Source: Gilliamella apis
GTDB lineage: Bacteria; Pseudomonadota; Gammaproteobacteria; Enterobacterales; Orbaceae
Direction of reading: 5' to 3'
Assembly: GCF_030758615.1 (NCBI RefSeq)
Contig: NZ_CP132381.1
Coordinates: 248,001 to 312,000 of the forward strand
Length of the DNA: 64,000 bases
Made by a program: the position numbers and the translations under genes. The notes beneath the pieces were generated by a model, which saw only the letters and a program-made list of their open reading frames with translations, was not told where the DNA came from and searched no databases. Below are positions 1-64,000 of this stretch, piece by piece (position 1 is the first letter of the stretch; each line of letters opens with the position of its first letter).

Positions 1-775
1 CATAACTGATATCACCATTAAGATATTCCCACATTTGACGATAGCCAACACAACGGATAGAAGGTAGATTGGTATGCAGATCAGATCGCAACATAAGTGT
101 TTTTACTTCATCTTCAAAGCCTTGATCTAGCATTTGTAAAAAACGCTGCTCAATACGTTGGTGCAACTCAGCTCTATCTTCCGGCATAATAGCTAGCTGC
201 ATGATGTCATAAGGTAATGCTTCGCCACTTTCTTGAGTAAGCTCGGTTAAACTTTTACCAGAAATGAGATAAACCTCTAATGCGCGATTAAGCCGTTGCG
301 GATCATTCGGATGAATTCGCTGAGCTGACACAGGATCAACCTTCTTTAACTCCTCATGAATCGCTTGCCAACCTAATTTATTGGCTTTTTCTTCAATTTG
401 CTGCCGTATATCACTATCCGCAGCAGGAAGAGGTGAAAGTCCTTCAATTAAAGCTTTAAAATACAGCATCGTTCCGCCAACTAGTAATGGTGTTCGACCA
501 TTACTTAACGATTTTTCAATTTCTTCAATCGCATCATGCCGAAAATTAGCTGCCGAGTAACTTTCAGCAGGATCACAGATATCAATCAGTTTATGTGGAT
601 ATTTTTGCTGCTCTTGTTTAGTGGGTTTCGCACTGCCGATATCCATACCGCGATAAATAAGTGCCGAATCAACACTAATAATATCAATCGGATACTTGTC
701 ATAAAGTTCCATGGCAAAAGCCGTCTTACCGGACGCAGTAGGCCCCATTAATGAAATAATTTTTGCTTTATTCAT
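1..775 (-). CDS. miaA: tRNA dimethylallyltransferase MiaA (3' end outside window)
   Basis: MiaA transfers a dimethylallyl group to N6 of A37 in tRNAs reading UNN codons; MiaB (encoded near 20.1 kb) then methylthiolates the same base. Reading back from 775, the protein starts [20 protein letters not shown], with the P-loop GPTASGKT near residue 10, followed by the substrate-pocket segment [17 protein letters not shown] and the family motif [11 protein letters not shown]. About 258 residues are visible of the roughly 310 usual, so the C-terminus lies beyond base 1. The ATG overlaps the mutL stop by four bases (ATGA), so it is translationally coupled to mutL, as in the E. coli amiB-mutL-miaA-hfq operon. 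Identity is clear from motifs and context. Confidence 0.95.
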
Positions 776-2631
776 GATAAAATTGATTGTGATAAAGATT
801 GAAGATCAATCGGATATAAAAATGTATCTTGCTGTAATAAATTAATATCTATCTGTTCTAGTTGTGCTAATAACTGAATAACTTTCGTTACGCTCCAACT
901 CTCCGCATAATTATCACTACTATTTTCTGCCAACCACATCGCAATTTGCGTAGGATCGATAACAGCCGATTGATCAGATAAAAGAAAAGCAATTAAACTT
1001 GGTAATAATTGTTGCCAATTAGTAGTTCGTAACATTTTCGGCACATTATGCAAATGTAATTTAGCTTTATCAATATAAAAATCAAATCCTAAAAAAATTA
1101 ATTGCGGACGATAATCACTTAATACCTGTTGTTCTTTTTGATTGACCAAAATTGTTAGTGGAATCAGTAATTTTTCTGACTCTTGAGTTAATAATTTTAT
1201 TGCTTTTACTTTTTGCTGAGCAATATTTAACTTCATAAGCATAAATGTTTGCTGACTATCTTGCAATTTTTCAAGTAAAGCAATATCAGGTTGAATAACG
1301 GTTAATACTCGACCAAACTGAACTAATGAAGAACTATCAAGCTGCTGTTGCAGTGATTGTAATGGTACATTCCGTTTAGGAAACAACGTCTCAATAACCG
1401 CTTGTTGTGGTGCAGTTATTGAATCATTATCATCAGCTAACGGCAACTGCTCAGATTGCATTTTTTGAATTTCAAAGCTTGCTTTAGTATCGATTAACTG
1501 ACCATAAATTACATTTTCTTTAACATGATTAATCGGTTTTTTGGGTAATATGTTAGTCGCAGAATAGCCTTTAGGCTCCGTAGCTATTTTTTGATTAAAA
1601 ATATTTTCACCAGCAGCTTGTCGATTTGGTGTTATTACCACTTTTTCATCATCGGTAAGCTGTTGGTTTGATTCGAGAGCCATAACAATAGCTTGATAAA
1701 CAAAATCATGTACTAATCTTGCTTCATGAAAACGCACTTCGTGTTTAGCTGGATGAACATTAACATCAACCTGTTTGGGATCGATTTGTAGAAAAACCAC
1801 ATAACTTTGTTGTTCATTAGTTCGACTAATATAAGCTTGGCGCAGCGCATGATTAATTAATTTATCTTTTATTACTCGACCATTAACATAAAAATATTGC
1901 AGATCACTAATTTCATTACTTGCTACCCATCCTTGAATTAACAAATCATCATGTTGCCAATCTAATTTGACTGCTTTTTGTACAAATGTACGTCCACAAA
2001 CTAATTCAACGCGTTTTTCAAGTGCAGATGCTCGATACTGTTTAATTAGTTTTCCATTATGTTGCAGATTGAAAGTGACATCAGGCCGAGCCAGAGCTAT
2101 ACGCCTAACAAATTCTTCAATATGCATAAATTCAGTTTTTTCGGTCTTTAGAAAACGACGCCGAGCAGGGGTGTTATAAAATAAGTCCAGAACTTCAACC
2201 GAAGTACCAACAGGATGTGCCGCAGGTTTAATGGTTGATTTCATATCTCGACCTTCAGCATAAACTTGCCATGCCTCAGATTGATCGGCAGTACGTGACG
2301 TTAAAGTTAACCTAGCAACAGAACTAATACTGGCTAGCGCTTCACCACGAAAACCTAGGCTCATTATGGTATCTAAATCATCCAACGAGCTAATTTTACT
2401 AGTCGCATGGCGTGCTAAAGCTAATGCTAATTCGCTTTTAGCAATACCACCACCATTATCACGGATGCGAATTAATTTACTACCGCCTTGTTCAATATCG
2501 ATATCAATTTGCGTACTACCTGCATCAAGGCTGTTTTCAACTAACTCTTTAATTACCGATACAGGTCGTTCTACCACTTCACCAGCAGCAATTTGATTAG
2601 CTAGTTGAGGTGATAGAATTTGAATTGCCAT
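772..2631 (-). CDS. mutL: DNA mismatch repair protein MutL
   Basis: MutL is the ATP-dependent linker that couples MutS mismatch recognition to MutH and UvrD. The 619-residue product has the GHKL ATPase motifs in order: ENSLDAG at residues 32-38, DNGGGI at 58-63 and GFRGEAL at 93-99. A glutamine-rich linker and a C-terminal dimerisation region follow. No zinc-binding endonuclease motif of the MutH-less type was seen at the C-terminus. That fits a MutH-dependent methyl-directed system, and GATC sites are dense at the nearby oriC. The start overlaps the preceding amidase stop by one base (TAATG) and the stop overlaps the miaA ATG, so the genes form a tight operon. Length matches the enterobacterial protein (615 residues). 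Confidence 0.97.
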
Positions 2632-3398
2632 TAATGCTGTTCTCCAAAATTAGGATTTTTTTTGACATAATTTTTTATGCCTTGATAAATCAATTTAGCG
2701 ATCTTGTCTTGATGAGCATTACTAGCCAACAAACTTTCTTCAGCTTGATTAGTAATAAATCCAACCTCAATCAAAATTGAAGGGATATCAGGTGAACGTA
2801 ATACGCCTAAACTAGCATGTTCAGGTACACCTTTATGCAATTTAATAACACCTTTCATCTCTTTTAAAACCTGAGTAGCAAGTTCATAACCAACACGCTG
2901 CGAATAAGAGAATTGTAAATCGAGTACTGCTTGGCTTAAATTTTGGTCGTGATCATCACTTAATGCATCACCAGCGCCACCTAATAACTGTGACTGTTTT
3001 TCATCTTGTTCCAACCAACGACCCAATTCAGTATCAGCTCGTTTGGTAGATAATACCCAAATTGATGCACCAGAAGCATTACGATTCGGTGCGGCATCAG
3101 CATGGATAGAAATTAGCAAGTTCGCTTTATTTTTACGCGCAATATCAGAACGCTGAGGGACTGAAATAAAATTGTCGGTATTACGGGTTAATACCCCTTT
3201 AAAATTAGGATCTTTATTTAATAAATTAGTTAATTTTTTCGCTATCGATAAAGTTACATTTTTTTCATATAACTTATTCTTACCAACAGCACCAGAATCC
3301 TTACCACCATGTCCAGCATCGACGGCAATAACAACTTTTGCAGCATAAGCTGAACTACATAGTAGTAATAATATAAAAAAAGTTAATATTTTCTTCAT
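2631..3398 (-). CDS. N-acetylmuramoyl-L-alanine amidase (AmiB position, catalytic domain only)
   Basis: Predicted periplasmic zinc amidase that cleaves the stem peptide from N-acetylmuramic acid during daughter-cell separation. A Sec signal peptide occupies about residues 1-20 ([20 protein letters not shown]), followed at once by the Amidase_3 fold: [11 protein letters not shown] (zinc His near residue 30), SIHADAA (second zinc His) and IEVGFITN (catalytic Glu). It sits where E. coli has amiB (tsaE-amiB-mutL). E. coli AmiB is about 445 residues with an N-terminal AMIN domain and LysM repeats; this product is 255 residues and has neither. It is therefore a minimal amidase, and how it is recruited to the septum is unclear. 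A second, AMIN-bearing amidase is encoded at 18594-19823. Confidence 0.9.
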
Positions 3399-3415
3399 TG
3401 TTTTTTCACTAATTT

Positions 3416-3889
3416 TTATAGTAATGGGTTGATAATAGCTTGACCTTTTTCACTATTAGCTTGCACACAAACCGTACGTTCAAGCGCTAAATATGCCAAA
3501 TGAATTTCAATATCGGCAGCAGGTAACATACCTCTTGCCTGCATAGGCCATTCAATTAAACAAATAGATCTTGAGGAAAAATATTCGCGAATGCCCATAA
3601 ACTCTAACTCTTCTGGATCACCAAGGCGATATAAGTCAAAATGATAAACTGAAAATGTATCAAATTGATAAGGTTCAACTAATGTATAAGTTGGACTTTT
3701 AACATTACCTTGATGACCTAATTGTTGCAAAAAACCACGACTAAAAGTGGTTTTACCAGCGCCAAGATCACCAATCAGATAAATGACAATTGTACTATAA
3801 TGATTAGATAAATAATTTAAACACTGTTTTGCCAACTGTTTACCAAACAATATTGTCTCTTGCTCGTTAGCTAAAATAATGGGTTTCAT
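3416..3889 (-). CDS. tsaE: tRNA threonylcarbamoyladenosine biosynthesis ATPase TsaE
   Basis: TsaE is the small ATPase of the TsaBDE complex that makes t6A37 in ANN-decoding tRNAs; TsaC, which makes the precursor, is encoded at 4471-5034. The P-loop [13 protein letters not shown] starts at about residue 40, followed by the family motifs [12 protein letters not shown] and [19 protein letters not shown]. An upstream in-frame TTG (3907) would add six residues. I chose the ATG at 3889 because it gives 157 residues, close to E. coli TsaE (153). The gene lies 17 bases upstream of the amidase and probably heads the tsaE-amidase-mutL-miaA operon. Confidence 0.94.
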
Positions 3890-3987
3890 AACGAATTCTT
3901 TGCTCAATAAATAGCCCTTATTATATACTAATAACCATTAAAGATGTACCAACTAAGATTAAGTTGAATTTTTACCAAAAAAATTTT

Positions 3988-4004
3988 GAGGAACGGGGTT
4001 TTTT
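3988..4004 (+). repeat. Dispersed short repeat, copy 1
   Basis: Core GAGGAACGGGGTTTTTT. The same 17 bases occur inverted at 27485-27501 and 39162-39178. With copy 2 the identity extends on the left through a run of T and A, giving about 28 matching bases. Here the core lies inside a longer imperfect inverted repeat (TTTACC near 3971, GGGTAAA near 4007) in the divergent tsaE-tusB spacer. Confidence 0.7.
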
Positions 4005-4034
4005 AAGGGTAAATTTAACGCTAAAAGAGGAAAA

Positions 4035-4316
4035 ATGTTACATACCATTGCAACACCGAACCAATCAACAATCGATCCAACATTAATTTCAGCGCAAGAT
4101 GCCGTACTATTTTGGCAAAATGGTGTAATTATGTGTTGTCAAGATAACTCTACATTAAATGCTATTTTGCAAAACACCCATCATTGTTATGTTCTTGATA
4201 ACGACATTAATGCTCGAGGCTTAGGCGACCTAATCGATTCAAGAGTTAAAATTATCAACCTGCAACAGGTTATTGATTTAACAGTTAACTATTTTCCGCA
4301 AATGAATTGGGAATAA
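4035..4316 (+). CDS. tusB: tRNA 2-thiouridine synthesis protein TusB (orphan)
   Basis: TusB is the small subunit of the TusBCD sulfur-relay complex that passes persulfide sulfur via TusE to MnmA for s2U34 formation. The 93-residue product starts MLHTI and carries the DsrH-family signature: a QNGV loop, the YVLDNDINARGL segment and the C-terminal LTV...PQMNW. This aligns over its full length with E. coli TusB (95 residues). The ribosome binding site AAGAGGAAAA lies just upstream of the ATG. The usual partners tusD and tusC do not precede it: upstream is divergent tsaE and downstream is tsaC. The Tus system would need its other subunits elsewhere in the genome. Confidence 0.85.
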   Translation: MLHTIATPNQSTIDPTLISAQDAVLFWQNGVIMCCQDNSTLNAILQNTHHCYVLDNDINARGLGDLIDSRVKIINLQQVIDLTVNYFPQMNWE

Positions 4317-4470
4317 TTTTGCTATTTTCGATAAATGCTAATTTATCTATCACAGCAAATAAGCGATATTCATTGTAATAACATTATTAATTCTTTTGTT
4401 GCCAATTTGCAAATAGTCTTACCTCAGTTTAATATAAATTTTAATGATATTGGGTAAACATAAAAATTTG

Positions 4471-5034
4471 ATGGCAAACTTATTAACTCTACTAGAAATT
4501 AATCAACTGTTACAAAAAGGTGAAGTTGTTGCTTATCCAACTGAAGCCGTTTTTGGTTTAGGTTGTGATCCTGACAGTGAATCAGCAGTGTATAAACTGT
4601 TAAATCTAAAACAACGTTCAGTTGATAAAGGATTGATTTTAATTGCCAGTCATTATCAACAACTGATCCCTTATATTGATCAATCGGCAGTAACGAAAGA
4701 ACAAATACAAATGGCGTTTAACAGTTGGCCGGGACCAAATACTTGGATTTTTCCCAAGAATGCTAACACTCCTGATTTTTTAAGTGGAAAATATCAGTCC
4801 ATTGCTGTTCGTGTTACCGATCATCCTTTAGTTTGTAAATTGTGTGATTTATTTGCTAAGCCATTAGTTTCAACCAGTGCCAATCTTTCTGGCCATCCAG
4901 CTTGTAAAACAGCGTTAGAAGTGGCGAACCAATTCGGTAATAATTTCCCCATTTTAGCTGGTCAAACAGGCAATCGTTCACAACCATCAATCATTCGCGA
5001 TGTGCAAACTGGCACTATCATTCGGCAGGGGTAA
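4471..5034 (+). CDS. tsaC: Threonylcarbamoyl-AMP synthase TsaC
   Basis: TsaC (YrdC/RimN) condenses threonine, bicarbonate and ATP to threonylcarbamoyl-AMP, the donor used by TsaBDE for t6A37. Signature segments are [42 protein letters not shown] and [14 protein letters not shown], and the end IIRQG matches the enterobacterial protein. Two in-frame ATGs exist, at 4444 and 4471. The later one gives 187 residues and aligns with the E. coli start (190 residues). Neither has a strong ribosome binding site. The 127-base gap after tusB holds only a small GATAAAT/ATTTATC hairpin at 4330-4347. anmK begins 4 bases after the stop. Confidence 0.92.
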
Positions 5035-5038
5035 TATT

Positions 5039-6145
5039 ATGCAAAATTTATATATTGGTGTCATGTCGGGTACCAGTATGGATGGAGTAGATATCGCATT
5101 AGTTGATATCAGCAATGGAAAAATTACCGCTATTGCTAGTGATTGCTATCCAATGCCAAACGAAATTAAAACTCGATTATTAACGCTTTGTAATAGTAAA
5201 CAAACAACATTACAAGATTTAGGCGAACTTGATCATCAACTTGGCATAATTTACGCTAAAAGTATTAATCAATTTTTAAAACAAAATAATATTGATAACA
5301 AACAAGTTAAAGCGATTGGCTGTCATGGACAGACTATTTATCATTCGCCGAATGGTGATAATCCATTTACCATGCAAATAGGTGATGCCAATATCATCGC
5401 CGCCCAAACAGGCATTACAACTATTGCAGATTTTCGTCGTAAAGATATGGCTTATGGAGGTCAAGGTGCGCCATTAGTTCCTGCTTTTCATAAAGCAATA
5501 TTTTTAAACTCGGCAATTAACTGTGTAGTCTTAAATATTGGCGGTATCAGTAATATTTCTGTGTTAATACCTGACCAACCAGTAATTGGCTACGATACCG
5601 GCCCTGGTAATGTATTACTTGATGGCTGGATAAATAAAAGCCTCGGAACAAGCTATGATAAAGATGGTTTATGGGCAAAATCAGGTAAAGTAAATCAAAA
5701 CTTATTAAGTGCGTTATGTAATGAAGATTATTTCCAATTACCAGCGCCAAAAAGTACTGGCAGAGAATTATTTAATTTAGCTTGGCTGATGCAAAAATTA
5801 ACTGACTTTGCTTTAAATGGCCAAGATATTCAAGCGACATTGGTTGAATTTACCGCCATTACAATTGCCAATGAAATTGATAAATTACCGATAAAAAATA
5901 ACTTGCCATGCCAGTTATTAGTCTGTGGTGGTGGCGCCAAAAATCCACTTATTATGCAACAATTATCAGCATTACTACCGAAATGGCAAGTTTCTGCTAC
6001 AGATAAAAAAGGAGTAAACAGTGATGATATGGAAGCGATCGCTTTTGCTTGGCTTGCTTATTGTAGAATGAATAATATTCCTTCTAATATTCCAGAAGTT
6101 ACTGGAGCAAGCCAATCTGTATGTTTAGGGGTTATTTATCAATAA
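5039..6145 (+). CDS. anmK: Anhydro-N-acetylmuramic acid kinase AnmK
   Basis: AnmK phosphorylates and opens 1,6-anhydro-MurNAc to MurNAc-6-phosphate in peptidoglycan recycling. The 368-residue product begins MQNLYIGVMSGTSMDGVD and contains GCHGQTIYH, NIGGISNIS, GYDTGPGN and the C-terminal CGGGAKN phosphate-binding loop. Length equals E. coli AnmK (369). The in-frame ATG at 5000 lies inside tsaC and would add 13 unconserved residues. The ATG at 5039 has AGGGG a few bases upstream and is preferred. It is probably co-transcribed with tsaC, and converges on kdgR with only six bases between the stops. Confidence 0.95.
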   Translation: MQNLYIGVMSGTSMDGVDIALVDISNGKITAIASDCYPMPNEIKTRLLTLCNSKQTTLQDLGELDHQLGIIYAKSINQFLKQNNIDNKQVKAIGCHGQTIYHSPNGDNPFTMQIGDANIIAAQTGITTIADFRRKDMAYGGQGAPLVPAFHKAIFLNSAINCVVLNIGGISNISVLIPDQPVIGYDTGPGNVLLDGWINKSLGTSYDKDGLWAKSGKVNQNLLSALCNEDYFQLPAPKSTGRELFNLAWLMQKLTDFALNGQDIQATLVEFTAITIANEIDKLPIKNNLPCQLLVCGGGAKNPLIMQQLSALLPKWQVSATDKKGVNSDDMEAIAFAWLAYCRMNNIPSNIPEVTGASQSVCLGVIYQ

Positions 6146-6151
6146 CCACCT

Positions 6152-6946
6152 TTAGTCCGTTGATTTTGATTGCTTAACATAACCAATTAATTCAGATATT
6201 TTAGCTGCACATTGGCTAATTTCACTGACTAAATTAGCTTCATCTTCAGCTGTACTACATCTAAAGATAGAAGTTGATAAACTTAAAGCAGCAATAATAT
6301 TACCTAAACGATTGTAAATTGGTACAGCAAAGCAACGTAAACCTAGTTCAGACTCTTCATCATCTTTACCATAACCAACACGTTTTACTTCATCAAGTTC
6401 AGCTAAAAATGCGTCTTTATTAGTAATGGTGTTAGCTGTATATTGAACAAAATCGATGTTGTTTATTAAGCTTTTTTTGCTTTCATCATCTAACCATGCC
6501 AATAAAACTTTACCTAGACCGCTAGCATGAACCGTCGCTTGATTACCTATTTTAGATGTCAAACAAAGACTATATTGTTCTGATGCCACTTTATTAATAT
6601 AGATAATTTGATCACCTTCACGAACAGCTAAATGGATTGTTTCTTTCGTTTTGTCCCTTAGCTTTCTCATTTCTAAATCAGCAATAGCCAAAAAGTTTTG
6701 GTGATAAAGCACTCGATTACCTAAATCAAGTAATTTTAAATTAAGAGAATATTTATCTGAATCTTCTTCTTGATTAACATAACCTAATGATTTCATGGTT
6801 TGTAAAAAGCGATAAGCAGTGCTTTTTGGCATCATTACTTTTTGCGATAATTCCGAAATAGCAATGTCTTTAGATTCAGATAAAGCTTCTAAAATTCCGA
6901 AAACTTTTAAAACCGAAGCAACCGATTCTGGTGAGCTATCATTCAT
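6152..6946 (-). CDS. kdgR: IclR-family pectin-catabolism repressor KdgR
   Basis: KdgR represses pectin and oligogalacturonide genes and is released by 2-keto-3-deoxygluconate. The product has an N-terminal winged helix-turn-helix (VASVLKVFGILEAL, then the recognition helix in MPKSTAYRFLQTMKSLGYV) and a C-terminal IclR effector domain (TKETIHLA, ASGLGKVLLAWLD, GYGKDDEESELGLRCFAVPIY). The similarity to enterobacterial KdgR runs along the whole length. A GTG at 6955 is also in frame, but the AAGGAG at 6958-6963 is only two bases from it and 11 bases from the ATG at 6946, so the ATG is chosen (264 residues). It closes the minus-strand run ogl-dehydrogenase-kdgF-kdgR, and KdgR-box-like palindromes occur at 9610 and 11281. 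Confidence 0.9.
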   Translation of the reverse strand: MNDSSPESVASVLKVFGILEALSESKDIAISELSQKVMMPKSTAYRFLQTMKSLGYVNQEEDSDKYSLNLKLLDLGNRVLYHQNFLAIADLEMRKLRDKTKETIHLAVREGDQIIYINKVASEQYSLCLTSKIGNQATVHASGLGKVLLAWLDDESKKSLINNIDFVQYTANTITNKDAFLAELDEVKRVGYGKDDEESELGLRCFAVPIYNRLGNIIAALSLSTSIFRCSTAEDEANLVSEISQCAAKISELIGYVKQSKSTD

Positions 6947-7063
6947 GATTAGCACATCTCCTTACTAAAAAATAGTCATTATTCTATTATTTAATGATCA
7001 ATTAGAACAACACAAAATTATCGAAAGTATATCATAATTAATAATGACTAGTTACTAGCTATT

Positions 7064-7384
7064 TTATAAAAAGTCCAATCTCTGCGGAGTAAACATATCA
7101 AGTAGCACACCAGCTTGTTTACAAATACAACCATGTTCAATATTTGGTTTTTTATACAAAGTATCACCAGCACGAACAATTTTGGTCTCAGTGCCAATAG
7201 TAAATTCAAATTCACCCGATAAAACATAAGTTAATTGTTCATGTGGGTGATGATGCATGGCTCCAATAGCGCCAGTTTCAAAATGAACTTCAACAGCCAT
7301 CATATTACCATCATGAGCTAAAACTTTACGTTTAACACCATTTCCTAAATCAATTAATTCAATATCTGAATTAAAACAAAACAT
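7064..7384 (-). CDS. kdgF: Cupin protein KdgF (unsaturated uronate ring opening)
   Basis: KdgF-type cupins speed the conversion of 4,5-unsaturated uronates, released by Ogl, to the linear 5-keto-4-deoxyuronate. The 106-residue single-domain cupin shows the metal site in HHHPHEQLTYVLSGEFEF (His46, His48, Gln50) and in IEHGC (His84). It lies between the dehydrogenase gene and kdgR on the same strand, which supports the pectin role over a generic cupin. The ribosome binding site is TAGGAGTAATGCG just before the ATG. No signal peptide, so it is cytoplasmic. Confidence 0.85.
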   Translation of the reverse strand: MFCFNSDIELIDLGNGVKRKVLAHDGNMMAVEVHFETGAIGAMHHHPHEQLTYVLSGEFEFTIGTETKIVRAGDTLYKKPNIEHGCICKQAGVLLDMFTPQRLDFL

Positions 7385-7413
7385 CGCATTACTCCTAAAT
7401 TTATAAAATAAAC

Positions 7414-7450
7414 AGAGATAATAAAAACTTCCCTTTAATTTATTATCTCT
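7414..7450 (-). promoter_or_regulatory. Intergenic hairpin between dehydrogenase and kdgF
   Basis: A perfect 12-base inverted repeat (AGAGATAATAAA at 7414-7425 and its complement at 7439-7450) with a 13-base loop. In the mRNA it sits between the dehydrogenase stop and the kdgF ribosome binding site. No strong T tract follows on the minus strand, so it looks more like an mRNA-stabilising or attenuating hairpin than a full terminator. Function is inferred. Confidence 0.5.
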
Positions 7451-7479
7451 TAAATCAATTAATTTTCAATGTTATGGCA

Positions 7480-8280
7480 TTAAGGTTGTTTACCAATATA
7501 GGCTAAGATACCACCATCAACATAAAGAATATGACCATTTACAAAGTTTGAAGCTTCCGATGCTAAAAATACTGCTGCACCCGCTAAATCATCTGGAGTT
7601 CCCCAGCGTCCAGCTGGTGTTTTAGCAATAATAAACTGATCAAAAGGATGACGAGAACCATCAGCCTGTTTTTCGCGTAATGGTGCCGTTTGTGGAGTTG
7701 CAATATAACCAGGACCAATACCATTACATTGAATATTGGCATGACCAAATTCAGAACAAATATTTTTAGTTAACATTTTTAAGCCGCCCTTAGCTGATGC
7801 ATAACCAACAACGGTTTCACGGCCAAGCTCACTCATCATTGAGCAGATGTTAATAATTTTACCACTGCCTTTTTTGATCATGGAAGGAAGCACTGCTTTT
7901 GCCATAATGAATTGACCTGTAAGATCAATATCGATAATTTTTCGATAATCGGCAGCACTTGTTTCAAGCATTGATTTGCGTTGAATAATGCCGGCATTAT
8001 TCACTAAAATATCAATCACACCATGTTCTTTTTCAATTTGCGCAATTGATTTTTCAACCGCAGCTTCATCGGTTATATCAAATAAATAGCCATGTGCATC
8101 AATGCCTGCTTCTTTATAAGCTTCAAGACCTTTTTGTAAATTTTCAGGTACCACATCATTAAATACGATTTTCGCTCCGGCACCAGCTAATGATTTTGCT
8201 ATTTCAAAACCGATACCATAAGAAGCGCCGGTAACCAGCGCTATTTTATTATTGAGTGAAAATTTATTTAAAATCGACAT
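7480..8280 (-). CDS. kduD: 2-keto-3-deoxygluconate (KduD/DhuD-type) short-chain dehydrogenase
   Basis: Predicted NAD(P)H-dependent reductase converting 2,5-diketo-3-deoxygluconate to 2-keto-3-deoxygluconate. Classical SDR features are present: TGASYGIG at residues 17-24, NNAG at 94-97, Ser147/Ser150 and the catalytic pair Tyr160 and Lys164 in YASAK. The C-terminus ends VNGHILYVDGGILAYIGKQP. Sequence flavour is closer to the gluconate 5-dehydrogenase/DhuD branch than to classical E. coli KduD, so annotation as gluconate 5-dehydrogenase is possible. Its place between ogl and kdgF favours the pectin step. An upstream start at 8313 is open, but the ATG at 8280 has GGAG at good spacing and gives 266 residues. 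Confidence 0.85.
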   Translation of the reverse strand: MSILNKFSLNNKIALVTGASYGIGFEIAKSLAGAGAKIVFNDVVPENLQKGLEAYKEAGIDAHGYLFDITDEAAVEKSIAQIEKEHGVIDILVNNAGIIQRKSMLETSAADYRKIIDIDLTGQFIMAKAVLPSMIKKGSGKIINICSMMSELGRETVVGYASAKGGLKMLTKNICSEFGHANIQCNGIGPGYIATPQTAPLREKQADGSRHPFDQFIIAKTPAGRWGTPDDLAGAAVFLASEASNFVNGHILYVDGGILAYIGKQP

Positions 8281-8323
8281 AATTATATTCTCCGTTATAG
8301 TTGTGACAGACAAAATCGCTCTA

Positions 8324-9496
8324 TCACATTTCTTCTAATATGTTAGCTGGCACTTTGGTTAAATAAAGTGCAGGTTCATCTTGTGCATCACAAGAATATA
8401 AAACGTATTTATTATCAGGTGAAAACGATGGATGAGGGTGAGTAACTTGACGGTCACCATCTAAAACTCGCCATGTACTATTATGTTTAACGAGTTTATG
8501 TGCTGTTTTGGTTTTAGGCGCTAAAATATAAAGCCATGGATCATTTTCAATTTTATAACCACTAGTATCAATAACATCAACAGGGCTTCCTGTTCCATCA
8601 CCGATATAAAGCGTGCCATCAAAATTGCTCATTAAATGTGAACAGGCAGGCATTTCCATAATCTCTTTATCTTCATTGGTTACTGGGTTATAAAGACGAA
8701 TATAGCGCTCTTGTTGTCCTTTCATATAAGATACATAAGCTAATCCTGAACCATCTGGTACCCAAAACTCATGCGTACAACTTTCACCAGGTAAATTATC
8801 ATGAGCTTTTCGTTCATTTTTACCATCACGATCAACTAACCAAATTCGTGCATCAACTAAATCATGCGGCCCTTCATGACAAAATGCGATAGTTTTATCA
8901 TCAAAAGGTCTAAAGATTGGATGGCCCAACCATACATTTTGATCAATAACCGTTTTAGCAACACCAGTTTCAATATCAATTTTGATTAAACGGCAGTGTG
9001 GGTTTTTATCGTAAAACGCTTTAAATATTGTCCAGTCAGTGAGTGGTGTCCAATCTTTTTTATCAATTTCAATGCCAACAATTTCATTACAATCGCTATT
9101 AGCAACCCATGTACCATAACCAACCCATTCATCGGGTACTGTATAAACATTTTTTTCTTCTAAAGTTTCAAGATTGACTTGTTGTAAGTTACGTTCATTT
9201 TTGACATAGTATAAAAATTTATCATCTGGTGATAAAAAACCACCAAAGGTATTATCGCCAGGTCCTTCAGTAAGTTGTTTTGCTGTTTGATTTTCAATAT
9301 CAAGCAAATAGTAGTTGCGATTAGAGTCAAATTCACCGGCAAAGAGTAACTTTTGACCATCATTGGTAAAGCATTTTTGATAAAAATAGTTACGATGGCA
9401 TAAAACACCTTCTGGCGTTAACCGGATAATTTCATTTTTTGAATCTTCATCAGTAAATGATGAATATGATAGCTTTACGATATTTCCCTTAGCCAT
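8324..9496 (-). CDS. ogl: Oligogalacturonate lyase (PL22)
   Basis: Cytoplasmic beta-propeller lyase that splits digalacturonate and unsaturated digalacturonate into monomers. At 390 residues it matches the family length and starts MAKGNIVKL. Residues described for the Yersinia enzyme are found at the same numbers: Arg217, His242 (THEFW), His287 (ACSHLM), Gln350, His353 and His355 (RQVTHPHPSFSP), the last four forming the Mn site. No signal peptide. It is the first gene of the minus-strand run and is divergent from the isomerase gene at 9747. The ribosome binding site is AGGGAG. A CRP site and a KdgR-like palindrome lie upstream. Confidence 0.95.
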   Translation of the reverse strand: MAKGNIVKLSYSSFTDEDSKNEIIRLTPEGVLCHRNYFYQKCFTNDGQKLLFAGEFDSNRNYYLLDIENQTAKQLTEGPGDNTFGGFLSPDDKFLYYVKNERNLQQVNLETLEEKNVYTVPDEWVGYGTWVANSDCNEIVGIEIDKKDWTPLTDWTIFKAFYDKNPHCRLIKIDIETGVAKTVIDQNVWLGHPIFRPFDDKTIAFCHEGPHDLVDARIWLVDRDGKNERKAHDNLPGESCTHEFWVPDGSGLAYVSYMKGQQERYIRLYNPVTNEDKEIMEMPACSHLMSNFDGTLYIGDGTGSPVDVIDTSGYKIENDPWLYILAPKTKTAHKLVKHNSTWRVLDGDRQVTHPHPSFSPDNKYVLYSCDAQDEPALYLTKVPANILEEM

Positions 9497-9580
9497 ATAA
9501 ACTCCCTGAATATAAGTATAATAAAAAGTTCAAAATATTATGATTTGTTAAATATAGTAATATAAAAACTATGATGGTTT

Positions 9581-9596
9581 TGTGACTTTCATCACA
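9581..9596. promoter_or_regulatory. CRP binding site in ogl/isomerase divergent promoter
   Basis: TGTGACTTTCATCACA matches the symmetric CRP consensus TGTGA-N6-TCACA at every defined position. It lies about 85 bases before the ogl start. If ogl uses one of the AT-rich -10 candidates at 9551-9564, the site sits close to -41. CRP activation of pectin genes is established in enterobacteria; here it is inferred. Confidence 0.75.
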
Positions 9597-9609
9597 TTGC
9601 AATAAATTT

Positions 9610-9628
9610 ATTAAAACATCGTTTTATT
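9610..9628. promoter_or_regulatory. KdgR box in ogl/isomerase divergent promoter
   Basis: TAAAAC-ATC-GTTTTA at 9612-9626 is a perfect 6-base palindrome with a 3-base centre. It matches the AAAAC...GTTTT core of enterobacterial KdgR operators. It lies between the CRP site and the plus-strand promoter at 9642, where a repressor could control both directions. Confidence 0.65.
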
Positions 9629-9641
9629 TTAGTTAAAAAAA

Positions 9642-9669
9642 TTGATATATTTTTTTGCGAGCTTATAAT
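9642..9669 (+). promoter_or_regulatory. Sigma-70 promoter for the DhuI-type isomerase
   Basis: TTGATA at 9642-9647 and TATAAT at 9664-9669 with a 16-base spacer, 77 bases before the isomerase ATG. The -10 is a perfect consensus. The KdgR box ends about 14 bases upstream of the -35. Confidence 0.65.
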
Positions 9670-9746
9670 TAAAGCGTAAGTACTAATAACAAATGACAAA
9701 ATTGTTAGATGGTTTGTTATTATTTCAATGAAAATAGAGGGAAATC

Positions 9747-10382
9747 ATGAAAATAGCACTAATGAACGAGTTTAGCCAAGCAGCTAAAAATCCAATTATT
9801 TTAAATGAATTAAAAAATGCAACTGAGAAATATGGACATACTGTTTTTAATGTTGGCATGGATGGCGACAATGATAAAAAATTAACTTATGTTCATTTAG
9901 GTATAATTAGCGCTATTTTATTAAACAGTAAAGCAGTTGATTTTGTTATCACCGGATGTGGCACAGGCCAAGGCGCATTAATGGCATTAAATGCATTTCC
10001 TGGTGTTAATTGTGGTTATTGTATCGAACCTACTGATGCTTATTTATTTGCACAAGTGAATAATGGTAATGCATTATCACTTGCTTTTGCTAAAGGCTTT
10101 GGTTGGGGTGCAGAACTTAATGCTCGTTATATTTTTGAAAAAGCATTTGATGGTGAAAAAGGTTTAGGTTATCCACCTGAACGCCGAGAATCTCAAAATG
10201 CTAATGCGGTAATTTTAAATGATATGAAAAATGCTGCAGGAAAAAGTTTAATCGAAGCATTGAAATCAATTGATCAATCATTACTTAAAGATGCAATCAA
10301 AGGCGAACGTTTCCAAAAATGTTTATTTGAAAACAGCCAAAATCCTGAAATAACAGCTTATATCAAAAGCCTATTAGCTTAA
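9747..10382 (+). CDS. dhuI: RpiB-fold 5-keto-4-deoxyuronate isomerase, DhuI type
   Basis: Predicted ketol-isomerase turning 5-keto-4-deoxyuronate into 2,5-diketo-3-deoxygluconate, the step done by KduI in E. coli. The 211-residue protein belongs to the RpiB/LacAB family: an N-terminal MKIALMNEFSQA, the loop GCGTGQGA at residues 70-77, and GYCIEPTDAYLFAQVNNGNALSLA before a family-specific C-terminal extension. Streptococcal DhuI, an RpiB homologue, is known to replace KduI. Placement opposite ogl and shared regulation support that role; a sugar-phosphate isomerase is the alternative. The ribosome binding site is AGAGGG. No kduI was seen in the window. Confidence 0.8.
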   Translation: MKIALMNEFSQAAKNPIILNELKNATEKYGHTVFNVGMDGDNDKKLTYVHLGIISAILLNSKAVDFVITGCGTGQGALMALNAFPGVNCGYCIEPTDAYLFAQVNNGNALSLAFAKGFGWGAELNARYIFEKAFDGEKGLGYPPERRESQNANAVILNDMKNAAGKSLIEALKSIDQSLLKDAIKGERFQKCLFENSQNPEITAYIKSLLA

Positions 10383-10420
10383 TTGATATTAATTAATTAG
10401 TTACTACATCCTATAATGTC

Positions 10421-10460
10421 AGTGTCATTTCAACTCAATTGATGAAATGACACTTTTTTA
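10421..10460 (+). terminator. Rho-independent terminator after the isomerase gene
   Basis: Perfect 11-base stem AGTGTCATTTC / GAAATGACACT with a 12-base loop, followed by six T. It lies 38 bases after the isomerase stop. Confidence 0.85.
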
Positions 10461-10596
10461 TTTCTACATTTCTTCATAACAATTAAATTAATATTTAAGC
10501 TAAGGTTAGCAATAAACTTAAATATCCTTATTAATAATAGCTTATTGAACAAGATTAAAAACTAACTGACGAATAGAAATAAGTAAAATTGAATTG

Positions 10597-10644
10597 ATAA
10601 TAAAAAGAATAAAAACGCTAAATCTGATTATTAGACTTAGCGTT
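10597..10644 (-). terminator. Rho-independent terminator of the broken secreted-protein gene
   Basis: AACGCTAA at 10614-10621 pairs with the complementary segment ending at 10644 (TTAGCGTT), with a mostly paired inner stem. The minus strand continues into a T-rich run. It lies just beyond the last codon of the gene remnant, which suggests that remnant was once a normal transcription unit. Confidence 0.6.
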
Positions 10645-10667
10645 CTTATAGATTGATAACTCTTTAA

Positions 10668-11020
10668 TTATTTAGCTTTATTCTTTTCAATTAAGATTTT
10701 TAACTCTTTTGGTAAAACTATATTACCATTTTGATCACGAGTTATTTTAAAATCAACATTGTCTTTCCATAATTCACTGCTGGTCACAGATTTAAAATCT
10801 TTACTTTTAATCTGTGGTCCAAATGAATCTTTTATTGCGGCTTGCCAACTAATACAAAGTATTAATAAATTAGCTTAATAATACCACGAAGAATTCGATC
10901 CATTGATTTCCAGTTATGTTCATATTGAAAGGTTGTTTGACTTGAACCAGCAAAAGAATAGATAGGAAAGGTGGATAGAAACATTAAAAGCGGTATTTTT
11001 TTTAATTTAAAATGACTCAT
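10668..11020 (-). pseudogene. Remnant of a secreted protein gene in the pectin module
   Basis: The 5' part is open from an ATG at 11020 (ribosome binding site TAGGAAAA) and encodes a clear Sec signal peptide, MSHFKLKKIPLLMFLSTFPI then YSFAG. It continues SSQTTFQYEHNWKSMDR before a stop at 10862. The 3' part is open in another frame to a TAA at 10668 and encodes a tail with KDSFGPQIKSKDFKSV and a C-terminus near NGNIVLPKELKILIEKNKAK, which looks like a genuine protein end. The frame change, the short total length and the flanking terminator suggest an internal deletion plus frameshift in a once longer gene. Its family was not recognised. Its position, divergent from the GPH transporter, suggests a former pectinase or porin, but that is a guess. 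Confidence 0.55.
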
Positions 11021-11205
11021 TATTGTTTTCCTATTTTTAATATATTTTTTGAAATACTGTTTTATATTTTTTATTATTTTTTTAATGTTTTCTGTTAATA
11101 AGATCACAATTTCAGAAAACAATTTCAGAAAAACAATAACTCTATGATATTTATCAATTTAATTTATAATAATATCAATATATTAACTTTTCAAATTAAA
11201 TAAAT

Positions 11206-11221
11206 TGTTACCAACGTCACA
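11206..11221. promoter_or_regulatory. CRP-like site upstream of the GPH transporter
   Basis: TGTTACCAACGTCACA, within AAT-T...A-TTT flanks, matches TGTGA-N6-TCACA with one mismatch. It lies about 98 bases before the transporter ATG, in the region shared with the divergent gene remnant. Confidence 0.5.
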
Positions 11222-11280
11222 TTTCTTAAAAAATTTTGAAATAAATTTGTATAAATTTAGTATTATTCTAATAATATTTT

Positions 11281-11296
11281 TAAAACGGTATTTCAT
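11281..11296. promoter_or_regulatory. KdgR-box-like site before the GPH transporter
   Basis: TAAAACGGTATTTCAT resembles the KdgR operator core (AAAAC-N3-RTTTC). It ends 22 bases before the transporter ATG, a position where bound repressor would block transcription. A weaker GAAAACAATTTC palindrome lies at about 11115-11126. Confidence 0.45.
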
Positions 11297-11318
11297 AATT
11301 ATTAAAGGAAATAAATTT

Positions 11319-12830
11319 ATGGCTGACAATCAAAAGAAAATAACCACACTAACTCGATTTTCGTATGGTAGTGGTAATTTGATAGGAAGTGGGGCGCTAG
11401 CAATTAGTGCTGCTTGGTTACTATATTTTTATACAACATTCTGTGGTCTTTCTGCATTTCAAGCAACATTAATTTTTTCAATCGCTACTTATTTAGATGT
11501 CATTCTAAATCCATTAATGGGATTTATTACTGATAATTTTAACCACACAAAACTTGGCCGTCGATTTGGCCGTCGCCGATTTTTCATTTTATTTGCTGTT
11601 CCATGTATGATTATTTACCCATTACTTTGGGTTGATGGCATGAATTTTTGGTACTACTTAACTACCTATATTTTATTTGAATTCATCTATACCATGATTA
11701 TGATTCCATATAATACTTTACCGGTAGAGATGACCAAAAACTTTGATCAAAGAACTTACTTAGCCGGTTCTAAAGCAATGTTTGGTAAAGTTGCTAATTT
11801 CTTAGCTGCAGCAATTCCAGGGGTATTTTTCTATCTATTTGATGGTAAAGACTCCCCATTACCGTTCTTACTAACAGGTATTACTTATGCAACTATTATG
11901 GCTATTGCATTAATCTTGCTTTACCTAAATAGTTGGGAAAAATCAATTGATGAAATTGAAGATGAAACAACTTCTGGTCTTTGGGAAAGCATTGTTAAAT
12001 TATTCTCAGATGTGTTTTCAACCTTCCGTTTAAAAACATTTAGAAACCATTTAGGTATGTATCTATTTGGTTTTGGTGCTGAATGGCTATTCGCGGCAAC
12101 ATTTACCTATTTTGTAGTATTTAACTTAGGCCAACCTAAAACTTTTGTTTCACAAATGAATAGTTTAAGTAGTATATGTCAGTTAATTTCAACGGCATTC
12201 TTTATGGCTTGGTGTGTAAAACGAGGATTCAAAAGACCATTTGTTATTGCAATACTAATCGTAATATCTTCAGTAATTGGTTATATCGGAGTCTATTATT
12301 TTAACATGCCTCATGTTACTTGGATTGTTATTGGTATTACAATTTGGTTTGGTTTAGGAACTGGTGGGGTTTATTACATTCCGTGGAGTGTATACACCTT
12401 CTTAGCAGATATCGATGAAGTATTAACCGGAAGACGTCGTGAAGGTATCTATGCAGGTGCAATGACTATGGCTGGAAAACTAATGCGAGCGACCATTGTA
12501 TTTATTCTAGGAATTGTATTGAAATACTCAGGTTTTGTCTCTGGTGTAAATACCGTTCAACCAGATAGTGCAGTGACTGCAATTAACTTAGTTCTTATCT
12601 TTGGCGTGTGTGGAATGGCATTATTGGGTATTTTCTTTACTTACCGAATGAAATTAGACAAATCTACTCATGCACTTATTATTCAAGAACTTGATAGATT
12701 AAAAACTGGTGGTAAAAAAGAAGATGCAACACCAGAAATAAGAAGCTTAGTTAAAGAACTAACTGGCTTTGATTATGATAACTGTTTTGGTAACAATAAT
12801 GTTGGTTTTAAACAACATCATCCAAAATAA
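11319..12830 (+). CDS. GPH-family oligogalacturonide/uronide transporter (TogT-like)
   Basis: Predicted inner-membrane cation symporter of the glycoside-pentoside-hexuronide family. The 503-residue product has about 12 membrane segments and the family loops DVILNPLMGFITDN and KLGRRFGRRRFFIL after helix 2, with MIPYNTLPVEMT in the middle. Dickeya TogT is a GPH transporter for oligogalacturonides, and the surrounding ogl, kdgF and isomerase genes support that substrate. A TogMNAB ABC system was not seen. The open frame extends upstream to 11205, but the ATG at 11319 with AAAGGA upstream is the natural start. Specificity within uronides is inferred. Confidence 0.82.
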   Translation: MADNQKKITTLTRFSYGSGNLIGSGALAISAAWLLYFYTTFCGLSAFQATLIFSIATYLDVILNPLMGFITDNFNHTKLGRRFGRRRFFILFAVPCMIIYPLLWVDGMNFWYYLTTYILFEFIYTMIMIPYNTLPVEMTKNFDQRTYLAGSKAMFGKVANFLAAAIPGVFFYLFDGKDSPLPFLLTGITYATIMAIALILLYLNSWEKSIDEIEDETTSGLWESIVKLFSDVFSTFRLKTFRNHLGMYLFGFGAEWLFAATFTYFVVFNLGQPKTFVSQMNSLSSICQLISTAFFMAWCVKRGFKRPFVIAILIVISSVIGYIGVYYFNMPHVTWIVIGITIWFGLGTGGVYYIPWSVYTFLADIDEVLTGRRREGIYAGAMTMAGKLMRATIVFILGIVLKYSGFVSGVNTVQPDSAVTAINLVLIFGVCGMALLGIFFTYRMKLDKSTHALIIQELDRLKTGGKKEDATPEIRSLVKELTGFDYDNCFGNNNVGFKQHHPK

Positions 12831-12849
12831 CGATTTATAATTAAATAAA

Positions 12850-12884
12850 AAATCATCTAATTGATAAGATTAGATGATTTTTTT
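12850..12884. terminator. Bidirectional terminator between transporter and HAD gene
   Basis: Perfect 12-base stem AAATCATCTAAT / ATTAGATGATTT with a 7-base loop. Six T follow on the plus strand and a T-rich run on the minus strand, so it serves both converging genes. Confidence 0.85.
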
Positions 12885-12894
12885 ATATCTAAAT

Positions 12895-13674
12895 TTAAAT
12901 TAAACCAAATTTTTGCAGCGCTTTAACAATACCATCATTATCATTATTATCGGTTATATACTCAGCTTTATCTTTCAAATCATCAACTGCATTAGCCATA
13001 GCAATTGGATGATCAACGGTTAAGAACATTTCTAAATCATTCATGCCATCACCAAATGCATAAGTAGGCACATTATCAAAACCTTTGGTTTTTAATAATT
13101 CATTAATGCCGTTACCTTTCGATCCACCATGGTTAAAGACATCAACACAATAATGAGTATTACGAATAAAAGTTAATTCAGGAAAAGCTTCTCGATAAGG
13201 CGATTCGCCTTGCTCACAAAGCAATAACAACATCTGAATCTGTTCTTTTAAATAAATTTGATCATCAACCGGAGGAATTTCTAGTTTTAAAGAACGATAA
13301 AACTGTTCGGTAGCTTGATTAATTTCACTGACTCTCATCTTATTATAATTATAAAAAGACAAAGGAATATTCATTTTTTCCCTTGAAAATTCATATAATC
13401 TAGTAATAACATTTTTATCAATATTATTGGTAAATACGACTTCTTTTTCATAAATAACAGCTTGGCCATTCATTGCTATAATCGAATTTATGCCCGTCTC
13501 TTTCATCAATTTAGCGGCTTCCATAGGGGTTCGGCCTGTTGCTAGCATAGGTATAATATTATTTTGCTTTAATCTTTCAATTGCAGCATAAGAACTTGGC
13601 AACACTTCTATATTACTATCAAATAAAGTACCATCTAAATCGAAAAAAACGATAGCATCAGGTTTTTTAGTCAT
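12895..13674 (-). CDS. Cof-type HAD-IIB sugar phosphatase
   Basis: Predicted Mg-dependent hydrolase of phosphorylated small molecules. The 259-residue protein has HAD motif I as FFDLDGTLFDS near residue 10, motif II as ATGRT near 45, a lysine before the C2 cap return, and motif III/IV as FGDGMNDLEMF near 218. The cap insertion between motifs II and III identifies class IIB. It starts two bases after the hda stop, so the two genes form an operon. The substrate cannot be told from sequence. Confidence 0.85.
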   Translation of the reverse strand: MTKKPDAIVFFDLDGTLFDSNIEVLPSSYAAIERLKQNNIIPMLATGRTPMEAAKLMKETGINSIIAMNGQAVIYEKEVVFTNNIDKNVITRLYEFSREKMNIPLSFYNYNKMRVSEINQATEQFYRSLKLEIPPVDDQIYLKEQIQMLLLLCEQGESPYREAFPELTFIRNTHYCVDVFNHGGSKGNGINELLKTKGFDNVPTYAFGDGMNDLEMFLTVDHPIAMANAVDDLKDKAEYITDNNDNDGIVKALQKFGLI

Positions 13675-13676
13675 TT

Positions 13677-14360
13677 TTACAAATCCAAAATATTTTTAAT
13701 AAAAGGAATAGTTAATTTGCGTTGTTGAGCTAATGTTGCAACCTCAAATTTTTCCATTAAAGAAAACAATGTTCGCATATCGCGATTAACACGTTTTAAC
13801 AAAAACAAACCAACTTCAGTTGATAACTCAAAGCCACTTAATTGCGCTCTAAGTTGCAGAGCTTTTAGTTTATCTTCATCACTTAATTCTTTTAGCTGAT
13901 AAACCTGTCCCCAAGTTAATCTTGAAGCTAAATCAGGCAAGATAAAAGGAATTTGTTTAGGCGGAGCATAAGCAGTAATTAAAAGTTTACTAACATTTTT
14001 TTCAGTTAAACGGTTAAATAAATCAAATATTGCCTCTTCCCAATCTCGATGACCAGCTATGGCATCAATGTCATCTAAACAAACCAAATCATAATTATCT
14101 AAACCTTGTAAAATTTCAGGAACCAATAACACATGTTGCTTTAATGGAATATAACTAGCTAATTTATTTTGGCTTGAAGCATGCAATAGATGCGTACGAC
14201 CAGCTGCGCTTGCTGACCATATATAAAAGACATTAAAACCTTCCCTATCAAGTAAGGTTTGCAAAGAATCAAACAATAGCTGATTATCACCCACATAGAA
14301 ACTATCAAATGTTTCGTTATTAGGTAATATAAAAGGTAAAGGCAACTGTGAAAGAGTAAT
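13677..14360 (-). CDS. hda: DnaA regulatory inactivator Hda (apparent AUU start)
   Basis: Hda is a DnaA-like AAA+ protein which, with the DNA-loaded beta clamp, drives hydrolysis of DnaA-ATP after initiation. Conserved segments are LPFILPNNETFDSFYVGDN, AAGRTHLLHA, LVCLDDIDAI, LASRLTWGQVYQL and the C-terminal QRKLTIPFIKNIL. The first conventional start, TTG at 14345, would cut off Gln5 of the clamp-binding peptide QLPLPF. Upstream there is no ATG, GTG or CTG before the in-frame stop at 14370-14372. An ATT at 14358-14360 lies six bases after GAGGT (14367-14371) and gives 227 residues beginning MTLSQLPLPF. I take it as the start. E. coli hda is also thought to use a non-AUG codon. oriC lies about 1.4 kb away. 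Confidence 0.88.
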   Translation of the reverse strand: MTLSQLPLPFILPNNETFDSFYVGDNQLLFDSLQTLLDREGFNVFYIWSASAAGRTHLLHASSQNKLASYIPLKQHVLLVPEILQGLDNYDLVCLDDIDAIAGHRDWEEAIFDLFNRLTEKNVSKLLITAYAPPKQIPFILPDLASRLTWGQVYQLKELSDEDKLKALQLRAQLSGFELSTEVGLFLLKRVNRDMRTLFSLMEKFEVATLAQQRKLTIPFIKNILDL

Positions 14361-14502
14361 AAAATGACCTCACAATAAAAATACAATCATACTAAGTATA
14401 AATTTGCTTTCACAAAAATCAATTACTTTTATAGAGAACAAAATAAGTTAGCAAAAGCAGCTATTAAAAATCGATATACAAAAACTAGTTAACCTACAAA
14501 AA

Positions 14503-14539
14503 AACAAATAATAACATAACTAAAATGCTATTTAGTTAT
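14503..14539 (-). terminator. Terminator of the unknown membrane-protein gene
   Basis: Nine-base stem ATAACTAAA / TTTAGTTAT with a 6-base loop at 14516-14539, followed on the minus strand by a T-rich run. It lies 24 bases past the stop of the gene at 14563. The rest of the 14361-14562 spacer shows nothing else. Confidence 0.6.
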
Positions 14540-14562
14540 AAACTTTAACTTATTATTATTCA

Positions 14563-15582
14563 TTAATAATAAAATAAATTATTTTCATTTTTTCCAAGAA
14601 AGAACCTTTTAGAAGGTTTCACACTATTATGCTGCTTTTTTTGTTTTAATTTAGCGACTTTTTTATTAGTAAAACGTCTTAAATCCATTCTAGCTATTTT
14701 CGGCAGATTTAAAGTTTTAAAAATTTTCTCGGCTATTTTTGCTTTTTTATTAACATTAGGTATAGATTCAATAATCATACCAATACTGCAAAAAATACTA
14801 CTACCAAAGAATATAGGTTTCATAAAAGAGATATATTCAGCTGTTAAATGAAGTAATTGATAGAGACTACCCCAAACTAAAATATAAAAAACATTAAAAA
14901 TAATCATAAAAAAAAGGATCAGAAATAATGTCGTTTTAGCTTGATGTATTAAATAAGCTATTCGTCCTTTACTGCAATTAGGACATATACTAATAATCCT
15001 TTCGTCAGGTTTAGTTAAAGCATAAAGTTCATAATGATCTTCTTGCCACTGCGCTATAACAGCAACTTTTTCACCCGCTTGAAAAGGGCAATCACCTATC
15101 CAACCTCGATAAATAACACCATCAATTTGAACATTAACAAAATTAGCCTTAATTAAAAAAGGATTAACTTTTTCTGCTAAGAAGCTTTTTTTAAATTTCT
15201 CAAAATCAAATTCAAGAGATGCAGCATTAATAGAAGGCTCTTTTGCTAATAAGCTTTTTTTAAATTCCTTAAAATCAAACTCAAGAGATGCTGTATCAAT
15301 AGAAGAATTAACTTCTTTTGCTAAGAAATCTTTTTTTAATTCCTCAAAATTATACTCAGGAGATAAATCATTAATATAAGTATTAATTATCCTATTTTTA
15401 AGTTCGCTTTTAGGTACGAATTCAAAATAATTATACTCTTCTTCTAAATCTATACGCTCAATTATTCCTTTAATGCAGACAAATTCAGTCTCCCAGCTCG
15501 GTAGAACAGGATAAGTTGGTTTATGGCGCCAAGAACGACTGACGATCTTATTTTGAATTTTGTAGAACTGTTTAATACTCAT
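14563..15582 (-). CDS. Unknown membrane protein with three internal repeats
   Basis: Not recognised. The 339-residue product has four parts. Residues 1-70 are soluble. Residues about 74-145 hold three imperfect copies of a 24-residue unit with the pattern S-x-E-[YF]-[ND]-F-[EK]-[EK]-[LF]-K-K-[DS]-[FL]-L-A. Residues 146-206 form a small domain (GWIGDCPFQAGEKVAVIAQW, then YALTKPDERIISICPNCSKG). Two membrane segments lie at about 216-238 and 252-271, followed by a strongly basic tail. The CPNC pair may bind metal. The repeat copies are similar at DNA level (15148-15363), so unit number may vary. There is no clear ribosome binding site, and the gene stands alone beside oriC with its own terminator. 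Confidence 0.75.
   Translation of the reverse strand: MSIKQFYKIQNKIVSRSWRHKPTYPVLPSWETEFVCIKGIIERIDLEEEYNYFEFVPKSELKNRIINTYINDLSPEYNFEELKKDFLAKEVNSSIDTASLEFDFKEFKKSLLAKEPSINAASLEFDFEKFKKSFLAEKVNPFLIKANFVNVQIDGVIYRGWIGDCPFQAGEKVAVIAQWQEDHYELYALTKPDERIISICPNCSKGRIAYLIHQAKTTLFLILFFMIIFNVFYILVWGSLYQLLHLTAEYISFMKPIFFGSSIFCSIGMIIESIPNVNKKAKIAEKIFKTLNLPKIARMDLRRFTNKKVAKLKQKKQHNSVKPSKRFFLGKNENNLFYY
15148..15363 (-). repeat. Three tandem ~72-base coding repeats
   Basis: Three successive units inside the unknown membrane-protein gene encode 24-residue copies, for example SLEFDFKEFKKSLLAKE and SLEFDFEKFKKSFLAEK. The two later units are more alike than the first, which points to recent duplication. Confidence 0.7.
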
Positions 15583-15714
15583 AACAACATATTTATCTAT
15601 ACAACTTCTGCTATTATAAATTGTTTTTAACTAAAATCCTCTAATTAACTTAAATTAGCTAGCTTAATTTATGAGCAATAAAAGATAAAAATTTAAGCAA
15701 ACAAATTTATTTTT

Positions 15715-15723
15715 TGTGGATAA
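15715..15723 (-). promoter_or_regulatory. DnaA box (TTATCCACA)
   Basis: Perfect high-affinity R-type box on the minus strand at the left edge of oriC. Confidence 0.85.
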
Positions 15724-15788
15724 CTCTGTGACAAACAACGATCATAAGCTGTTATGATCGCATTAATAACCTTAATTGAAGTCAATGT

Positions 15789-15797
15789 TGTGGATAA
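15789..15797 (-). promoter_or_regulatory. DnaA box (TTATCCACA)
   Basis: Second perfect R-type box, same orientation, 74 bases from the first. Confidence 0.85.
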
Positions 15798-15806
15798 ATA
15801 AGAGAG

Positions 15807-15815
15807 TTATAAACA
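15807..15815 (+). promoter_or_regulatory. DnaA box, weaker (TTATAAACA)
   Basis: Fits TTATNNACA on the opposite strand, 9 bases after the second strong box. Confidence 0.55.
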
Positions 15816-15894
15816 AGTTTAATTAAAAAAAGATCCGATCAATTAACAGAATTAACTGATCAATAAGATCATATAAAATAAAAATAAAAACCAG

Positions 15895-15903
15895 TTATCA
15901 ACA
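15895..15903 (+). promoter_or_regulatory. DnaA box (TTATCAACA)
   Basis: Fits TTATNNACA and lies next to the AT-rich, GATC-rich side of the origin, where a box adjoining the unwinding element is expected. Confidence 0.65.
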
Positions 15904-16094
15904 AAAAGGATCCAAGCTAATAATAGTAAAAATAAAAAGATCATATAAAAGATCTTATTTAATTTAGATCGCGATCAAAATAGATCATTTGACGTAATAA
16001 AAAAGATGCGTAAAATTCGTAACACTAAATAAAACCAAATCACCTGATCAAAAATAGTGATCATCTATCAGTAATATAAAAAACGAGGCTTTAT

Positions 16095-17987
16095 ATGTTT
16101 TATCCAGATCTTTTTGATGTCATCATTGTTGGTGGAGGTCATGCCGGAACTGAAGCTGCAATGGCATCAGCAAGAATGGGCCGAAAAACATTACTTTTAA
16201 CGCATAATATCAATACATTAGGACAAATGTCTTGTAATCCAGCTATTGGTGGTATTGGTAAAGGTCACTTAGTAAAAGAGATTGATGCTATGGGCGGATT
16301 AATGGCGCAAGCTATAGATCTTGCAGGGATCCAGTTTCGGATCTTAAATAGCAGTAAGGGGCCAGCGGTAAGAGCAACACGTGCTCAAGCGGATCGATCC
16401 TTATATCGTAAAGTAATAAGAACTACACTGGAAAACCAAGAAAACCTAATGTTGTTTCAACAATCTGTTGAAGATGTGATCATTGAAAACGATCAGATCA
16501 CCGGTGTTGTTACCCAAATGGGTGTCTCTTTTAAAGCAAAAGCTGTAGTACTTACAACAGGTACCTTTTTAGATGGTAAGATCCATATAGGTTTAGATAA
16601 TTATAGTGGTGGTAGAACTGGCGATCCCGCTTCTATCGGTTTGTCTAAATCTTTACATCAATATCCATTTAGAATGGGACGATTAAAGACAGGAACACCA
16701 CCACGTATTGATGCCAGAACAATAGACTTTTCTAAATTAGGCACTCAATATGGTGATGATCCAGTGCCAGTATTTTCATTTTTAGGCGATGCTAAACAGC
16801 ATCCTAGACAGATCCCTTGTTATATAACAAGTACTAATGAAACAACCCATGAGATCATTCGCAATAGCTTAGATCGAAGTCCTATGTACACAGGTGTGAT
16901 TGAAGGTGTTGGCCCGCGATATTGTCCGTCTATTGAAGATAAAATAATGCGTTTTGCTGATCGTAATTCTCATCAGATCTATTTAGAACCAGAAGGGTTA
17001 GATAGTAATGAGATTTATCCTAATGGGATCTCGACCAGTTTACCTTTTGACACACAATTAGCTTTTGTTCGTAGTATGAAAGGGCTAGAAAACGCGAATA
17101 TCGTAAGACCGGGTTATGCGATTGAGTATGATTATTTTGATCCACGTGATCTTAAACCAACTTTAGAAAGTAAAGTGATCAAAGGTTTATTTTTAGCGGG
17201 TCAAATAAATGGTACTACCGGCTATGAAGAGGCTGCTGCTCAAGGTATGTTAGCAGGTTTAAATGCGGCAAGATTTGTATATGATCAAGATCAATGGTTC
17301 CCTACTCGTGATCAAGCTTATTTAGGGGTATTAGTTGATGATCTTTGTACTTTAGGCACCAACGAACCTTACCGTATGTTTACTTCGCGTGCTGAATATC
17401 GCTTAATGTTACGTGAAGATAATGCCGATATTCGTTTGACTGAAATCGGCCGACAATTAGGCATGGTTGATGATTATCGTTGGCAACGATTTAATGAAAA
17501 ATTTGAAGCTATTGAACAAGAAAGAGCCCGTCTTCGAGATATCTGGGTTCATCCTCATATTGAAACTATCGACGAAGTGAATGCTGTTTTAAGTGCTAAT
17601 CTCACCAAAGAGGCAAATGGTGAAGAGTTGCTTAAACGCCCTGAAATGAGCTATAAAACACTACAATCATTATCACTTTTTGCGCCTGGTTTAACTGATA
17701 CTCAAGCCGCTGAACAAGTTGAGATACAAGTAAAATATGATGGTTATATAAAATTACAGATTGAAGAAATTGAAAGACAAAAACGAAATGAAGAAACTCT
17801 TATTCCTGAGCACATTGATTATGCTGAAATATCAGGGTTATCTAACGAAGTCGTTGCTAAATTAAAACAGCATAAACCTGTTTCAATTGGTCAAGCTTCA
17901 CGTATTTCTGGCATTACACCAGCGGCAATTTCAATGTTATTGGTTTATTTAAAAAAGAAAAACTATGTTAAAAAAGAAACTCATTAA
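16095..17987 (+). CDS. mnmG: tRNA uridine 5-carboxymethylaminomethyl modification enzyme MnmG
   Basis: With MnmE, MnmG (GidA) installs the cmnm5 group on U34 of tRNAs for split codon boxes, using FAD, NADH and folate. The 630-residue protein starts [20 protein letters not shown], with the FAD dinucleotide loop at about residues 12-17. It has the signature [18 protein letters not shown] near 47 and [11 protein letters not shown] near 200. Length equals E. coli MnmG (629). It is the first gene beside oriC, and the 3' end overlaps rsmG by 23 bases. GATC sites remain frequent in its first part. Confidence 0.98.
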
Positions 17988-18564
17988 TCTTATTGATCAA
18001 ACGGATCTTTCGATCACTTCTCAACAAATTGATCTATTGATCCATTATGTTGAAATGCTTAATAAATGGAATAAAGCTTACAATTTAACAGCAGTGCGCG
18101 ATCCTAGTGAAATGTTAATTAAACATATTATGGATAGTTTAGTTGTTTCGCCTTATTTAGTTGGCAATACTTTTATTGATGTGGGAACAGGCCCTGGATT
18201 ACCAGGGATCCCTTTAGCAATAATAAATCCTGATAAACAATTTGATCTGGTGGATAGTTTAGGTAAAAGAATTCGTTTTTTAAAACAAGTTCAATTTGAA
18301 TTAAAATTAACTAATATTCAACCTATTCAAAGTCGTATAGAAGAATATAATGAGAAAAAATTTGATGGAGTCATTAGCCGAGCATTTGCTTCTTTGCAAG
18401 ATATGCTAACTTGGTGTAAACATCTTCCTAATCAGCAAGGATCATTTTACGCATTAAAAGGTAGCGATCTTGATGTGATCCCTGAAGGGTTTACTCTTAA
18501 ACAAAATATTAAACTGACTATTCCGGAGTTAAATGCTGAACGACGATTAATGATCATTCAGTAA
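17965..18564 (+). CDS. rsmG: 16S rRNA (guanine527-N7)-methyltransferase RsmG
   Basis: RsmG (GidB) methylates G527 of 16S rRNA with S-adenosylmethionine. The 199-residue protein has the SAM motif [17 protein letters not shown] near residue 70, the N-terminal [21 protein letters not shown] segment and SRAFASL near 135. The start ATG lies inside mnmG, so the two are translationally coupled as in most gammaproteobacteria. Confidence 0.96.
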
Positions 18565-18570
18565 AGGTAA

Positions 18571-18604
18571 AATTGATCTAAAAAATGATTAGATCAATTT
18601 TTAC
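18571..18604. terminator. Bidirectional terminator between rsmG and amiC
   Basis: Perfect 11-base stem AATTGATCTAA / TTAGATCAATT with a 7-base loop. T runs follow on the plus strand. The right arm contains the amiC stop codon, so the two convergent genes share this element. Confidence 0.75.
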
Positions 18605-19823
18605 GACGTTTTAAATAATCTTTAATACCATCAACAATTGCTTTAGATACTTGATTTTGGAAGGAAGCTGTCTTAAGTTTTTGCTCTTCATTGATATTAC
18701 TAATAAAGGCTGTTTCAACTAAAACTGATGGGATATCTGGTGCTTTTAATACTGCAAAACCCGCTTTTTCAATCGATGGTTTGTGCAGTTTATTCACTTT
18801 TTTCATACGATTTAAAATAGCTGTACCTAATAATACCCCATTAGACAACGTTGTTTTTTGTACTAAATCTAAAATCGTATTATCTAAATATTTATCACCA
18901 CTTCTACTTACGCCACCTATTTGGTCGGCATCATTTTGGGTTTGAGCTAAATAACTGGCTGCTGAACTACTAGCTCCACGGGTTGATAAAGCAAATACTG
19001 ATGATCCTTTAACTGAGCGATTAGCAAAAGCATCAGCATGGATAGAAATAAATAGATCTGCATGTAAAGATCTTGCCTTCGCTACACGAACATTTAAAGG
19101 TATAAACACATCTTCCTTACGGGTCATATAGGCTTTTACATTAGGTTCTTTTTTGAGCAAATTGTAAGTACGGCGTGCAATTTGCAACACTATATCTTTT
19201 TCCCGAGTTTTCTTATAACCAATAGCGCCAGGATCTTCACCACCGTGACCAGGATCTAGCATAACGATAATAGGTGAATTTTTCTTCTTATTAGATGATT
19301 TTATTTGTGATTGTTTTTTATTTAGCTCGCCTTTTTGATACTCTTCTAAGAGTGCTAAAAGGGGATCATCATCAGTTACAGTTGGTTTAGAAGGATAAAG
19401 ATCTACAACTAATCGATGTTTGAATTCAGCAATCGGTGGTAATGTAAATGTATTTGGATCGATACCTTGTTTTAATTCAATCATCAAACGGACAGTTTTG
19501 GGATCTAACTGCAATGCTCGAATAGATTTAATAAAAGGATCTCGACTTAGTACTTTTGTTGAAATCGTTTTTAACGTTGGATTTAAATTGAGATTATCAA
19601 TATCAATAACAATACGATCGGGGTTGTGTAACTTTGCGTGTTTATAGTTAAGTTTTGCGTTCGATTCTAACGTTATTCGTGTATAAGTTGATGATGGCCA
19701 AACACGCACAGCAATAATCTGAGCCATTGATGCAGCAAAACCAACCCGTGTGACCGACAATAAACAAGTTGCCATAATGCCTTTAATCAAAAAGCGCTTT
19801 GTTGGACTAAATGTTTTTGACAT
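18594..19823 (-). CDS. amiC: N-acetylmuramoyl-L-alanine amidase AmiC
   Basis: Periplasmic septal amidase that splits daughter cells. After an N-terminal export signal, residues about 33-150 are an AMIN domain (IIAVRVWPSSTYTRITLESN) that in E. coli targets septal peptidoglycan. The C-terminal Amidase_3 domain follows: LDPGHGGEDPGAIG, SIHADAF, FALSTRGA and VETAFISN. The whole protein aligns with E. coli AmiC (417 residues). E. coli AmiC is exported by Tat, but here the twin Arg is replaced by TKRFLIKG (Lys-Arg), so export may use a KR-type Tat signal or Sec. It is flanked by a shared terminator with rsmG. Confidence 0.95.
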   Translation of the reverse strand: MSKTFSPTKRFLIKGIMATCLLSVTRVGFAASMAQIIAVRVWPSSTYTRITLESNAKLNYKHAKLHNPDRIVIDIDNLNLNPTLKTISTKVLSRDPFIKSIRALQLDPKTVRLMIELKQGIDPNTFTLPPIAEFKHRLVVDLYPSKPTVTDDDPLLALLEEYQKGELNKKQSQIKSSNKKKNSPIIVMLDPGHGGEDPGAIGYKKTREKDIVLQIARRTYNLLKKEPNVKAYMTRKEDVFIPLNVRVAKARSLHADLFISIHADAFANRSVKGSSVFALSTRGASSSAASYLAQTQNDADQIGGVSRSGDKYLDNTILDLVQKTTLSNGVLLGTAILNRMKKVNKLHKPSIEKAGFAVLKAPDIPSVLVETAFISNINEEQKLKTASFQNQVSKAIVDGIKDYLKRRKN

Positions 19824-20010
19824 ACCTAAACACTTATATTGTTAATAATATTAATAGGACGAGAATAATAACATAAAATAAATAGAATGATTATTATAAT
19901 TAGTTGTTTTTTCGATAAATTAATTACTAATTGTTTATTTTTTATATATAAAGTAATAAATATAGTTTTTTATATTTATTATAGACCCTACAATCACAAA
20001 GGATTACAAT

Positions 20011-20022
20011 ATGGCTCGCTAA
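20011..20022 (+). other. Three-codon mini-ORF with strong ribosome binding site
   Basis: ATG GCT CGC TAA (Met-Ala-Arg) is preceded by AAAGGA at an ideal 7-base spacing. It lies 56 bases before the miaB ATG, which itself has no comparable ribosome binding site. An imperfect palindrome CGG-A-TTTAAA-C-CCG follows at 20028-20041. It may be a leader minigene controlling miaB, or chance. Confidence 0.3.
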
Positions 20023-20077
20023 AATCGCGGATTTAAACCCGTTTTCATTTTAACAATTAAATATAGCTGAGTTATTG

Positions 20078-21505
20078 ATGAGCAAAAAATTACATATCAA
20101 AACTTGGGGCTGTCAAATGAACGAATATGATTCAACTAAAATGGCAGATCTCCTTGAATCCACCCATGGTTTAACCTTAACAGAAAATGCCGAAGAAGCA
20201 GATATTTTATTATTAAATACCTGTTCTATTCGAGAAAAAGCCCAAGAAAAAGTTTTTCACCAACTAGGTCGTTGGAAAAATTTAAAACAACATAATCCTA
20301 ATATTATTATTGGTGTTGGTGGTTGTGTAGCGTCACAAGAAGGTGCCCATATTCGTAAACGAGCGCCTTTTGTTGATATTATTTTTGGACCACAAACTTT
20401 TCACCGTTTGCCAGATATGATTGAACAGATCCGCAGTGGTAATGGTCAGCATGTTGTTGATGTTAGTTTTCCTGAAATTGAAAAATTTGACCGTCTACCT
20501 GAACCACGTAGTGAAGGCCCAACGGCATTTGTATCCATAATGGAAGGATGTAACAAATACTGTACTTATTGTGTGGTACCTTACACTCGTGGTGAAGAGG
20601 TAAGTAGACCTTGTGATGATGTAATTTATGAAATTGCTCAGTTAGCAGAACAAGGTGTTCGTGAAGTGAATTTATTAGGGCAAAACGTAAATGCCTATCG
20701 CGGACCAACCTTTGATGGTGATATCTGTTCTTTTGCTGAATTATTACGTTTAGTTGCTGCTATTGATGGTATTGATCGTATTCGTTTTACCACTAGCCAT
20801 CCAATTGAATTTACAGATGACATTATCGATGTTTATCGTGATACGCCTGAACTGGTTAATTTTTTACATTTACCTGTACAAAGTGGTTCTGATCGCGTAT
20901 TGAATTTGATGAAACGAACTCATACTGCAATTGAATATAAATCAATTATTCGTAAATTACGTAAAGTTCGCCCAGATATTCAAATCAGTTCTGATTTTAT
21001 TGTTGGTTTCCCTGGTGAAACTCAAGAAGATTTTGAACAAACTATGAAATTAATCGCTGATGTTAATTTTGACTTAAGTTATAGTTTTGTCTATTCAGCT
21101 CGTCCAGGTACGCCTGCTGCAGAAATGGAAGATAATGTTTCTGAAGAAGAGAAAAAACAACGGCTCTATATTCTTCAAGAGCGAATCAATCAACAAGCTA
21201 TGCAATTTAGTCGTCGCATGTTAAATACCGTACAACGTATTTTAGTTGAAGGTCCATCTAAAAAGGATCTTATGGAATTAACCGGCCGAACTGAAAACAA
21301 TCGAATTGTTAATTTTGCTGGACATCCAGATATGATTGGTAAATTTGTTGATGTTGAAATTACCGATGTTTATCCTAACTCATTGCGTGGTAAAGTAGTG
21401 AGAACTGAAGATCAGATGGATCTACGGGTTAGTGAATCACCAATATCAGTTATTTCCCGAACTCGTAAAGAAAATAATTTAGGCGTTGGTATTTATCAAC
21501 CATAA
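20078..21505 (+). CDS. miaB: tRNA-2-methylthio-N6-dimethylallyladenosine synthase MiaB
   Basis: MiaB is a radical-SAM methylthiotransferase acting on i6A37, the product of MiaA encoded at the window start. The three cysteines of the UPF0004 domain appear in WGCQMN, NTCSIRE and GGCVASQ. The radical-SAM motif is [18 protein letters not shown] near residue 150, and a C-terminal TRAM domain ends LGVGIYQP. The product is 475 residues against 474 in E. coli. The start is the ATG at 20078; the TTG just before it is in frame but unnecessary. The ribosome binding site is poor, and a mini-ORF with a strong site precedes it. Confidence 0.97.
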
Positions 21506-21570
21506 TTATACAAATAGTGGTGTAATTTAATTAATAATAAAGATGGTAATTTATAAATAAGGAATATTAA

Positions 21571-22044
21571 GTGTTTATTATATTTGGTACAAAAGGACGT
21601 GAAGTTAATGAACATACAGGACCATTTAATTGCCCGAACTGTTGTGCACAGCAAAATATTGCTGGTGATAAAAAACAACATCAGTATACGCAAATAAAGG
21701 TAGCCAAATATTTTACGCTATTTTTTATTCCTATTTTTAGTTTTCAAACTTTAGGTCGATATATTAAATGCCAACACTGTAATTCTGATTTTAATGAAAA
21801 TGTTTTAACTTATATTCCACCTACATTTGAACAGCAAGTAGCATCTTATGTCGAGCAAGAGTTAAAAAGTGGTACACCTATCACGATGGTTATCAATAAG
21901 TTGAAAAGCCAAGGGCTCGATAATAATCAAGCAACTAGTGCTGTGAATAATGTAGTTGGTGACAACATAGTGACTTGTCATCATTGCCATATGGATTTTT
22001 TAAAAGGTGTTGAAAAATGTTCTTTATGTGAAGAGCGTATTTGA
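21571..22044 (+). CDS. Zinc-ribbon domain protein
   Basis: A 157-residue protein with four CxxC pairs at residues 21-24, 67-70, 136-139 and 150-153, enough for two zinc ribbons. A hydrophobic stretch, KYFTLFFIPIFSF, lies between the first two pairs. The N-terminal half (FNCPNC, then VAKYFTLFFIPIF, then YIKCQHC) resembles the zinc_ribbon_15 family, whose function is unknown. The start is GTG with AAGGAA six bases upstream. It sits between miaB and ybeZ, which are adjacent in E. coli, so it is an insertion in a conserved pair. Confidence 0.8.
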   Translation: MFIIFGTKGREVNEHTGPFNCPNCCAQQNIAGDKKQHQYTQIKVAKYFTLFFIPIFSFQTLGRYIKCQHCNSDFNENVLTYIPPTFEQQVASYVEQELKSGTPITMVINKLKSQGLDNNQATSAVNNVVGDNIVTCHHCHMDFLKGVEKCSLCEERI

Positions 22045-22075
22045 TCATTAACCTGAATAATTAGAGGACTTATCA

Positions 22076-23089
22076 TTGAATATTACGACCCATGAAACCG
22101 TGCTAGAGCCAGCAGATAATCAGCGACTTAATAGTCTTTGTGGTCCTTATGATGACAATATTAAACAACTTGAACGTCGTTTAGGGATTGAAATAAATCA
22201 CCGTGGTAATCTCTTTGCCATCACTGGTGATACCATTTGTGTAAAAGCTGCATCAGAAATATTACAATTGCTTTATAAGCAAACTAAACAAAAAGATAAT
22301 ATTATCGATATTGAGCCAGAGCAGATACATTTAGCTATTAAAGAATCTGGTGCATTAGAAAAAGCTAAAGAGCATCTTCCTGCGTATGTTGATCTGCATG
22401 GTAGTAAGCAAGTCATGATAAAAACCAAACGTGGAGTAATAAAACCACGTACACCTAATCAGGCTCAATATATTGCTCATGTATTAGATTATGATATTTC
22501 TTTTGGTATTGGTCCGGCTGGTACCGGAAAAACCTATTTAGCGGTAGCCGCAGCGGTTGATGCACTAGAAAAACAGCAAATTAGACGTATCGTTTTAACT
22601 CGCCCTGCGGTTGAAGCCGGCGAAAAACTAGGTTTTTTACCTGGTGATTTAAGTCAAAAAGTCGATCCTTATTTACGTCCACTTTATGATGCATTGTTTG
22701 AAATGCTTGGTTTTGAAAAAGTTGAAAAACTAATCGAAAAAAGTGTTATTGAAGTTGCTCCATTAGCCTATATGCGTGGGCGTACTCTTAATGATGCCTT
22801 TATTATTCTTGATGAAAGCCAAAATACCACAATTGAGCAAATGAAGATGTTTTTAACGCGTATTGGTTTTAATTCTAAAGCGGTCATCACTGGTGATATT
22901 ACGCAAATTGATTTACCTCGTCACCAAAAATCAGGATTACGCCATGCCATCGAAGTATTAAGCGAAGTTGATGATATTAGTTTTAATTTTTTCAAGAGTG
23001 AAGATGTAGTTCGCCATCCTGTCGTAGCTAGAATTGTTAATGCTTATGAAAAATGGGAACAACAAGAACACAAGCAACAACAGTCATAA
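22076..23089 (+). CDS. ybeZ: PhoH-like ATPase YbeZ
   Basis: PhoH/PhoL-family ATPase linked to ribosome and RNA metabolism and normally paired with the endonuclease YbeY. It has the P-loop GIGPAGTGKTYLAVAAAVDAL near residue 145, LTRPAVEAGEKLGFLPGD, and the Walker B region FIILDESQNTT. The start is TTG at 22076: AGAGGA lies seven bases upstream and the resulting N-terminus MNITTHETVLEPADN matches E. coli MNIDTREITLEPADN. The 337-residue length fits. The next gene is mrdA, not ybeY as in E. coli. Confidence 0.94.
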   Translation: MNITTHETVLEPADNQRLNSLCGPYDDNIKQLERRLGIEINHRGNLFAITGDTICVKAASEILQLLYKQTKQKDNIIDIEPEQIHLAIKESGALEKAKEHLPAYVDLHGSKQVMIKTKRGVIKPRTPNQAQYIAHVLDYDISFGIGPAGTGKTYLAVAAAVDALEKQQIRRIVLTRPAVEAGEKLGFLPGDLSQKVDPYLRPLYDALFEMLGFEKVEKLIEKSVIEVAPLAYMRGRTLNDAFIILDESQNTTIEQMKMFLTRIGFNSKAVITGDITQIDLPRHQKSGLRHAIEVLSEVDDISFNFFKSEDVVRHPVVARIVNAYEKWEQQEHKQQQS

Positions 23090-23112
23090 ACAGAATTTAG
23101 AGGAGCTATATT

Positions 23113-25059
23113 ATCTCTATTTCAGGTAAAACAAAAAAGGGCAATATTCGCGATCACTCAGCAGAAACAAACTTATTTTTGCGTAGGGCGTTGTTTGCAT
23201 TTGTGGTAATTATTCTATTAATTTTTGTGTTATTAGCCAATTTAGCTGATCTACAAATTTCAAACTTTAGTTATTACAGTACTAAATCAAACAACAATCG
23301 TATTGAAATTATCCCTATTCCTCCTAGTCGCGGTATGATTTATGATCGTAATGGTACGCCATTGGCGATAAATAATATTACCTATCAACTTAATATTGTT
23401 CCTGATAAAACCAAAAACCTTAACGAACAGTTTGAACAGTTAAAAATGATTGTTGATTTAACTGATGAAGATATTGAGAATTTCCAAAAGGAACGCCGTA
23501 ATTATCGGGCTCATCGACCTGTGCCACTAAAAGAAAATCTAACCGAAAAACAAATAGCACGTTTTATTGTTGATCAGCATCGTTTTCCATTTGTGTCGAT
23601 TGTTAAAATTCAACATCGATATTATCCATATGGCGCTTCACTTACCCATATTCTTGGCTATATCTCTAAAATAAATACTCAAGATAAACAACGTTTAGAA
23701 GAAGAAAATAAAGCCAGCGATTATGTGGCTACTTTCAATATTGGTAAAATGGGGATTGAACGGTATTACGAAGATGTCTTACATGGTACGGCTGGTAATG
23801 AAAAAGTTGAAGTAAATAGCCGAGGTCGTATTGTTCGCTTACTTGAACAACATCCGCCACAAGCTGGTGAAGATATCTATTTATCCATCAACCTTAAATT
23901 ACAACTCTATATTGAATCACTACTTACTGGACGAAAAGCATCAGTTGTTGCTATTGATCCCAATAATGGTGAAGTATTAGCAATGGTGTCTAGCCCTAGT
24001 TATGACTCAAATGATTTTGTTGGTGGTATTTCCAGTAAAAAATATAGTGAGTTACTTAATGATCCAAGTAAACCACTATTTAACCGAGCTTTACTTGGTG
24101 CTTATCCTCCTGCTTCAACGGTAAAACCATTTATTTCGATAGCCGCTTTAAGTGAAGGAGTCGTTTCACCAAAAAGTGTGGTTAATGATCCTGGCTGGTG
24201 GCAATTACCCGGTACTGAAAGACGCTATCGAGATTGGCTAAAATGGGGGCACGGCCATGTTGATGTATTACGAGCAATTGAAGAATCGGTAGATACCTAT
24301 TTTTACCAAGTTGCTTATGATATGGGTATTGATCGCCTAAATTTATGGATGACTAAGTTTGGTTATGGTGAGCGTACTGGTATCGATATTTCGGCTAATG
24401 AAGAGACTCGTGCGGTTATGCCAAGTCGCGAATGGAAATTGAAGCGCCATAAAAAATCTTGGTTACAAGGTGACACCATTCCGGTTGGTATAGGTCAAGG
24501 TTATTGGACTGCCACACCTATGCAAATGGCTAAAGCATTAACCACATTAATTAATAACGGTAAAACTTTTACGCCGCACTTTTTACTCTATAAAAAAAGT
24601 GACATTATTAATACTAATCAGAATCAGCCAACTATTGATCCCGAAAAATATGTTGAACCTAATAGCCTAGTTGATGTTAATCCAGGCTATTGGGCATTAG
24701 CTAAAGAAGGTATGCATCGAGTTATGTTTGGTGCTCGAGGTACTGCACGTAAAGTTTATGCTGGTGCTAAATATCAAGCGGCAGGTAAGTCAGGTACCGC
24801 TCAAGTTTATGGTTTAAAAGAAAACGAAACTTATAATGCCCATAAAATACCCGAACATTTACGTGACCATGCCTTATTTATCGCTTATGCACCTTATGAT
24901 AAACCGAAAATAGCGCTAGCTATAGTCCTTGAAAATGGTGGCGGTGGTAGCTCCAATGGTGGTGCAGTAGCCCGTAAAATATTGGATTATTATCTTGAGG
25001 GTGATAACTCAACAGAATTAGATGATGCATCATCATCGACGACAGGACATGAAGATTAA
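23113..25059 (+). CDS. mrdA: Peptidoglycan transpeptidase PBP2 (apparent non-AUG start)
   Basis: PBP2 is the elongasome class B transpeptidase working with RodA. It has one N-terminal membrane helix, the PBP dimer domain ([18 protein letters not shown]) and the transpeptidase domain with YPPASTVKP (active Ser), ESVDTYFYQ and KSGTAQV. The first conventional start, TTG at 23179, has no ribosome binding site and would lose [10 protein letters not shown], which matches the conserved N-terminus (RDYTAESALF) of E. coli PBP2. The frame is open back to a TAG at 23098. AGGAG at 23101-23105 precedes ATT (23110) and ATC (23113), but no ATG, GTG or TTG. I use ATC (7-base spacing, 648 residues), but ATT at 23110 or 23119 is equally possible. 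Confidence 0.9.
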
Positions 25060-25061
25060 TT

Positions 25062-26168
25062 ATGAACAATATTAAGAAATCTTTTTGGCAAAAGATACAT
25101 ATCGATCCCCTTTTTTGCTTATTTATAACCTTACTACTTGGTTATAGCCTTTATATTTTATGGAGTGCTAGTGGCCAAAATGTAGATATGATGCAAAAAC
25201 GAATTATCCAAATAATTCTTGGTTTTTTTGTGATGATTGTTTTTGCCCAAATTTCACCGCGAAGCTATGAACAGTGGGCACCTTATCTCTATATTGCCTG
25301 TATTATTATATTACTATTAGTTGATATTTTCGGTTATACCAGTAAAGGTGCTCAACGTTGGTTAGATTTAGGCGTCATTCGTTTTCAACCGTCAGAAATT
25401 GCTAAAATTGCTGTACCATTAATGGTAGCTAAGTTTATTCATCGTGACGGCTGCCCACCACCGCTTAAAACAACTTTGCAAACTTTAGCTATTATTGGTG
25501 TACCTACCTTATTAGTAGCAATGCAACCCGATTTAGGAACGGCTATTTTAATTATTATGTCGGGTATTTTTATTATATTTTTAGCTGGGATTAACTGGCG
25601 ATTTATTCTTGTTGCTTTGATATTGATAGCCATATTTTTACCGATTATGTGGTTTTATTTAATGCATGATTATCAACGTGAACGAGTATTAACATTATTT
25701 AATCCTGAGCGTGATCCTAATGGTGCTGGCTATCATATCTTGCAATCGAAAACCGCGATAGGATCGGGGGGAATATGGGGTAAAGGTTGGCTTGAAGGTA
25801 CGCAATCTCAGCTAGAATTTTTACCGGAAAGACATACTGACTTTATCTTTTCAGTTATCGCTGAAGAGTTTGGCTTTATTGGCTCTATTGTTTTGTTAGT
25901 CTTGTTTTTATGCTTAATTATACGTGGATTAATTATTGCTGCTCAGGCACAAACGACGTTTGGACGAATACTGTCTGGTGGTTTGATTTTGGTATTTTTT
26001 GTCTATGTATTTATTAATATCGGTATGGTCAGTGGAATCTTACCAGTAGTTGGTGTACCATTACCTCTAATAAGTTATGGTGGCTCTTCTCTGGTCGTTT
26101 TAATGGCAAGTTTTGGCATTATGATGTCTATTCACACTCATCGATACATGTTATCTAAAAACATTTAA
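25062..26168 (+). CDS. mrdB: Peptidoglycan glycosyltransferase RodA
   Basis: RodA is the SEDS-family polymerase of the rod-shape complex and partner of PBP2. The 368-residue protein has about ten membrane segments. Family motifs are [29 protein letters not shown], the large periplasmic loop [20 protein letters not shown] and the C-terminal [13 protein letters not shown]. It starts two bases after the mrdA stop. Confidence 0.96.
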
Positions 26169-26182
26169 CGGAATTTTTATAA

Positions 26183-27364
26183 ATGAAAAAGAAATTAAAA
26201 TTATCTTTTGGCTTATTGGCGCTTGCAATATGTTCTTCTGCCTCTGCAGAGATGGCTTTTCCTATTCCAGCTATCCCTCAATTAGATGCAGAAGCCTATA
26301 TTTTAATCGATGCCAAATCTGGCGAAATCCTAGCGCAATATAATGCTGAACAACAACGCGATCCAGCAAGCTTAACTAAAATGATGACAAGTTATGTTGT
26401 TGGTCAAGCATTAGAATCAGGCCGTATTAAAAATGATGATATGGTACTGGTGAGTAAAGATGCATGGGCAACCGGTAATCCGGTTTTAAAAGGCTCATCA
26501 TTGATGTTTTTAGAGGTCGGTAAAACTGTTTCGGTTGCCGATTTGAATAAAGGTATCATTATTCAATCGGGTAATGATGCATGTATCGCTATGGCTGAAC
26601 ATGTTGCTGGTAGTCAAGGTGCTTTCGTTAATTTAATGAATGAATATGCAAAAAAAATAGGTTTGCAACATACCCATTTTGAAACGGTACATGGTCTTGA
26701 TGCGCCAGGACAGTATACAACAGCTAAAGATATGGCACTATTAGGTCAAGCTTTGATTCGTGACTTACCAACTGAATATGCTATCTATAAAGAAAAAGAG
26801 TTCACCTATAACTTGTCTAAACCACAATTAAATCGTAATGGTTTACTTTGGGATACAACTTTAAATGTAGATGGTATTAAAACTGGTCATACGAATGCTG
26901 CTGGTTATAACCTTGTTGCATCAGCAGTTGATGGTAATACCCGTTTAATTTCAGCCGTGCTTGGTGGCCGAACCTTTAAAGGTCGTGAAGAAGAGAGTAA
27001 AAAATTACTCACTTGGGGATTCCGATTCTTTGAAACGGCTAATCCAGTTAAGCCTAATGCGCCATTAGTGACAGAGTCAGTTTGGTATGGCGATCAAAAC
27101 AAAGTAAATTTAGGGACTATTAATGGTGCTTATATTACTGTGCCAAAAGGCCGTTCAGCTGATGTTAAAGTACAATACACCATTGATGATTACATCTATG
27201 CGCCAATTACCAAAGGTGCTGCGGTTGGTAAAATTCAATTTTTATTAGATGATAAAGTGATCAACGAACAACCTTTAGTTGCCCTTGAAAATGTTGAAGA
27301 AGCAGGCTTCTTTGGTAATATTTGGGATTGGATAAGCTTACAATTCCATAAATTATTTAATTAA
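26183..27364 (+). CDS. dacA: D-alanyl-D-alanine carboxypeptidase (PBP5/6, DacA)
   Basis: Periplasmic low-molecular-weight PBP that trims the terminal D-Ala from pentapeptides. The signal peptide is [20 protein letters not shown] then SA. The active site SLTK is at residues 63-66, SGN is in [15 protein letters not shown], and KTG is in [17 protein letters not shown]-terminal beta domain ends in the amphipathic membrane anchor [13 protein letters not shown]. The 393 residues fit the family. It follows mrdB by 14 bases; E. coli has rlpA between them. A terminator follows. Confidence 0.95.
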
Positions 27365-27386
27365 TTTTTAATTTATAATTAACTTG

Positions 27387-27424
27387 AACCGTTGTGTAAC
27401 GCAAAGCTACACAGCGGTTTTTTA
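27387..27424 (+). terminator. Rho-independent terminator after dacA
   Basis: AACCGTTGTGTA / TACACAGCGGTT stem (one G-U pair) with a 9-base loop and a run of six or more T, 22 bases after the dacA stop. It ends the ybeZ-mrdA-mrdB-dacA transcription unit. Confidence 0.88.
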
Positions 27425-27484
27425 TTATCTCGTATAAGCAACTATTAGTTATATACATGGTTAATAACCTTTAATGTTAAGGCT

Positions 27485-27501
27485 AAAAAACCCCGTTCCT
27501 C
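27485..27501 (-). repeat. Dispersed short repeat, copy 2
   Basis: Inverted copy of GAGGAACGGGGTTTTTT, with identity to copy 1 extending over about 28 bases. It lies at the border between the dacA terminator and fliR, i.e. at the left edge of the flagellar island. Confidence 0.7.
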
Positions 27502-27550
27502 AAAATTTTTTGTTAAAAAATACCCCTGAATTTTATTAAGCTTAATTGGC

Positions 27551-28354
27551 TTAATTATTGGTGGTTGCAAGATAGATTAAAATTTGCGAAGTGGTTGAAA
27601 ATATCTGTTCTAAAATAAATTCAACAAATGAAGGCAAGGTGGAAAATAAATAACTTAACATCATTAAGCCACATAATAAGGTGAGTGGATAGCCAACTAC
27701 AAAAATTGATAACTGAGGGGTAATTCTATTTAATAGCCCTAATGACAAATTAATAATCAGCAATAACGTCATTAATGGTAATGCCAACATAACGCCATTA
27801 CTAAATAATAGACCGGTTGTTTCGATTAAGGCTAAGTGACCGTTGGCCTTTAAAGGTGAAACGCTAATAGGAATAATCTCAAAGCTGTTAGCTAACCCAT
27901 ATAGTAACCATAGATGTCCATCTAAGCTGAGAAATATCAACAAGGCAATAATGTTAATTAAACGTGACAGTACAGAAGTAGATGGCCCACCAATAGGATC
28001 ATAAAAGGTTGCCATGCCTAATCCCATTTGCATACCAATTAATTCACCTGCAAATCTTACCGTTAAAAAAGTAAGTTGTACGGTAAAACCGATTATGATG
28101 CCAATCATGATTTGCTGGGCAATAACCCAGATACCGAGTAATGAATAAAGGGTAAGGTTGTCGTCTAACTTTGGTAAAGGTAATAAAATGACGATCAGCA
28201 TTGCTAAACCAATCTTTAACCGATTTGGCACCTCTTTTTCACCGACAATAGGTGCGACCATAATTAGCGCTAAAATACGGGTAAAAGGCAGAAAACTTGA
28301 TCGAACCCAAGCAAAAAAATCAATATTAAACAGATCGTGAATCGCGGCGTCCAT
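27551..28354 (-). CDS. fliR: Flagellar export gate protein FliR
   Basis: Integral membrane subunit of the FliPQR export gate. The 267-residue product (E. coli 261) has about six hydrophobic segments and family segments FTRILALIMVAPIVG and QMGLGMATFYDPIGG. It is the last gene of the minus-strand fliF-to-fliR series and starts five bases after fliQ. Confidence 0.95.
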   Translation of the reverse strand: MDAAIHDLFNIDFFAWVRSSFLPFTRILALIMVAPIVGEKEVPNRLKIGLAMLIVILLPLPKLDDNLTLYSLLGIWVIAQQIMIGIIIGFTVQLTFLTVRFAGELIGMQMGLGMATFYDPIGGPSTSVLSRLINIIALLIFLSLDGHLWLLYGLANSFEIIPISVSPLKANGHLALIETTGLLFSNGVMLALPLMTLLLIINLSLGLLNRITPQLSIFVVGYPLTLLCGLMMLSYLFSTLPSFVEFILEQIFSTTSQILIYLATTNN

Positions 28355-28359
28355 TAAGG

Positions 28360-28629
28360 TTAACTAGTTAAGTTAGGAATATCAGTAATAACCAGACGGA
28401 TATAATCGATCATAGTCGTCAGCATTGAGGGGCCTAAAATGATTAATACTAACACCACCGCTAAAATCTTAGGAATAAAAGATAAGGTCATTTCATTAAT
28501 TTGGGTTGCAGCTTGTAACAAACTGATAATTAGCCCAGTGACTAATGCTGCGAGTAGTAAAGGACCTGCAAGTGATGCGGCAACTTTAATTGCTTGAATG
28601 GCAAAATGGCTAATATATTCAGAAGGCAT
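28360..28629 (-). CDS. fliQ: Flagellar export gate protein FliQ
   Basis: Small (89-residue) gate subunit with two membrane helices: AALVTGLIISLLQAATQINEMTLSFIPKI is split by the conserved QAATQINE turn. Length and position between fliP and fliR are canonical. Confidence 0.95.
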   Translation of the reverse strand: MPSEYISHFAIQAIKVAASLAGPLLLAALVTGLIISLLQAATQINEMTLSFIPKILAVVLVLIILGPSMLTTMIDYIRLVITDIPNLTS

Positions 28630-28651
28630 ATAATCCCTTATACTGTTGTTG

Positions 28652-29392
28652 TTAACTGAAAAAGCTTTGTGCTAATGAACCTAACAATAAATGCCAGCCA
28701 TCAGCTAATACAAACAACATAATTTTAAAAGGTAGTGATACTGTTGCTGGTGGTACCATCATCATCCCTAATGCCATTAATGTACTGGCAACAACTAAAT
28801 CAATGACTAAAAAAGGAATAAACAGAGTAAAGCCAATTTGAAAAGCGGTTTTAAGTTCACTAACCACAAAAGCGGGGACTAAAACTCGTAGCGGGATATC
28901 TTCACGCGTTTGAATATCACCAGTATGGGACATATTAACAAATAGTGTTAAATCACTTTCACGAGTTTGACTCAACATAAATTCACGCAGTGGTTTGCTT
29001 GCCTCCGTCAAACTTTGTTGCATAGTGATTTGTTGTTGTGAATAGGGAATATAAGCATCTTGATATATTTTATCCAATGTTGGTGACATAATAAAAAATG
29101 TCATAAATAGTGCAATACCTAAAATTAATTGATTAGGCGGTGCGGATTGGGTACCAAGTGCACTACGTAATAGTCCTAACACAATAATGATACGAGTAAA
29201 ACTCGTCATTAATAGTAATATAATTGGGATAAAAGTTAGTAGGGTTAAAAAAACTAAAGTTTCAACTGGTAATGACCAAGTTTGCCCTTCTGGTAGTGAG
29301 GTTTGAGTAACAATTGTTAACGGTGATAATTCAGCATAACTATATTGGCTGGCCAGCAATAAGCTAAATAAAATAACAAGTTTTAACCGCAC
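28652..29392 (-). CDS. fliP: Flagellar export gate protein FliP
   Basis: Gate subunit unusual for having a cleavable signal peptide ([20 protein letters not shown]). Four membrane segments follow, with the family block [20 protein letters not shown] then [18 protein letters not shown]. The C-terminus has [20 protein letters not shown]. The 246 residues match E. coli FliP (245). Confidence 0.96.
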
Positions 29393-29398
29393 AATTAA

Positions 29399-29800
29399 TC
29401 ACACCTTTTTACTGTTTAACACAGATCTTAATATCTGATTGAACAGATTATTTTTTGACTGTTGTTCAACGTCAGCTGGCTCTGCGAATAACATTTCAGT
29501 ACGTTGTTCATTGATAGTATGGAGTAAAGTCATTTGTTGTGCTGTAACCCCGACCACCAGTAATTGATGATCAACATAAACCAGCATAATGCGATCTTTG
29601 GCATTTATATTGTAAGTTGCTTTAACATCAATGAATTGCTTAGTAGATTTTTGCCAACCTAACCGTTTTATTAGCCAGATTAAAACGAAAATAATGGTGA
29701 TGACACTAAAAAAGGCTATTCCTATTTGGCTATATAAACTTGATTCAGCAGGAATAGACGAAAAGTTTTGTATACCGGAGTTGATAGTTGATTCGCTCAT
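29399..29800 (-). CDS. fliO: Flagellar assembly protein FliO
   Basis: FliO assists assembly of the FliP ring. The 133-residue product has a single membrane helix at about residues 24-44 (IGIAFFSVITIIFVLIWLIK) followed by a small cytoplasmic domain (DRIMLVYVDHQLLVVGVTAQ). Assigned mainly on position between fliN and fliP plus this architecture. Confidence 0.88.
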   Translation of the reverse strand: MSESTINSGIQNFSSIPAESSLYSQIGIAFFSVITIIFVLIWLIKRLGWQKSTKQFIDVKATYNINAKDRIMLVYVDHQLLVVGVTAQQMTLLHTINEQRTEMLFAEPADVEQQSKNNLFNQILRSVLNSKKV

Positions 29801-29820
29801 GGTTATCTCATTAATGTTTA

Positions 29821-30201
29821 TTAACGACTTAATCTACGTACCCGTTCTGATGGGGTAATAATATCGGTAATTCGTACACCATAATTGTCACCCACCACCA
29901 CGATCTCGCCTTGCGCAATTAAGTAACCGTTAATTAAAATATCTAATGGCTCACCAGCTAAACCATCTAAGGCGATAACTGAGCCTTGAGTTAAATTTAA
30001 TAGATCTTTAATGGCCATTTTGGTGCGGCCAAGTTCAACACTTAAATTAACCGGAATATCTAAAATAAGATTAATATCTTGTTCTTTTACATTTGATGGT
30101 TGGGGAGAAAGGGTTTCAAAAATAGCTTCTGTCGTTACCGATTCTTCATCAGTTAAGTTAGTTGCTTGGCTATCATCACTGTTATTTGGCATATCACTCA
30201 T
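29821..30201 (-). CDS. fliN: Flagellar switch protein FliN
   Basis: C-ring subunit that forms the base of the rotor and docks FliH. An acidic, low-complexity N-terminal part is followed by the SpoA domain: LDIPVNLSVELGRTKMAIKD, then GSVIALDGLAGEPLDILING. The start is the ATG at 30201 with AAGGAG six bases upstream (126 residues). The upstream ATG at 30216 has no such site. It overlaps the fliM stop by eight bases. Confidence 0.95.
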   Translation of the reverse strand: MSDMPNNSDDSQATNLTDEESVTTEAIFETLSPQPSNVKEQDINLILDIPVNLSVELGRTKMAIKDLLNLTQGSVIALDGLAGEPLDILINGYLIAQGEIVVVGDNYGVRITDIITPSERVRRLSR

Positions 30202-31231
30202 TGAACACTCCTTCATTCAATTGTTCTAATACAGGGTTGCTTATTTGCTCTACTTGAATTGCATATTGTTTATTTACACTACCATATTGGCCTTTTAAAA
30301 CCGGTACGCCACCAATAGTGGCATCTAGGCTGGTTGGTTTTTCAATATCTAAAATGTCGTTTACTTTTAATGCTAATAATTTGGCAACAGTTGTTTGAAT
30401 ATTTGTAAAATTAGCGACTAACTCAACCGTTGATTGTTTAATACCGCTAGTGAGGGAACTCATCCAGACATTATCATCTTGATGGGTTTGACTTTCGATC
30501 GGTGGTTTAATTAATAGCTCTTTGATAGGTTCAACCATTGTATATGGAATGCATATGCAGAAAGTTGCTTTAAAGCTTCCAATTTCAATTAAAAAGGTGG
30601 ACGTTAACACAACATCATCGGGAGAACTGGTGATATTGGTAAATTTACTCTCAACTTCAGAACGAATATATTCAGTTTCAATACTGTATACGTCAATCCA
30701 TGAATTTTGATATGTAGTTAAAGCAAGATCTAATACTCGTCTAATAATTTCTTGTTCGGTATGAGTAAATTCACGTCCTTCCTTTTCCATATTGGAGGTA
30801 TGTCCATCACCGCCAAAAAGCGTATCAACAACAATAAATACCAGTTCTGGTGAAAAAGAAAATAAGCAGCTTCCTCGTAAAGGATTAAGATGAACTAAAT
30901 TTAAATGGTAAGTTGCCGAAATATGCGAAAACTCTTTAAATGTTTTTGGCTCAATTGGCGAGGTAATAACATCCGTGTTACGACGTAATAAATTAAATAA
31001 ACCAATTCGAAATTGACGAGCAAAGCGTTCATTAATGATTTCTAATGCTGTTAGTCTTTCAGGGATAAAACTATGTTTAACTGATATATCATAAGGTTTT
31101 ACTTCAGTCCGTTTACTTTGCTGTGATTGATAATTTTGCACAATATTTTTTTCAATACTGGCAACATTATTCGGTGAATGTTTAGCTAAAGATTCACTTT
31201 TATCGCTAGTAGATTGAAGCTTATCAAACAT
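30194..31231 (-). CDS. fliM: Flagellar switch protein FliM lacking the CheY-binding peptide
   Basis: FliM is the middle C-ring subunit. The body is well conserved: RFARQFRIGLFNLLRR, the LFGGDG loop, EGREFTHTEQEIIRRVLDLAL, YIRSEVESKFTNITSSPDDVV and the SpoA-type end (DILDIEKPTSLDA, then GVPVLKGQYG). E. coli FliM starts with a peptide containing LSQAEIDALL that binds CheY-P. The first 50 residues here (MFDKLQSTSDKSESLAKHSP onward) contain nothing like it, although an extension is present. With no che gene in the island, switching by CheY is unlikely. Length is 345 against 334 in E. coli. Confidence 0.95.
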   Translation of the reverse strand: MFDKLQSTSDKSESLAKHSPNNVASIEKNIVQNYQSQQSKRTEVKPYDISVKHSFIPERLTALEIINERFARQFRIGLFNLLRRNTDVITSPIEPKTFKEFSHISATYHLNLVHLNPLRGSCLFSFSPELVFIVVDTLFGGDGHTSNMEKEGREFTHTEQEIIRRVLDLALTTYQNSWIDVYSIETEYIRSEVESKFTNITSSPDDVVLTSTFLIEIGSFKATFCICIPYTMVEPIKELLIKPPIESQTHQDDNVWMSSLTSGIKQSTVELVANFTNIQTTVAKLLALKVNDILDIEKPTSLDATIGGVPVLKGQYGSVNKQYAIQVEQISNPVLEQLNEGVFNE

Positions 31232-31236
31232 GATAA

Positions 31237-31704
31237 TTACCTTATAATGAAATCAGTGAATAACACTTCATCGATTTTTACTGAATGTTTGGCATCGTAT
31301 TGACGTGATAATGCTGTTTTTATTTGCTCTTGTAATTCGAGTTTGCCAGATTCTTTTTTCAAATTATTGACATATTGTTTTGAGGTTAACAGCAATACAT
31401 CACTTCTTACTTCAGGCAAATATTCTAATAATACCGTTTTTTGATCTTCATCTTCGACACGTAACACCATACCAACATATAGAATTTTATTGATATCTAA
31501 ATTATCTTCAGAAGGTGGTAATGTAATGGTAAATGGTTTTAAGGTTAAAAAAACTGGTGATGAAACTTGAGGTTCTTGATGAGTGTGCGTCGTATTTTTA
31601 GCTTGATTTTCGAACCATAAATAAGCTGCTGAACCTATTGCGAGTAAGGTAATTAGAATAAGTATTAGGTTTAAAATTCTTACTTTTTTATTGGTGGTTT
31701 GCAT
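31237..31704 (-). CDS. fliL: Flagellar basal body-associated protein FliL
   Basis: FliL surrounds the stator units. The 155-residue product has a short cytoplasmic N-terminus, one membrane helix at about residues 10-29 (LNLILILITLLAIGSAAYLW), and a periplasmic domain ending in DEVLFTDFIIR. It heads the fliLMNOPQR unit. The 214-base gap before it (31705-31918) probably holds a promoter, but no sigma-28 match was found there. Confidence 0.93.
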   Translation of the reverse strand: MQTTNKKVRILNLILILITLLAIGSAAYLWFENQAKNTTHTHQEPQVSSPVFLTLKPFTITLPPSEDNLDINKILYVGMVLRVEDEDQKTVLLEYLPEVRSDVLLLTSKQYVNNLKKESGKLELQEQIKTALSRQYDAKHSVKIDEVLFTDFIIR

Positions 31705-31918
31705 ATTTATTATTGTCTCAATGAAAATTAACGAAAGATTTGTAGCTATTTAAATAACCAAAAATTACCAAAATAATAAATCATGCCGTAAGAATTAATC
31801 GGAAGAATAGGCAATAAAAATATTATCTATTCAACCTTTTTAATATTAAGTTATCAACGTTAAACACAGCGATAAGCCTAGATATCAATCATTTTATAAA
31901 CATTGTCATAACCGTTAT

Positions 31919-33097
31919 TTAGGCAAAAATACTTAATCCTGATTGAACAACCTCAGTATGATGATCAATTTTTTGTTGAATTGGATTGATATCATCTAAT
32001 AGTTGTTCTGTTTCAAATTGTTGTGGTTGTTGATAAGAAGATGACTGTTTAGAATCATTCATCATTGAAAAATCACTAATGTTAGTGTGTTGTAAAGTGA
32101 TACCTTGTTGTTCCAATGAGGTTCTTAACATGGGGAGAGCTGATTCTAACACACCCTTAACCATATTATGCGCAACCGCCATGTGCAGATCGATTTTGTC
32201 ATCAATCATGGCTAATTTAATATGTAATGATCCTAGTTCTTGTGGATTTAATTTTATTTCGGCATTTTGAATACCTTGTCTACTGATCAAACAAATTTGT
32301 TCATTTAAAGATGCTTGCCACTTACTAATATCCATGGGCATCGGTAAATTTAAGTTTAATGTGGTTGGATTTGCTGTAGAGGTTGGTGGATTAAATAGCG
32401 ATGATTGGCCATTTAGATCTATTGATAAAGCCATTTCTGATGGTGTATTAACCAAATTAGTAGTAAACAATTTATCTGTCAAAATTGACGCCAAATCAGT
32501 ATGATGATCATTGCTATGATTATTTACCAGCGTATCAGTTGACTGTGTTTGATTAATGATCAAATGTACATTTTTGGTCGTTTGTGGCTGATTATTTTCC
32601 CAAGCCAATAAATGACTATGGTTTGGTTGATTGGTTTTGTTGATTAATTGCTCACTGTGATTAATTGAGGCAATAATTTCGGCAGCTTTTTCATCAATAT
32701 GGATGCGCTGTTTGATATCATCAGTACATTGTGTATCCAACTTTGGATCAATCATGGTTGGATTAGCTTCTAATAATAGTTTAGTTTCATATATTGGTTG
32801 ATTTTTTGGTTGAGCATCCGATTGCCTATTTTGCTGTATATCCTCTTGCTGATTGAATGGCATAGAAAATAGTATGAACAACTCTTCACTTTCCATTCGT
32901 TCTTTCTGCTCTAACTCATTGTCTTTTAAGTTTGTAGCATTAACGTGATTATTATTATCACTTAGCCATTGTTGTTTTTCGGTAAGTTGTAATAATTTTT
33001 GGAAAAAATCATCATCAAGAATAGATAACTGGTTGTCGTTTAATTCAAATTGTTGAGATGAGATTAATGGAATATCGCTAAACTGATTAATATTCAT
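31919..33097 (-). CDS. fliK: Flagellar hook-length control protein FliK
   Basis: FliK measures hook length and switches export specificity. The 392-residue protein has a long, poorly conserved Gln/Asn-rich N-terminal ruler region. The conserved C-terminal domain contains AEIKLNPQELGSLHIKLAMI and ALPMLRTSLEQQGI. Position after fliJ is canonical. The start overlaps fliJ by 11 bases. Confidence 0.92.
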   Translation of the reverse strand: MNINQFSDIPLISSQQFELNDNQLSILDDDFFQKLLQLTEKQQWLSDNNNHVNATNLKDNELEQKERMESEELFILFSMPFNQQEDIQQNRQSDAQPKNQPIYETKLLLEANPTMIDPKLDTQCTDDIKQRIHIDEKAAEIIASINHSEQLINKTNQPNHSHLLAWENNQPQTTKNVHLIINQTQSTDTLVNNHSNDHHTDLASILTDKLFTTNLVNTPSEMALSIDLNGQSSLFNPPTSTANPTTLNLNLPMPMDISKWQASLNEQICLISRQGIQNAEIKLNPQELGSLHIKLAMIDDKIDLHMAVAHNMVKGVLESALPMLRTSLEQQGITLQHTNISDFSMMNDSKQSSSYQQPQQFETEQLLDDINPIQQKIDHHTEVVQSGLSIFA

Positions 33098-33551
33098 TCA
33101 ATGTTCTCCTTGCTATCTGCTGCTGAGCAAATTCATCGGTTAATTTTTGTTGTAAACGACTCTGTTGTAGTAACAGTTTTTTATGTTGTTTATCTAATAA
33201 TGTAGTATAAGTATTTAGGCTTTTTTGTGATTGATTAAGCTCATTGGTGATCTGCTTTTGTTTTATATCTAAAGTTAATAGTAGTTTTTTTTGTTGCGCT
33301 ATACCTTGTTCAATAGCTGTAATAAAAGCATTAAAATTATTTAATTCCGATCCCTTAATGCCACTGGATAAAGCATTATTTAGCCGTTGTTGGTACTCGT
33401 GATAATAATCATTTAATACATTTAGTTGTGATTGTGCATTACGTTTATTTTCGTGTGCATGTTTTAATTTAATCAATTTTTCATCAACTGCTTTTTCAGC
33501 GAGCTTTTTTAACGTTATAAATGCAAATTTACCATGATGTTGATTGGCCAT
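33087..33551 (-). CDS. fliJ: Flagellar export chaperone FliJ
   Basis: FliJ is a coiled-coil stalk inside the FliI ATPase ring. The 154-residue product is almost entirely helical, rich in Lys, Gln and Leu (KKLAEKAVDEKLIKLKHAHE at the start). Assigned on coiled-coil character, length (E. coli 147) and location between fliI and fliK. Confidence 0.9.
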   Translation of the reverse strand: MANQHHGKFAFITLKKLAEKAVDEKLIKLKHAHENKRNAQSQLNVLNDYYHEYQQRLNNALSSGIKGSELNNFNAFITAIEQGIAQQKKLLLTLDIKQKQITNELNQSQKSLNTYTTLLDKQHKKLLLQQSRLQQKLTDEFAQQQIARRTLNEY

Positions 33552-33568
33552 AATTCTTTCCTAATTTA

Positions 33569-34957
33569 TCAGCGAGCAGCAACAATATTGATTAATTGTT
33601 GATAAGCGTCTTGATAACTACAATACTCATTGATTCCTTGTTGTAAAAATTGCTGCATAGCTGGAAAAAGTGAGATAGCTTTATCTAATAATGGATCGGT
33701 TCCAGCTACGTAAGCACCAACATTAATCAAGTCCCGATTGCGCTGGAAACTTGAAAATAATTGTTTAAATAACCGTGATTTTTTTTCATTTTCTGGCGGG
33801 GTAAGATCGGTCATTACACGACTGATTGACGCTTCGATATCAATGGCTGGATAATGCCCCGATTCAGCTAGTGAACGTGATAACACTATATGACCATCAA
33901 GAATTGCCCTTGCTGAATCAGCAATAGGATCTTGTTGGTCGTCACCTTCGGTTAACACAGTATAAAAAGCAGTAATTGCCCCTTTTCCTTTGGCATCATT
34001 ACCTGCTCTTTCAACTAATGCTGGCAATTTTGCAAATACTGATGGTGGATAACCTTTGGTTGCCGGCGGTTCACCGATGGCTAAGGCTATTTCCCGTTGT
34101 GCCATGGCATAACGGGTTAGTGAATCCATGATCAGTAATACATTAAACCCTTGATCACGAAAATTTTCGGCTATTTTTGTGGCATAAGCTGCACCTTGTA
34201 GACGTAATAATGGCGATACATCGGCTGGTGCCGCGACAACTACTGAACGCGCTAAGCCTTCTTCACCAAGTATATTTTCGATAAAATCTTTTACTTCCCT
34301 GCCTCGTTCGCCAATCAGACCAACCACAATAATATCAGCTTTGGTATACCTAGCCATCATGCCAAGTAGTACACTTTTACCAACACCAGAACCGGCAAAA
34401 AGCCCCATTCGTTGACCTTGGCCAACGGTTAATAATGCATTGATAGCACGAATACCGACATCTAATACTTGATGAATAGGTGTGCGAGTCAGAGGGTTTA
34501 GTGATTTATTGATTAATCCTTCATATTCAATATTTTCTGGTAAAGGTTTGCCATCCAATGGTTTGCCCATTGCATCAACTATTCGTCCTAATAAGCCCGT
34601 ACCAATAGGTAAAACTTTATGGCTAAAATGAGTTAAATCATATTGTGAGGTATATACTCTGGCATCAAGTAATATGCCATCGGTTGATTCAAATGGCATC
34701 AGATATAAGGTTTTACCATTAAAACCAATAACTTCACACTCAACAGCTTGTACTTTTCCATCTAATTGCCGTTCGACAAAGCAGTTAGAACCTAAAGGTA
34801 ATTTTAAACCCACGGCCTCTAAAACTAAGCCCGAAGCTTTAACTAAGCGACCATATTGACGGATTAACGATATTGACTGTAATTTTTGTTGCGCACAATC
34901 AATTTTAGTCATCCATTGCCTACAAAAGTCCACCTTAATGTTCAACTCCATGTACAT
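33569..34957 (-). CDS. fliI: Flagellum-specific ATPase FliI
   Basis: F1-like ATPase energising type III export. Walker A is [20 protein letters not shown], Walker B is [20 protein letters not shown], and the family block [18 protein letters not shown] follows. The 462 residues match E. coli (457). The start at 34957 (or the ATG at 34951) lies within fliH, indicating coupling. A later ATG would remove the aligned N-terminal helix. Confidence 0.97.
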
Positions 34958-35726
34958 TATCTGAGATGATTTGCCAATGATGGGTTACACTGGCGTCGAT
35001 CTCATTGGTTTGGGTAAATATTTTGCAACCCCCTAATTCGATATTGGCATCGGCTATAAACTGCCATTGCTGTGGTTGCAACTCATTATTTAGTTGTGGT
35101 TCAAGCCATAACAAGTCTGTTGGATTAATTCGTACTACAATTGGTGGGTTAACAATTGTATTTTGTTCAATTAATGATTTTATAATATGTAATAATTGTT
35201 TTTGTTTTACTTTTGATAATGAACCAACTGTTTTTTCGGCAGCAAGTAAAGCTAAGTCAAATAGCTTTGGTACAATTTTCTCATCAATTTGGCTAATCGA
35301 TTGTTGAAAGCTGATTGCTAAATTTTTGATGGCATTTATGCTAGTTAATTTTTCTGCTGTTAACTGTTGTTCTATTGTGTCCAGCCCTTCTTGGTGACCG
35401 AGAGTGAATCCTTGCTCATAGCCAGTCTGTTTGCCAATATTAAAACCTTCTTCTTTACCTAAATTAAAGCCTTCTTGGTATGCTTCATCTCTTGCTTGTT
35501 GTTTAATATTTTCGAGTTCTAGCAATATTGCTGGGCTATTAATATCAAAAGAGTCTTCATCTTTATCATCGTGGCTATCTGGCTCTAATGGTGGCGCAAA
35601 TTCTTCCAACTCTTCTGGCTGTTGCTGGCTGGTTAATGGTGATAATTCGCTAAGTGCCAAATCTTGGAAATGCAATGGTTTCCAACTTACACTATTAGTA
35701 TGATTATACATATTCATCATCACCAC
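34935..35726 (-). CDS. fliH: Flagellar assembly protein FliH
   Basis: FliH is the peripheral stalk that regulates FliI and links it to FliN. The 263-residue product has an acidic N-terminal part and a Gly-rich heptad region ([20 protein letters not shown], the GxxxG repeats typical of FliH). A C-terminal V-ATPase-E-like domain follows ([20 protein letters not shown]). It overlaps both fliG and fliI by about 23 bases. Confidence 0.94.
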
Positions 35727-36702
35727 TTGTTAAGATCATCTCACCAGTTTCTGCTAAGCGCCGTGCAATAACCAAAATTTTCTTCTGTTCGGTTTCGACT
35801 TGCGACAAGCGAACTGGTGGTCTGTTTTCTAAATCTTCTCGTAATATTGAGGCAGCGCGTTGTGACATATTTGCTAATAGCTTGTCGCGTAGCGTTTCTG
35901 TTGCCCCTTTCATAGCGATGATTAAGGTTTCATTATCCACCTCTTTGAGTAGACGTTGGATACTTCTATCATCGACATCAATCAGATTTTCAAATAGGAA
36001 CATTTCATCAATGATTTTTTGAGCAAGCTCATTGTCATAATCTCGTAATGCATTGATAACCAATTCTTCTTGTTGTGATTTCATCAGATTGATAATTTCT
36101 GCTGCGGTGCGGATGCCACCCATGTTATTAAGTTTAATATTTTGTCCATGTAGTAAGGTTGATAATGATGTCGATAACACTTCTAATGCTGATGGCTCTA
36201 CGCCACCGAAAGTTGCAATACGTAGCATGACGTCATTACGTAATTGGTCATCAAATAAATTTAAAATCTCAGCAGCCAAATCGCGATTTAAGTGAACTAA
36301 AATGGTGGCGATAATTTGTGGATGTTCTTTTTTAACTAAATCAACCGCGCGTGCAGCATCGACAAAGTTAAGCATTTTTAAACCATCAGTGGTATCTTCG
36401 ATATCAGTATCTAATAGTTCATCAAGCAATCGGTTAGCTTTATCACTACCAATTGATTTTTCTAGAACTTTTCTTAAATAGCCATTGGTATCTGTATTTA
36501 ATACTGCACAATCATCAAGAGTATTTTGACACTCATTAAGAATATTTTTCAGTTGTTCTTGAGTTAATTGTGGCAATCCCATCATGGCACTACTAATTTT
36601 TTGTACCTCTTTGTGGTTTAAAAATTGCATTACTTTGGCTGCTAATTCTTCACCTAAAATCATTAAAATTGTCGCTGCTTTTTGCGCTTCAGTTAAATTC
36701 AT
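35704..36702 (-). CDS. fliG: Flagellar motor switch protein FliG
   Basis: FliG is the rotor protein that contacts MotA. The 332-residue product contains QKAATILMILGEELAAKVMQ at the start, the EHPQIIATILVHLN middle block, and the torque helix ILREDLENRPPVRLSQVETE near the C-terminus with conserved charged residues. The start is the ATG at 36702: AAGGA lies upstream and TAATG overlaps the fliF stop. An in-frame start at 36729 inside fliF is unnecessary. Confidence 0.96.
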   Translation of the reverse strand: MNLTEAQKAATILMILGEELAAKVMQFLNHKEVQKISSAMMGLPQLTQEQLKNILNECQNTLDDCAVLNTDTNGYLRKVLEKSIGSDKANRLLDELLDTDIEDTTDGLKMLNFVDAARAVDLVKKEHPQIIATILVHLNRDLAAEILNLFDDQLRNDVMLRIATFGGVEPSALEVLSTSLSTLLHGQNIKLNNMGGIRTAAEIINLMKSQQEELVINALRDYDNELAQKIIDEMFLFENLIDVDDRSIQRLLKEVDNETLIIAMKGATETLRDKLLANMSQRAASILREDLENRPPVRLSQVETEQKKILVIARRLAETGEMILTSGDDEYV

Positions 36703-38402
36703 TACTCGGTGTCCTTCTTGTTCATCCAACCACGTATAATCAGAGCCATTACACGAGGATCTTTCTCGACAATTTTGCGGATGTATTGCTGTTGTTGCAT
36801 ATTATCTTCAAAAATCTTCTGTTGCAGTTTACTGTGTGCTTTGTAATCAAGCTTATCTTCACTAGCCATTGTGCCATCAGATGATCTGTTATCAGTATTA
36901 AGATATTGTCTTTGAATTTTAATCCATATCGAGCGTAATACTTTGCGCCATGCAAACCAGATTATTAAAATATAAATCAGATATTTAATTGCGACTTTCA
37001 GCATGTCGAAAACTTCATGTTTTTGTAAAAAGACAATGGCGGCATTTTCATCTTCAATTTGATCGGTAAATTTCAAATTAGCCACTGTTAATGAATCACC
37101 ACGCAAGTCAGAAAACCCCATTGCTTGACGGGCAAGCGCTTCAATATGGGTGAGTTCCTCTTGATCTAGTTTTACCCATTTTTCAACGGCTTCCTGTTCT
37201 GAATTTTCTTCATTTGCCGATGTGACTTCATCGGCTGAAATAAATTTATAATTAACTAAAACAGCGACAGATAAACGCTTGATACGACCTTCAGGGATTT
37301 TGCTATGAATAACTTGACGATTAACTTCAAAGTTCAATGTCTTATTTGACTGTAAATGATACATTTTTTGTTTATCGTCTTTATCTTTGGTATCGCTCTC
37401 ACCATCAATTGGTGCACTAGGCGTTGGTACCGGTTGATTAGATAATGCGCCCGGCACACCACCGATAATATTGCTTGATGCTAATTGGCTATTTTCAATT
37501 TGTTGCTTACTACGAATAGTTTGGTTGCTGGCATCGCTATTGGGATCATAAATTTCTGATGTTGACTCTTGCCGACTAAAATCGATATCCGCATTCACTT
37601 GTACCTTAACATTTTGTTGTCCCAAAATAGGGATAATAATTTTTTCTACTCGTTCTCGAATTAGATTTTCAATGCGTTCACTATATTCTAATTGGGCAAT
37701 ATTAACGTTACTGTCACGGTATCTTTCACCGGTTAATAAATTGCCTTTTTGATCAATAATCGTCACCTTATCCGCTTGTAATTCTGGCACACTACTCGAA
37801 ATTAAATGAATGATGGCGTCAATTTGACCTTGAGATAAAGCTCGACCTGGTAATAAAGTTAGTGCAACAGAGGCGGAAGGGAATTTTCTTTCTCGAACAA
37901 ATAAAGAGGGTTTAGGCATCGCTAAATGCACTCTGGCATCATCTACACTACTAATAATGGCAATGGTTCTCGATAGTTCGCCTTCTAATGCTCGTTGATA
38001 GTTGATTTGTTCATTAAACTGACTCATGCCAAAACTTTCTTTGTCGAGTAGTTCAAAACCAATTGCACCACCTTTAGGCAAACCCTGCTGTGCTATTCGT
38101 AAACGAGTATGATAAATTTGATTTTGGGGAATTAAGATATTTGTGCCAGAGGATGAAAATTTGTAGGGAATATTTAACTTATCAAGTTGGCTAATGATTT
38201 CACCGCCATCCTTATCATTCAAATTACTAAATAATACGCCATAATTATCGTCTTTAAGCCATAAGTAAGTAATACTACTAATTGCTATTACAATTACTCC
38301 TACAATAAGGAGTAGCATTTTACGATTTATTTTTAATTGATTAATAAAAGGTAACTTACTCAATATTGATTCGCCTTTGTTACCAACTGCCTGGCTATCC
38401 AT
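36702..38402 (-). CDS. fliF: Flagellar MS-ring protein FliF
   Basis: FliF forms the MS ring. It has two membrane helices, at about residues 30-48 (MLLLIVGVIVIAISSITYLW) and about 455-475 (LIYILIIWFAWRKVL). Between them lie periplasmic ring-building domains (GLPKGGAIGFELLDKESFGM and the PKPSLFVRERKFPSASVALT block). The C-terminal tail binds FliG. The 566 residues match E. coli (552). First gene of the minus-strand fliF-K series, divergent from fliE. Confidence 0.96.
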   Translation of the reverse strand: MDSQAVGNKGESILSKLPFINQLKINRKMLLLIVGVIVIAISSITYLWLKDDNYGVLFSNLNDKDGGEIISQLDKLNIPYKFSSSGTNILIPQNQIYHTRLRIAQQGLPKGGAIGFELLDKESFGMSQFNEQINYQRALEGELSRTIAIISSVDDARVHLAMPKPSLFVRERKFPSASVALTLLPGRALSQGQIDAIIHLISSSVPELQADKVTIIDQKGNLLTGERYRDSNVNIAQLEYSERIENLIRERVEKIIIPILGQQNVKVQVNADIDFSRQESTSEIYDPNSDASNQTIRSKQQIENSQLASSNIIGGVPGALSNQPVPTPSAPIDGESDTKDKDDKQKMYHLQSNKTLNFEVNRQVIHSKIPEGRIKRLSVAVLVNYKFISADEVTSANEENSEQEAVEKWVKLDQEELTHIEALARQAMGFSDLRGDSLTVANLKFTDQIEDENAAIVFLQKHEVFDMLKVAIKYLIYILIIWFAWRKVLRSIWIKIQRQYLNTDNRSSDGTMASEDKLDYKAHSKLQQKIFEDNMQQQQYIRKIVEKDPRVMALIIRGWMNKKDTE

Positions 38403-38577
38403 ATGTATCCTAACACTAAACTGACTAGATTAATTCTAGGGTTTATTATCTGTGTATTTAAAAAAATCAATAGCTAAAAAAGCATATGCTTTACCCTTTA
38501 GTTATCGCTTTTAGATTGTTATCTTTATGATAATTTACGCTATAACTTGATTAAGACGAATAACCGTGACCTTTATT

Positions 38578-38880
38578 ATGAATAGTATTGATGCCTTTAA
38601 TAGCACAACATTAACCCAACTTGATTTTTCACATAAGCAATCTATTAATCATAGTGAACAAAATTTTATGGCTGAATTAAAAATGGCATTAGATAAAATC
38701 AGTCAAACACAAATAGACGCTAGCCAGCAAGCCAAAGCATTTGAGATGGGTGAAGCCAATATCGCATTAAATGAGGTGATGGTTAGCATGCAAAAGTCTT
38801 CAGTTTCTTTACAATTTGGTATTCAAGTTCGCAATAAATTAGTCGCAGCATATCAAGAAATTATGAATATGAATGTTTAA
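38578..38880 (+). CDS. fliE: Flagellar hook-basal body complex protein FliE
   Basis: FliE joins the MS ring to the rod. The 100-residue product ends with the conserved block [20 protein letters not shown], then [20 protein letters not shown], nearly identical to E. coli FliE. The start is taken as the ATG at 38578; a GTG at 38566 is also in frame. It is divergent from fliF, as in E. coli. Confidence 0.94.
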
Positions 38881-39126
38881 ACCTTTATCGGATGGTTACT
38901 TATCGACTAGATGATAATATTTTGGTTTAAAAAATAGTATTAATTAATCACCAATTTTTATCCTAAATTGGTTTAACCTCACCACTATTGTTATTACAAC
39001 GACTATCGAGATACTCGCTATAAGATTATTTTTGAAGTTAAAAATGCTTTAGTTATTGCGAAGTGAGCTAGTCACCAGTACAAGCAAAGTGTATACATTA
39101 ACGATGTAAAATTAAGCAAAAAAAGT

Positions 39127-39190
39127 TTGCGGAGTGGGGTTTTTGGCAGATAAAAATAGCTAAAAAACCCCGTTCCTCAATTATTTTTAT
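39127..39190 (+). terminator. Hairpin containing repeat copy 3, probable terminator after fliE
   Basis: TTGCGGAGTGGGGTTTTT (39127-39144) pairs with AAAAACCCCGTTCCTCAA (39163-39180) with two G-U pairs and one mismatch as plus-strand RNA, followed by a T-rich run. It lies 247 bases after fliE and before the convergent fliT. The rest of 38881-39218 shows no gene. Confidence 0.5.
39162..39178 (-). repeat. Dispersed short repeat, copy 3
   Basis: Inverted copy of GAGGAACGGGGTTTTTT, in the same orientation as copy 2. Copies 2 and 3 bracket the fliR-fliF-fliE block. Here a degenerate partner at 39131-39144 turns it into a hairpin. Confidence 0.7.
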
Positions 39191-39218
39191 TCTTTTTTTT
39201 AACTACTCTGTGAATAAT

Positions 39219-39581
39219 CTAAACTAAATTGGCGATTGTTTGGTAGCTATCTATTTTGGCTTGATAATCAACCTGCTCACCAATTAATTGGCTTAATTCA
39301 TTATGTCGAAGATGGATTAATTGCTTTAATTGCTCATGATAACTAAGAATATTATTGATATACATTTGAAGAATATCTTGTTGTGATAATGGTATATTAT
39401 CAATAGTAGTTAACCCATTTTTGAGTTGAATATCACGTGCTAACTGCTGATATTTAGTTTGCCAACTAATTAATAATTCCCAATTTTCTTGTTGTGCATT
39501 AATTAGCATTTGCTCAACAACATAATTAAGTTGCTCGTATTGTTCTAGTACTAGACTCGTATTCAATGTTGCTACATCCAT
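39219..39581 (-). CDS. fliT: Flagellar export chaperone FliT-like protein
   Basis: Probable FliT, the cytoplasmic chaperone of FliD and inhibitor of FlhDC. The 120-residue product is all-helical (LEQYEQLNYVVEQMLINAQQ). It has the length of E. coli FliT (121) and follows fliS two bases downstream, as in the fliDST operon. Sequence conservation in this family is low, so position carries much of the weight. Confidence 0.82.
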   Translation of the reverse strand: MDVATLNTSLVLEQYEQLNYVVEQMLINAQQENWELLISWQTKYQQLARDIQLKNGLTTIDNIPLSQQDILQMYINNILSYHEQLKQLIHLRHNELSQLIGEQVDYQAKIDSYQTIANLV

Positions 39582-39583
39582 AA

Positions 39584-39961
39584 CTATGCTATCTCACGCC
39601 AAGCTTGGGCAATATTATTAAGCAGATCAAAACAAGTTTGCAGTATTTGTGTATCATTATGTAGATTAGCGAAAACCAGTTGTTGACTGATATATTGATA
39701 TAACTGATCTAAATTTTCAGCAATTTCACCGCCTTGATCTAGATCAAGGCAACTTTTAAGCCCATTATCAATGATATTGATAGCTTTAGAAATGGCTTTT
39801 CCTTTACCAGCAATATTACCCTTTTGTATATATAACTCAGCTAAGCGAATAGCATTTAATGCGCCATCAAATAACAAAACAATAAGCTGATGAGGTGAAG
39901 CCTGACTAACGCTGGTTTCTAAATTAACTTGTTTATAAGCTTGAGATCCCATTTTATACAT
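39584..39961 (-). CDS. fliS: Flagellin export chaperone FliS
   Basis: FliS binds the flagellin C-terminus before export. The 125-residue product contains YKQVNLETSVSQASPHQLIV then LLFDGALNAI and the KGKAISKAINIIDNGLKSCL helix, all typical. Because the fliC frameshift in this window removes the flagellin C-terminus, the natural client segment is missing as sequenced. Confidence 0.95.
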   Translation of the reverse strand: MYKMGSQAYKQVNLETSVSQASPHQLIVLLFDGALNAIRLAELYIQKGNIAGKGKAISKAINIIDNGLKSCLDLDQGGEIAENLDQLYQYISQQLVFANLHNDTQILQTCFDLLNNIAQAWREIA

Positions 39962-39970
39962 TGTTATGCC

Positions 39971-41404
39971 TTATTTTTTCAAATTCGCCATCATTTCAAA
40001 TTGGGTGGTAAGATAATTACTCATACCATTTAATTCATTGATTAAGATATCTAGTTTTGTGAATTGTACCCGATAACGCTCGATAGTTTGGTCAATAGAG
40101 TTATTAACTTGGTCATAGCGTTTATCTAATGATTTTAAGGTAGAATTTAAACCGTTAGTTGCCGTATCAATCATGCCGTCGCTATCAATAAAGCTACTTA
40201 CTTTGGCAAAGACTTCGTTGGCAATGCCAGTTGTTTCACCATCACCAGTAAATAAAATGGCGACTGCTTCACTGTTTTCTTTAAGGTTTTTTTCTAATTC
40301 GTTTTCTTTAATTACCAGCTTGCCATTACTATCCATATTGATACCAATTTGTGCTAATACCGATAATTCTCCTGTTTGACCTTTAGAAAATATAGAGCGA
40401 ATACTTTGATCAATATTACGTAGAGTTGAATCACCAATCAGTGGGCCATTACTATTATTTAATTCATCTGAATTGGCATCACCAGCGGTAAATTGCGTTA
40501 AGCTTGATATGGTTGATTGTAATTGATTAAAGGCATCAACCCACTCTTTAAGGGCTTCTTGAGCTTTGTCATTGTCAGCGCTGATGGTTAAATTTTGCGC
40601 TGTTGTAGTGACTGCTTTTAATGTGATATCGACACCAGGAATAACCTCTTTAACGGTATTTGATGAGCTATTAATCGTTATACCATTAAAGCTAAATTTA
40701 GCATCTTGCGCTTTAGCTACTTCACTCATAGCTGATGAATCAGCTTGATTAGCATTAAAACCAATTAGTGAATTAAGTTTATCATCATCGGATGAAATAG
40801 AGGTAATGGCTTGTTGTTCACCGGTTTCTTTCGATGTGATAACCAGTTGATAGCTATCAGTTCCAGAACGGACAATAGTGGCATTTACCGTTGTGTCACT
40901 GGTTGAACCATCTTCATTAATCACCTTAGCTTGATTGATTGCATTGGCTATTGATTCGAGCGATGTGTCATCTTTGCCTAACGTGATATTTAATTTTTGG
41001 CCATTAGCTTGTTCTATTGTGAGGGTACGGGTTTCATTATCATTACCTAAAGCTGATGTTTTATCATTTATAGCATTCGTGGCAACACTATGTGCAGTGG
41101 CAAGTTGTTCGACGCTAACTGCATAATTACCTAATTGGGCCTTGCTATTTACATTAGTGGTAAAATAGTTGTCATTACCAGATGCAAAACGCGCTTGAAA
41201 CAGCTCTTTTTTTTGCAGTTTTGCTGTTGCGCTGTTGAATGTTGATAATGCACTTTTTAATTTACCAAAACCGCTTATTTTATTATTAACTGCTTTTTGT
41301 TGGGCTTTTATCGGTGTAAGACGATTTTTCTCAACGGCTTCTAATTGATCTAATACTTCATTTAAATCAATACCAGAACCAATTCCTAATATACTCATTG
41401 CCAT
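39971..41404 (-). CDS. fliD: Flagellar filament cap protein FliD
   Basis: FliD is the filament cap and, in gut bacteria, often an adhesin. The 477-residue product starts MAMSILGIGSGIDLNEVLDQ, has the N-terminal block ISGFGKLKSALSTFNSATAK, and ends with a D0-like coiled coil (YLTTQFEMMANLKK). A sigma-28 promoter lies 39-65 bases upstream. It heads fliD-fliS-fliT. Confidence 0.96.
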   Translation of the reverse strand: MAMSILGIGSGIDLNEVLDQLEAVEKNRLTPIKAQQKAVNNKISGFGKLKSALSTFNSATAKLQKKELFQARFASGNDNYFTTNVNSKAQLGNYAVSVEQLATAHSVATNAINDKTSALGNDNETRTLTIEQANGQKLNITLGKDDTSLESIANAINQAKVINEDGSTSDTTVNATIVRSGTDSYQLVITSKETGEQQAITSISSDDDKLNSLIGFNANQADSSAMSEVAKAQDAKFSFNGITINSSSNTVKEVIPGVDITLKAVTTTAQNLTISADNDKAQEALKEWVDAFNQLQSTISSLTQFTAGDANSDELNNSNGPLIGDSTLRNIDQSIRSIFSKGQTGELSVLAQIGINMDSNGKLVIKENELEKNLKENSEAVAILFTGDGETTGIANEVFAKVSSFIDSDGMIDTATNGLNSTLKSLDKRYDQVNNSIDQTIERYRVQFTKLDILINELNGMSNYLTTQFEMMANLKK

Positions 41405-41442
41405 GATTGATTATCCTAATATAAATTCTTTCATCCCTTGTT

Positions 41443-41469
41443 TTATCGACCAATACCGTAAAAAGTTTA
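41443..41469 (-). promoter_or_regulatory. Sigma-28 promoter of fliD
   Basis: Minus strand TAAACTTT-N11-GTCGATAA against the FliA consensus TAAAGTTT-N11-GCCGATAA: two mismatches with exact spacing. Nothing else is clear in the roughly 400 bases between this site and the fliC promoter. Confidence 0.8.
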
Positions 41470-41868
41470 GCTGTTTTTAGTTTTTTATCTTTACTAATAA
41501 ATAAGTCGGTTTTGGCAATGAGAATATTGATAATCAGTTTTATCTATTAAAAAATGAGTTAGTTATCTCAATCAATAGTGTTGTTAGCTGTCCTTTATGT
41601 TGCCTAACATTAAAATTGTGTAGTGAAACTTCCAATATCATTACTATTGATTGATTAGAAAATATATTGCCATGAATTAAATTGGGACAAGCTTAAGCTT
41701 TGTTGCCACAAATTTTTATTAAAGAAGGCTATCAACCAGTCGATTCAGCGATACATAACTTTGATTACTATACATATAAATATCTATGATGCCCTTTAAT
41801 CATGTTCATCAAACAACTTAGTTATTCCGCTTTATTTAACCTCAATAAATAAAAATTCAAAAAAATAT

Positions 41869-41895
41869 TAAAGTTTCCTTTTTTAATACCGATAA
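41869..41895 (+). promoter_or_regulatory. Sigma-28 promoter of fliC
   Basis: TAAAGTTT-N11-ACCGATAA: a single mismatch to the FliA consensus with exact 11-base spacing, 76 bases before the fliC ATG. Confidence 0.9.
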
Positions 41896-41971
41896 CTAAA
41901 CCATCAGCATATATATTGAATTGTTTTTCAATATCTCGTTGATCTAACTAATCATATTAAAGGAGATAAAA

Positions 41972-42785
41972 ATGGCACAAGTAATTAATACTAATACTAT
42001 GTCTTTAATGGCAAGAAACAACCTTAATCATTCTCAAAGCGTGCTTGGAACTGCAATTGAGCGTCTATCATCTGGTATGCGTATCAACAGTGCTAAAGAC
42101 GATGCCGCTGGTCAAGCAATCGCTAACCGTTTTTCTTCTAGTATTCGTGGTTTAACTCAAGCTGCACGTAATGCCAATGACGGTATTTCAATTGCACAAA
42201 CTACAGAAGGTGCATTAAACGAAATCAATAATAACGTACAACGTATTCGTGAATTAACTGTTCAAGCAGCAAACGGTACTAACTCTGAAAGCGATCTTGT
42301 ATCAATCCAAAATGAAATCGATCAACGTTTACAAGAGATCGACCGTGTATCAGCACAAACCGACTTCAATGGTACTAAAGTATTATCAGAAGACAAAACA
42401 CTGAACATTCAAGTTGGTGCAAATGATGGTGAAATCATTGCTATCAATTTAAAACAAATTGACAGTGATAAATTAGGTTTATCTGGTTTTAATGTATCTG
42501 ATGCGCCAACCGCAGATCCATTAAAAACAATCGATGAAGCATTATCAAAAATTGATGAATTACGTGGTGAAGCTTGGTGCGGTACAAAATCGTTTTGAAT
42601 CAACCGTAACTAACATCAATAATACTGTAAATAACTTAAGTTCAGCACGTAGCCGTATTGAAGATGCAGATTATGCTGAAGAAGTATCAAATATGACTCG
42701 TGGTCAAATCTTACAACAAGCAGGTACTTCAGTATTAGCACAAGCTAACCAAGTACCACAATCAGTATTGTCTTTATTACAATAA
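41972..42785 (+). pseudogene. fliC: Flagellin FliC, interrupted by a one-base frameshift
   Basis: Flagellin is the filament subunit. The reading frame from 41972 (ribosome binding site AAAGGAG) encodes the canonical N-terminal D0/D1: MAQVINTNTMSLMARNNLNH, then the RLSSGMRINSAKDDAAGQAI block. It runs to a stop at 42598 after 208 residues, ending in unrelated [13 protein letters not shown]. The conserved C-terminal helix continues in the +1 frame from 42570: [20 protein letters not shown] up to QSVLSLLQ at 42785. One extra base within 42566-42569 explains this; removing it gives [12 protein letters not shown] and a 270-residue protein. The joined protein has essentially no D2/D3 variable region. 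This could be a real mutation, a phase-variable state or a sequencing error. No second flagellin gene is in the window. Confidence 0.9.
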
Positions 42786-42834
42786 AACAATACAAGTACA
42801 TAACTAGAATTTCGGTCACTCTAATTTTGTACGA

Positions 42835-42870
42835 TAACAATAGTGGTATTTTTTAATACCACTATTGTTA
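42835..42870 (+). terminator. Long hairpin after fliC
   Basis: Perfect 16-base inverted repeat TAACAATAGTGGTATT / AATACCACTATTGTTA around a four-T loop, 50 bases after the fliC end. No T tract follows the stem, so it may be a transcript-end stabiliser or a partial terminator before fliA. Confidence 0.6.
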
Positions 42871-42971
42871 ATAATGTTAATTACCTATTTTTTAATATCT
42901 TATTCTTGCCATTAATTCAATCAATTATCGTCATAATAATCATTAGCATTTTTTTACATTGGTTCAGAAAA

Positions 42972-43688
42972 ATGAGTGATAGCCTGTATAACTCTCAAGG
43001 TGTAGTGAATCAAATCGATTGGCAACAATATCTATATTTAGTTCGTAATGAAGCGTTGAAATTAGCTGTTCGATTGCCAACAACGATTGAACTTGATGAC
43101 TTACTGCAAGTTGGTTATATAGGTTTATTAGAGTCTATAAAACGCTATGATGCATCTCAAGGTTATACTTTTACTACCTTTGCTACTCCGAGAATAAAAG
43201 GGGCTATGCTAGATGAATTGCGTAGTCGAGATTGGTTACCACGGCAAACACGGAAAAAAATTAAAGATGTCACTAATGCTATTAATGAATTAGAACAAAA
43301 ATTAGGCATACCTCCCAATGATCAGCAGATAGCTGCACATCTGCAATTATCTCTGACTGAATATCACAAAGTATTATTAGATTCAAATTATAGCCAAATC
43401 TGTTCTTATGATGAGATTCACAAAAAACTCGGCGATAATTTGGATGCGTTAATTGAGCCTGACGCAGATAACAATCCTTTTGCTTCCATTATTAATGATG
43501 AAATTCGCAATATTATTGTTCAACAAATTAGTAACTTACCAGAAAAAGAAAAAATGGTTTTAGCTCTCTATTATCAAGAGGAATTAAATTTAAAAGAGAT
43601 TGGAAAAGTGTTGGATATTAGCGAATCTCGAGTAAGTCAATTACATAGCCAAGCAATTAAACGAATACAAAGTAAAATTGTTTTATAA
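42972..43688 (+). CDS. fliA: RNA polymerase sigma-28 factor FliA
   Basis: FliA transcribes late flagellar genes and is held inactive by FlgM. The 238-residue product shows sigma region 2 (ELDDLLQVGYIGLLESIKRY, then FTTFATPRIKGAMLDELRSR) and region 4 (LALYYQEELNLKEIGKVLDI, then SESRVSQLHSQAIKRI), near-identical to E. coli FliA (239). The open frame extends upstream to 42843 into the fliC hairpin, but that part is an artefact of AT-rich sequence. The ATG at 42972 matches the family start. Four promoters of its type are found in the window. Confidence 0.95.
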   Translation: MSDSLYNSQGVVNQIDWQQYLYLVRNEALKLAVRLPTTIELDDLLQVGYIGLLESIKRYDASQGYTFTTFATPRIKGAMLDELRSRDWLPRQTRKKIKDVTNAINELEQKLGIPPNDQQIAAHLQLSLTEYHKVLLDSNYSQICSYDEIHKKLGDNLDALIEPDADNNPFASIINDEIRNIIVQQISNLPEKEKMVLALYYQEELNLKEIGKVLDISESRVSQLHSQAIKRIQSKIVL

Positions 43689-43753
43689 AAAAAAGAATTA
43701 AAACAGTAAAACATGGAAAAATAAATCGAAAATAAATTGAAATGATTTTTTTA

Positions 43754-43782
43754 TTGACCTTTCGAATTTAAAAATGTAACTT
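43754..43782 (+). promoter_or_regulatory. Candidate sigma-70 promoter of flhDC
   Basis: TTGACC, 17-base spacer, TAACTT, about 77 bases before the first flhD start codon. Weak -10. No CRP site was seen nearby, unlike E. coli flhDC. Confidence 0.4.
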
Positions 43783-43821
43783 TAAGTTTAAAAAAGTGGT
43801 ATTAGTTGTATTTTATTAATT

Positions 43822-43845
43822 TTGCGTTTTTTTATACGAACGCAA
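43822..43845 (+). promoter_or_regulatory. Hairpin in the flhD leader
   Basis: TTGCGTT / AACGCAA stem with a 10-base loop, ending 13 bases before the first GTG of flhD. It could affect flhD translation. flhD has no strong ribosome binding site of its own. Confidence 0.4.
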
Positions 43846-43858
43846 GCAGATATGGATT

Positions 43859-44200
43859 GTGGTGGTTAAATTGGGAAATATACAAGATGACGATATTTTG
43901 AAATGTATTCATCATTTAAATCTTTCAACGCTTTTATTAAGTCAAAAGATGATTGAAAAAGATAAAGTGATGGCGATGTATCGATTAGGAATTGATGAAA
44001 AAACAGCTGATATCTTGAGTAATTTAAGTGCTTCTCAAATGTTGGTTCTATCTGAAACCAATCAATTAACATTTCAATTTAGATTTAAAAATTCGGCAAT
44101 GATGGAAAAATTAACTGAGGAATCTCGCGTTAGTGATATAAAGCAGATGCATACAGGGATCCTTCTATCAAGCTTACTTTTAGATTCAATTAATAAGTAG
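43859..44200 (+). CDS. flhD: Flagellar master regulator subunit FlhD
   Basis: FlhD with FlhC forms the FlhD4C2 activator of class II flagellar promoters. The 113-residue product aligns with E. coli FlhD through LNLSTLLLSQKMIEKDKVMA then MYRLGIDEKTADIL, LSETNQLTFQFRF and IKQMHTGILLSSLLLDSINK. The start is uncertain: GTG codons at 43859 and 43862 precede a TTG, with no ATG in frame and a poor ribosome binding site. It is four bases upstream of flhC. Confidence 0.92.
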   Translation: MVVKLGNIQDDDILKCIHHLNLSTLLLSQKMIEKDKVMAMYRLGIDEKTADILSNLSASQMLVLSETNQLTFQFRFKNSAMMEKLTEESRVSDIKQMHTGILLSSLLLDSINK

Positions 44201-44204
44201 GTAG

Positions 44205-44819
44205 ATGATAAAGATGAGTAGCACAAGTATTATTCAAAAGTATAAAGAAGTTCAATTAGCTATTCGATTAATTTCACTCGGCGCTAGAATCCAAATGTTA
44301 GAAAGTGAAACCAATTTAAGCCGTGGTAAATTAATTAAATTATATAAAGAAATTCAAGGATGTCCTCCTCCTAAAGGTTTGCTTCCCTTTTCAACTACGT
44401 GGTTTATGACTTGGGAGCCCAATATTCACTCAAGTATGTTTTATAATGCTTACCATTTTTTAGTTAAACATGGCATTAAACCTGGTGTTCAGGCCATTTT
44501 AAAAGCCTATCAACTCTATTTAGAACAGTGTTCCTTTCCTCAAGATGAAGAGCCTATTTTAGGATTAACCCGAGCATGGATTTTAGTTAAATTTGTTGAA
44601 AGTAATGTTATGCAGCAGTCAAGTTGCAAGGAGTGCAAAGGGCGATTTATTACCCATGCTTATCAACCGCATAATAGCTTTGTGTGCAGTTTATGCCAGC
44701 CACCATCAAGAGCAGAAAAAAATAATAAAACACATAAAGAGAGTCATGCCAAATGTTTACAAGTTTTATCAATACCAAATGCATTTAATTTAGTCACAGC
44801 AAATCAGGTAACAATTTAA
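44205..44819 (+). CDS. flhC: Flagellar master regulator subunit FlhC
   Basis: DNA-contacting partner of FlhD. The 204-residue product contains [20 protein letters not shown] then [28 protein letters not shown], and the zinc-binding cysteines in [10 protein letters not shown] and FVCSLCQPP, all conserved in FlhC. An internal ATG at 44214 is possible as the start. It is followed by motAB as in E. coli, but cheA and cheW are absent. Confidence 0.95.
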
Positions 44820-44877
44820 GTAAACATTAAGCTGTAAAACAGAGTTAGTTATATTTTATGGAGATAAAGGAAAGCCA

Positions 44878-45765
44878 ATGCTAATAATTATAGGATATAT
44901 TGTGGTTATCGCTTCAGCCTTAGTCGGCTATGTGCTAAGTGGCGGGTATTTGGCGGTACTTTTTCAGCCATTAGAGTTTCTCATTATTGGTGGGACAGCT
45001 ATTGGTGCTTTCATTGTCAGTAATGAAAAGAAAGTTATCAAAGCGACACTTAAATCACTAGGTAATTTATTTAAAACCTCAAAATATAATAAAACACTTT
45101 ATTTAACATTAATTAATTTAATGTACACCATATTAACTAAAGTGCGTCAAAGTGGTGGCTTATCCATTGAAGAAGATATCGATAATCCCAAAGAGAGTGA
45201 GTTATTTAAAAAATACCCACTTATTTTAGCCAATCCGCAAGTTTGTGATTTTATCACTGATTATTTACGTTTGATGATCAGTGGCAATATGGAAGTATAT
45301 GAAATCGAAGCACTAATGAATGAGGAAATAGAAACCTATACTCATGAACTTGAAAAACCAGCTGATGCTATTGCTAGCGTCGGTGATGGTTTACCCGCTT
45401 TTGGTATTGTGGCAGCAGTTATGGGGGTAATTAACACCTTAGCACAAGCTGACCGCCCAGCTAGCGAATTGGGTGAGCTTATTGCCCATGCTATGGTTGG
45501 TACCTTTTTAGGTATTTTACTTGCTTATGGTTTTGTGTCGCCTTTAGCAGCCTTATTAAGGCAAAAAAATGCCGATACAGTAAAAATTTTAGAATGTACT
45601 AAAGTGATTCTTATTGCCAGTATGCATGATTATGCTCCGCAAATTTGTATTGAGTTTGGTCGCAAAACAATTTTTTCCCACGAACGGCCATCTTTCTTTG
45701 AATTAGAAAAATATATTCAAGAAGTGAAAGATAAAAACGCTAACCCAACAGAAAATAATGAATAA
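44878..45765 (+). CDS. motA: Flagellar stator protein MotA
   Basis: Proton-channel stator subunit contacting FliG. The 295-residue product has the length of E. coli MotA. It contains four membrane helices, the N-terminal GGYLAVLFQPLEFLIIGGTA, the cytoplasmic loop, and ADAIASVGDGLPAFGIVAAV in helix 3 with its conserved proline. The ribosome binding site is AAAGGAAA. No sigma-28 promoter was recognised upstream, so it is probably read from flhDC. Confidence 0.96.
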   Translation: MLIIIGYIVVIASALVGYVLSGGYLAVLFQPLEFLIIGGTAIGAFIVSNEKKVIKATLKSLGNLFKTSKYNKTLYLTLINLMYTILTKVRQSGGLSIEEDIDNPKESELFKKYPLILANPQVCDFITDYLRLMISGNMEVYEIEALMNEEIETYTHELEKPADAIASVGDGLPAFGIVAAVMGVINTLAQADRPASELGELIAHAMVGTFLGILLAYGFVSPLAALLRQKNADTVKILECTKVILIASMHDYAPQICIEFGRKTIFSHERPSFFELEKYIQEVKDKNANPTENNE

Positions 45766-46652
45766 TGAAAAAGAAGTCAGTAAGAATAATTATTTCTAAA
45801 AAGAAATCCGGTCATGGCGGTGGCCATCATGGTGGATCATGGAAGATTGCTTATGCTGACTTTATGACGGCGATGATGGCGCTATTTCTCGTCATGTGGT
45901 TAATTGCTAAGTCCAGTCCACAAGAGTTACAAGGCATTGCTGAATACTTTAGAACACCATTGATATTAGGTCAAAATGGTGGCAAAAATATCAGTGATAG
46001 TGAAAGTCCGATACCGGGTGGTGGCGATGATGTATCTAAAAATGTAGGTGAAGATAAAAATACCATATTGAATGTCGAGTCTGATTTGAATCAAGATGAA
46101 AAAAAGCAATTAATTGATACAGCGAATAAAATATATGAAGTATTTGAACTTGATCCTCGATTGCAGAAATTAGCCGCTAATCTTATTGTTGAACTAACAG
46201 AAATGGGGCTAAGAATTCAGATTTTAGCCACCGATGATAAACCGATGTTTGATGTTGGTAGTGCGGTTATTCATCCTAATATGCAAGAAATTTTGTATGC
46301 TTTAGCACCAATCATAAATTCGTTACCTAATAAAATGACGTTATCTGGTCATACTGATGAGCGTCAGTATATAACCGGCGATCGTGGTTATAGTAACTGG
46401 GAGTTATCCGCAGATAGAGCAAACTCATCAAGAAGAGAGTTGATAGCTGGTGGATTAGATTCCAATAAAATCATTCGTATTATTGGTTTAGCCGATACGG
46501 TGGGATTAAATAACCCAAATTACAGCAAAGATGCCAATCGTCGTATTAGTATTTTAATTTTGAACAAATCAGCACAGCAGTATATTGAAGATGAAAATAC
46601 CATGACTGGCATCGATTTTTTAAAACAGGCCAAACAAATTAAATCAGAATAA
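45765..46652 (+). CDS. motB: Flagellar stator protein MotB
   Basis: Peptidoglycan-anchored stator subunit. The single membrane helix holds the proton-binding Asp32 in AYADFMTAMMALFLVMW, at the same residue number as E. coli. A plug segment follows, then an OmpA-like domain (LSGHTDERQY, then NWELSADRANSSRREL). The basic, Gly/His-rich N-terminus KKKSGHGGGHHGGSWKIAYA is typical. It overlaps the motA stop by one base. Intact stators mean the motor should be able to rotate. Confidence 0.96.
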   Translation: MKKKSVRIIISKKKSGHGGGHHGGSWKIAYADFMTAMMALFLVMWLIAKSSPQELQGIAEYFRTPLILGQNGGKNISDSESPIPGGGDDVSKNVGEDKNTILNVESDLNQDEKKQLIDTANKIYEVFELDPRLQKLAANLIVELTEMGLRIQILATDDKPMFDVGSAVIHPNMQEILYALAPIINSLPNKMTLSGHTDERQYITGDRGYSNWELSADRANSSRRELIAGGLDSNKIIRIIGLADTVGLNNPNYSKDANRRISILILNKSAQQYIEDENTMTGIDFLKQAKQIKSE

Positions 46653-46727
46653 TATCAACATAAATACTCAGATTAAGCTGGTTAAAAAATTAAAATCAAA
46701 AAAAATCCATTTTTATCTAAAAATAAC

Positions 46728-46754
46728 TAAAGTTTTTAAATTGTAGGCCGATAT
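46728..46754 (+). promoter_or_regulatory. Sigma-28 promoter of flgKL
   Basis: TAAAGTTT-N11-GCCGATAT: one mismatch to the FliA consensus and exact spacing, 61 bases before the flgK ATG. Confidence 0.88.
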
Positions 46755-46815
46755 AAATAATAACACTTTAGTTTAATAATTTTATTATTAACTGAGATTA
46801 TATTTAGGAGCCTTT

Positions 46816-48459
46816 ATGTCAAATTCATTGATGAATACCGGTATTAGTGGATTAAATACAGCACAAAATATGCTTAATGTGATTAGCAATAATATTAGTA
46901 ATGCACATACAGTTGGTTATAATCGCCAGCAGCAAATTTTGCGTCAAGCAAACGGCACTAAGTATAATTTTGGCTTTGTAGGTAATGGTGTTGCGGTATC
47001 ATCAGTTAACCGCGCATATAACAGTTTTGTGGTTGGTCAATTACGCCAATCACAATCGCAAAATGGTTCGATAAAAGCCTATTACAATGAATTATCAAAA
47101 GTCGATAATTTACTAGCTGAAAACGAAAACAGTATTTCCTCACAATTAAATAATCTGTTTGCTAGCTTAAATAAGCTCTCTTCCAATGCGGGTGATGCAG
47201 CAACGAAACAGACAGTTATTAGCGATCTTACCTCTTTAGTCAGCCAGTTCAATAAAACGGAATTGAATTTAAAAAATCAGATTGCCAATATCAATACTGA
47301 ACTGACAAATAACATAGATAAAGTTAATACTTATACCCAACAAATTGCCGATCTCAATCAAAAAATTGCCAAATTACAGGCTGTAAGTGGTGGTCATGAA
47401 CCTAATTCTTTACTAGATGAACGAGATCAACTGGTAACTGAATTAAGCGAACTGATTGGTATAACAGTTAGCGAGCAAAATGGCCAATATAATATTTCGC
47501 TTAGCAATGGTTTAAGCTTAGTACAAGGCGCATCGACAAATCAGTTATCGGTGCAGCCTTCGGCCTCTGATCCTGCCTTAAATACGATTATTTACACCCA
47601 TAATTCTGGTGCGACACAAGAACTGACAAGTCAAAATATCGCATCAGGTCGATTAAATGGATTATTAGCTTTTCGTGATGGACCACTCCTTGAAGCTCGC
47701 AATCAATTAGGGTTGCTGGCGTTAAATTTAGCTGAGCGCTTTAATGAAGTACATACGGCTGGCGTTGATATTAATGGCGATCCTGGCGAAAAACTATTTG
47801 ATTATCACAAACCAACTAGTATTGCTAATAGCCAAAATCAAGGTAATGCTACCGTTAAAATGGATTATAACTCGGTAACAGAAGTCAAAGCTTCTGATTA
47901 TAAAATAGAGTTCAATGGCAATGATTGGGTAGTAACCAGATTATCAGATAATCAACAAATTACCCCACAAGTTAGCGATGGTAAGTTAGTGTTTGACGGC
48001 TTATCGATTGAAATTACTGGCAATGCGGTTGCTGGTGATAGCTTTTTACTTAAACCTGTTGCCGATGTAGCCTCATCATTACAGTTACTGGTTAAAGATG
48101 TAAATAAACTCGCTACCGGTATTAACGATGATGAAAATGGTAGTGGTGATAATCGAAATGTGGCAAAACTACTTGATATACAAAATGAAAAACTAGTTAA
48201 TGGGACTAAAACTTTAAATAGTGCATATACATCATTAGTTAGTTATATAGGTAGTGAGACGCAGACAGCTAAAATTTCAGCGCAATCGAGCCAAAATATC
48301 ACTCAAGAAATTTATGAACAGAATCAATCTATCTCTGGTGTGAATATCGAAGAAGAATATATTTCTATGCAAGTTTATATGCAATATTACCAAGCAAATG
48401 CCAAAGTTATTGATGTGGCAACGACAATATTTGATACCATTTTAGGTTTGGCCAAATAA
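46816..48459 (+). CDS. flgK: Hook-filament junction protein FlgK (HAP1)
   Basis: First hook-filament junction protein. The 547 residues match E. coli FlgK. The N-terminus NSLMNTGISGLNTAQNMLNV then ISNNISNAHTVGYNRQQ and the C-terminus SGVNIEEEYISMQVYMQYYQ then ANAKVIDVATTIFDTILGL form the D0 coiled coil. First gene of flgKL. Confidence 0.96.
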   Translation: MSNSLMNTGISGLNTAQNMLNVISNNISNAHTVGYNRQQQILRQANGTKYNFGFVGNGVAVSSVNRAYNSFVVGQLRQSQSQNGSIKAYYNELSKVDNLLAENENSISSQLNNLFASLNKLSSNAGDAATKQTVISDLTSLVSQFNKTELNLKNQIANINTELTNNIDKVNTYTQQIADLNQKIAKLQAVSGGHEPNSLLDERDQLVTELSELIGITVSEQNGQYNISLSNGLSLVQGASTNQLSVQPSASDPALNTIIYTHNSGATQELTSQNIASGRLNGLLAFRDGPLLEARNQLGLLALNLAERFNEVHTAGVDINGDPGEKLFDYHKPTSIANSQNQGNATVKMDYNSVTEVKASDYKIEFNGNDWVVTRLSDNQQITPQVSDGKLVFDGLSIEITGNAVAGDSFLLKPVADVASSLQLLVKDVNKLATGINDDENGSGDNRNVAKLLDIQNEKLVNGTKTLNSAYTSLVSYIGSETQTAKISAQSSQNITQEIYEQNQSISGVNIEEEYISMQVYMQYYQANAKVIDVATTIFDTILGLAK

Positions 48460-48474
48460 TAAAAGGATTTAAAC

Positions 48475-49413
48475 ATGCGACTTAGTACTCATTCAATGTA
48501 TCAAAAAAATCTAAATAGTATTTTAAATACCAATACCAAGTGGCAAAAGTCAGGATTACATTTGGCAACCGGCAAGAAAATATTATCACCTTCAGATGAT
48601 CCGATGGGTGCTTCACAAACATTAATTTTAAAGCAAGCTCAATCAAGAAATAACCAATTTCAAGCAGCGCGAGATAGTGTTGATAAATCATTAAGTCGGC
48701 AAGATACGGTATTAAAAGAAGCGAATACTGTGATTCAATCAATCCAAGAAACTTTAGTTTATGCTGGTAATGAGACGTTAAATGATGAAAACAGACAAGA
48801 TTTAGCCAATAAGCTACAAGGATTAAAAGATCAGTTAATTTCGTTAGCCAATGCTAAAGATACCAATGGTAATTATCTGTTTGCTGGTAATAAAAATGAT
48901 ACCCCTCCTTTTGTGGTTGATGAAAGCGGTAAAGTGAATTATGTCGGTGGTTCAACCACGATTAATGTTTTCATCGATGATACCCGTGAAGTATCGCTAA
49001 GTTTTACTGGTCAACAGATTTTTATGACAGGCGCCAATACAGAAGTAGAAAGTGATGTCTTTGCGAGTATCGATTATGCCATAGCGGCATTGCAAATTGG
49101 TTTAGATGATAATGATCCTGAAGCTATTGAACAGTTTCGATTAGGTTTATCTAAAGCCAGTCAAGGTGTTGATAACTCATTTGAAAACATCTCGACTGTT
49201 AGAGCTGCAGGCGGAAATGTATTGGCTGAAGTCGAAAGATTAACCGCACTGGGTAAAACCTTAGATATTGATTTTGAAACGCAAATTAGTCAAATTGAAG
49301 ATGTTGATTGGTATGAAGCGATTTCAGATTATGTGATGCTACAAGCAAATTTACAAGCAGCACAATATACATTTATGAACATGCAAAACATGTCATTATT
49401 TCAAATGAAATAA
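48475..49413 (+). CDS. flgL: Hook-filament junction protein FlgL (HAP3)
   Basis: Second junction protein, flagellin-like. It starts MRLSTHSMYQKNLNSILNTN, has LATGKKILSPSDDPMGASQT, and ends SDYVMLQANLQAAQYTFMNM. The 312 residues match E. coli (317). It lies 15 bases after flgK. The 292-base spacer after it (49414-49705) holds only a short hairpin. Confidence 0.95.
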   Translation: MRLSTHSMYQKNLNSILNTNTKWQKSGLHLATGKKILSPSDDPMGASQTLILKQAQSRNNQFQAARDSVDKSLSRQDTVLKEANTVIQSIQETLVYAGNETLNDENRQDLANKLQGLKDQLISLANAKDTNGNYLFAGNKNDTPPFVVDESGKVNYVGGSTTINVFIDDTREVSLSFTGQQIFMTGANTEVESDVFASIDYAIAALQIGLDDNDPEAIEQFRLGLSKASQGVDNSFENISTVRAAGGNVLAEVERLTALGKTLDIDFETQISQIEDVDWYEAISDYVMLQANLQAAQYTFMNMQNMSLFQMK

Positions 49414-49462
49414 TCTATTATTAATTTTTACACATCCTAAACATGACTATTCATCTAACAAA

Positions 49463-49482
49463 CAGGGGGTTACAACCTCCTG
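49463..49482. other. Short hairpin downstream of flgL
   Basis: CAGGGGGTTACAACCTCCTG is a near-perfect palindrome (one G-T pair) in the convergent flgL-flgJ spacer. It is GC-rich for this genome but has no T tract, so termination is only a guess. Confidence 0.35.
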
Positions 49483-49705
49483 ACTATCAATTTGCTTACT
49501 GTTATCATTTTATTATCATACAGATTTTTATATTGCTATGCTGATGACCAGCTATTTGCCAAAGGGTGAGAAACGTGATTATAGGTGATCTTGATATATG
49601 TAACTAACGCATTATTGGTTATTTATTGACTATAGCGTAGAGTTTGGTCTACTTTTTGGCTGTGATGATAATGTAATTTATTTAACAGCTATATTTATTT
49701 AAGCA

Positions 49706-50731
49706 CTATTTAAAGGCAATTTGTCTAAATCCAGATATTGATTTTTGCGGTGTATTTTTGGCAATTTGCTCGATTCGACCAATAATTTGGATCAGTTTCT
49801 CGCTATAGTTAGGATCAGTTGCATAGTGTGCGTCTTGTAGTGCTTTGGCTGCTGTTCTAGCATCGGGAGCATTAACCACGGCACGATAACGTGGGCTTTT
49901 GGTTAATAAATTAAGGTAATCAGTTAATGCATGTTGTTTACTGTTGTATACCCTAAATTCATCTTTAATTTTAACCATATTGTTATTTAAGAATTCTTGA
50001 GTCGTTAACCGAGTTGAATCACCTTGCCATGATGAGGTTGCTTTTATACCGAAATAGTTATGACTCGGCTTATTATCAGCCGTTTTTATCTGTTTTTTAC
50101 CCCAACCTGTTTCTAAAGCTGCTTGAGCAATAATGACTTCATAAGGGATGCCAGATATTTTCGATGCCTGCTTTGCTGGCTCAAACCATTCGACGACAAA
50201 TTGGCTAATATGGTCTTTATCAACTTTGTTGAGCGAAGTTGGCAAGGTTGATTCATTAACATTGGCTTTGGTTAAATTGTTGGCTTTATGCTGTTGATAA
50301 AGCATTTGCCCTAATGCTGCTGGCGATAAATTGGATGAATTATCACTAAATAAAGATTGTGCCAATCGCATATTGGTTTGATTATTATTCGCTTGAGCTT
50401 GTGAATGAATATTAAGCGTAGAATGTGGCTGATTAGTTAATTGTTTAACAATAACATTAGATAGCCCTAAACCTTTACCTGCCGCTTGTTGAGCAATTTG
50501 TTGATCAAACATAGAGGTAAATAATTGCATTGCTGATTGATTAAATAAACCGCCATTGGGTACCGCTTTGCGCATAGATTGCATCATCATATTTACAAAT
50601 AGTGTTTCAAACTGATCGGCAACTTGTTTGATGCTGTCAGTTGAACCACTAACAGCATTACGTTTCAATTGATTAATGCTAGAAAAATCATAAGCAAAAC
50701 GATTTATAGACTGATTTATTAGGTTTTTCAT
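49706..50731 (-). CDS. flgJ: Peptidoglycan hydrolase and rod scaffold FlgJ
   Basis: Bifunctional FlgJ: an N-terminal rod-scaffold domain (ADQFETLFVNMMMQSMRKAV then PNGGLFNQSAMQLFTSMFDQQ) and a C-terminal glucosaminidase domain that opens the cell wall for the rod (IIAQAALETGWGKKQI with the catalytic Glu, then NYFGIKA). A low-complexity Asn/Gln linker makes it 341 residues against 313 in E. coli. It is the last gene of the minus-strand flgB-J operon. Confidence 0.95.
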   Translation of the reverse strand: MKNLINQSINRFAYDFSSINQLKRNAVSGSTDSIKQVADQFETLFVNMMMQSMRKAVPNGGLFNQSAMQLFTSMFDQQIAQQAAGKGLGLSNVIVKQLTNQPHSTLNIHSQAQANNNQTNMRLAQSLFSDNSSNLSPAALGQMLYQQHKANNLTKANVNESTLPTSLNKVDKDHISQFVVEWFEPAKQASKISGIPYEVIIAQAALETGWGKKQIKTADNKPSHNYFGIKATSSWQGDSTRLTTQEFLNNNMVKIKDEFRVYNSKQHALTDYLNLLTKSPRYRAVVNAPDARTAAKALQDAHYATDPNYSEKLIQIIGRIEQIAKNTPQKSISGFRQIAFK

Positions 50732-50746
50732 TTCAATAGTTCTGCT

Positions 50747-51865
50747 TTAAATAGTTTCCAATGCGGCATGCAAACAACCAGCGGTTTTTAATGCTTCTAG
50801 TATTGACATTAACTCAGTAGGATTGGCACCTAATAAGTTAAGTGAATGAATAACTCGATTTAGATCGGCGCCAGACGCTAAATTCTGCAGTGCGCCACCA
50901 TCTTGCTCGATAGTTACTTCATCATCTGGAACCACTGCTGTGTTGCCACCGGCGAGTGGTGTATTGGGTTGGCTAACTTTCAATTTGTTATTTACCACCA
51001 CGGATAAATTGCCATGTGCAACGGCACAATTGTCTAATTGTACTTTTTGATTCATGACCACGACACCAGTACGTGTATTAATCACCACTTTAGCGGAAAT
51101 AGGGCTAGCACTAATTTGGAGATTTTGAATTGTAGATAATAATTTAACTCTTGCTTGACTGTCTTGTGGCATAGTCAATTTTACGGTCATGCCATCTAAA
51201 GCAATGGCGATATTTTTTTGCACTTTGTTAATAGCATCAGCAATTTTTGTAGCCACAGTAAAATCAAAATAGTTAAGATGTAAATGAATAGTGCTGTTTT
51301 CATCTAAGCGTGTAACTAATTCTCTTTCGATGGTTGCACCGCTAGGAATGGTGGCACCAGCCATTTGGTTAACCGTTACACTACTGCTTCTACTGCTTGC
51401 CCCCATACCACCAACAAAAAGATTACCTTGTGCAATCGCATAAACTTGGTTATCGGCGCCTTTTAATGGTGTCATAATCAATGTACCACCACGCAGGCTT
51501 TTGGCGTTGCCTAATGACGAAACAACCACATCAATTTGTTGGCCAACACGCGCATAAGACGGTAATTTAGCCGTGACCATTACCGCTGCCACATTTTTTA
51601 ACTGCATGTTGCTTCCTGATGGCACGGTAATACCTAATTGTGAGAGCATATTGGTGATACTTTGTATCGTAAATGGTGTCTGTGAAGTTTGGTCACCGGT
51701 ACCGTCAAGCCCTACCACGATACCATAGCCGACTAAGGCATTTTCGCGAACGCCTTGTATTGTCACCAAATCTCTTATTCGCTCGGCATAACTAGAAGGG
51801 ACAACCACTATTAGCAAAACAAAACAGATAAAAGTACGTAATTTATTTAGCATAATGATACTCAT
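50747..51865 (-). CDS. flgI: Flagellar P-ring protein FlgI
   Basis: Periplasmic P-ring subunit. A Sec signal peptide ([19 protein letters not shown]) precedes [20 protein letters not shown] then [12 protein letters not shown]. The block [20 protein letters not shown] is characteristic. The 372 residues match E. coli (365). It overlaps flgH by one base (TAATG). Confidence 0.96.
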
Positions 51866-52554
51866 TAAAATGGCGAAAGATTAAAAAACAGGCGCTGTAA
51901 CCAACCCATTGTTTGTGCTTCATCGATGTAGCCATTACCTACATATTCAATACGAGCATCAGCGACCTGAGTTGATATAACGGTATTACTACCACTTATT
52001 GTCCGAGGGTTAACAACACCTGAAAATCGAATAAATTCTGTGCCCTGATTTATTGCAATTTGTTTTTCACCAATCACTTTTAAATTACCATTAATCATGA
52101 CATCTTGAACGGTGACGGTAATGGTACCGCTAAAGGTATTTTTAGCATTGGCACCACCAGAACCCTTAAAATCATTGCTACCTGAGATATCGGTATCCAC
52201 TTTACCACGACCAACTAGCCCATCTAAAAAGTGCGGTACGGTTTTTACCCCTAAATTGACCCCACCATTACGGCCGGCATTAATGGATGAACTTTTACTT
52301 GCGCTAACGTTTTCTTGTAAAACAATAGTTAATACATCACCAATATTGCGTGGTCGACGATCTTCAAACATCGGTTGATAACCAAAACTACTTGGTTGTG
52401 AGGCTTGATAAATGGAACCACTGCTGTTCACAATTTCTGGCATTTTTGGAACAATACTGGTATCGCCTTCAACTAATGCTTTTTTAGGTAATTGACTACA
52501 ACCAACTAACGACAAAGTTATTAAAATGTAAAGATATCTCATTACCGCTATCAT
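51865..52554 (-). CDS. flgH: Flagellar L-ring lipoprotein FlgH
   Basis: Outer-membrane L-ring subunit. The lipobox LVGC at about residues 16-19 marks a lipoprotein signal. [20 protein letters not shown] and the closing [11 protein letters not shown] are family features. The 229 residues match E. coli (232). An ATG four codons in is an alternative start. Confidence 0.95.
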
Positions 52555-52564
52555 TTTGTTAGAT

Positions 52565-53347
52565 TTATAATTGATTTAAACGTTGCAACATTTGGTCAGA
52601 TGCCGATATTGCTTTACTATTAATTTCGTAAGCACGTTGTACTTGAATCATATTAACCAGCTCTTCGGCCACATTTACATTTGACGTTTCAATATAACCT
52701 TGGTATAGCAATCCAGCACCATTGAGCCCCGGTGTATTTTCAGTTGGTGCACCAGAACTTTCGGTTTCTAGATATAGATTTTCACCAACGCTTTCTAATC
52801 CGGTGTCATTGATAAAAGTGTGTAATGTTAATTGACCAACTTGTACTTGAGTTGATTGATTAGCTAAGGTGACATTGACGATGCCATCACGTGCTACGGT
52901 CATTTTTATAGCATTGGATGGAATGTTAATTGTTGGTTGAATTTCATAACCGGCAGCTGTTACTAACTGACCATTTTGATTAACTTGAAAAGCGCCACTG
53001 CGGGTATAGGCTTGCGTTCCATCAGGCATAAGAACTTGGAAAAATCCTTGTCCATTAATGGCAATATCACTACTGTTATCGGTTAATTCTAAATTACCTT
53101 GGCTATGAATTCGTTCGGTTGCAACTGGTCTTACACCGGTACCAATTTGTAATCCTGAAGGTAATGTTGTTTGTTCTGAAGATTGCGCTCCTGGTTGGCG
53201 AACTGTTTGGTATAACAGATCTTCAAAAACGGCGCGTTGGCGTTTAAAACCCCCTGTACTAACGTTGGCTAAATTATTGGAAATAATATCCATATTCATT
53301 TGTTGCGCAGTTAAACCGGTTTTTGCAATCCATAATGATTTAATCAT
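52565..53347 (-). CDS. flgG: Flagellar distal rod protein FlgG
   Basis: Distal rod subunit, 260 residues exactly as in E. coli. N-terminus [20 protein letters not shown] then [16 protein letters not shown], and C-terminus [20 protein letters not shown] then [19 protein letters not shown]. Confidence 0.97.
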
Positions 53348-53365
53348 TGCTGTTTCCTATTTTAG

Positions 53366-54121
53366 TTAAGTTAACGATAATATTTGGTTGGCTTTTTGGG
53401 CATTTTCGTCGGCAGTAGTAATTTGTTTCATCTGCATTTCAAATTGACGAGAATGGCTAATTAGATTCACCATTGCCGTTACCGGATTAACATTACTGCC
53501 TTCGAGTACTCCGGACATCAATTTTGCATTAGGGTTATCTTGTAACACGGCACCACGATTATTTATGGTTGCCTCAGTGGCATGGAAAAATCCATCATCA
53601 CCACGTACCAATTCATTGCGTTCAAGGTGAACTTTTTTTATTTTTCCTACTTGGGCAATGGTGGTGCGTTTATCGCCAGCACCTAAAGCTGATAAAGTCC
53701 CATCAGTACTGACACTAACTTGTGAACGCTGAGGTACTGTTAATACGCCATTATCACCAAGTAACGGAAAGCCTTGAATGTTAAGTGTGCCGTTTTCATC
53801 TATTTGAATCGCACCATTACGGGTATATCCTTCACTGCCATCAGCTAACTGTACTGCTAGCCAATCGTCTTGGGATAAAGCAACATCTAAATTGCGTCCA
53901 GTGTAATTAAAGGCACCGATTGTTGAATCATAGGTTGGCGTAGTTGCCGTTACCATAGTTCTTGTCGGCATACTACTACCGACAATGGGAACGGCTTTCA
54001 TTGCTGTTAATTGCGCCCGAAAGCCAACTGTCGATACATTAGCTAAATTATGACTAGTTATGGACTGTTGATTTAATGTTTGGCTTGCGCCAGACATAGC
54101 AGTATAAATAACGCGATCCAT
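53366..54121 (-). CDS. flgF: Flagellar proximal rod protein FlgF
   Basis: Proximal rod subunit of the FlgE/FlgG fold, 251 residues as in E. coli. N-terminus MDRVIYTAMSGASQTLNQQS and C-terminus SNVNPVTAMVNLISHSRQFE then MQMKQI, specific to FlgF. Confidence 0.96.
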   Translation of the reverse strand: MDRVIYTAMSGASQTLNQQSITSHNLANVSTVGFRAQLTAMKAVPIVGSSMPTRTMVTATTPTYDSTIGAFNYTGRNLDVALSQDDWLAVQLADGSEGYTRNGAIQIDENGTLNIQGFPLLGDNGVLTVPQRSQVSVSTDGTLSALGAGDKRTTIAQVGKIKKVHLERNELVRGDDGFFHATEATINNRGAVLQDNPNAKLMSGVLEGSNVNPVTAMVNLISHSRQFEMQMKQITTADENAQKANQILSLT

Positions 54122-54135
54122 AAATACTCCTTAAA

Positions 54136-55347
54136 TTATCTTAAATTAACCAATGTATTAAGAATTTGATCCTGAGTTTTGATGGTTTGTGAATTAGATT
54201 GATAATTACGTTGGGCAACAATCATATTGACTAACTCTTGGCTCATATCGACATTGGATGATTCAACTGCACCACTGGTTAGTAAACCAAAAGTACCAGT
54301 ATTAGCTGAGCCTAATACTTCACCACCTGATTTAAGAGTCGCCCGCCAGTTATTGTTACCGGCTGATTCTAGGCCATTAACATTGGCAAAATCAGCCATG
54401 GCAATTTGACCTAATAACATCGTTTGTTGGTTAGAATAGACGCCATAAATTGAGCCATCATCACTGATACTATAGCCAACTAGATCACCAGCAGCATAAC
54501 CATCAACGACAGGGGTTTTAATGCTACCGACTTCTTTACCCATATTTTGTTGAGTACTGTTTGCTAATGACAGCGTGAAGCTATTGGCGGCTGAACCATT
54601 AAGCCCATTAATATTAATCGTCATTTCTGGATCACTAATTAATTTGCCTGATGAATCAAACTCCATTTGCCCTAATGCTTGTAGGCTTGCGTTAGGATCA
54701 CTACTATCAAGATAATGAACATCCCATTGATTATCAGCCGTTTTAACATAAAAAAGCTGAACATTACGTTGATTACCTAAAGAATCATAAGTGGTGATCG
54801 TAGTTGAATAATTAAAGGTATCAGCATCGGTGGCATTAATTGGTTGTTTTTCAGGTACTTTGCTATTTGAATTTAAATTTGTTTGCAAAGAGGCTTTATT
54901 GGTTGCTGATGCATTTAACATCTCTTGTGAAATCTTTAATGGGCCTGGTGCTGAACCTTGTTGGATCTGTGGTGGTGTGCCTGTGGCAAGATAACCGGTT
55001 AATTGAAAACCATCCGCTGAGATAATATTGCGATCAGCATCTAATTGAAACTGGCCATTACGGGTATAATAGATTTGACCACTACTATCAACTAAGCGGA
55101 AAAAGCCATTACCAGAGATAGCAACATCTAGACTATTATTGGTTGACGTTGTTGTGCCATCATTAAAATTTTGCATAACCGCAGCCACTTTGACGCCCAT
55201 TCCTACTTTTGAACCAGCATAAATATCGGCAAATGAAATGCTAGCACTTTTAAAGCCAACTGTTGCAGAATTGGCAATATTATTACCAATAACATCTAAT
55301 TGTTTTGATGCGGCATTCATACCACTAATTGCTTGAGAAAATCCCAT
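54136..55347 (-). CDS. flgE: Flagellar hook protein FlgE
   Basis: Hook subunit, 403 residues (E. coli 402). N-terminus MGFSQAISGMNAASKQLDVI then GNNIANSATVGFK, central hook domain, and C-terminus SNVDMSQELVNMIVAQRNYQ then SNSQTIKTQDQILNTLVNLR. Confidence 0.97.
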   Translation of the reverse strand: MGFSQAISGMNAASKQLDVIGNNIANSATVGFKSASISFADIYAGSKVGMGVKVAAVMQNFNDGTTTSTNNSLDVAISGNGFFRLVDSSGQIYYTRNGQFQLDADRNIISADGFQLTGYLATGTPPQIQQGSAPGPLKISQEMLNASATNKASLQTNLNSNSKVPEKQPINATDADTFNYSTTITTYDSLGNQRNVQLFYVKTADNQWDVHYLDSSDPNASLQALGQMEFDSSGKLISDPEMTININGLNGSAANSFTLSLANSTQQNMGKEVGSIKTPVVDGYAAGDLVGYSISDDGSIYGVYSNQQTMLLGQIAMADFANVNGLESAGNNNWRATLKSGGEVLGSANTGTFGLLTSGAVESSNVDMSQELVNMIVAQRNYQSNSQTIKTQDQILNTLVNLR

Positions 55348-55363
55348 ATTAACTTATTCCCCT

Positions 55364-56086
55364 TTAAAGAATTTGACGTACTTCGTCAATACTAATTGAA
55401 CCAAGTATCCCTAAATCAAGTAATACTTTATTATTAACTTTGCTATTAATTACGCCGTATACAACCGAGTAAGATAGTGGTGTGGACGATACTTTTTGCC
55501 CGTCATAAGTGGCATTAACCGAAAACGTATAACTACCATCTGGCGCCAGTGTTCCATCATTCAGTTCCCCATCCCAAGTAAAAGAGCTAACTCCAGCAGG
55601 AATCGAACCTAAATCGACCTCACGTACAACATTGCCATTTTCATCTTTGATGGTAATGACCACTGACTCAGCATCACGCATAAGTTCAAAGCCAAATGGT
55701 GTGGTAATAGTTTCTTTTTCGCTTTCCGAACCTTCCACTTCTGATGTAGCGACTAAAATTTTATTACCTGGAACCATGACACCTTTACCAATCATGTTGC
55801 TGGCATTGACCGATAAGCTATCGTCAATTTGACCTGAAACCATACCTAATGTGGTATTCAGTCGTTCGATACCCGCTAACGTATTGATTTGAGCTAATTG
55901 CGAGGTTAACTGACTGTTATCCATTGGATTGGTAGGATCTTGATTTTTCATTTGGGCAATAAGTAATGTTAAGAAATTATCTTGTAGTTCCTGACTAGAG
56001 TTACCATCAGACGTACCTTTCTTTAGCGCTTGTGGACTGGCCATATTAGTTGATTCTGAAACTGCTACATTTGAGATACCCATCAA
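55364..56086 (-). CDS. flgD: Hook capping protein FlgD
   Basis: Scaffold cap for hook assembly, 240 residues. N-terminal FLTLLIAQMKNQDPTNPMDN then SQLTSQLAQINTLAGIERL is the family hallmark. The middle holds an FlgD Ig-like domain (SFTWDGELNDGTLAPDGSYT). Confidence 0.96.
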   Translation of the reverse strand: MMGISNVAVSESTNMASPQALKKGTSDGNSSQELQDNFLTLLIAQMKNQDPTNPMDNSQLTSQLAQINTLAGIERLNTTLGMVSGQIDDSLSVNASNMIGKGVMVPGNKILVATSEVEGSESEKETITTPFGFELMRDAESVVITIKDENGNVVREVDLGSIPAGVSSFTWDGELNDGTLAPDGSYTFSVNATYDGQKVSSTPLSYSVVYGVINSKVNNKVLLDLGILGSISIDEVRQIL

Positions 56087-56096
56087 TTACGCCCTT

Positions 56097-56501
56097 TTAT
56101 TGTCCTAGAGTCAGTGTTTTTAGTATTAAACTTTTTGCGGTGTTAATCACTTCTACATTTGCTTGGTAGCTACGAGATGCAGAAATGGTATTAACCATCT
56201 CAGCTACTACATCAACGTTAGGTTTTTGAATGTAGCCTTGTTCGTCAGCCAAAGGATGATTTGGTTCATAAACTAAATTCATTGGCGCAGGATCTTCAAT
56301 AACTTGTGCTACTTTTACTCCAGCAACACTATTGGAATAACCATTGTCATCGACTTGAAAGATAACTTGTTTGGCTCGATAAGCTTGACCAGAAGTACTG
56401 GTAACACTATCAGCATTAGCTAAATTACTGGCACTGACATTCATTCGTTGTGTTTGTGCCATTAAGGCTGAACCAGAAACCGAAAAAATAGAGAAGCTCA
56501 T
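56097..56501 (-). CDS. flgC: Flagellar proximal rod protein FlgC
   Basis: Proximal rod subunit, 134 residues as in E. coli. [20 protein letters not shown] then [12 protein letters not shown] at the start and [20 protein letters not shown] at the end. Confidence 0.96.
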
Positions 56502-56506
56502 GATGA

Positions 56507-56917
56507 TTATCCTTGCTGTAATACCGAAATGACATTTTTAAACTGTTCACCTAAAAAGGTTAAATTACTTTGATAGTGGATACTGTTATCCATAAAAGCA
56601 GTTCGTTCTTGATCCATCTCAACAGTGTTGCCATCAGCAGATGATTGATAAGGAATACGATAAAGAAGATTATAATTAGTGAAATCAGCGCTAGTTATTT
56701 GAATATGTTTTGCAGAAGTAATATTTAGTTTTATATTATTGTGGGTCGATTGATTATTGATGGCTCTGTTTAATTCAGTATTAAAATCAATGTCCCTCGC
56801 TTGGTAATTAGGCGTATCACTATTAGCAATATTGGTTGCAAGTATATTTTGACGTTTTTCACGAACATTGAGTGCTTGTTGGTGAAAATTAACGAAAGTA
56901 TCTAATTTATTTAGCAT
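56507..56917 (-). CDS. flgB: Flagellar proximal rod protein FlgB
   Basis: First gene of the flgBCDEFGHIJ operon, 136 residues (E. coli 138). [20 protein letters not shown] then QARDIDFN is the FlgB signature. Divergent from flgA across a 156-base spacer (56918-57073) that should hold FlhDC-dependent promoters, though I could not define boxes. Confidence 0.95.
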
Positions 56918-57073
56918 AAAATCATCTCATCCTGATAGATAAAAAGAATTTTAAGCAAATCAAAAAAAAATCATCGTATAAATAACGATAAAAATTGCCC
57001 TTATTTCAACATTCGATAGGTGAGCTTATAAAGTACAATTTAGTTATCAATAATTATATGAACCCCGACAAAT

Positions 57074-57736
57074 ATGCCTCAGATTATTAGATTGTTGTTT
57101 CTTTTTTGTATGTTAGGTAGTTCAAAAATAGTTTGTGCCACTGCACTTGAAAAACAAATTAGTGATCTGATCCATCAACAACTTATTGATGTGAATGTTG
57201 ATAAAGTTGTCATTAATTATCCAACTGCAAAACCGCAATTAAGTTGTGACTCACCAACATTGGCAATATTGAACAAAAATAAACAATGGGGCAATTTAAC
57301 GATTACCGCCAGATGCGAAAATATCACTAAATATATCCAGATATACGTGGCTGTGAGTGGCCATTATGTTATTGCTAAACAAGCAATTAGTGCAGGAACA
57401 TTAATTACTGAACAACTGGTAAAAATGCAACCTGGTCAGTTAGATAAATTACCAGCAACAGTAATTTTAAATCAATCTGAAGTTATCAATCATCTTGCTT
57501 TACGTAATATTAATGATGGTGAAGTAATAAAAAATTCAATGCTGCAGAAAAACTGGTATGTTAAAGTCGGTCAAACCGTAAAGGTCATTATTAATGGCGA
57601 AGGTTACTCAATTGCAACGCATGGCAAGACATTAAGTAATGGGGCATTGGGAGAATCAATTAATATTAAACTTAATACGGGTAATGTTGTTGAAGGTGTT
57701 GTTAGTGAAAAAGCTATCACTATTATCAATAAATAA
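57074..57736 (+). CDS. flgA: Flagellar P-ring assembly chaperone FlgA
   Basis: Periplasmic chaperone for FlgI polymerisation. The signal peptide IIRLLFLFCMLGSSKIVCA ends near residue 22. The C-terminal SAF domain includes YVIAKQAISAGTLITEQLVK and WYVKVGQTVKVIINGEGYSI. The 220 residues match E. coli (219). It starts the plus-strand flgA-flgM-flgN group. Confidence 0.94.
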   Translation: MPQIIRLLFLFCMLGSSKIVCATALEKQISDLIHQQLIDVNVDKVVINYPTAKPQLSCDSPTLAILNKNKQWGNLTITARCENITKYIQIYVAVSGHYVIAKQAISAGTLITEQLVKMQPGQLDKLPATVILNQSEVINHLALRNINDGEVIKNSMLQKNWYVKVGQTVKVIINGEGYSIATHGKTLSNGALGESINIKLNTGNVVEGVVSEKAITIINK

Positions 57737-57739
57737 AAT

Positions 57740-57766
57740 TAATGATTTTTTGATTTTTGCCGATAA
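57740..57766 (+). promoter_or_regulatory. Sigma-28 promoter of flgM
   Basis: TAATGATT-N11-GCCGATAA: the -10 is a perfect FliA consensus and the -35 has three differences, with exact spacing. It lies 49 bases before flgM, giving the known feedback in which FliA drives its own inhibitor. Confidence 0.8.
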
Positions 57767-57814
57767 TTAGACTAAACCAACCCTATAAACCTTGACTTGA
57801 ATTAAAGGAATTTT

Positions 57815-58114
57815 ATGAGTATAGATGCAACAAAATTGGTTACAGCAGTATCGGGATTGCTAAATCGTGATTTAATAAATGGACAAAATAAAGAAACTAA
57901 AGCATCTGTGCAAACGTCAAATAGCTTAAATTTGAATAGCAATGTCAAATTGAGCCAAAACACTATCGCATTATTACATTCGACAGAAAATGATATTGAT
58001 ATTAGTAAAATTGAGAAAATAAAACAGGCCATTACTAATGGTAACTTAGTCATCAATCCAAATAAAATTGCAGACGAAATTATTAAGCAAACTCTTGAAG
58101 AGATTGAAAGCTAA
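57815..58114 (+). CDS. flgM: Anti-sigma-28 factor FlgM
   Basis: FlgM binds FliA until it is exported through the finished hook. The 99-residue product (E. coli 97) has the disordered N-terminal half and the FliA-binding C-terminal helices DIDISKIEKIKQAITNGNLV then INPNKIADEIIKQTL. The ribosome binding site is AAAGGAAT. Confidence 0.94.
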   Translation: MSIDATKLVTAVSGLLNRDLINGQNKETKASVQTSNSLNLNSNVKLSQNTIALLHSTENDIDISKIEKIKQAITNGNLVINPNKIADEIIKQTLEEIES

Positions 58115-58137
58115 TTAATTTTTGAAGGAATATCATA

Positions 58138-58572
58138 ATGTTAGAGTTAGATAACATTTTTAATAATGTAACAGTCATGTTGCAATCACTTTCAGATATT
58201 CTAGAGTCTGAACAGCAAATCCTAATTGGGACTAATACAATTAGCCAATTAAATGACGTTATAAATCAAAAAAGCCAATTACTTATCGAGTTAAAGTTAC
58301 TTGATGAAAAACGGCTAAAAGTAAGTGCACGCTATAATATCCAATCACCTTATAGTGAAAACCCTGAGCTAGCGTTGAAATGGCAAGCCATCACTAATAC
58401 CACTCAGCGATTAGCTCAAATCAATCGAGATAACGGTATACTTATTCAAAATCGTATGAATATGACACAACAATCGATTGATTATTTAAAAAGTATTAAT
58501 AACCCCGCGGTTTACACTTATCACGGTTATCAACAGCCTGAAACGATTTCATCTAAACGTGCTAAAGTTTAA
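58138..58572 (+). CDS. flgN: Flagella synthesis chaperone FlgN
   Basis: Export chaperone for FlgK and FlgL. The 144-residue helical product is in the canonical place 23 bases after flgM. Family-like segments are the N-terminal LQSLSDILESEQQILIGTNT and ALKWQAITNTTQRLAQINRD, then NGILIQNRMNMTQQSIDYLK. Confidence 0.9.
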   Translation: MLELDNIFNNVTVMLQSLSDILESEQQILIGTNTISQLNDVINQKSQLLIELKLLDEKRLKVSARYNIQSPYSENPELALKWQAITNTTQRLAQINRDNGILIQNRMNMTQQSIDYLKSINNPAVYTYHGYQQPETISSKRAKV

Positions 58573-58715
58573 TCATTTTAATGCTATTTAAAGCTAAACG
58601 AGCTAAATAACCAGTAATTTGGGGTCTTATTAAGCCAATAACTTTAATCAGTTGCGTTCATACTGTGCTATCAAAGTAAAGTGTAATTAGACAGTAAAAT
58701 TGGTTTAACTGATAT

Positions 58716-59846
58716 ATGGCTGATGATAGTGATCTAGAGAAAAGTGAACAACCCACCGATAGTAAATTAAAAAAGGCTAAGGAAAAGGGACAAATTCCTC
58801 GATCTCGTGAGTTAACATCGCTAATGATATTGTTAGTTGGCATTATGTTATTTTGGATAATGGGAACACATTTTGTCAGCAAATTAAAAGCAATTATTCA
58901 ACAAGCCATGTTAGTTGCCCACCGAACCGATGATGATAAACAGATTATTTTCAATTTAATTAATTTATTAACCGCTGGATTTTGGGCGATTTTACCTATT
59001 TTTGTGGGATTAGTTATTGTTGCTATCATTGCTCCGCTTAGTGTTGGTGGTTTGCTGTTTAGTCTACAATCGATTAAGCCTAATTTAGGCAAATTGAATC
59101 CTATTAGTGGGTTTAAACGGTTATTTAGTCTGCGAATTTTTTCAGAACTGTTTAAAAGTATTCTTAAAGTGGTTTTAATCGCTTTTGCTGCTGCCCTATT
59201 TTTGATACATCAATTTCCCAATATGCTGGTACTACCCAGTATGTATTTAAATAATGCATTATCTCAGGTAATGCAATTGCTGATTTACGCTAGTTTATTG
59301 ATTGTATTAGCCTTAATACCAATGGTAGGTTTTGATATTTTTTACCAAATATGGAGCAATTTGAAAAAGTTAAAAATGTCGAAGCAAGAAGTGAAAGATG
59401 AGTTTAAAGAGCAAGAAGGTAATCCGCAAATTAAAGGGCGTATTCGACAAATGCAGCAGGCAATGGCAAGGCGTAGGATGATGAAAGATGTCCCTAAAGC
59501 TAATGTTATTGTTACCAACCCAACCCATTATGCGGTTGCTCTGCAATATGATGAAAAAACCATGAGTGCGCCCAAGATATTGGCTAAAGGTACCGATAAT
59601 ATAGCGAGCAAAATTAAACAAATTGCTCAAGAGCATCAGATCCCGCAATTAGAAGCGCCACCTTTAGCTCGAGCATTATATCGCCATGGTGAGATAGGTA
59701 AATCAATACCAGCAGAGCTCTATGCTGCGGTAGCACAAATTCTCGCTTGGGTTTATCAATTAAAAAGATGGCATAGATATGGTGGTGAAAAACCACTCAA
59801 ACCAACCAATTTATCAATCCCAGAATCTTTATCTGTGAATAAATAA
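58716..59846 (+). CDS. flhB: Flagellar export switch protein FlhB
   Basis: Export-gate component that autocleaves to switch substrate class. N-terminal SEQPTDSKLKKAKEKGQIPR, four membrane helices, then the cleavage site NPTH in VIVTNPTHYAVALQY. The 376 residues match E. coli (382). It pairs with flhA. Confidence 0.96.
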   Translation: MADDSDLEKSEQPTDSKLKKAKEKGQIPRSRELTSLMILLVGIMLFWIMGTHFVSKLKAIIQQAMLVAHRTDDDKQIIFNLINLLTAGFWAILPIFVGLVIVAIIAPLSVGGLLFSLQSIKPNLGKLNPISGFKRLFSLRIFSELFKSILKVVLIAFAAALFLIHQFPNMLVLPSMYLNNALSQVMQLLIYASLLIVLALIPMVGFDIFYQIWSNLKKLKMSKQEVKDEFKEQEGNPQIKGRIRQMQQAMARRRMMKDVPKANVIVTNPTHYAVALQYDEKTMSAPKILAKGTDNIASKIKQIAQEHQIPQLEAPPLARALYRHGEIGKSIPAELYAAVAQILAWVYQLKRWHRYGGEKPLKPTNLSIPESLSVNK

Positions 59847-59863
59847 AGGTAATTGCAATTGTT

Positions 59864-61954
59864 ATGATGAAATCAAAATTAACTAATCTATTATCAATAA
59901 ATAGCTTAAAAAACGGTCATTATCGAATTTTAACTGGGCCAATGCTGATTTTATTGATTCTTTCGATGATGGTATTACCTTTACCCGCATTTATTTTAGA
60001 TCTCTTTTTTACTTTTAATATTGCCTTATCGATTATCATTTTGATTGTGGCACTGTTTACTAAGCGAGTTCTCGATTTTGCCGCTTTTCCCACCGTTTTA
60101 TTGTTTGCAACTTTATTGCGCTTATCCCTTAATGTTGCCTCAACTAGAGTGGTGTTACTAAAAGGCCATACTGGTAGTGACGCGGCTGGTCGAGTAATTG
60201 AAGCTTTTGGCCACTTTTTAGTTGGTGGTAATTTTGCCATTGGTATTGTTGTGTTTATCATTTTAGTTATTATTAACTTTATGGTAATCACTAAAGGTGC
60301 TGGTCGGATAGCTGAAGTAGGTGCTCGCTTCGCATTAGATGGTATGCCAGGTAAGCAAATGGCTATTGATGCCGATCTTAATGCTGGATTAATCGGTGAG
60401 GATGAAGCTAAAGCTCGGCGAGCAGAAGTTACTCAAGAAGCCGATTTTTATGGCTCTATGGACGGGGCAAGTAAATTTGTGCGTGGTGACGCTATCGCTG
60501 GTTTATTGATTATGGCGATTACCATTGTCGGTGGCTTATTAGTTGGGGTGATGCAGCATGGTATGACATTATCCGATGCCAGTACAACCTATGTGCTATT
60601 AACTATTGGTGATGGATTAGTTGCGCAAATTCCTTCCCTAATTATTTCCACTGCTGCCGGTGTTATTGTGACGCGGGTCACTTCACAAGAAAACATCAGT
60701 GACCAAATGTTAAAGCAGTTATTTAATAATCCACAAGTATTAATTTTAACTGCGGTTGTAATTGGGTTACTTGGCCTTATTCCGGGTATGCCAAATTTAG
60801 TATTTTTAATGTTTACGGCTATTTTATCGCTCATTTCGTGGTGGTTAAGCAAACAAAAGAAACTTGAAAAATCAGTCTCTACTCCGCAACAAAATATAGC
60901 AGCAACTAAACCGTCAAATGTTGACGCTTCATGGTCTGATGTCAATATTGAAGATATTTTAGCGATGGAAGTTGGATATGGCTTAATCCCTATGGTTGAT
61001 CAAAACCAAAATGGTGAATTACTTGGCCGAATTCGCAGTTTACGCAAAAAGTTTGCCCAAACATTAGGTTTTTTACCACCACAAGTACATATTCGCGATA
61101 ACCTCTCATTATCACCTTATCAATATAAAATTTTTATAAAGGGTGGCGAGATAGGCCAAGGTGAAATTATGAATAACAAGTGGTTGGCGATTAATCCTGG
61201 CACAGTGACCGAACAAATTGATGGAATTGCAACAACTGAACCCGCATTTGGTTTACCTGCGGTTTGGATAGATGCTAATAATAAAGAAGCTGCCCAAATA
61301 TTAGGTTATACCGTGGTTGATACCAGTACCATGATTGCTACTCACTTTAATCATTTATTGCATCAATTTGCCAGTGATCTATTAGGGCGTTTAGAAACGC
61401 AAGAATTACTGGAGCGCATCAAACAAGATATTCCTAAATTAGTCGAGGATTTTATTCCTGGTGTTGTACCATTAACCACGTTTCATAAAATTTTACAAAA
61501 CTTGTTGGCCGAAAAAGTCTCTATTCGTGATATGCGTACGATTATTGAGACAATTTGTGAACAAGCACCTAACCAAAATGATGCTTACCATTTACTTAGT
61601 ATTGTTAGAATAGCATTGGGTAGAGTGATTACTCAGCAGTGGTTTCCGGGAACAGAGCCGATAAAAGTGATTGGATTAAGTATCAGTTTAGAGCGAATAT
61701 TACTGCAAGCGTTACAAAATACCAGTAATGTTGAGCCTGGTTTGGCGGAACATATACTCCAACAGCTTCAGCAAGCCCTTAATCAGCAAGATGCAATTGG
61801 TGCACCGCCAGTTTTATTAGTTAATCATACTTTGCGAGCTATGCTGGCGCAGTTTTTAAGACCTAACTTTCCACAATTAGCGGTATTATCAAATTTAGAA
61901 ATTAGCGATAATCGTGAAATTAAGGTGACCTGTCAAATTGGTAGTGAATCATGA
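59864..61954 (+). CDS. flhA: Flagellar export gate protein FlhA
   Basis: Nonameric export-gate channel, 696 residues (E. coli 692). Eight membrane helices; the FHIPEP-type signature lies in the conserved cytoplasmic loop KGAGRIAEVGARFALDGMPG then KQMAIDADLNAGLI. The C-terminal docking domain includes DQNQNGELLGRIRSLRKKFA. The start could be either of two adjacent ATGs. No flhE follows. Confidence 0.97.
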   Translation: MMKSKLTNLLSINSLKNGHYRILTGPMLILLILSMMVLPLPAFILDLFFTFNIALSIIILIVALFTKRVLDFAAFPTVLLFATLLRLSLNVASTRVVLLKGHTGSDAAGRVIEAFGHFLVGGNFAIGIVVFIILVIINFMVITKGAGRIAEVGARFALDGMPGKQMAIDADLNAGLIGEDEAKARRAEVTQEADFYGSMDGASKFVRGDAIAGLLIMAITIVGGLLVGVMQHGMTLSDASTTYVLLTIGDGLVAQIPSLIISTAAGVIVTRVTSQENISDQMLKQLFNNPQVLILTAVVIGLLGLIPGMPNLVFLMFTAILSLISWWLSKQKKLEKSVSTPQQNIAATKPSNVDASWSDVNIEDILAMEVGYGLIPMVDQNQNGELLGRIRSLRKKFAQTLGFLPPQVHIRDNLSLSPYQYKIFIKGGEIGQGEIMNNKWLAINPGTVTEQIDGIATTEPAFGLPAVWIDANNKEAAQILGYTVVDTSTMIATHFNHLLHQFASDLLGRLETQELLERIKQDIPKLVEDFIPGVVPLTTFHKILQNLLAEKVSIRDMRTIIETICEQAPNQNDAYHLLSIVRIALGRVITQQWFPGTEPIKVIGLSISLERILLQALQNTSNVEPGLAEHILQQLQQALNQQDAIGAPPVLLVNHTLRAMLAQFLRPNFPQLAVLSNLEISDNREIKVTCQIGSES

Positions 61955-62001
61955 TGATAACATTGAATTTACTACCTAATTTTGCTGGTCACTTAATTGA
62001 G

Positions 62002-63384
62002 CTATTTCTTTTCAAAAATAGTTCCTTTTTTGAACGGCGAATCTTTAAAGGTAAATTTGGTTAATAAAATATAACTAATTCCACCAACAACAAAACCGAC
62101 AATCCATGTTAAGCTAACTTCATAAAATGCAGCCGCTGAGCCAATCAGCATTGCTAGAATCGCTGCAGGGTTAAAACCAGCAAATTGACCGTTATTATCA
62201 TATAGCGTGTTTACATCAATTTTTTGTCGACGTAACAGATAATATTCCACCAATAAAATTGCCACAATTGGCCCTAAAAATGCCGAATAAATTAAGATAA
62301 ATAAACCTAATCCTTTAGCTGACGTATCTTGAACTAACACCCATGGGAAAGAAGCAATAGCTAATAAACCCGTAATGGTTACCGCCACTTTATATTTCGC
62401 TTTAGTTAATAAAGTAATTACATAAGCAGGTGGGATGATGTTAGCAACAATATTTACGGCAATGGTACCTAATACAATAAAGGATGAGACTACAATGGTA
62501 ATATATGGATTATTTACTACAATGGCGAACGCTTTAACTGGATTCGAGTTACCGGTGACTGATGCTAACATTACACCAATAGTAATAATAAAGCCGTAAG
62601 CGACAAAAATGGGTAAAAAATAGAGTAGGCCACGTTTGCGATTGCTAAAACCTGATTTTAGTTCTCGTGAATAATCAGCTGCACTAAGAAAAATTGCTGC
62701 ATAATTACCCAAGAACATCATAATAAAGCCACAAAATGGTAGTCCCCAAGTTCCTTCGGCATTTACCCATTTATCGATAATAATATCTTGGTGATTGTTG
62801 AGTAATAGAATAAAGACATAAACTAATGCACACAGAATCACCACTGAAATTAGGGTTTCGACCCATTTTATAGCATGGAATCCATATAGTGATAAGGCTA
62901 TTTGGAAAAATTGTAAAATAAGGAAACAAATAAATACATTATCGAAATCACCATTAGATAATATTTTTACAATCTCATTGAGTGCCGTGGCACCGATCCA
63001 GCTTTGAAAACCATACCAAACAATAGCAGGAATACCGCGGAGCAATGAAGAAATAATCGCACCTTTTATGCCAAATGACATTCGCAATTGCACGACATAA
63101 GGAATACCTGATCGATATCCTAGACGATCATTAAAGACAAAAATTGTGGTAATGATTAATATTGCGATAAACGTTGCGGCAAACGTTTGGAAAATATTCA
63201 TGGTGGCGACACCAGCTACGACTAAGCTAGCACCTAAGGTCATATTACCCAAATTCATACCATCACCAATCCACATAAAGGCATAAGCCAAAGGATTCAT
63301 TGTTCTATCTTTGCTAGATTTGGGTAATAACGAACTATCAATCTGCAATGGTGTCGTCGATGACTGTGCTGTGTTATTCTTCAT
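62002..63384 (-). CDS. NCS1-family allantoin permease
   Basis: Predicted 12-helix nucleobase/allantoin symporter. The 460-residue product has family segments WIGDGMNLGNMTLGASLVVA, YRSGIPYVVQLRMSFGIKGA, GIPAIVWYGFQSWIGATALN and SAADYSRELKSGF. NCS1 members take up allantoin, cytosine, uracil or hydantoins. The adjoining allantoinase gene on the same strand favours allantoin (AllP/YbbW). Confidence 0.82.
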   Translation of the reverse strand: MKNNTAQSSTTPLQIDSSLLPKSSKDRTMNPLAYAFMWIGDGMNLGNMTLGASLVVAGVATMNIFQTFAATFIAILIITTIFVFNDRLGYRSGIPYVVQLRMSFGIKGAIISSLLRGIPAIVWYGFQSWIGATALNEIVKILSNGDFDNVFICFLILQFFQIALSLYGFHAIKWVETLISVVILCALVYVFILLLNNHQDIIIDKWVNAEGTWGLPFCGFIMMFLGNYAAIFLSAADYSRELKSGFSNRKRGLLYFLPIFVAYGFIITIGVMLASVTGNSNPVKAFAIVVNNPYITIVVSSFIVLGTIAVNIVANIIPPAYVITLLTKAKYKVAVTITGLLAIASFPWVLVQDTSAKGLGLFILIYSAFLGPIVAILLVEYYLLRRQKIDVNTLYDNNGQFAGFNPAAILAMLIGSAAAFYEVSLTWIVGFVVGGISYILLTKFTFKDSPFKKGTIFEKK

Positions 63385-63433
63385 TATTTTCCTTTCCTAC
63401 CTATTTTATTTTTTTATCGTTTTAATTTTATGA

Positions 63434-64000
63434 TTAACGTCGAATAAAACTACCTCTCGGCGTTGCATCAATACCAGAATCAATCTGATAAATGGTTTTT
63501 CCTCGTAATATGGTTTGCACAACTTGAGCACCAATTTGTCTACCCACATAAGGGCTAAATTTATTACGATATTCGAGATCTTGTGCAGTTAAAACATAGT
63601 CTGAATGAGGTTTTATAAAGATAATATCTGCGTCTTTACCAACTTGAATTGATCCCTTGGTTGGTAAGTTATATCTTTCGGCTGGATTTTTAGCGATGAT
63701 ATCGGCAAACTGTTTTAATGACATACCGCGTTTTTGAACGGCTTCATCAAACAAAATATCGACATTATTTTGCACACCTGAAATTCCTCCCCATGCATCA
63801 AACGCATTGGCTTTATCTTTTAAATCGTAGGTACATGGTGAATGGTCAGATACGGCGGTGATAATGTGGCCGGCAAAGAGATATTTCCACAAACCTTCTT
63901 GTGCTTGTTGATCACGGATTGGCGGAGAACATTTTGCAATTGGGCCAATTGCATCTAATTGATCTGTAGTGAAATAGAGGTAATGAATACAGGTTTCACA
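63434..64000 (-). CDS. allB: Allantoinase AllB (5' part outside window)
   Basis: Allantoinase opens allantoin to allantoate. The frame is open from base 64000 and encodes the C-terminal 188 residues: CETCIHYLYFTTDQLDAIGP then IAKCSPPIRD, VSDHSPC with the metal-site Asp, FDAWGGISGVQ, FDEAVQKRGMSL and LEYRNKFSPYVGRQIGAQVV. This matches E. coli AllB closely and better than dihydropyrimidinases. The internal TTG at 63892 is not the start. Together with the permease 49 bases downstream it implies use of allantoin as a nitrogen source. Confidence 0.9.
   Translation of the reverse strand, partial: CETCIHYLYFTTDQLDAIGPIAKCSPPIRDQQAQEGLWKYLFAGHIITAVSDHSPCTYDLKDKANAFDAWGGISGVQNNVDILFDEAVQKRGMSLKQFADIIAKNPAERYNLPTKGSIQVGKDADIIFIKPHSDYVLTAQDLEYRNKFSPYVGRQIGAQVVQTILRGKTIYQIDSGIDATPRGSFIRR

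Follow-up and report, generated by a model that had tools for sequence, protein, structure and literature searches.

Absence of chemotaxis genes and of the FliM CheY-binding peptide in the flagellar system of Gilliamella apis and other Orbaceae

Described systems and the flagellar island

The closest described counterpart of the flagellum considered here is the flag-1 type of Escherichia coli K-12, in which motB is adjoined by cheA, followed by cheW, tar, tap, cheR, cheB, cheY and cheZ. Another flagellum of an insect symbiont, flag-4 of Wigglesworthia glossinidia, is described in the accessible part of PMC7526173 as having a locus without cheZYBR-cheAW, and also as being without flhE, flgM and fliATZ. 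According to the available portion of PMC9126983, an N-terminal CheY-binding peptide is a feature of the FliM and FliY proteins of all motile bacteria. Within the genus Gilliamella, excerpts of PMC11822680 report long flagella and swimming in GA1 strains, and no flagella and less movement in GA5 strains, the flagellar genes being intact in both, and discuss Gilliamella motility as nutrient chemotaxis. In PMC10470603, as far as its text was accessible, flagella are given as absent in a fly Gilliamella and present in bee Gilliamella, and the discussion links Gilliamella flagella to biofilm. In Orbus and Utexia strains flagella were not detected, flagellar genes being marked in nine of 17 table columns (PMC11434166, partial text), and a table row in PMC12282196, likewise an excerpt, gives chemotaxis and flagellar pathways by group. 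Within the titles, abstract openings and some passages covered, no statement was found on che-less flagella in Orbaceae or on FliM without the peptide.

The window analysed here is a stretch of 64,000 nucleotides of Gilliamella apis (NZ_CP132381.1, positions 248,001 to 312,000). It holds a flagellar island of 34 kb, spanning fliR (27551) to flhA (61954), which resembles the E. coli K-12 system in gene set and in having flhDC and fliA, with FliM, FliG, FliN, MotA and MotB 46-67% identical. It differs in that no che or MCP genes were found, in a FliM without LSQAEIDALL, and in being one island in which motB is followed by flgK and not by cheA. In contrast to Wigglesworthia, Gilliamella has retained fliA and flgM, and fliT is matched weakly. 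Among the genes scanned, NCBIfam and Pfam profiles named export, basal body, hook, cap, stator and regulatory genes; FliL, FliO, FliK, FliH, FliT, FlgN and both flagellin pieces fell below every curated cut-off, and fliQ, flgB, flgC and flgF were identified by place and sequence only. The features are as follows.

27551..29800, minus strand: fliR, fliQ (28360-28629; place and sequence), fliP and fliO (just under cut-off), the export gate
29821..30216, minus strand: fliN (NCBIfam); positions corresponding to A93 and V113 of E. coli conserved
30194..31231, minus strand: fliM, 345 aa; TIGR01397 (NCBIfam), PF02154 and PF01052 (Pfam)
31100..31231, minus strand: N-terminal tail of FliM (residues 1-44); no CheY-binding peptide, weak constraint
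31237..31704, minus strand: fliL, directly upstream of fliM; match below curated cut-off
31919..38402, minus strand: fliK, fliJ, fliI, fliH, fliG, fliF (fliK and fliH under cut-offs)
35704..36729, minus strand: fliG; charged torque residues kept, with E at D288
38566..38880, plus strand: fliE
39219..41404, minus strand: fliT (under cut-off), fliS, fliD
41972..42785, plus strand: fliC, as two overlapping frames (41972-42598 and 42534-42785)
42843..43688, plus strand: fliA, flagellar sigma factor
43859..44819, plus strand: flhD and flhC, master regulators
44878..45765, plus strand: motA; R90, E98, P173 and P222 kept
45765..46652, plus strand: motB; D32 kept
46653..46815, plus strand: motB-flgK intergenic stretch, 163 bp; position of cheA-cheW-tar-tap-cheR-cheB-cheY-cheZ in E. 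coli K-12
46816..48459, plus strand: flgK, next gene after motB
48475..49413, plus strand: flgL
49706..56917, minus strand: flgJ, I, H, G, F, E, D, C, B (NCBIfam for J; Pfam and place for I, H, G, E and D; position and sequence alone for F, C and B)
57074..58572, plus strand: flgA, flgM, flgN (flgN under cut-off)
58716..61954, plus strand: flhB, flhA

The fliM gene lies in a fliLMNOPQR operon, with fliL upstream and an overlapping fliN downstream. Its product scored 260.5 bits against TIGR01397 (cut-off 219.6), and the FliM middle and C-terminal domains (PF02154 and PF01052) both matched the 345-aa ORF. The FliM core, with 'PYD..ERLxALEIINERFAR', is of the enterobacterial type shared with the E. 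coli K-12 flag-1 system. As family placement rests on these core domains, the protein is classed as a FliM without the peptide. Three relatives (an uncultured Gilliamella, Gilliamella sp. N-G2 and Gilliamella apis NO3) have FliM sequences 97-99% identical to it. No LSQxEIDALL-like peptide was present within its first 44 residues and, since the fliM ATG is placed only five bases past the fliL stop, an extended N-terminus that would carry one does not fit. The original prediction of a FliM lacking this peptide was thereby confirmed, as was its observation that motAB run directly into flgK where E. coli has cheAW: between the end of motB (46652) and the start of flgK (46816), a gap of 163 bp, no listed ORF of at least 60 aa lies wholly inside.

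The fliC gene of the window is frame-broken near 42570, its two parts matching the N- and C-terminal regions of flagellin. Compared with G035, G017 and G015 (a comparison that leaves out the L100 row), it differs in length by one base close to nucleotide 599, and its open frame is 216 aa, against 271-333 aa for the best flagellin copy in each of the remaining 33 of 34 genomes. The original prediction makes no mention of this break, which would be either a recent mutation, in which case the strain would be filament-less, or a sequencing error; given the broken frame, the strain may not swim at all. The genome G030 carries two full-length flagellin matches, on contigs C2 and C11, which are 57-58% identical to the window query.

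Distribution of the peptide and of chemotaxis genes

The pattern L[ST]QxEIDALL was found in all 40 FliM sequences compared from other families of the order (taken from 206, among those with positions listed), and in none of 35 Orbaceae copies, which represent 34 genomes, as G035, which is 5% contaminated, holds two. A much looser peptide pattern still gave no match in the 35 Orbaceae copies, and the absence is not a matter of chance. The first 18 FliM residues are identical in four enteric (f19) loci and E. coli K-12. In a set of 121 proteins, made up of the query and the best 120 of 3870 homologues, the peptide was missing from 40 Gilliamella/Frischella-like FliM (P0001-P0040, at least 63% identity) and from two metagenome proteins, P0042 and P0043, 55-56% identical to the FliM of the window, which may belong to a deeper branch of Orbaceae or form a separate lineage. 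It was present in 78 of the remaining 79 proteins of this best-120 set, some of them with Arg or Gln in place of Ala; P0059 is a fragment and uninformative on the peptide. One member, P0041, is an E. coli-like FliM of 423 aa in which the C-terminal part is repeated internally, and this repeat may be an assembly artefact.

A FliM tree of 67 of these proteins, with tails removed and 26 enterobacterial sequences (every third) included, has one fully supported branch that parts the enterobacterial FliM from those without the peptide. The tree fits a single loss of the peptide if it is rooted on the enterobacterial branch, but not with the midpoint root as drawn, under which P0042 and P0043 group with the enterobacterial side. 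As the absence is common to every flagellate Orbaceae genome examined, the loss probably occurred once, before Gilliamella and Frischella diverged.

Chemotaxis genes were sought by profile search in the whole genome of the window strain (a single contig of 2,714,786 bp, 99.99% complete) and in a set of 44 Orbaceae genomes, of which 39 are near-complete and 35 belong to the same genus; an E. coli positive control matched with every Pfam family used. The CheW domain, a part of CheA and CheV as well, had no match in the window genome nor in any of the 44 (0/39 near-complete genomes, 0/35 of the window's genus). The MCP signalling domain was likewise absent from the window genome and gave no match over the cut-off in the 44, and the PilZ domain, that of the YcgR brake, was found neither in the window genome nor in the 44. 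In G030, a 490-aa open frame (locus L050, G030:C43) gave an MCP-signal match of 20.4 bits, below the cut-off of 34.6. The window genome encodes 11 receiver-domain proteins, with open frames of 218-493 aa, so that none is as small as CheY, which has 129 aa in E. coli. With E. coli CheY as query against the 44 Orbaceae genomes, every frame among the matches listed was at least 218 aa, and the best match (E 1.2e-18) came from a genome without FliM. FliM was present in 34 of the 44 genomes, as was flagellin; three of the ten genomes without FliM are in the window's genus.

The original prediction had noted the lack of che genes within the window only; it now holds genome-wide, the search for cheA, cheY, cheW and MCP genes having returned no CheW, no MCP and no receiver of CheY size, and the alignment of FliM N-termini across Orbaceae and the wider Enterobacterales, at 0/35 copies against 40/40, agrees. 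Its proposal of a flagellum 'not steered by CheY' is well supported by the combined lack of CheW (and hence CheA and CheV), of MCPs, of a stand-alone CheY and of the FliM docking peptide.

How unusual this is was assessed in two wider samples. Among 295 genomes of the GTDB order, each at least 90% complete, FliM was found in 224 and CheW in 226, and FliM without CheW was seen in all 18 FliM-bearing Orbaceae and in none of the 206 other FliM-bearing genomes. Twenty genomes of this sample (family f8 genus g12 and others) have CheW-domain proteins without FliM, perhaps belonging to pilus-linked chemosensory systems. The phylum sample comprised 299 genomes; 241 had CheW and 212 matched FliM, 209 of these above the cut-off. 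CheW was missing in eight of the 212: the window genome, four members of family f60 with strong FliM matches (G332, G426, G503 and G534, loci L121-L124), and three of family f67 (G389, G429 and G461), whose FliM-family matches are weak (E 3.2e-8, 4.3e-4 and 1.5e-4). Twenty phylum FliM were fetched and 19 were readable, and all 19 carried a peptide of the looser type, including those of the four che-less and five che-bearing f60 members; for locus L133, which stands outside the 19, the frame was not found, and a motif was seen in the longest frame.

Against a general rule that loss of che genes removes the peptide stand the four che-less f60 flagellates, all of which keep LNQ[DE]EIDSLL; the five f60 members fetched as controls have CheW, and the f60 FliM is presumably of the alphaproteobacterial kind. 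Either a rule linking the two losses fails or the che loss in f60 is recent, and che loss by itself is no predictor of peptide loss. For statistical purposes the Orbaceae case counts as a single event, and any connection between che loss and peptide loss would be tentative. Orbaceae combine a family-wide che-less flagellum with loss of the docking peptide. Set against the rule for all motile bacteria in the accessible text of PMC9126983, the count of 0/35 means that this generalisation fails for Orbaceae, if their flagella are motile.

Divergence of the FliM tail and of the motor parts

The FliM tail was not deleted in Orbaceae, where it is 41-55 residues long, but drifts under weak selection. 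Across 93 non-independent Orbaceae FliM pairs with core dS of 0.02-1.0, the tail had a pooled pN/pS of 0.54 and the core one of 0.12, a ratio of about 4.5, and residues 2-15, the would-be peptide site, did not stand apart from the rest of the tail (0.55 vs 0.54). Some features of the extreme N-terminus are retained: among 30 distinct first-20 sequences, a Met-x-Asp start is universal and Lys4 is present in 27. The Orbaceae consensus begins MSDKQESTTDINE, with D-I-N at the E-I-D of E. coli (residues 10-12), and an acid-hydrophobic-D/N triplet occupies residues 10-12 in 13 of the 30 distinct sequences. A decayed EIDALL remnant, still in place, is nevertheless unsupported, as the homologous offset was best in only three of 34 distinct tails and shuffled sequences attained the consensus score at frequencies of 0.07 (residues 2-18) and 0.12 (residues 6-15).

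The FliM body had originally been described as well conserved, and this stands in a relative sense only, since it is 46% identical to that of E. coli K-12, compared with 60% for FliG and 67% for FliN; the corresponding values for MotA and MotB are 58% and 50%. Residues that we take to be essential for torque are kept, namely D32 of MotB, R90, E98, P173 and P222 of MotA, and K264, R281, D289 and R297 of FliG, while D288 of FliG is replaced by E, a conservative change. When identity to E. coli was tabulated by domain (a table without the FliG row for two of seven outgroups and without FliF rows for eight of 18 non-Orbaceae loci), the 11 enteric f19 genomes had medians of 94% for the FliM middle domain and 95% for FliN. 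The 22 Orbaceae rows gave 56% for the FliM middle domain, 82% for FliN and 76% for FliG-C, and FliM is thus the odd one out among Orbaceae motor parts. Seven more distant genomes of the order were also low for the FliM middle domain (46%, with FliN at 55% and FliI at 59%), which means that part of the Orbaceae gap reflects distance.

In a comparison with che-bearing outgroups, for which the FliM and FliG domain borders were those we assume to apply, mean identity was lower in Orbaceae than in enterics, the difference being 9.4 points in the FliM middle domain, 6.8 in FliG-N and 6.0 in FliG-M, but 0.7-2.1 points in FliM-C, FliG-C, FliN, FliI and FliP; the pairs are non-independent, the 22 Orbaceae rows include the duplicate L046/L163, and there are 5-7 outgroup rows per gene. 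Site counts were 13 vs 6 for the FliM middle domain, 8 vs 5 for FliG-N and 9 vs 3 for FliG-M, none of them significant singly (chi2 2.6, 0.7 and 3.0). An accelerated drift of the switch domains in Orbaceae is, on these figures, suggestive only.

Operation of the motor and biological meaning

The explanation we regard as likely is that flagellate Orbaceae have a torque-competent flagellum of enterobacterial type from which CheY control was lost, probably once, and in which the FliM tail is now drifting. Genes for CheA/CheW, receptors and a stand-alone CheY were not found, and the FliM docking peptide for CheY-P is lost; a single loss would have taken place in an ancestor common to Gilliamella and Frischella. 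In E. coli, a motor deprived of CheY is locked in counter-clockwise rotation. By analogy, and given that there is neither CheY-P nor a PilZ (YcgR-type) brake, the motor of Orbaceae would turn in its default direction, counter-clockwise, producing smooth swimming without controlled tumbles. Control would then lie in the decision to build flagella or not, with FlhDC and FliA/FlgM retained, and the tail of FliM would be left to drift under weak selection. GA1 strains, if they are like the 35 genomes of the window's genus, would swim without CheA/CheY chemotaxis.

A switch can in principle work without CheY, and the motor might thus be uncoupled from CheY and yet change direction by itself or by load, giving random tumbles and not smooth swimming. 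FliG, the FliM middle domain, FliN and the stator are all present, and the greater drift of the FliM middle domain and of FliG-N and FliG-M, relative to FliG-C, FliN, FliI and FliP, could shift the switching bias; we nevertheless consider this unlikely, because the drift signal is weak at the chi2 values given above and the E. coli motors that lack CheY do not switch. It seems rather less probable still that the apparatus is retained for adhesion, secretion or biofilm, with rotation of little importance. The frame-broken fliC of the window, amid other listed flagellar genes that are open, and the biofilm link in the accessible discussion of PMC10470603 would suit such a role, but the best flagellin copy is open for at least 271 aa in the other 33 of 34 genomes, and retention of the stator and torque residues makes it probable that selection still acts on rotation. 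Together with the swimming of GA1 strains, as reported in the available text of PMC11822680, these residues favour swimming over a purely adhesive or secretory function; the consequences drawn in the original prediction, smooth swimming only or else adhesion or secretion, are in this sense partly supported.

The takeover of FliM by a different response regulator or another protein that reads the new tail is a distinctly poor prospect. The preserved tail length, the invariant Met-x-Asp and near-invariant Lys4, and the 11 receiver proteins of the window genome leave some room for it, but all 11 frames, at 218 aa or more, exceed a single receiver, the pN/pS of the tail is several times that of the core, and the alignment of tails shows, by eye, no conserved new motif of useful length. 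Least credible of all is that che genes are present and were missed through assembly gaps or divergence. Very diverged members can escape profile searches, and five of the 44 Orbaceae genomes lie outside the near-complete set; against this, the window genome is a single, 99.99% complete contig with no match, CheW was found in 0/39 near-complete Orbaceae but in 206/206 other FliM-bearing genomes of the order sample, and the absence of the peptide agrees independently.

Loss of CheY control from a motor that can still generate torque thus appears the best account. A more far-reaching proposition, to which we would give slightly less than an even chance, is that flagellate Orbaceae are a swimming lineage without the docking peptide and with a permanently unswitched motor, in which the FliM tail and middle domain and the N and M domains of FliG are drifting while torque and export parts are not. 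For the ecology of the bee gut, the nutrient chemotaxis proposed in the accessible passages of PMC11822680 is unsupported by any CheA/CheY pathway found in these genomes. A bee-gut family that swims without the peptide, CheY, receptors or a PilZ brake would constitute a natural experiment on what the flagellar switch is for, and a motor with unselected switching parts would help to separate the residues needed for torque from those needed for switching.
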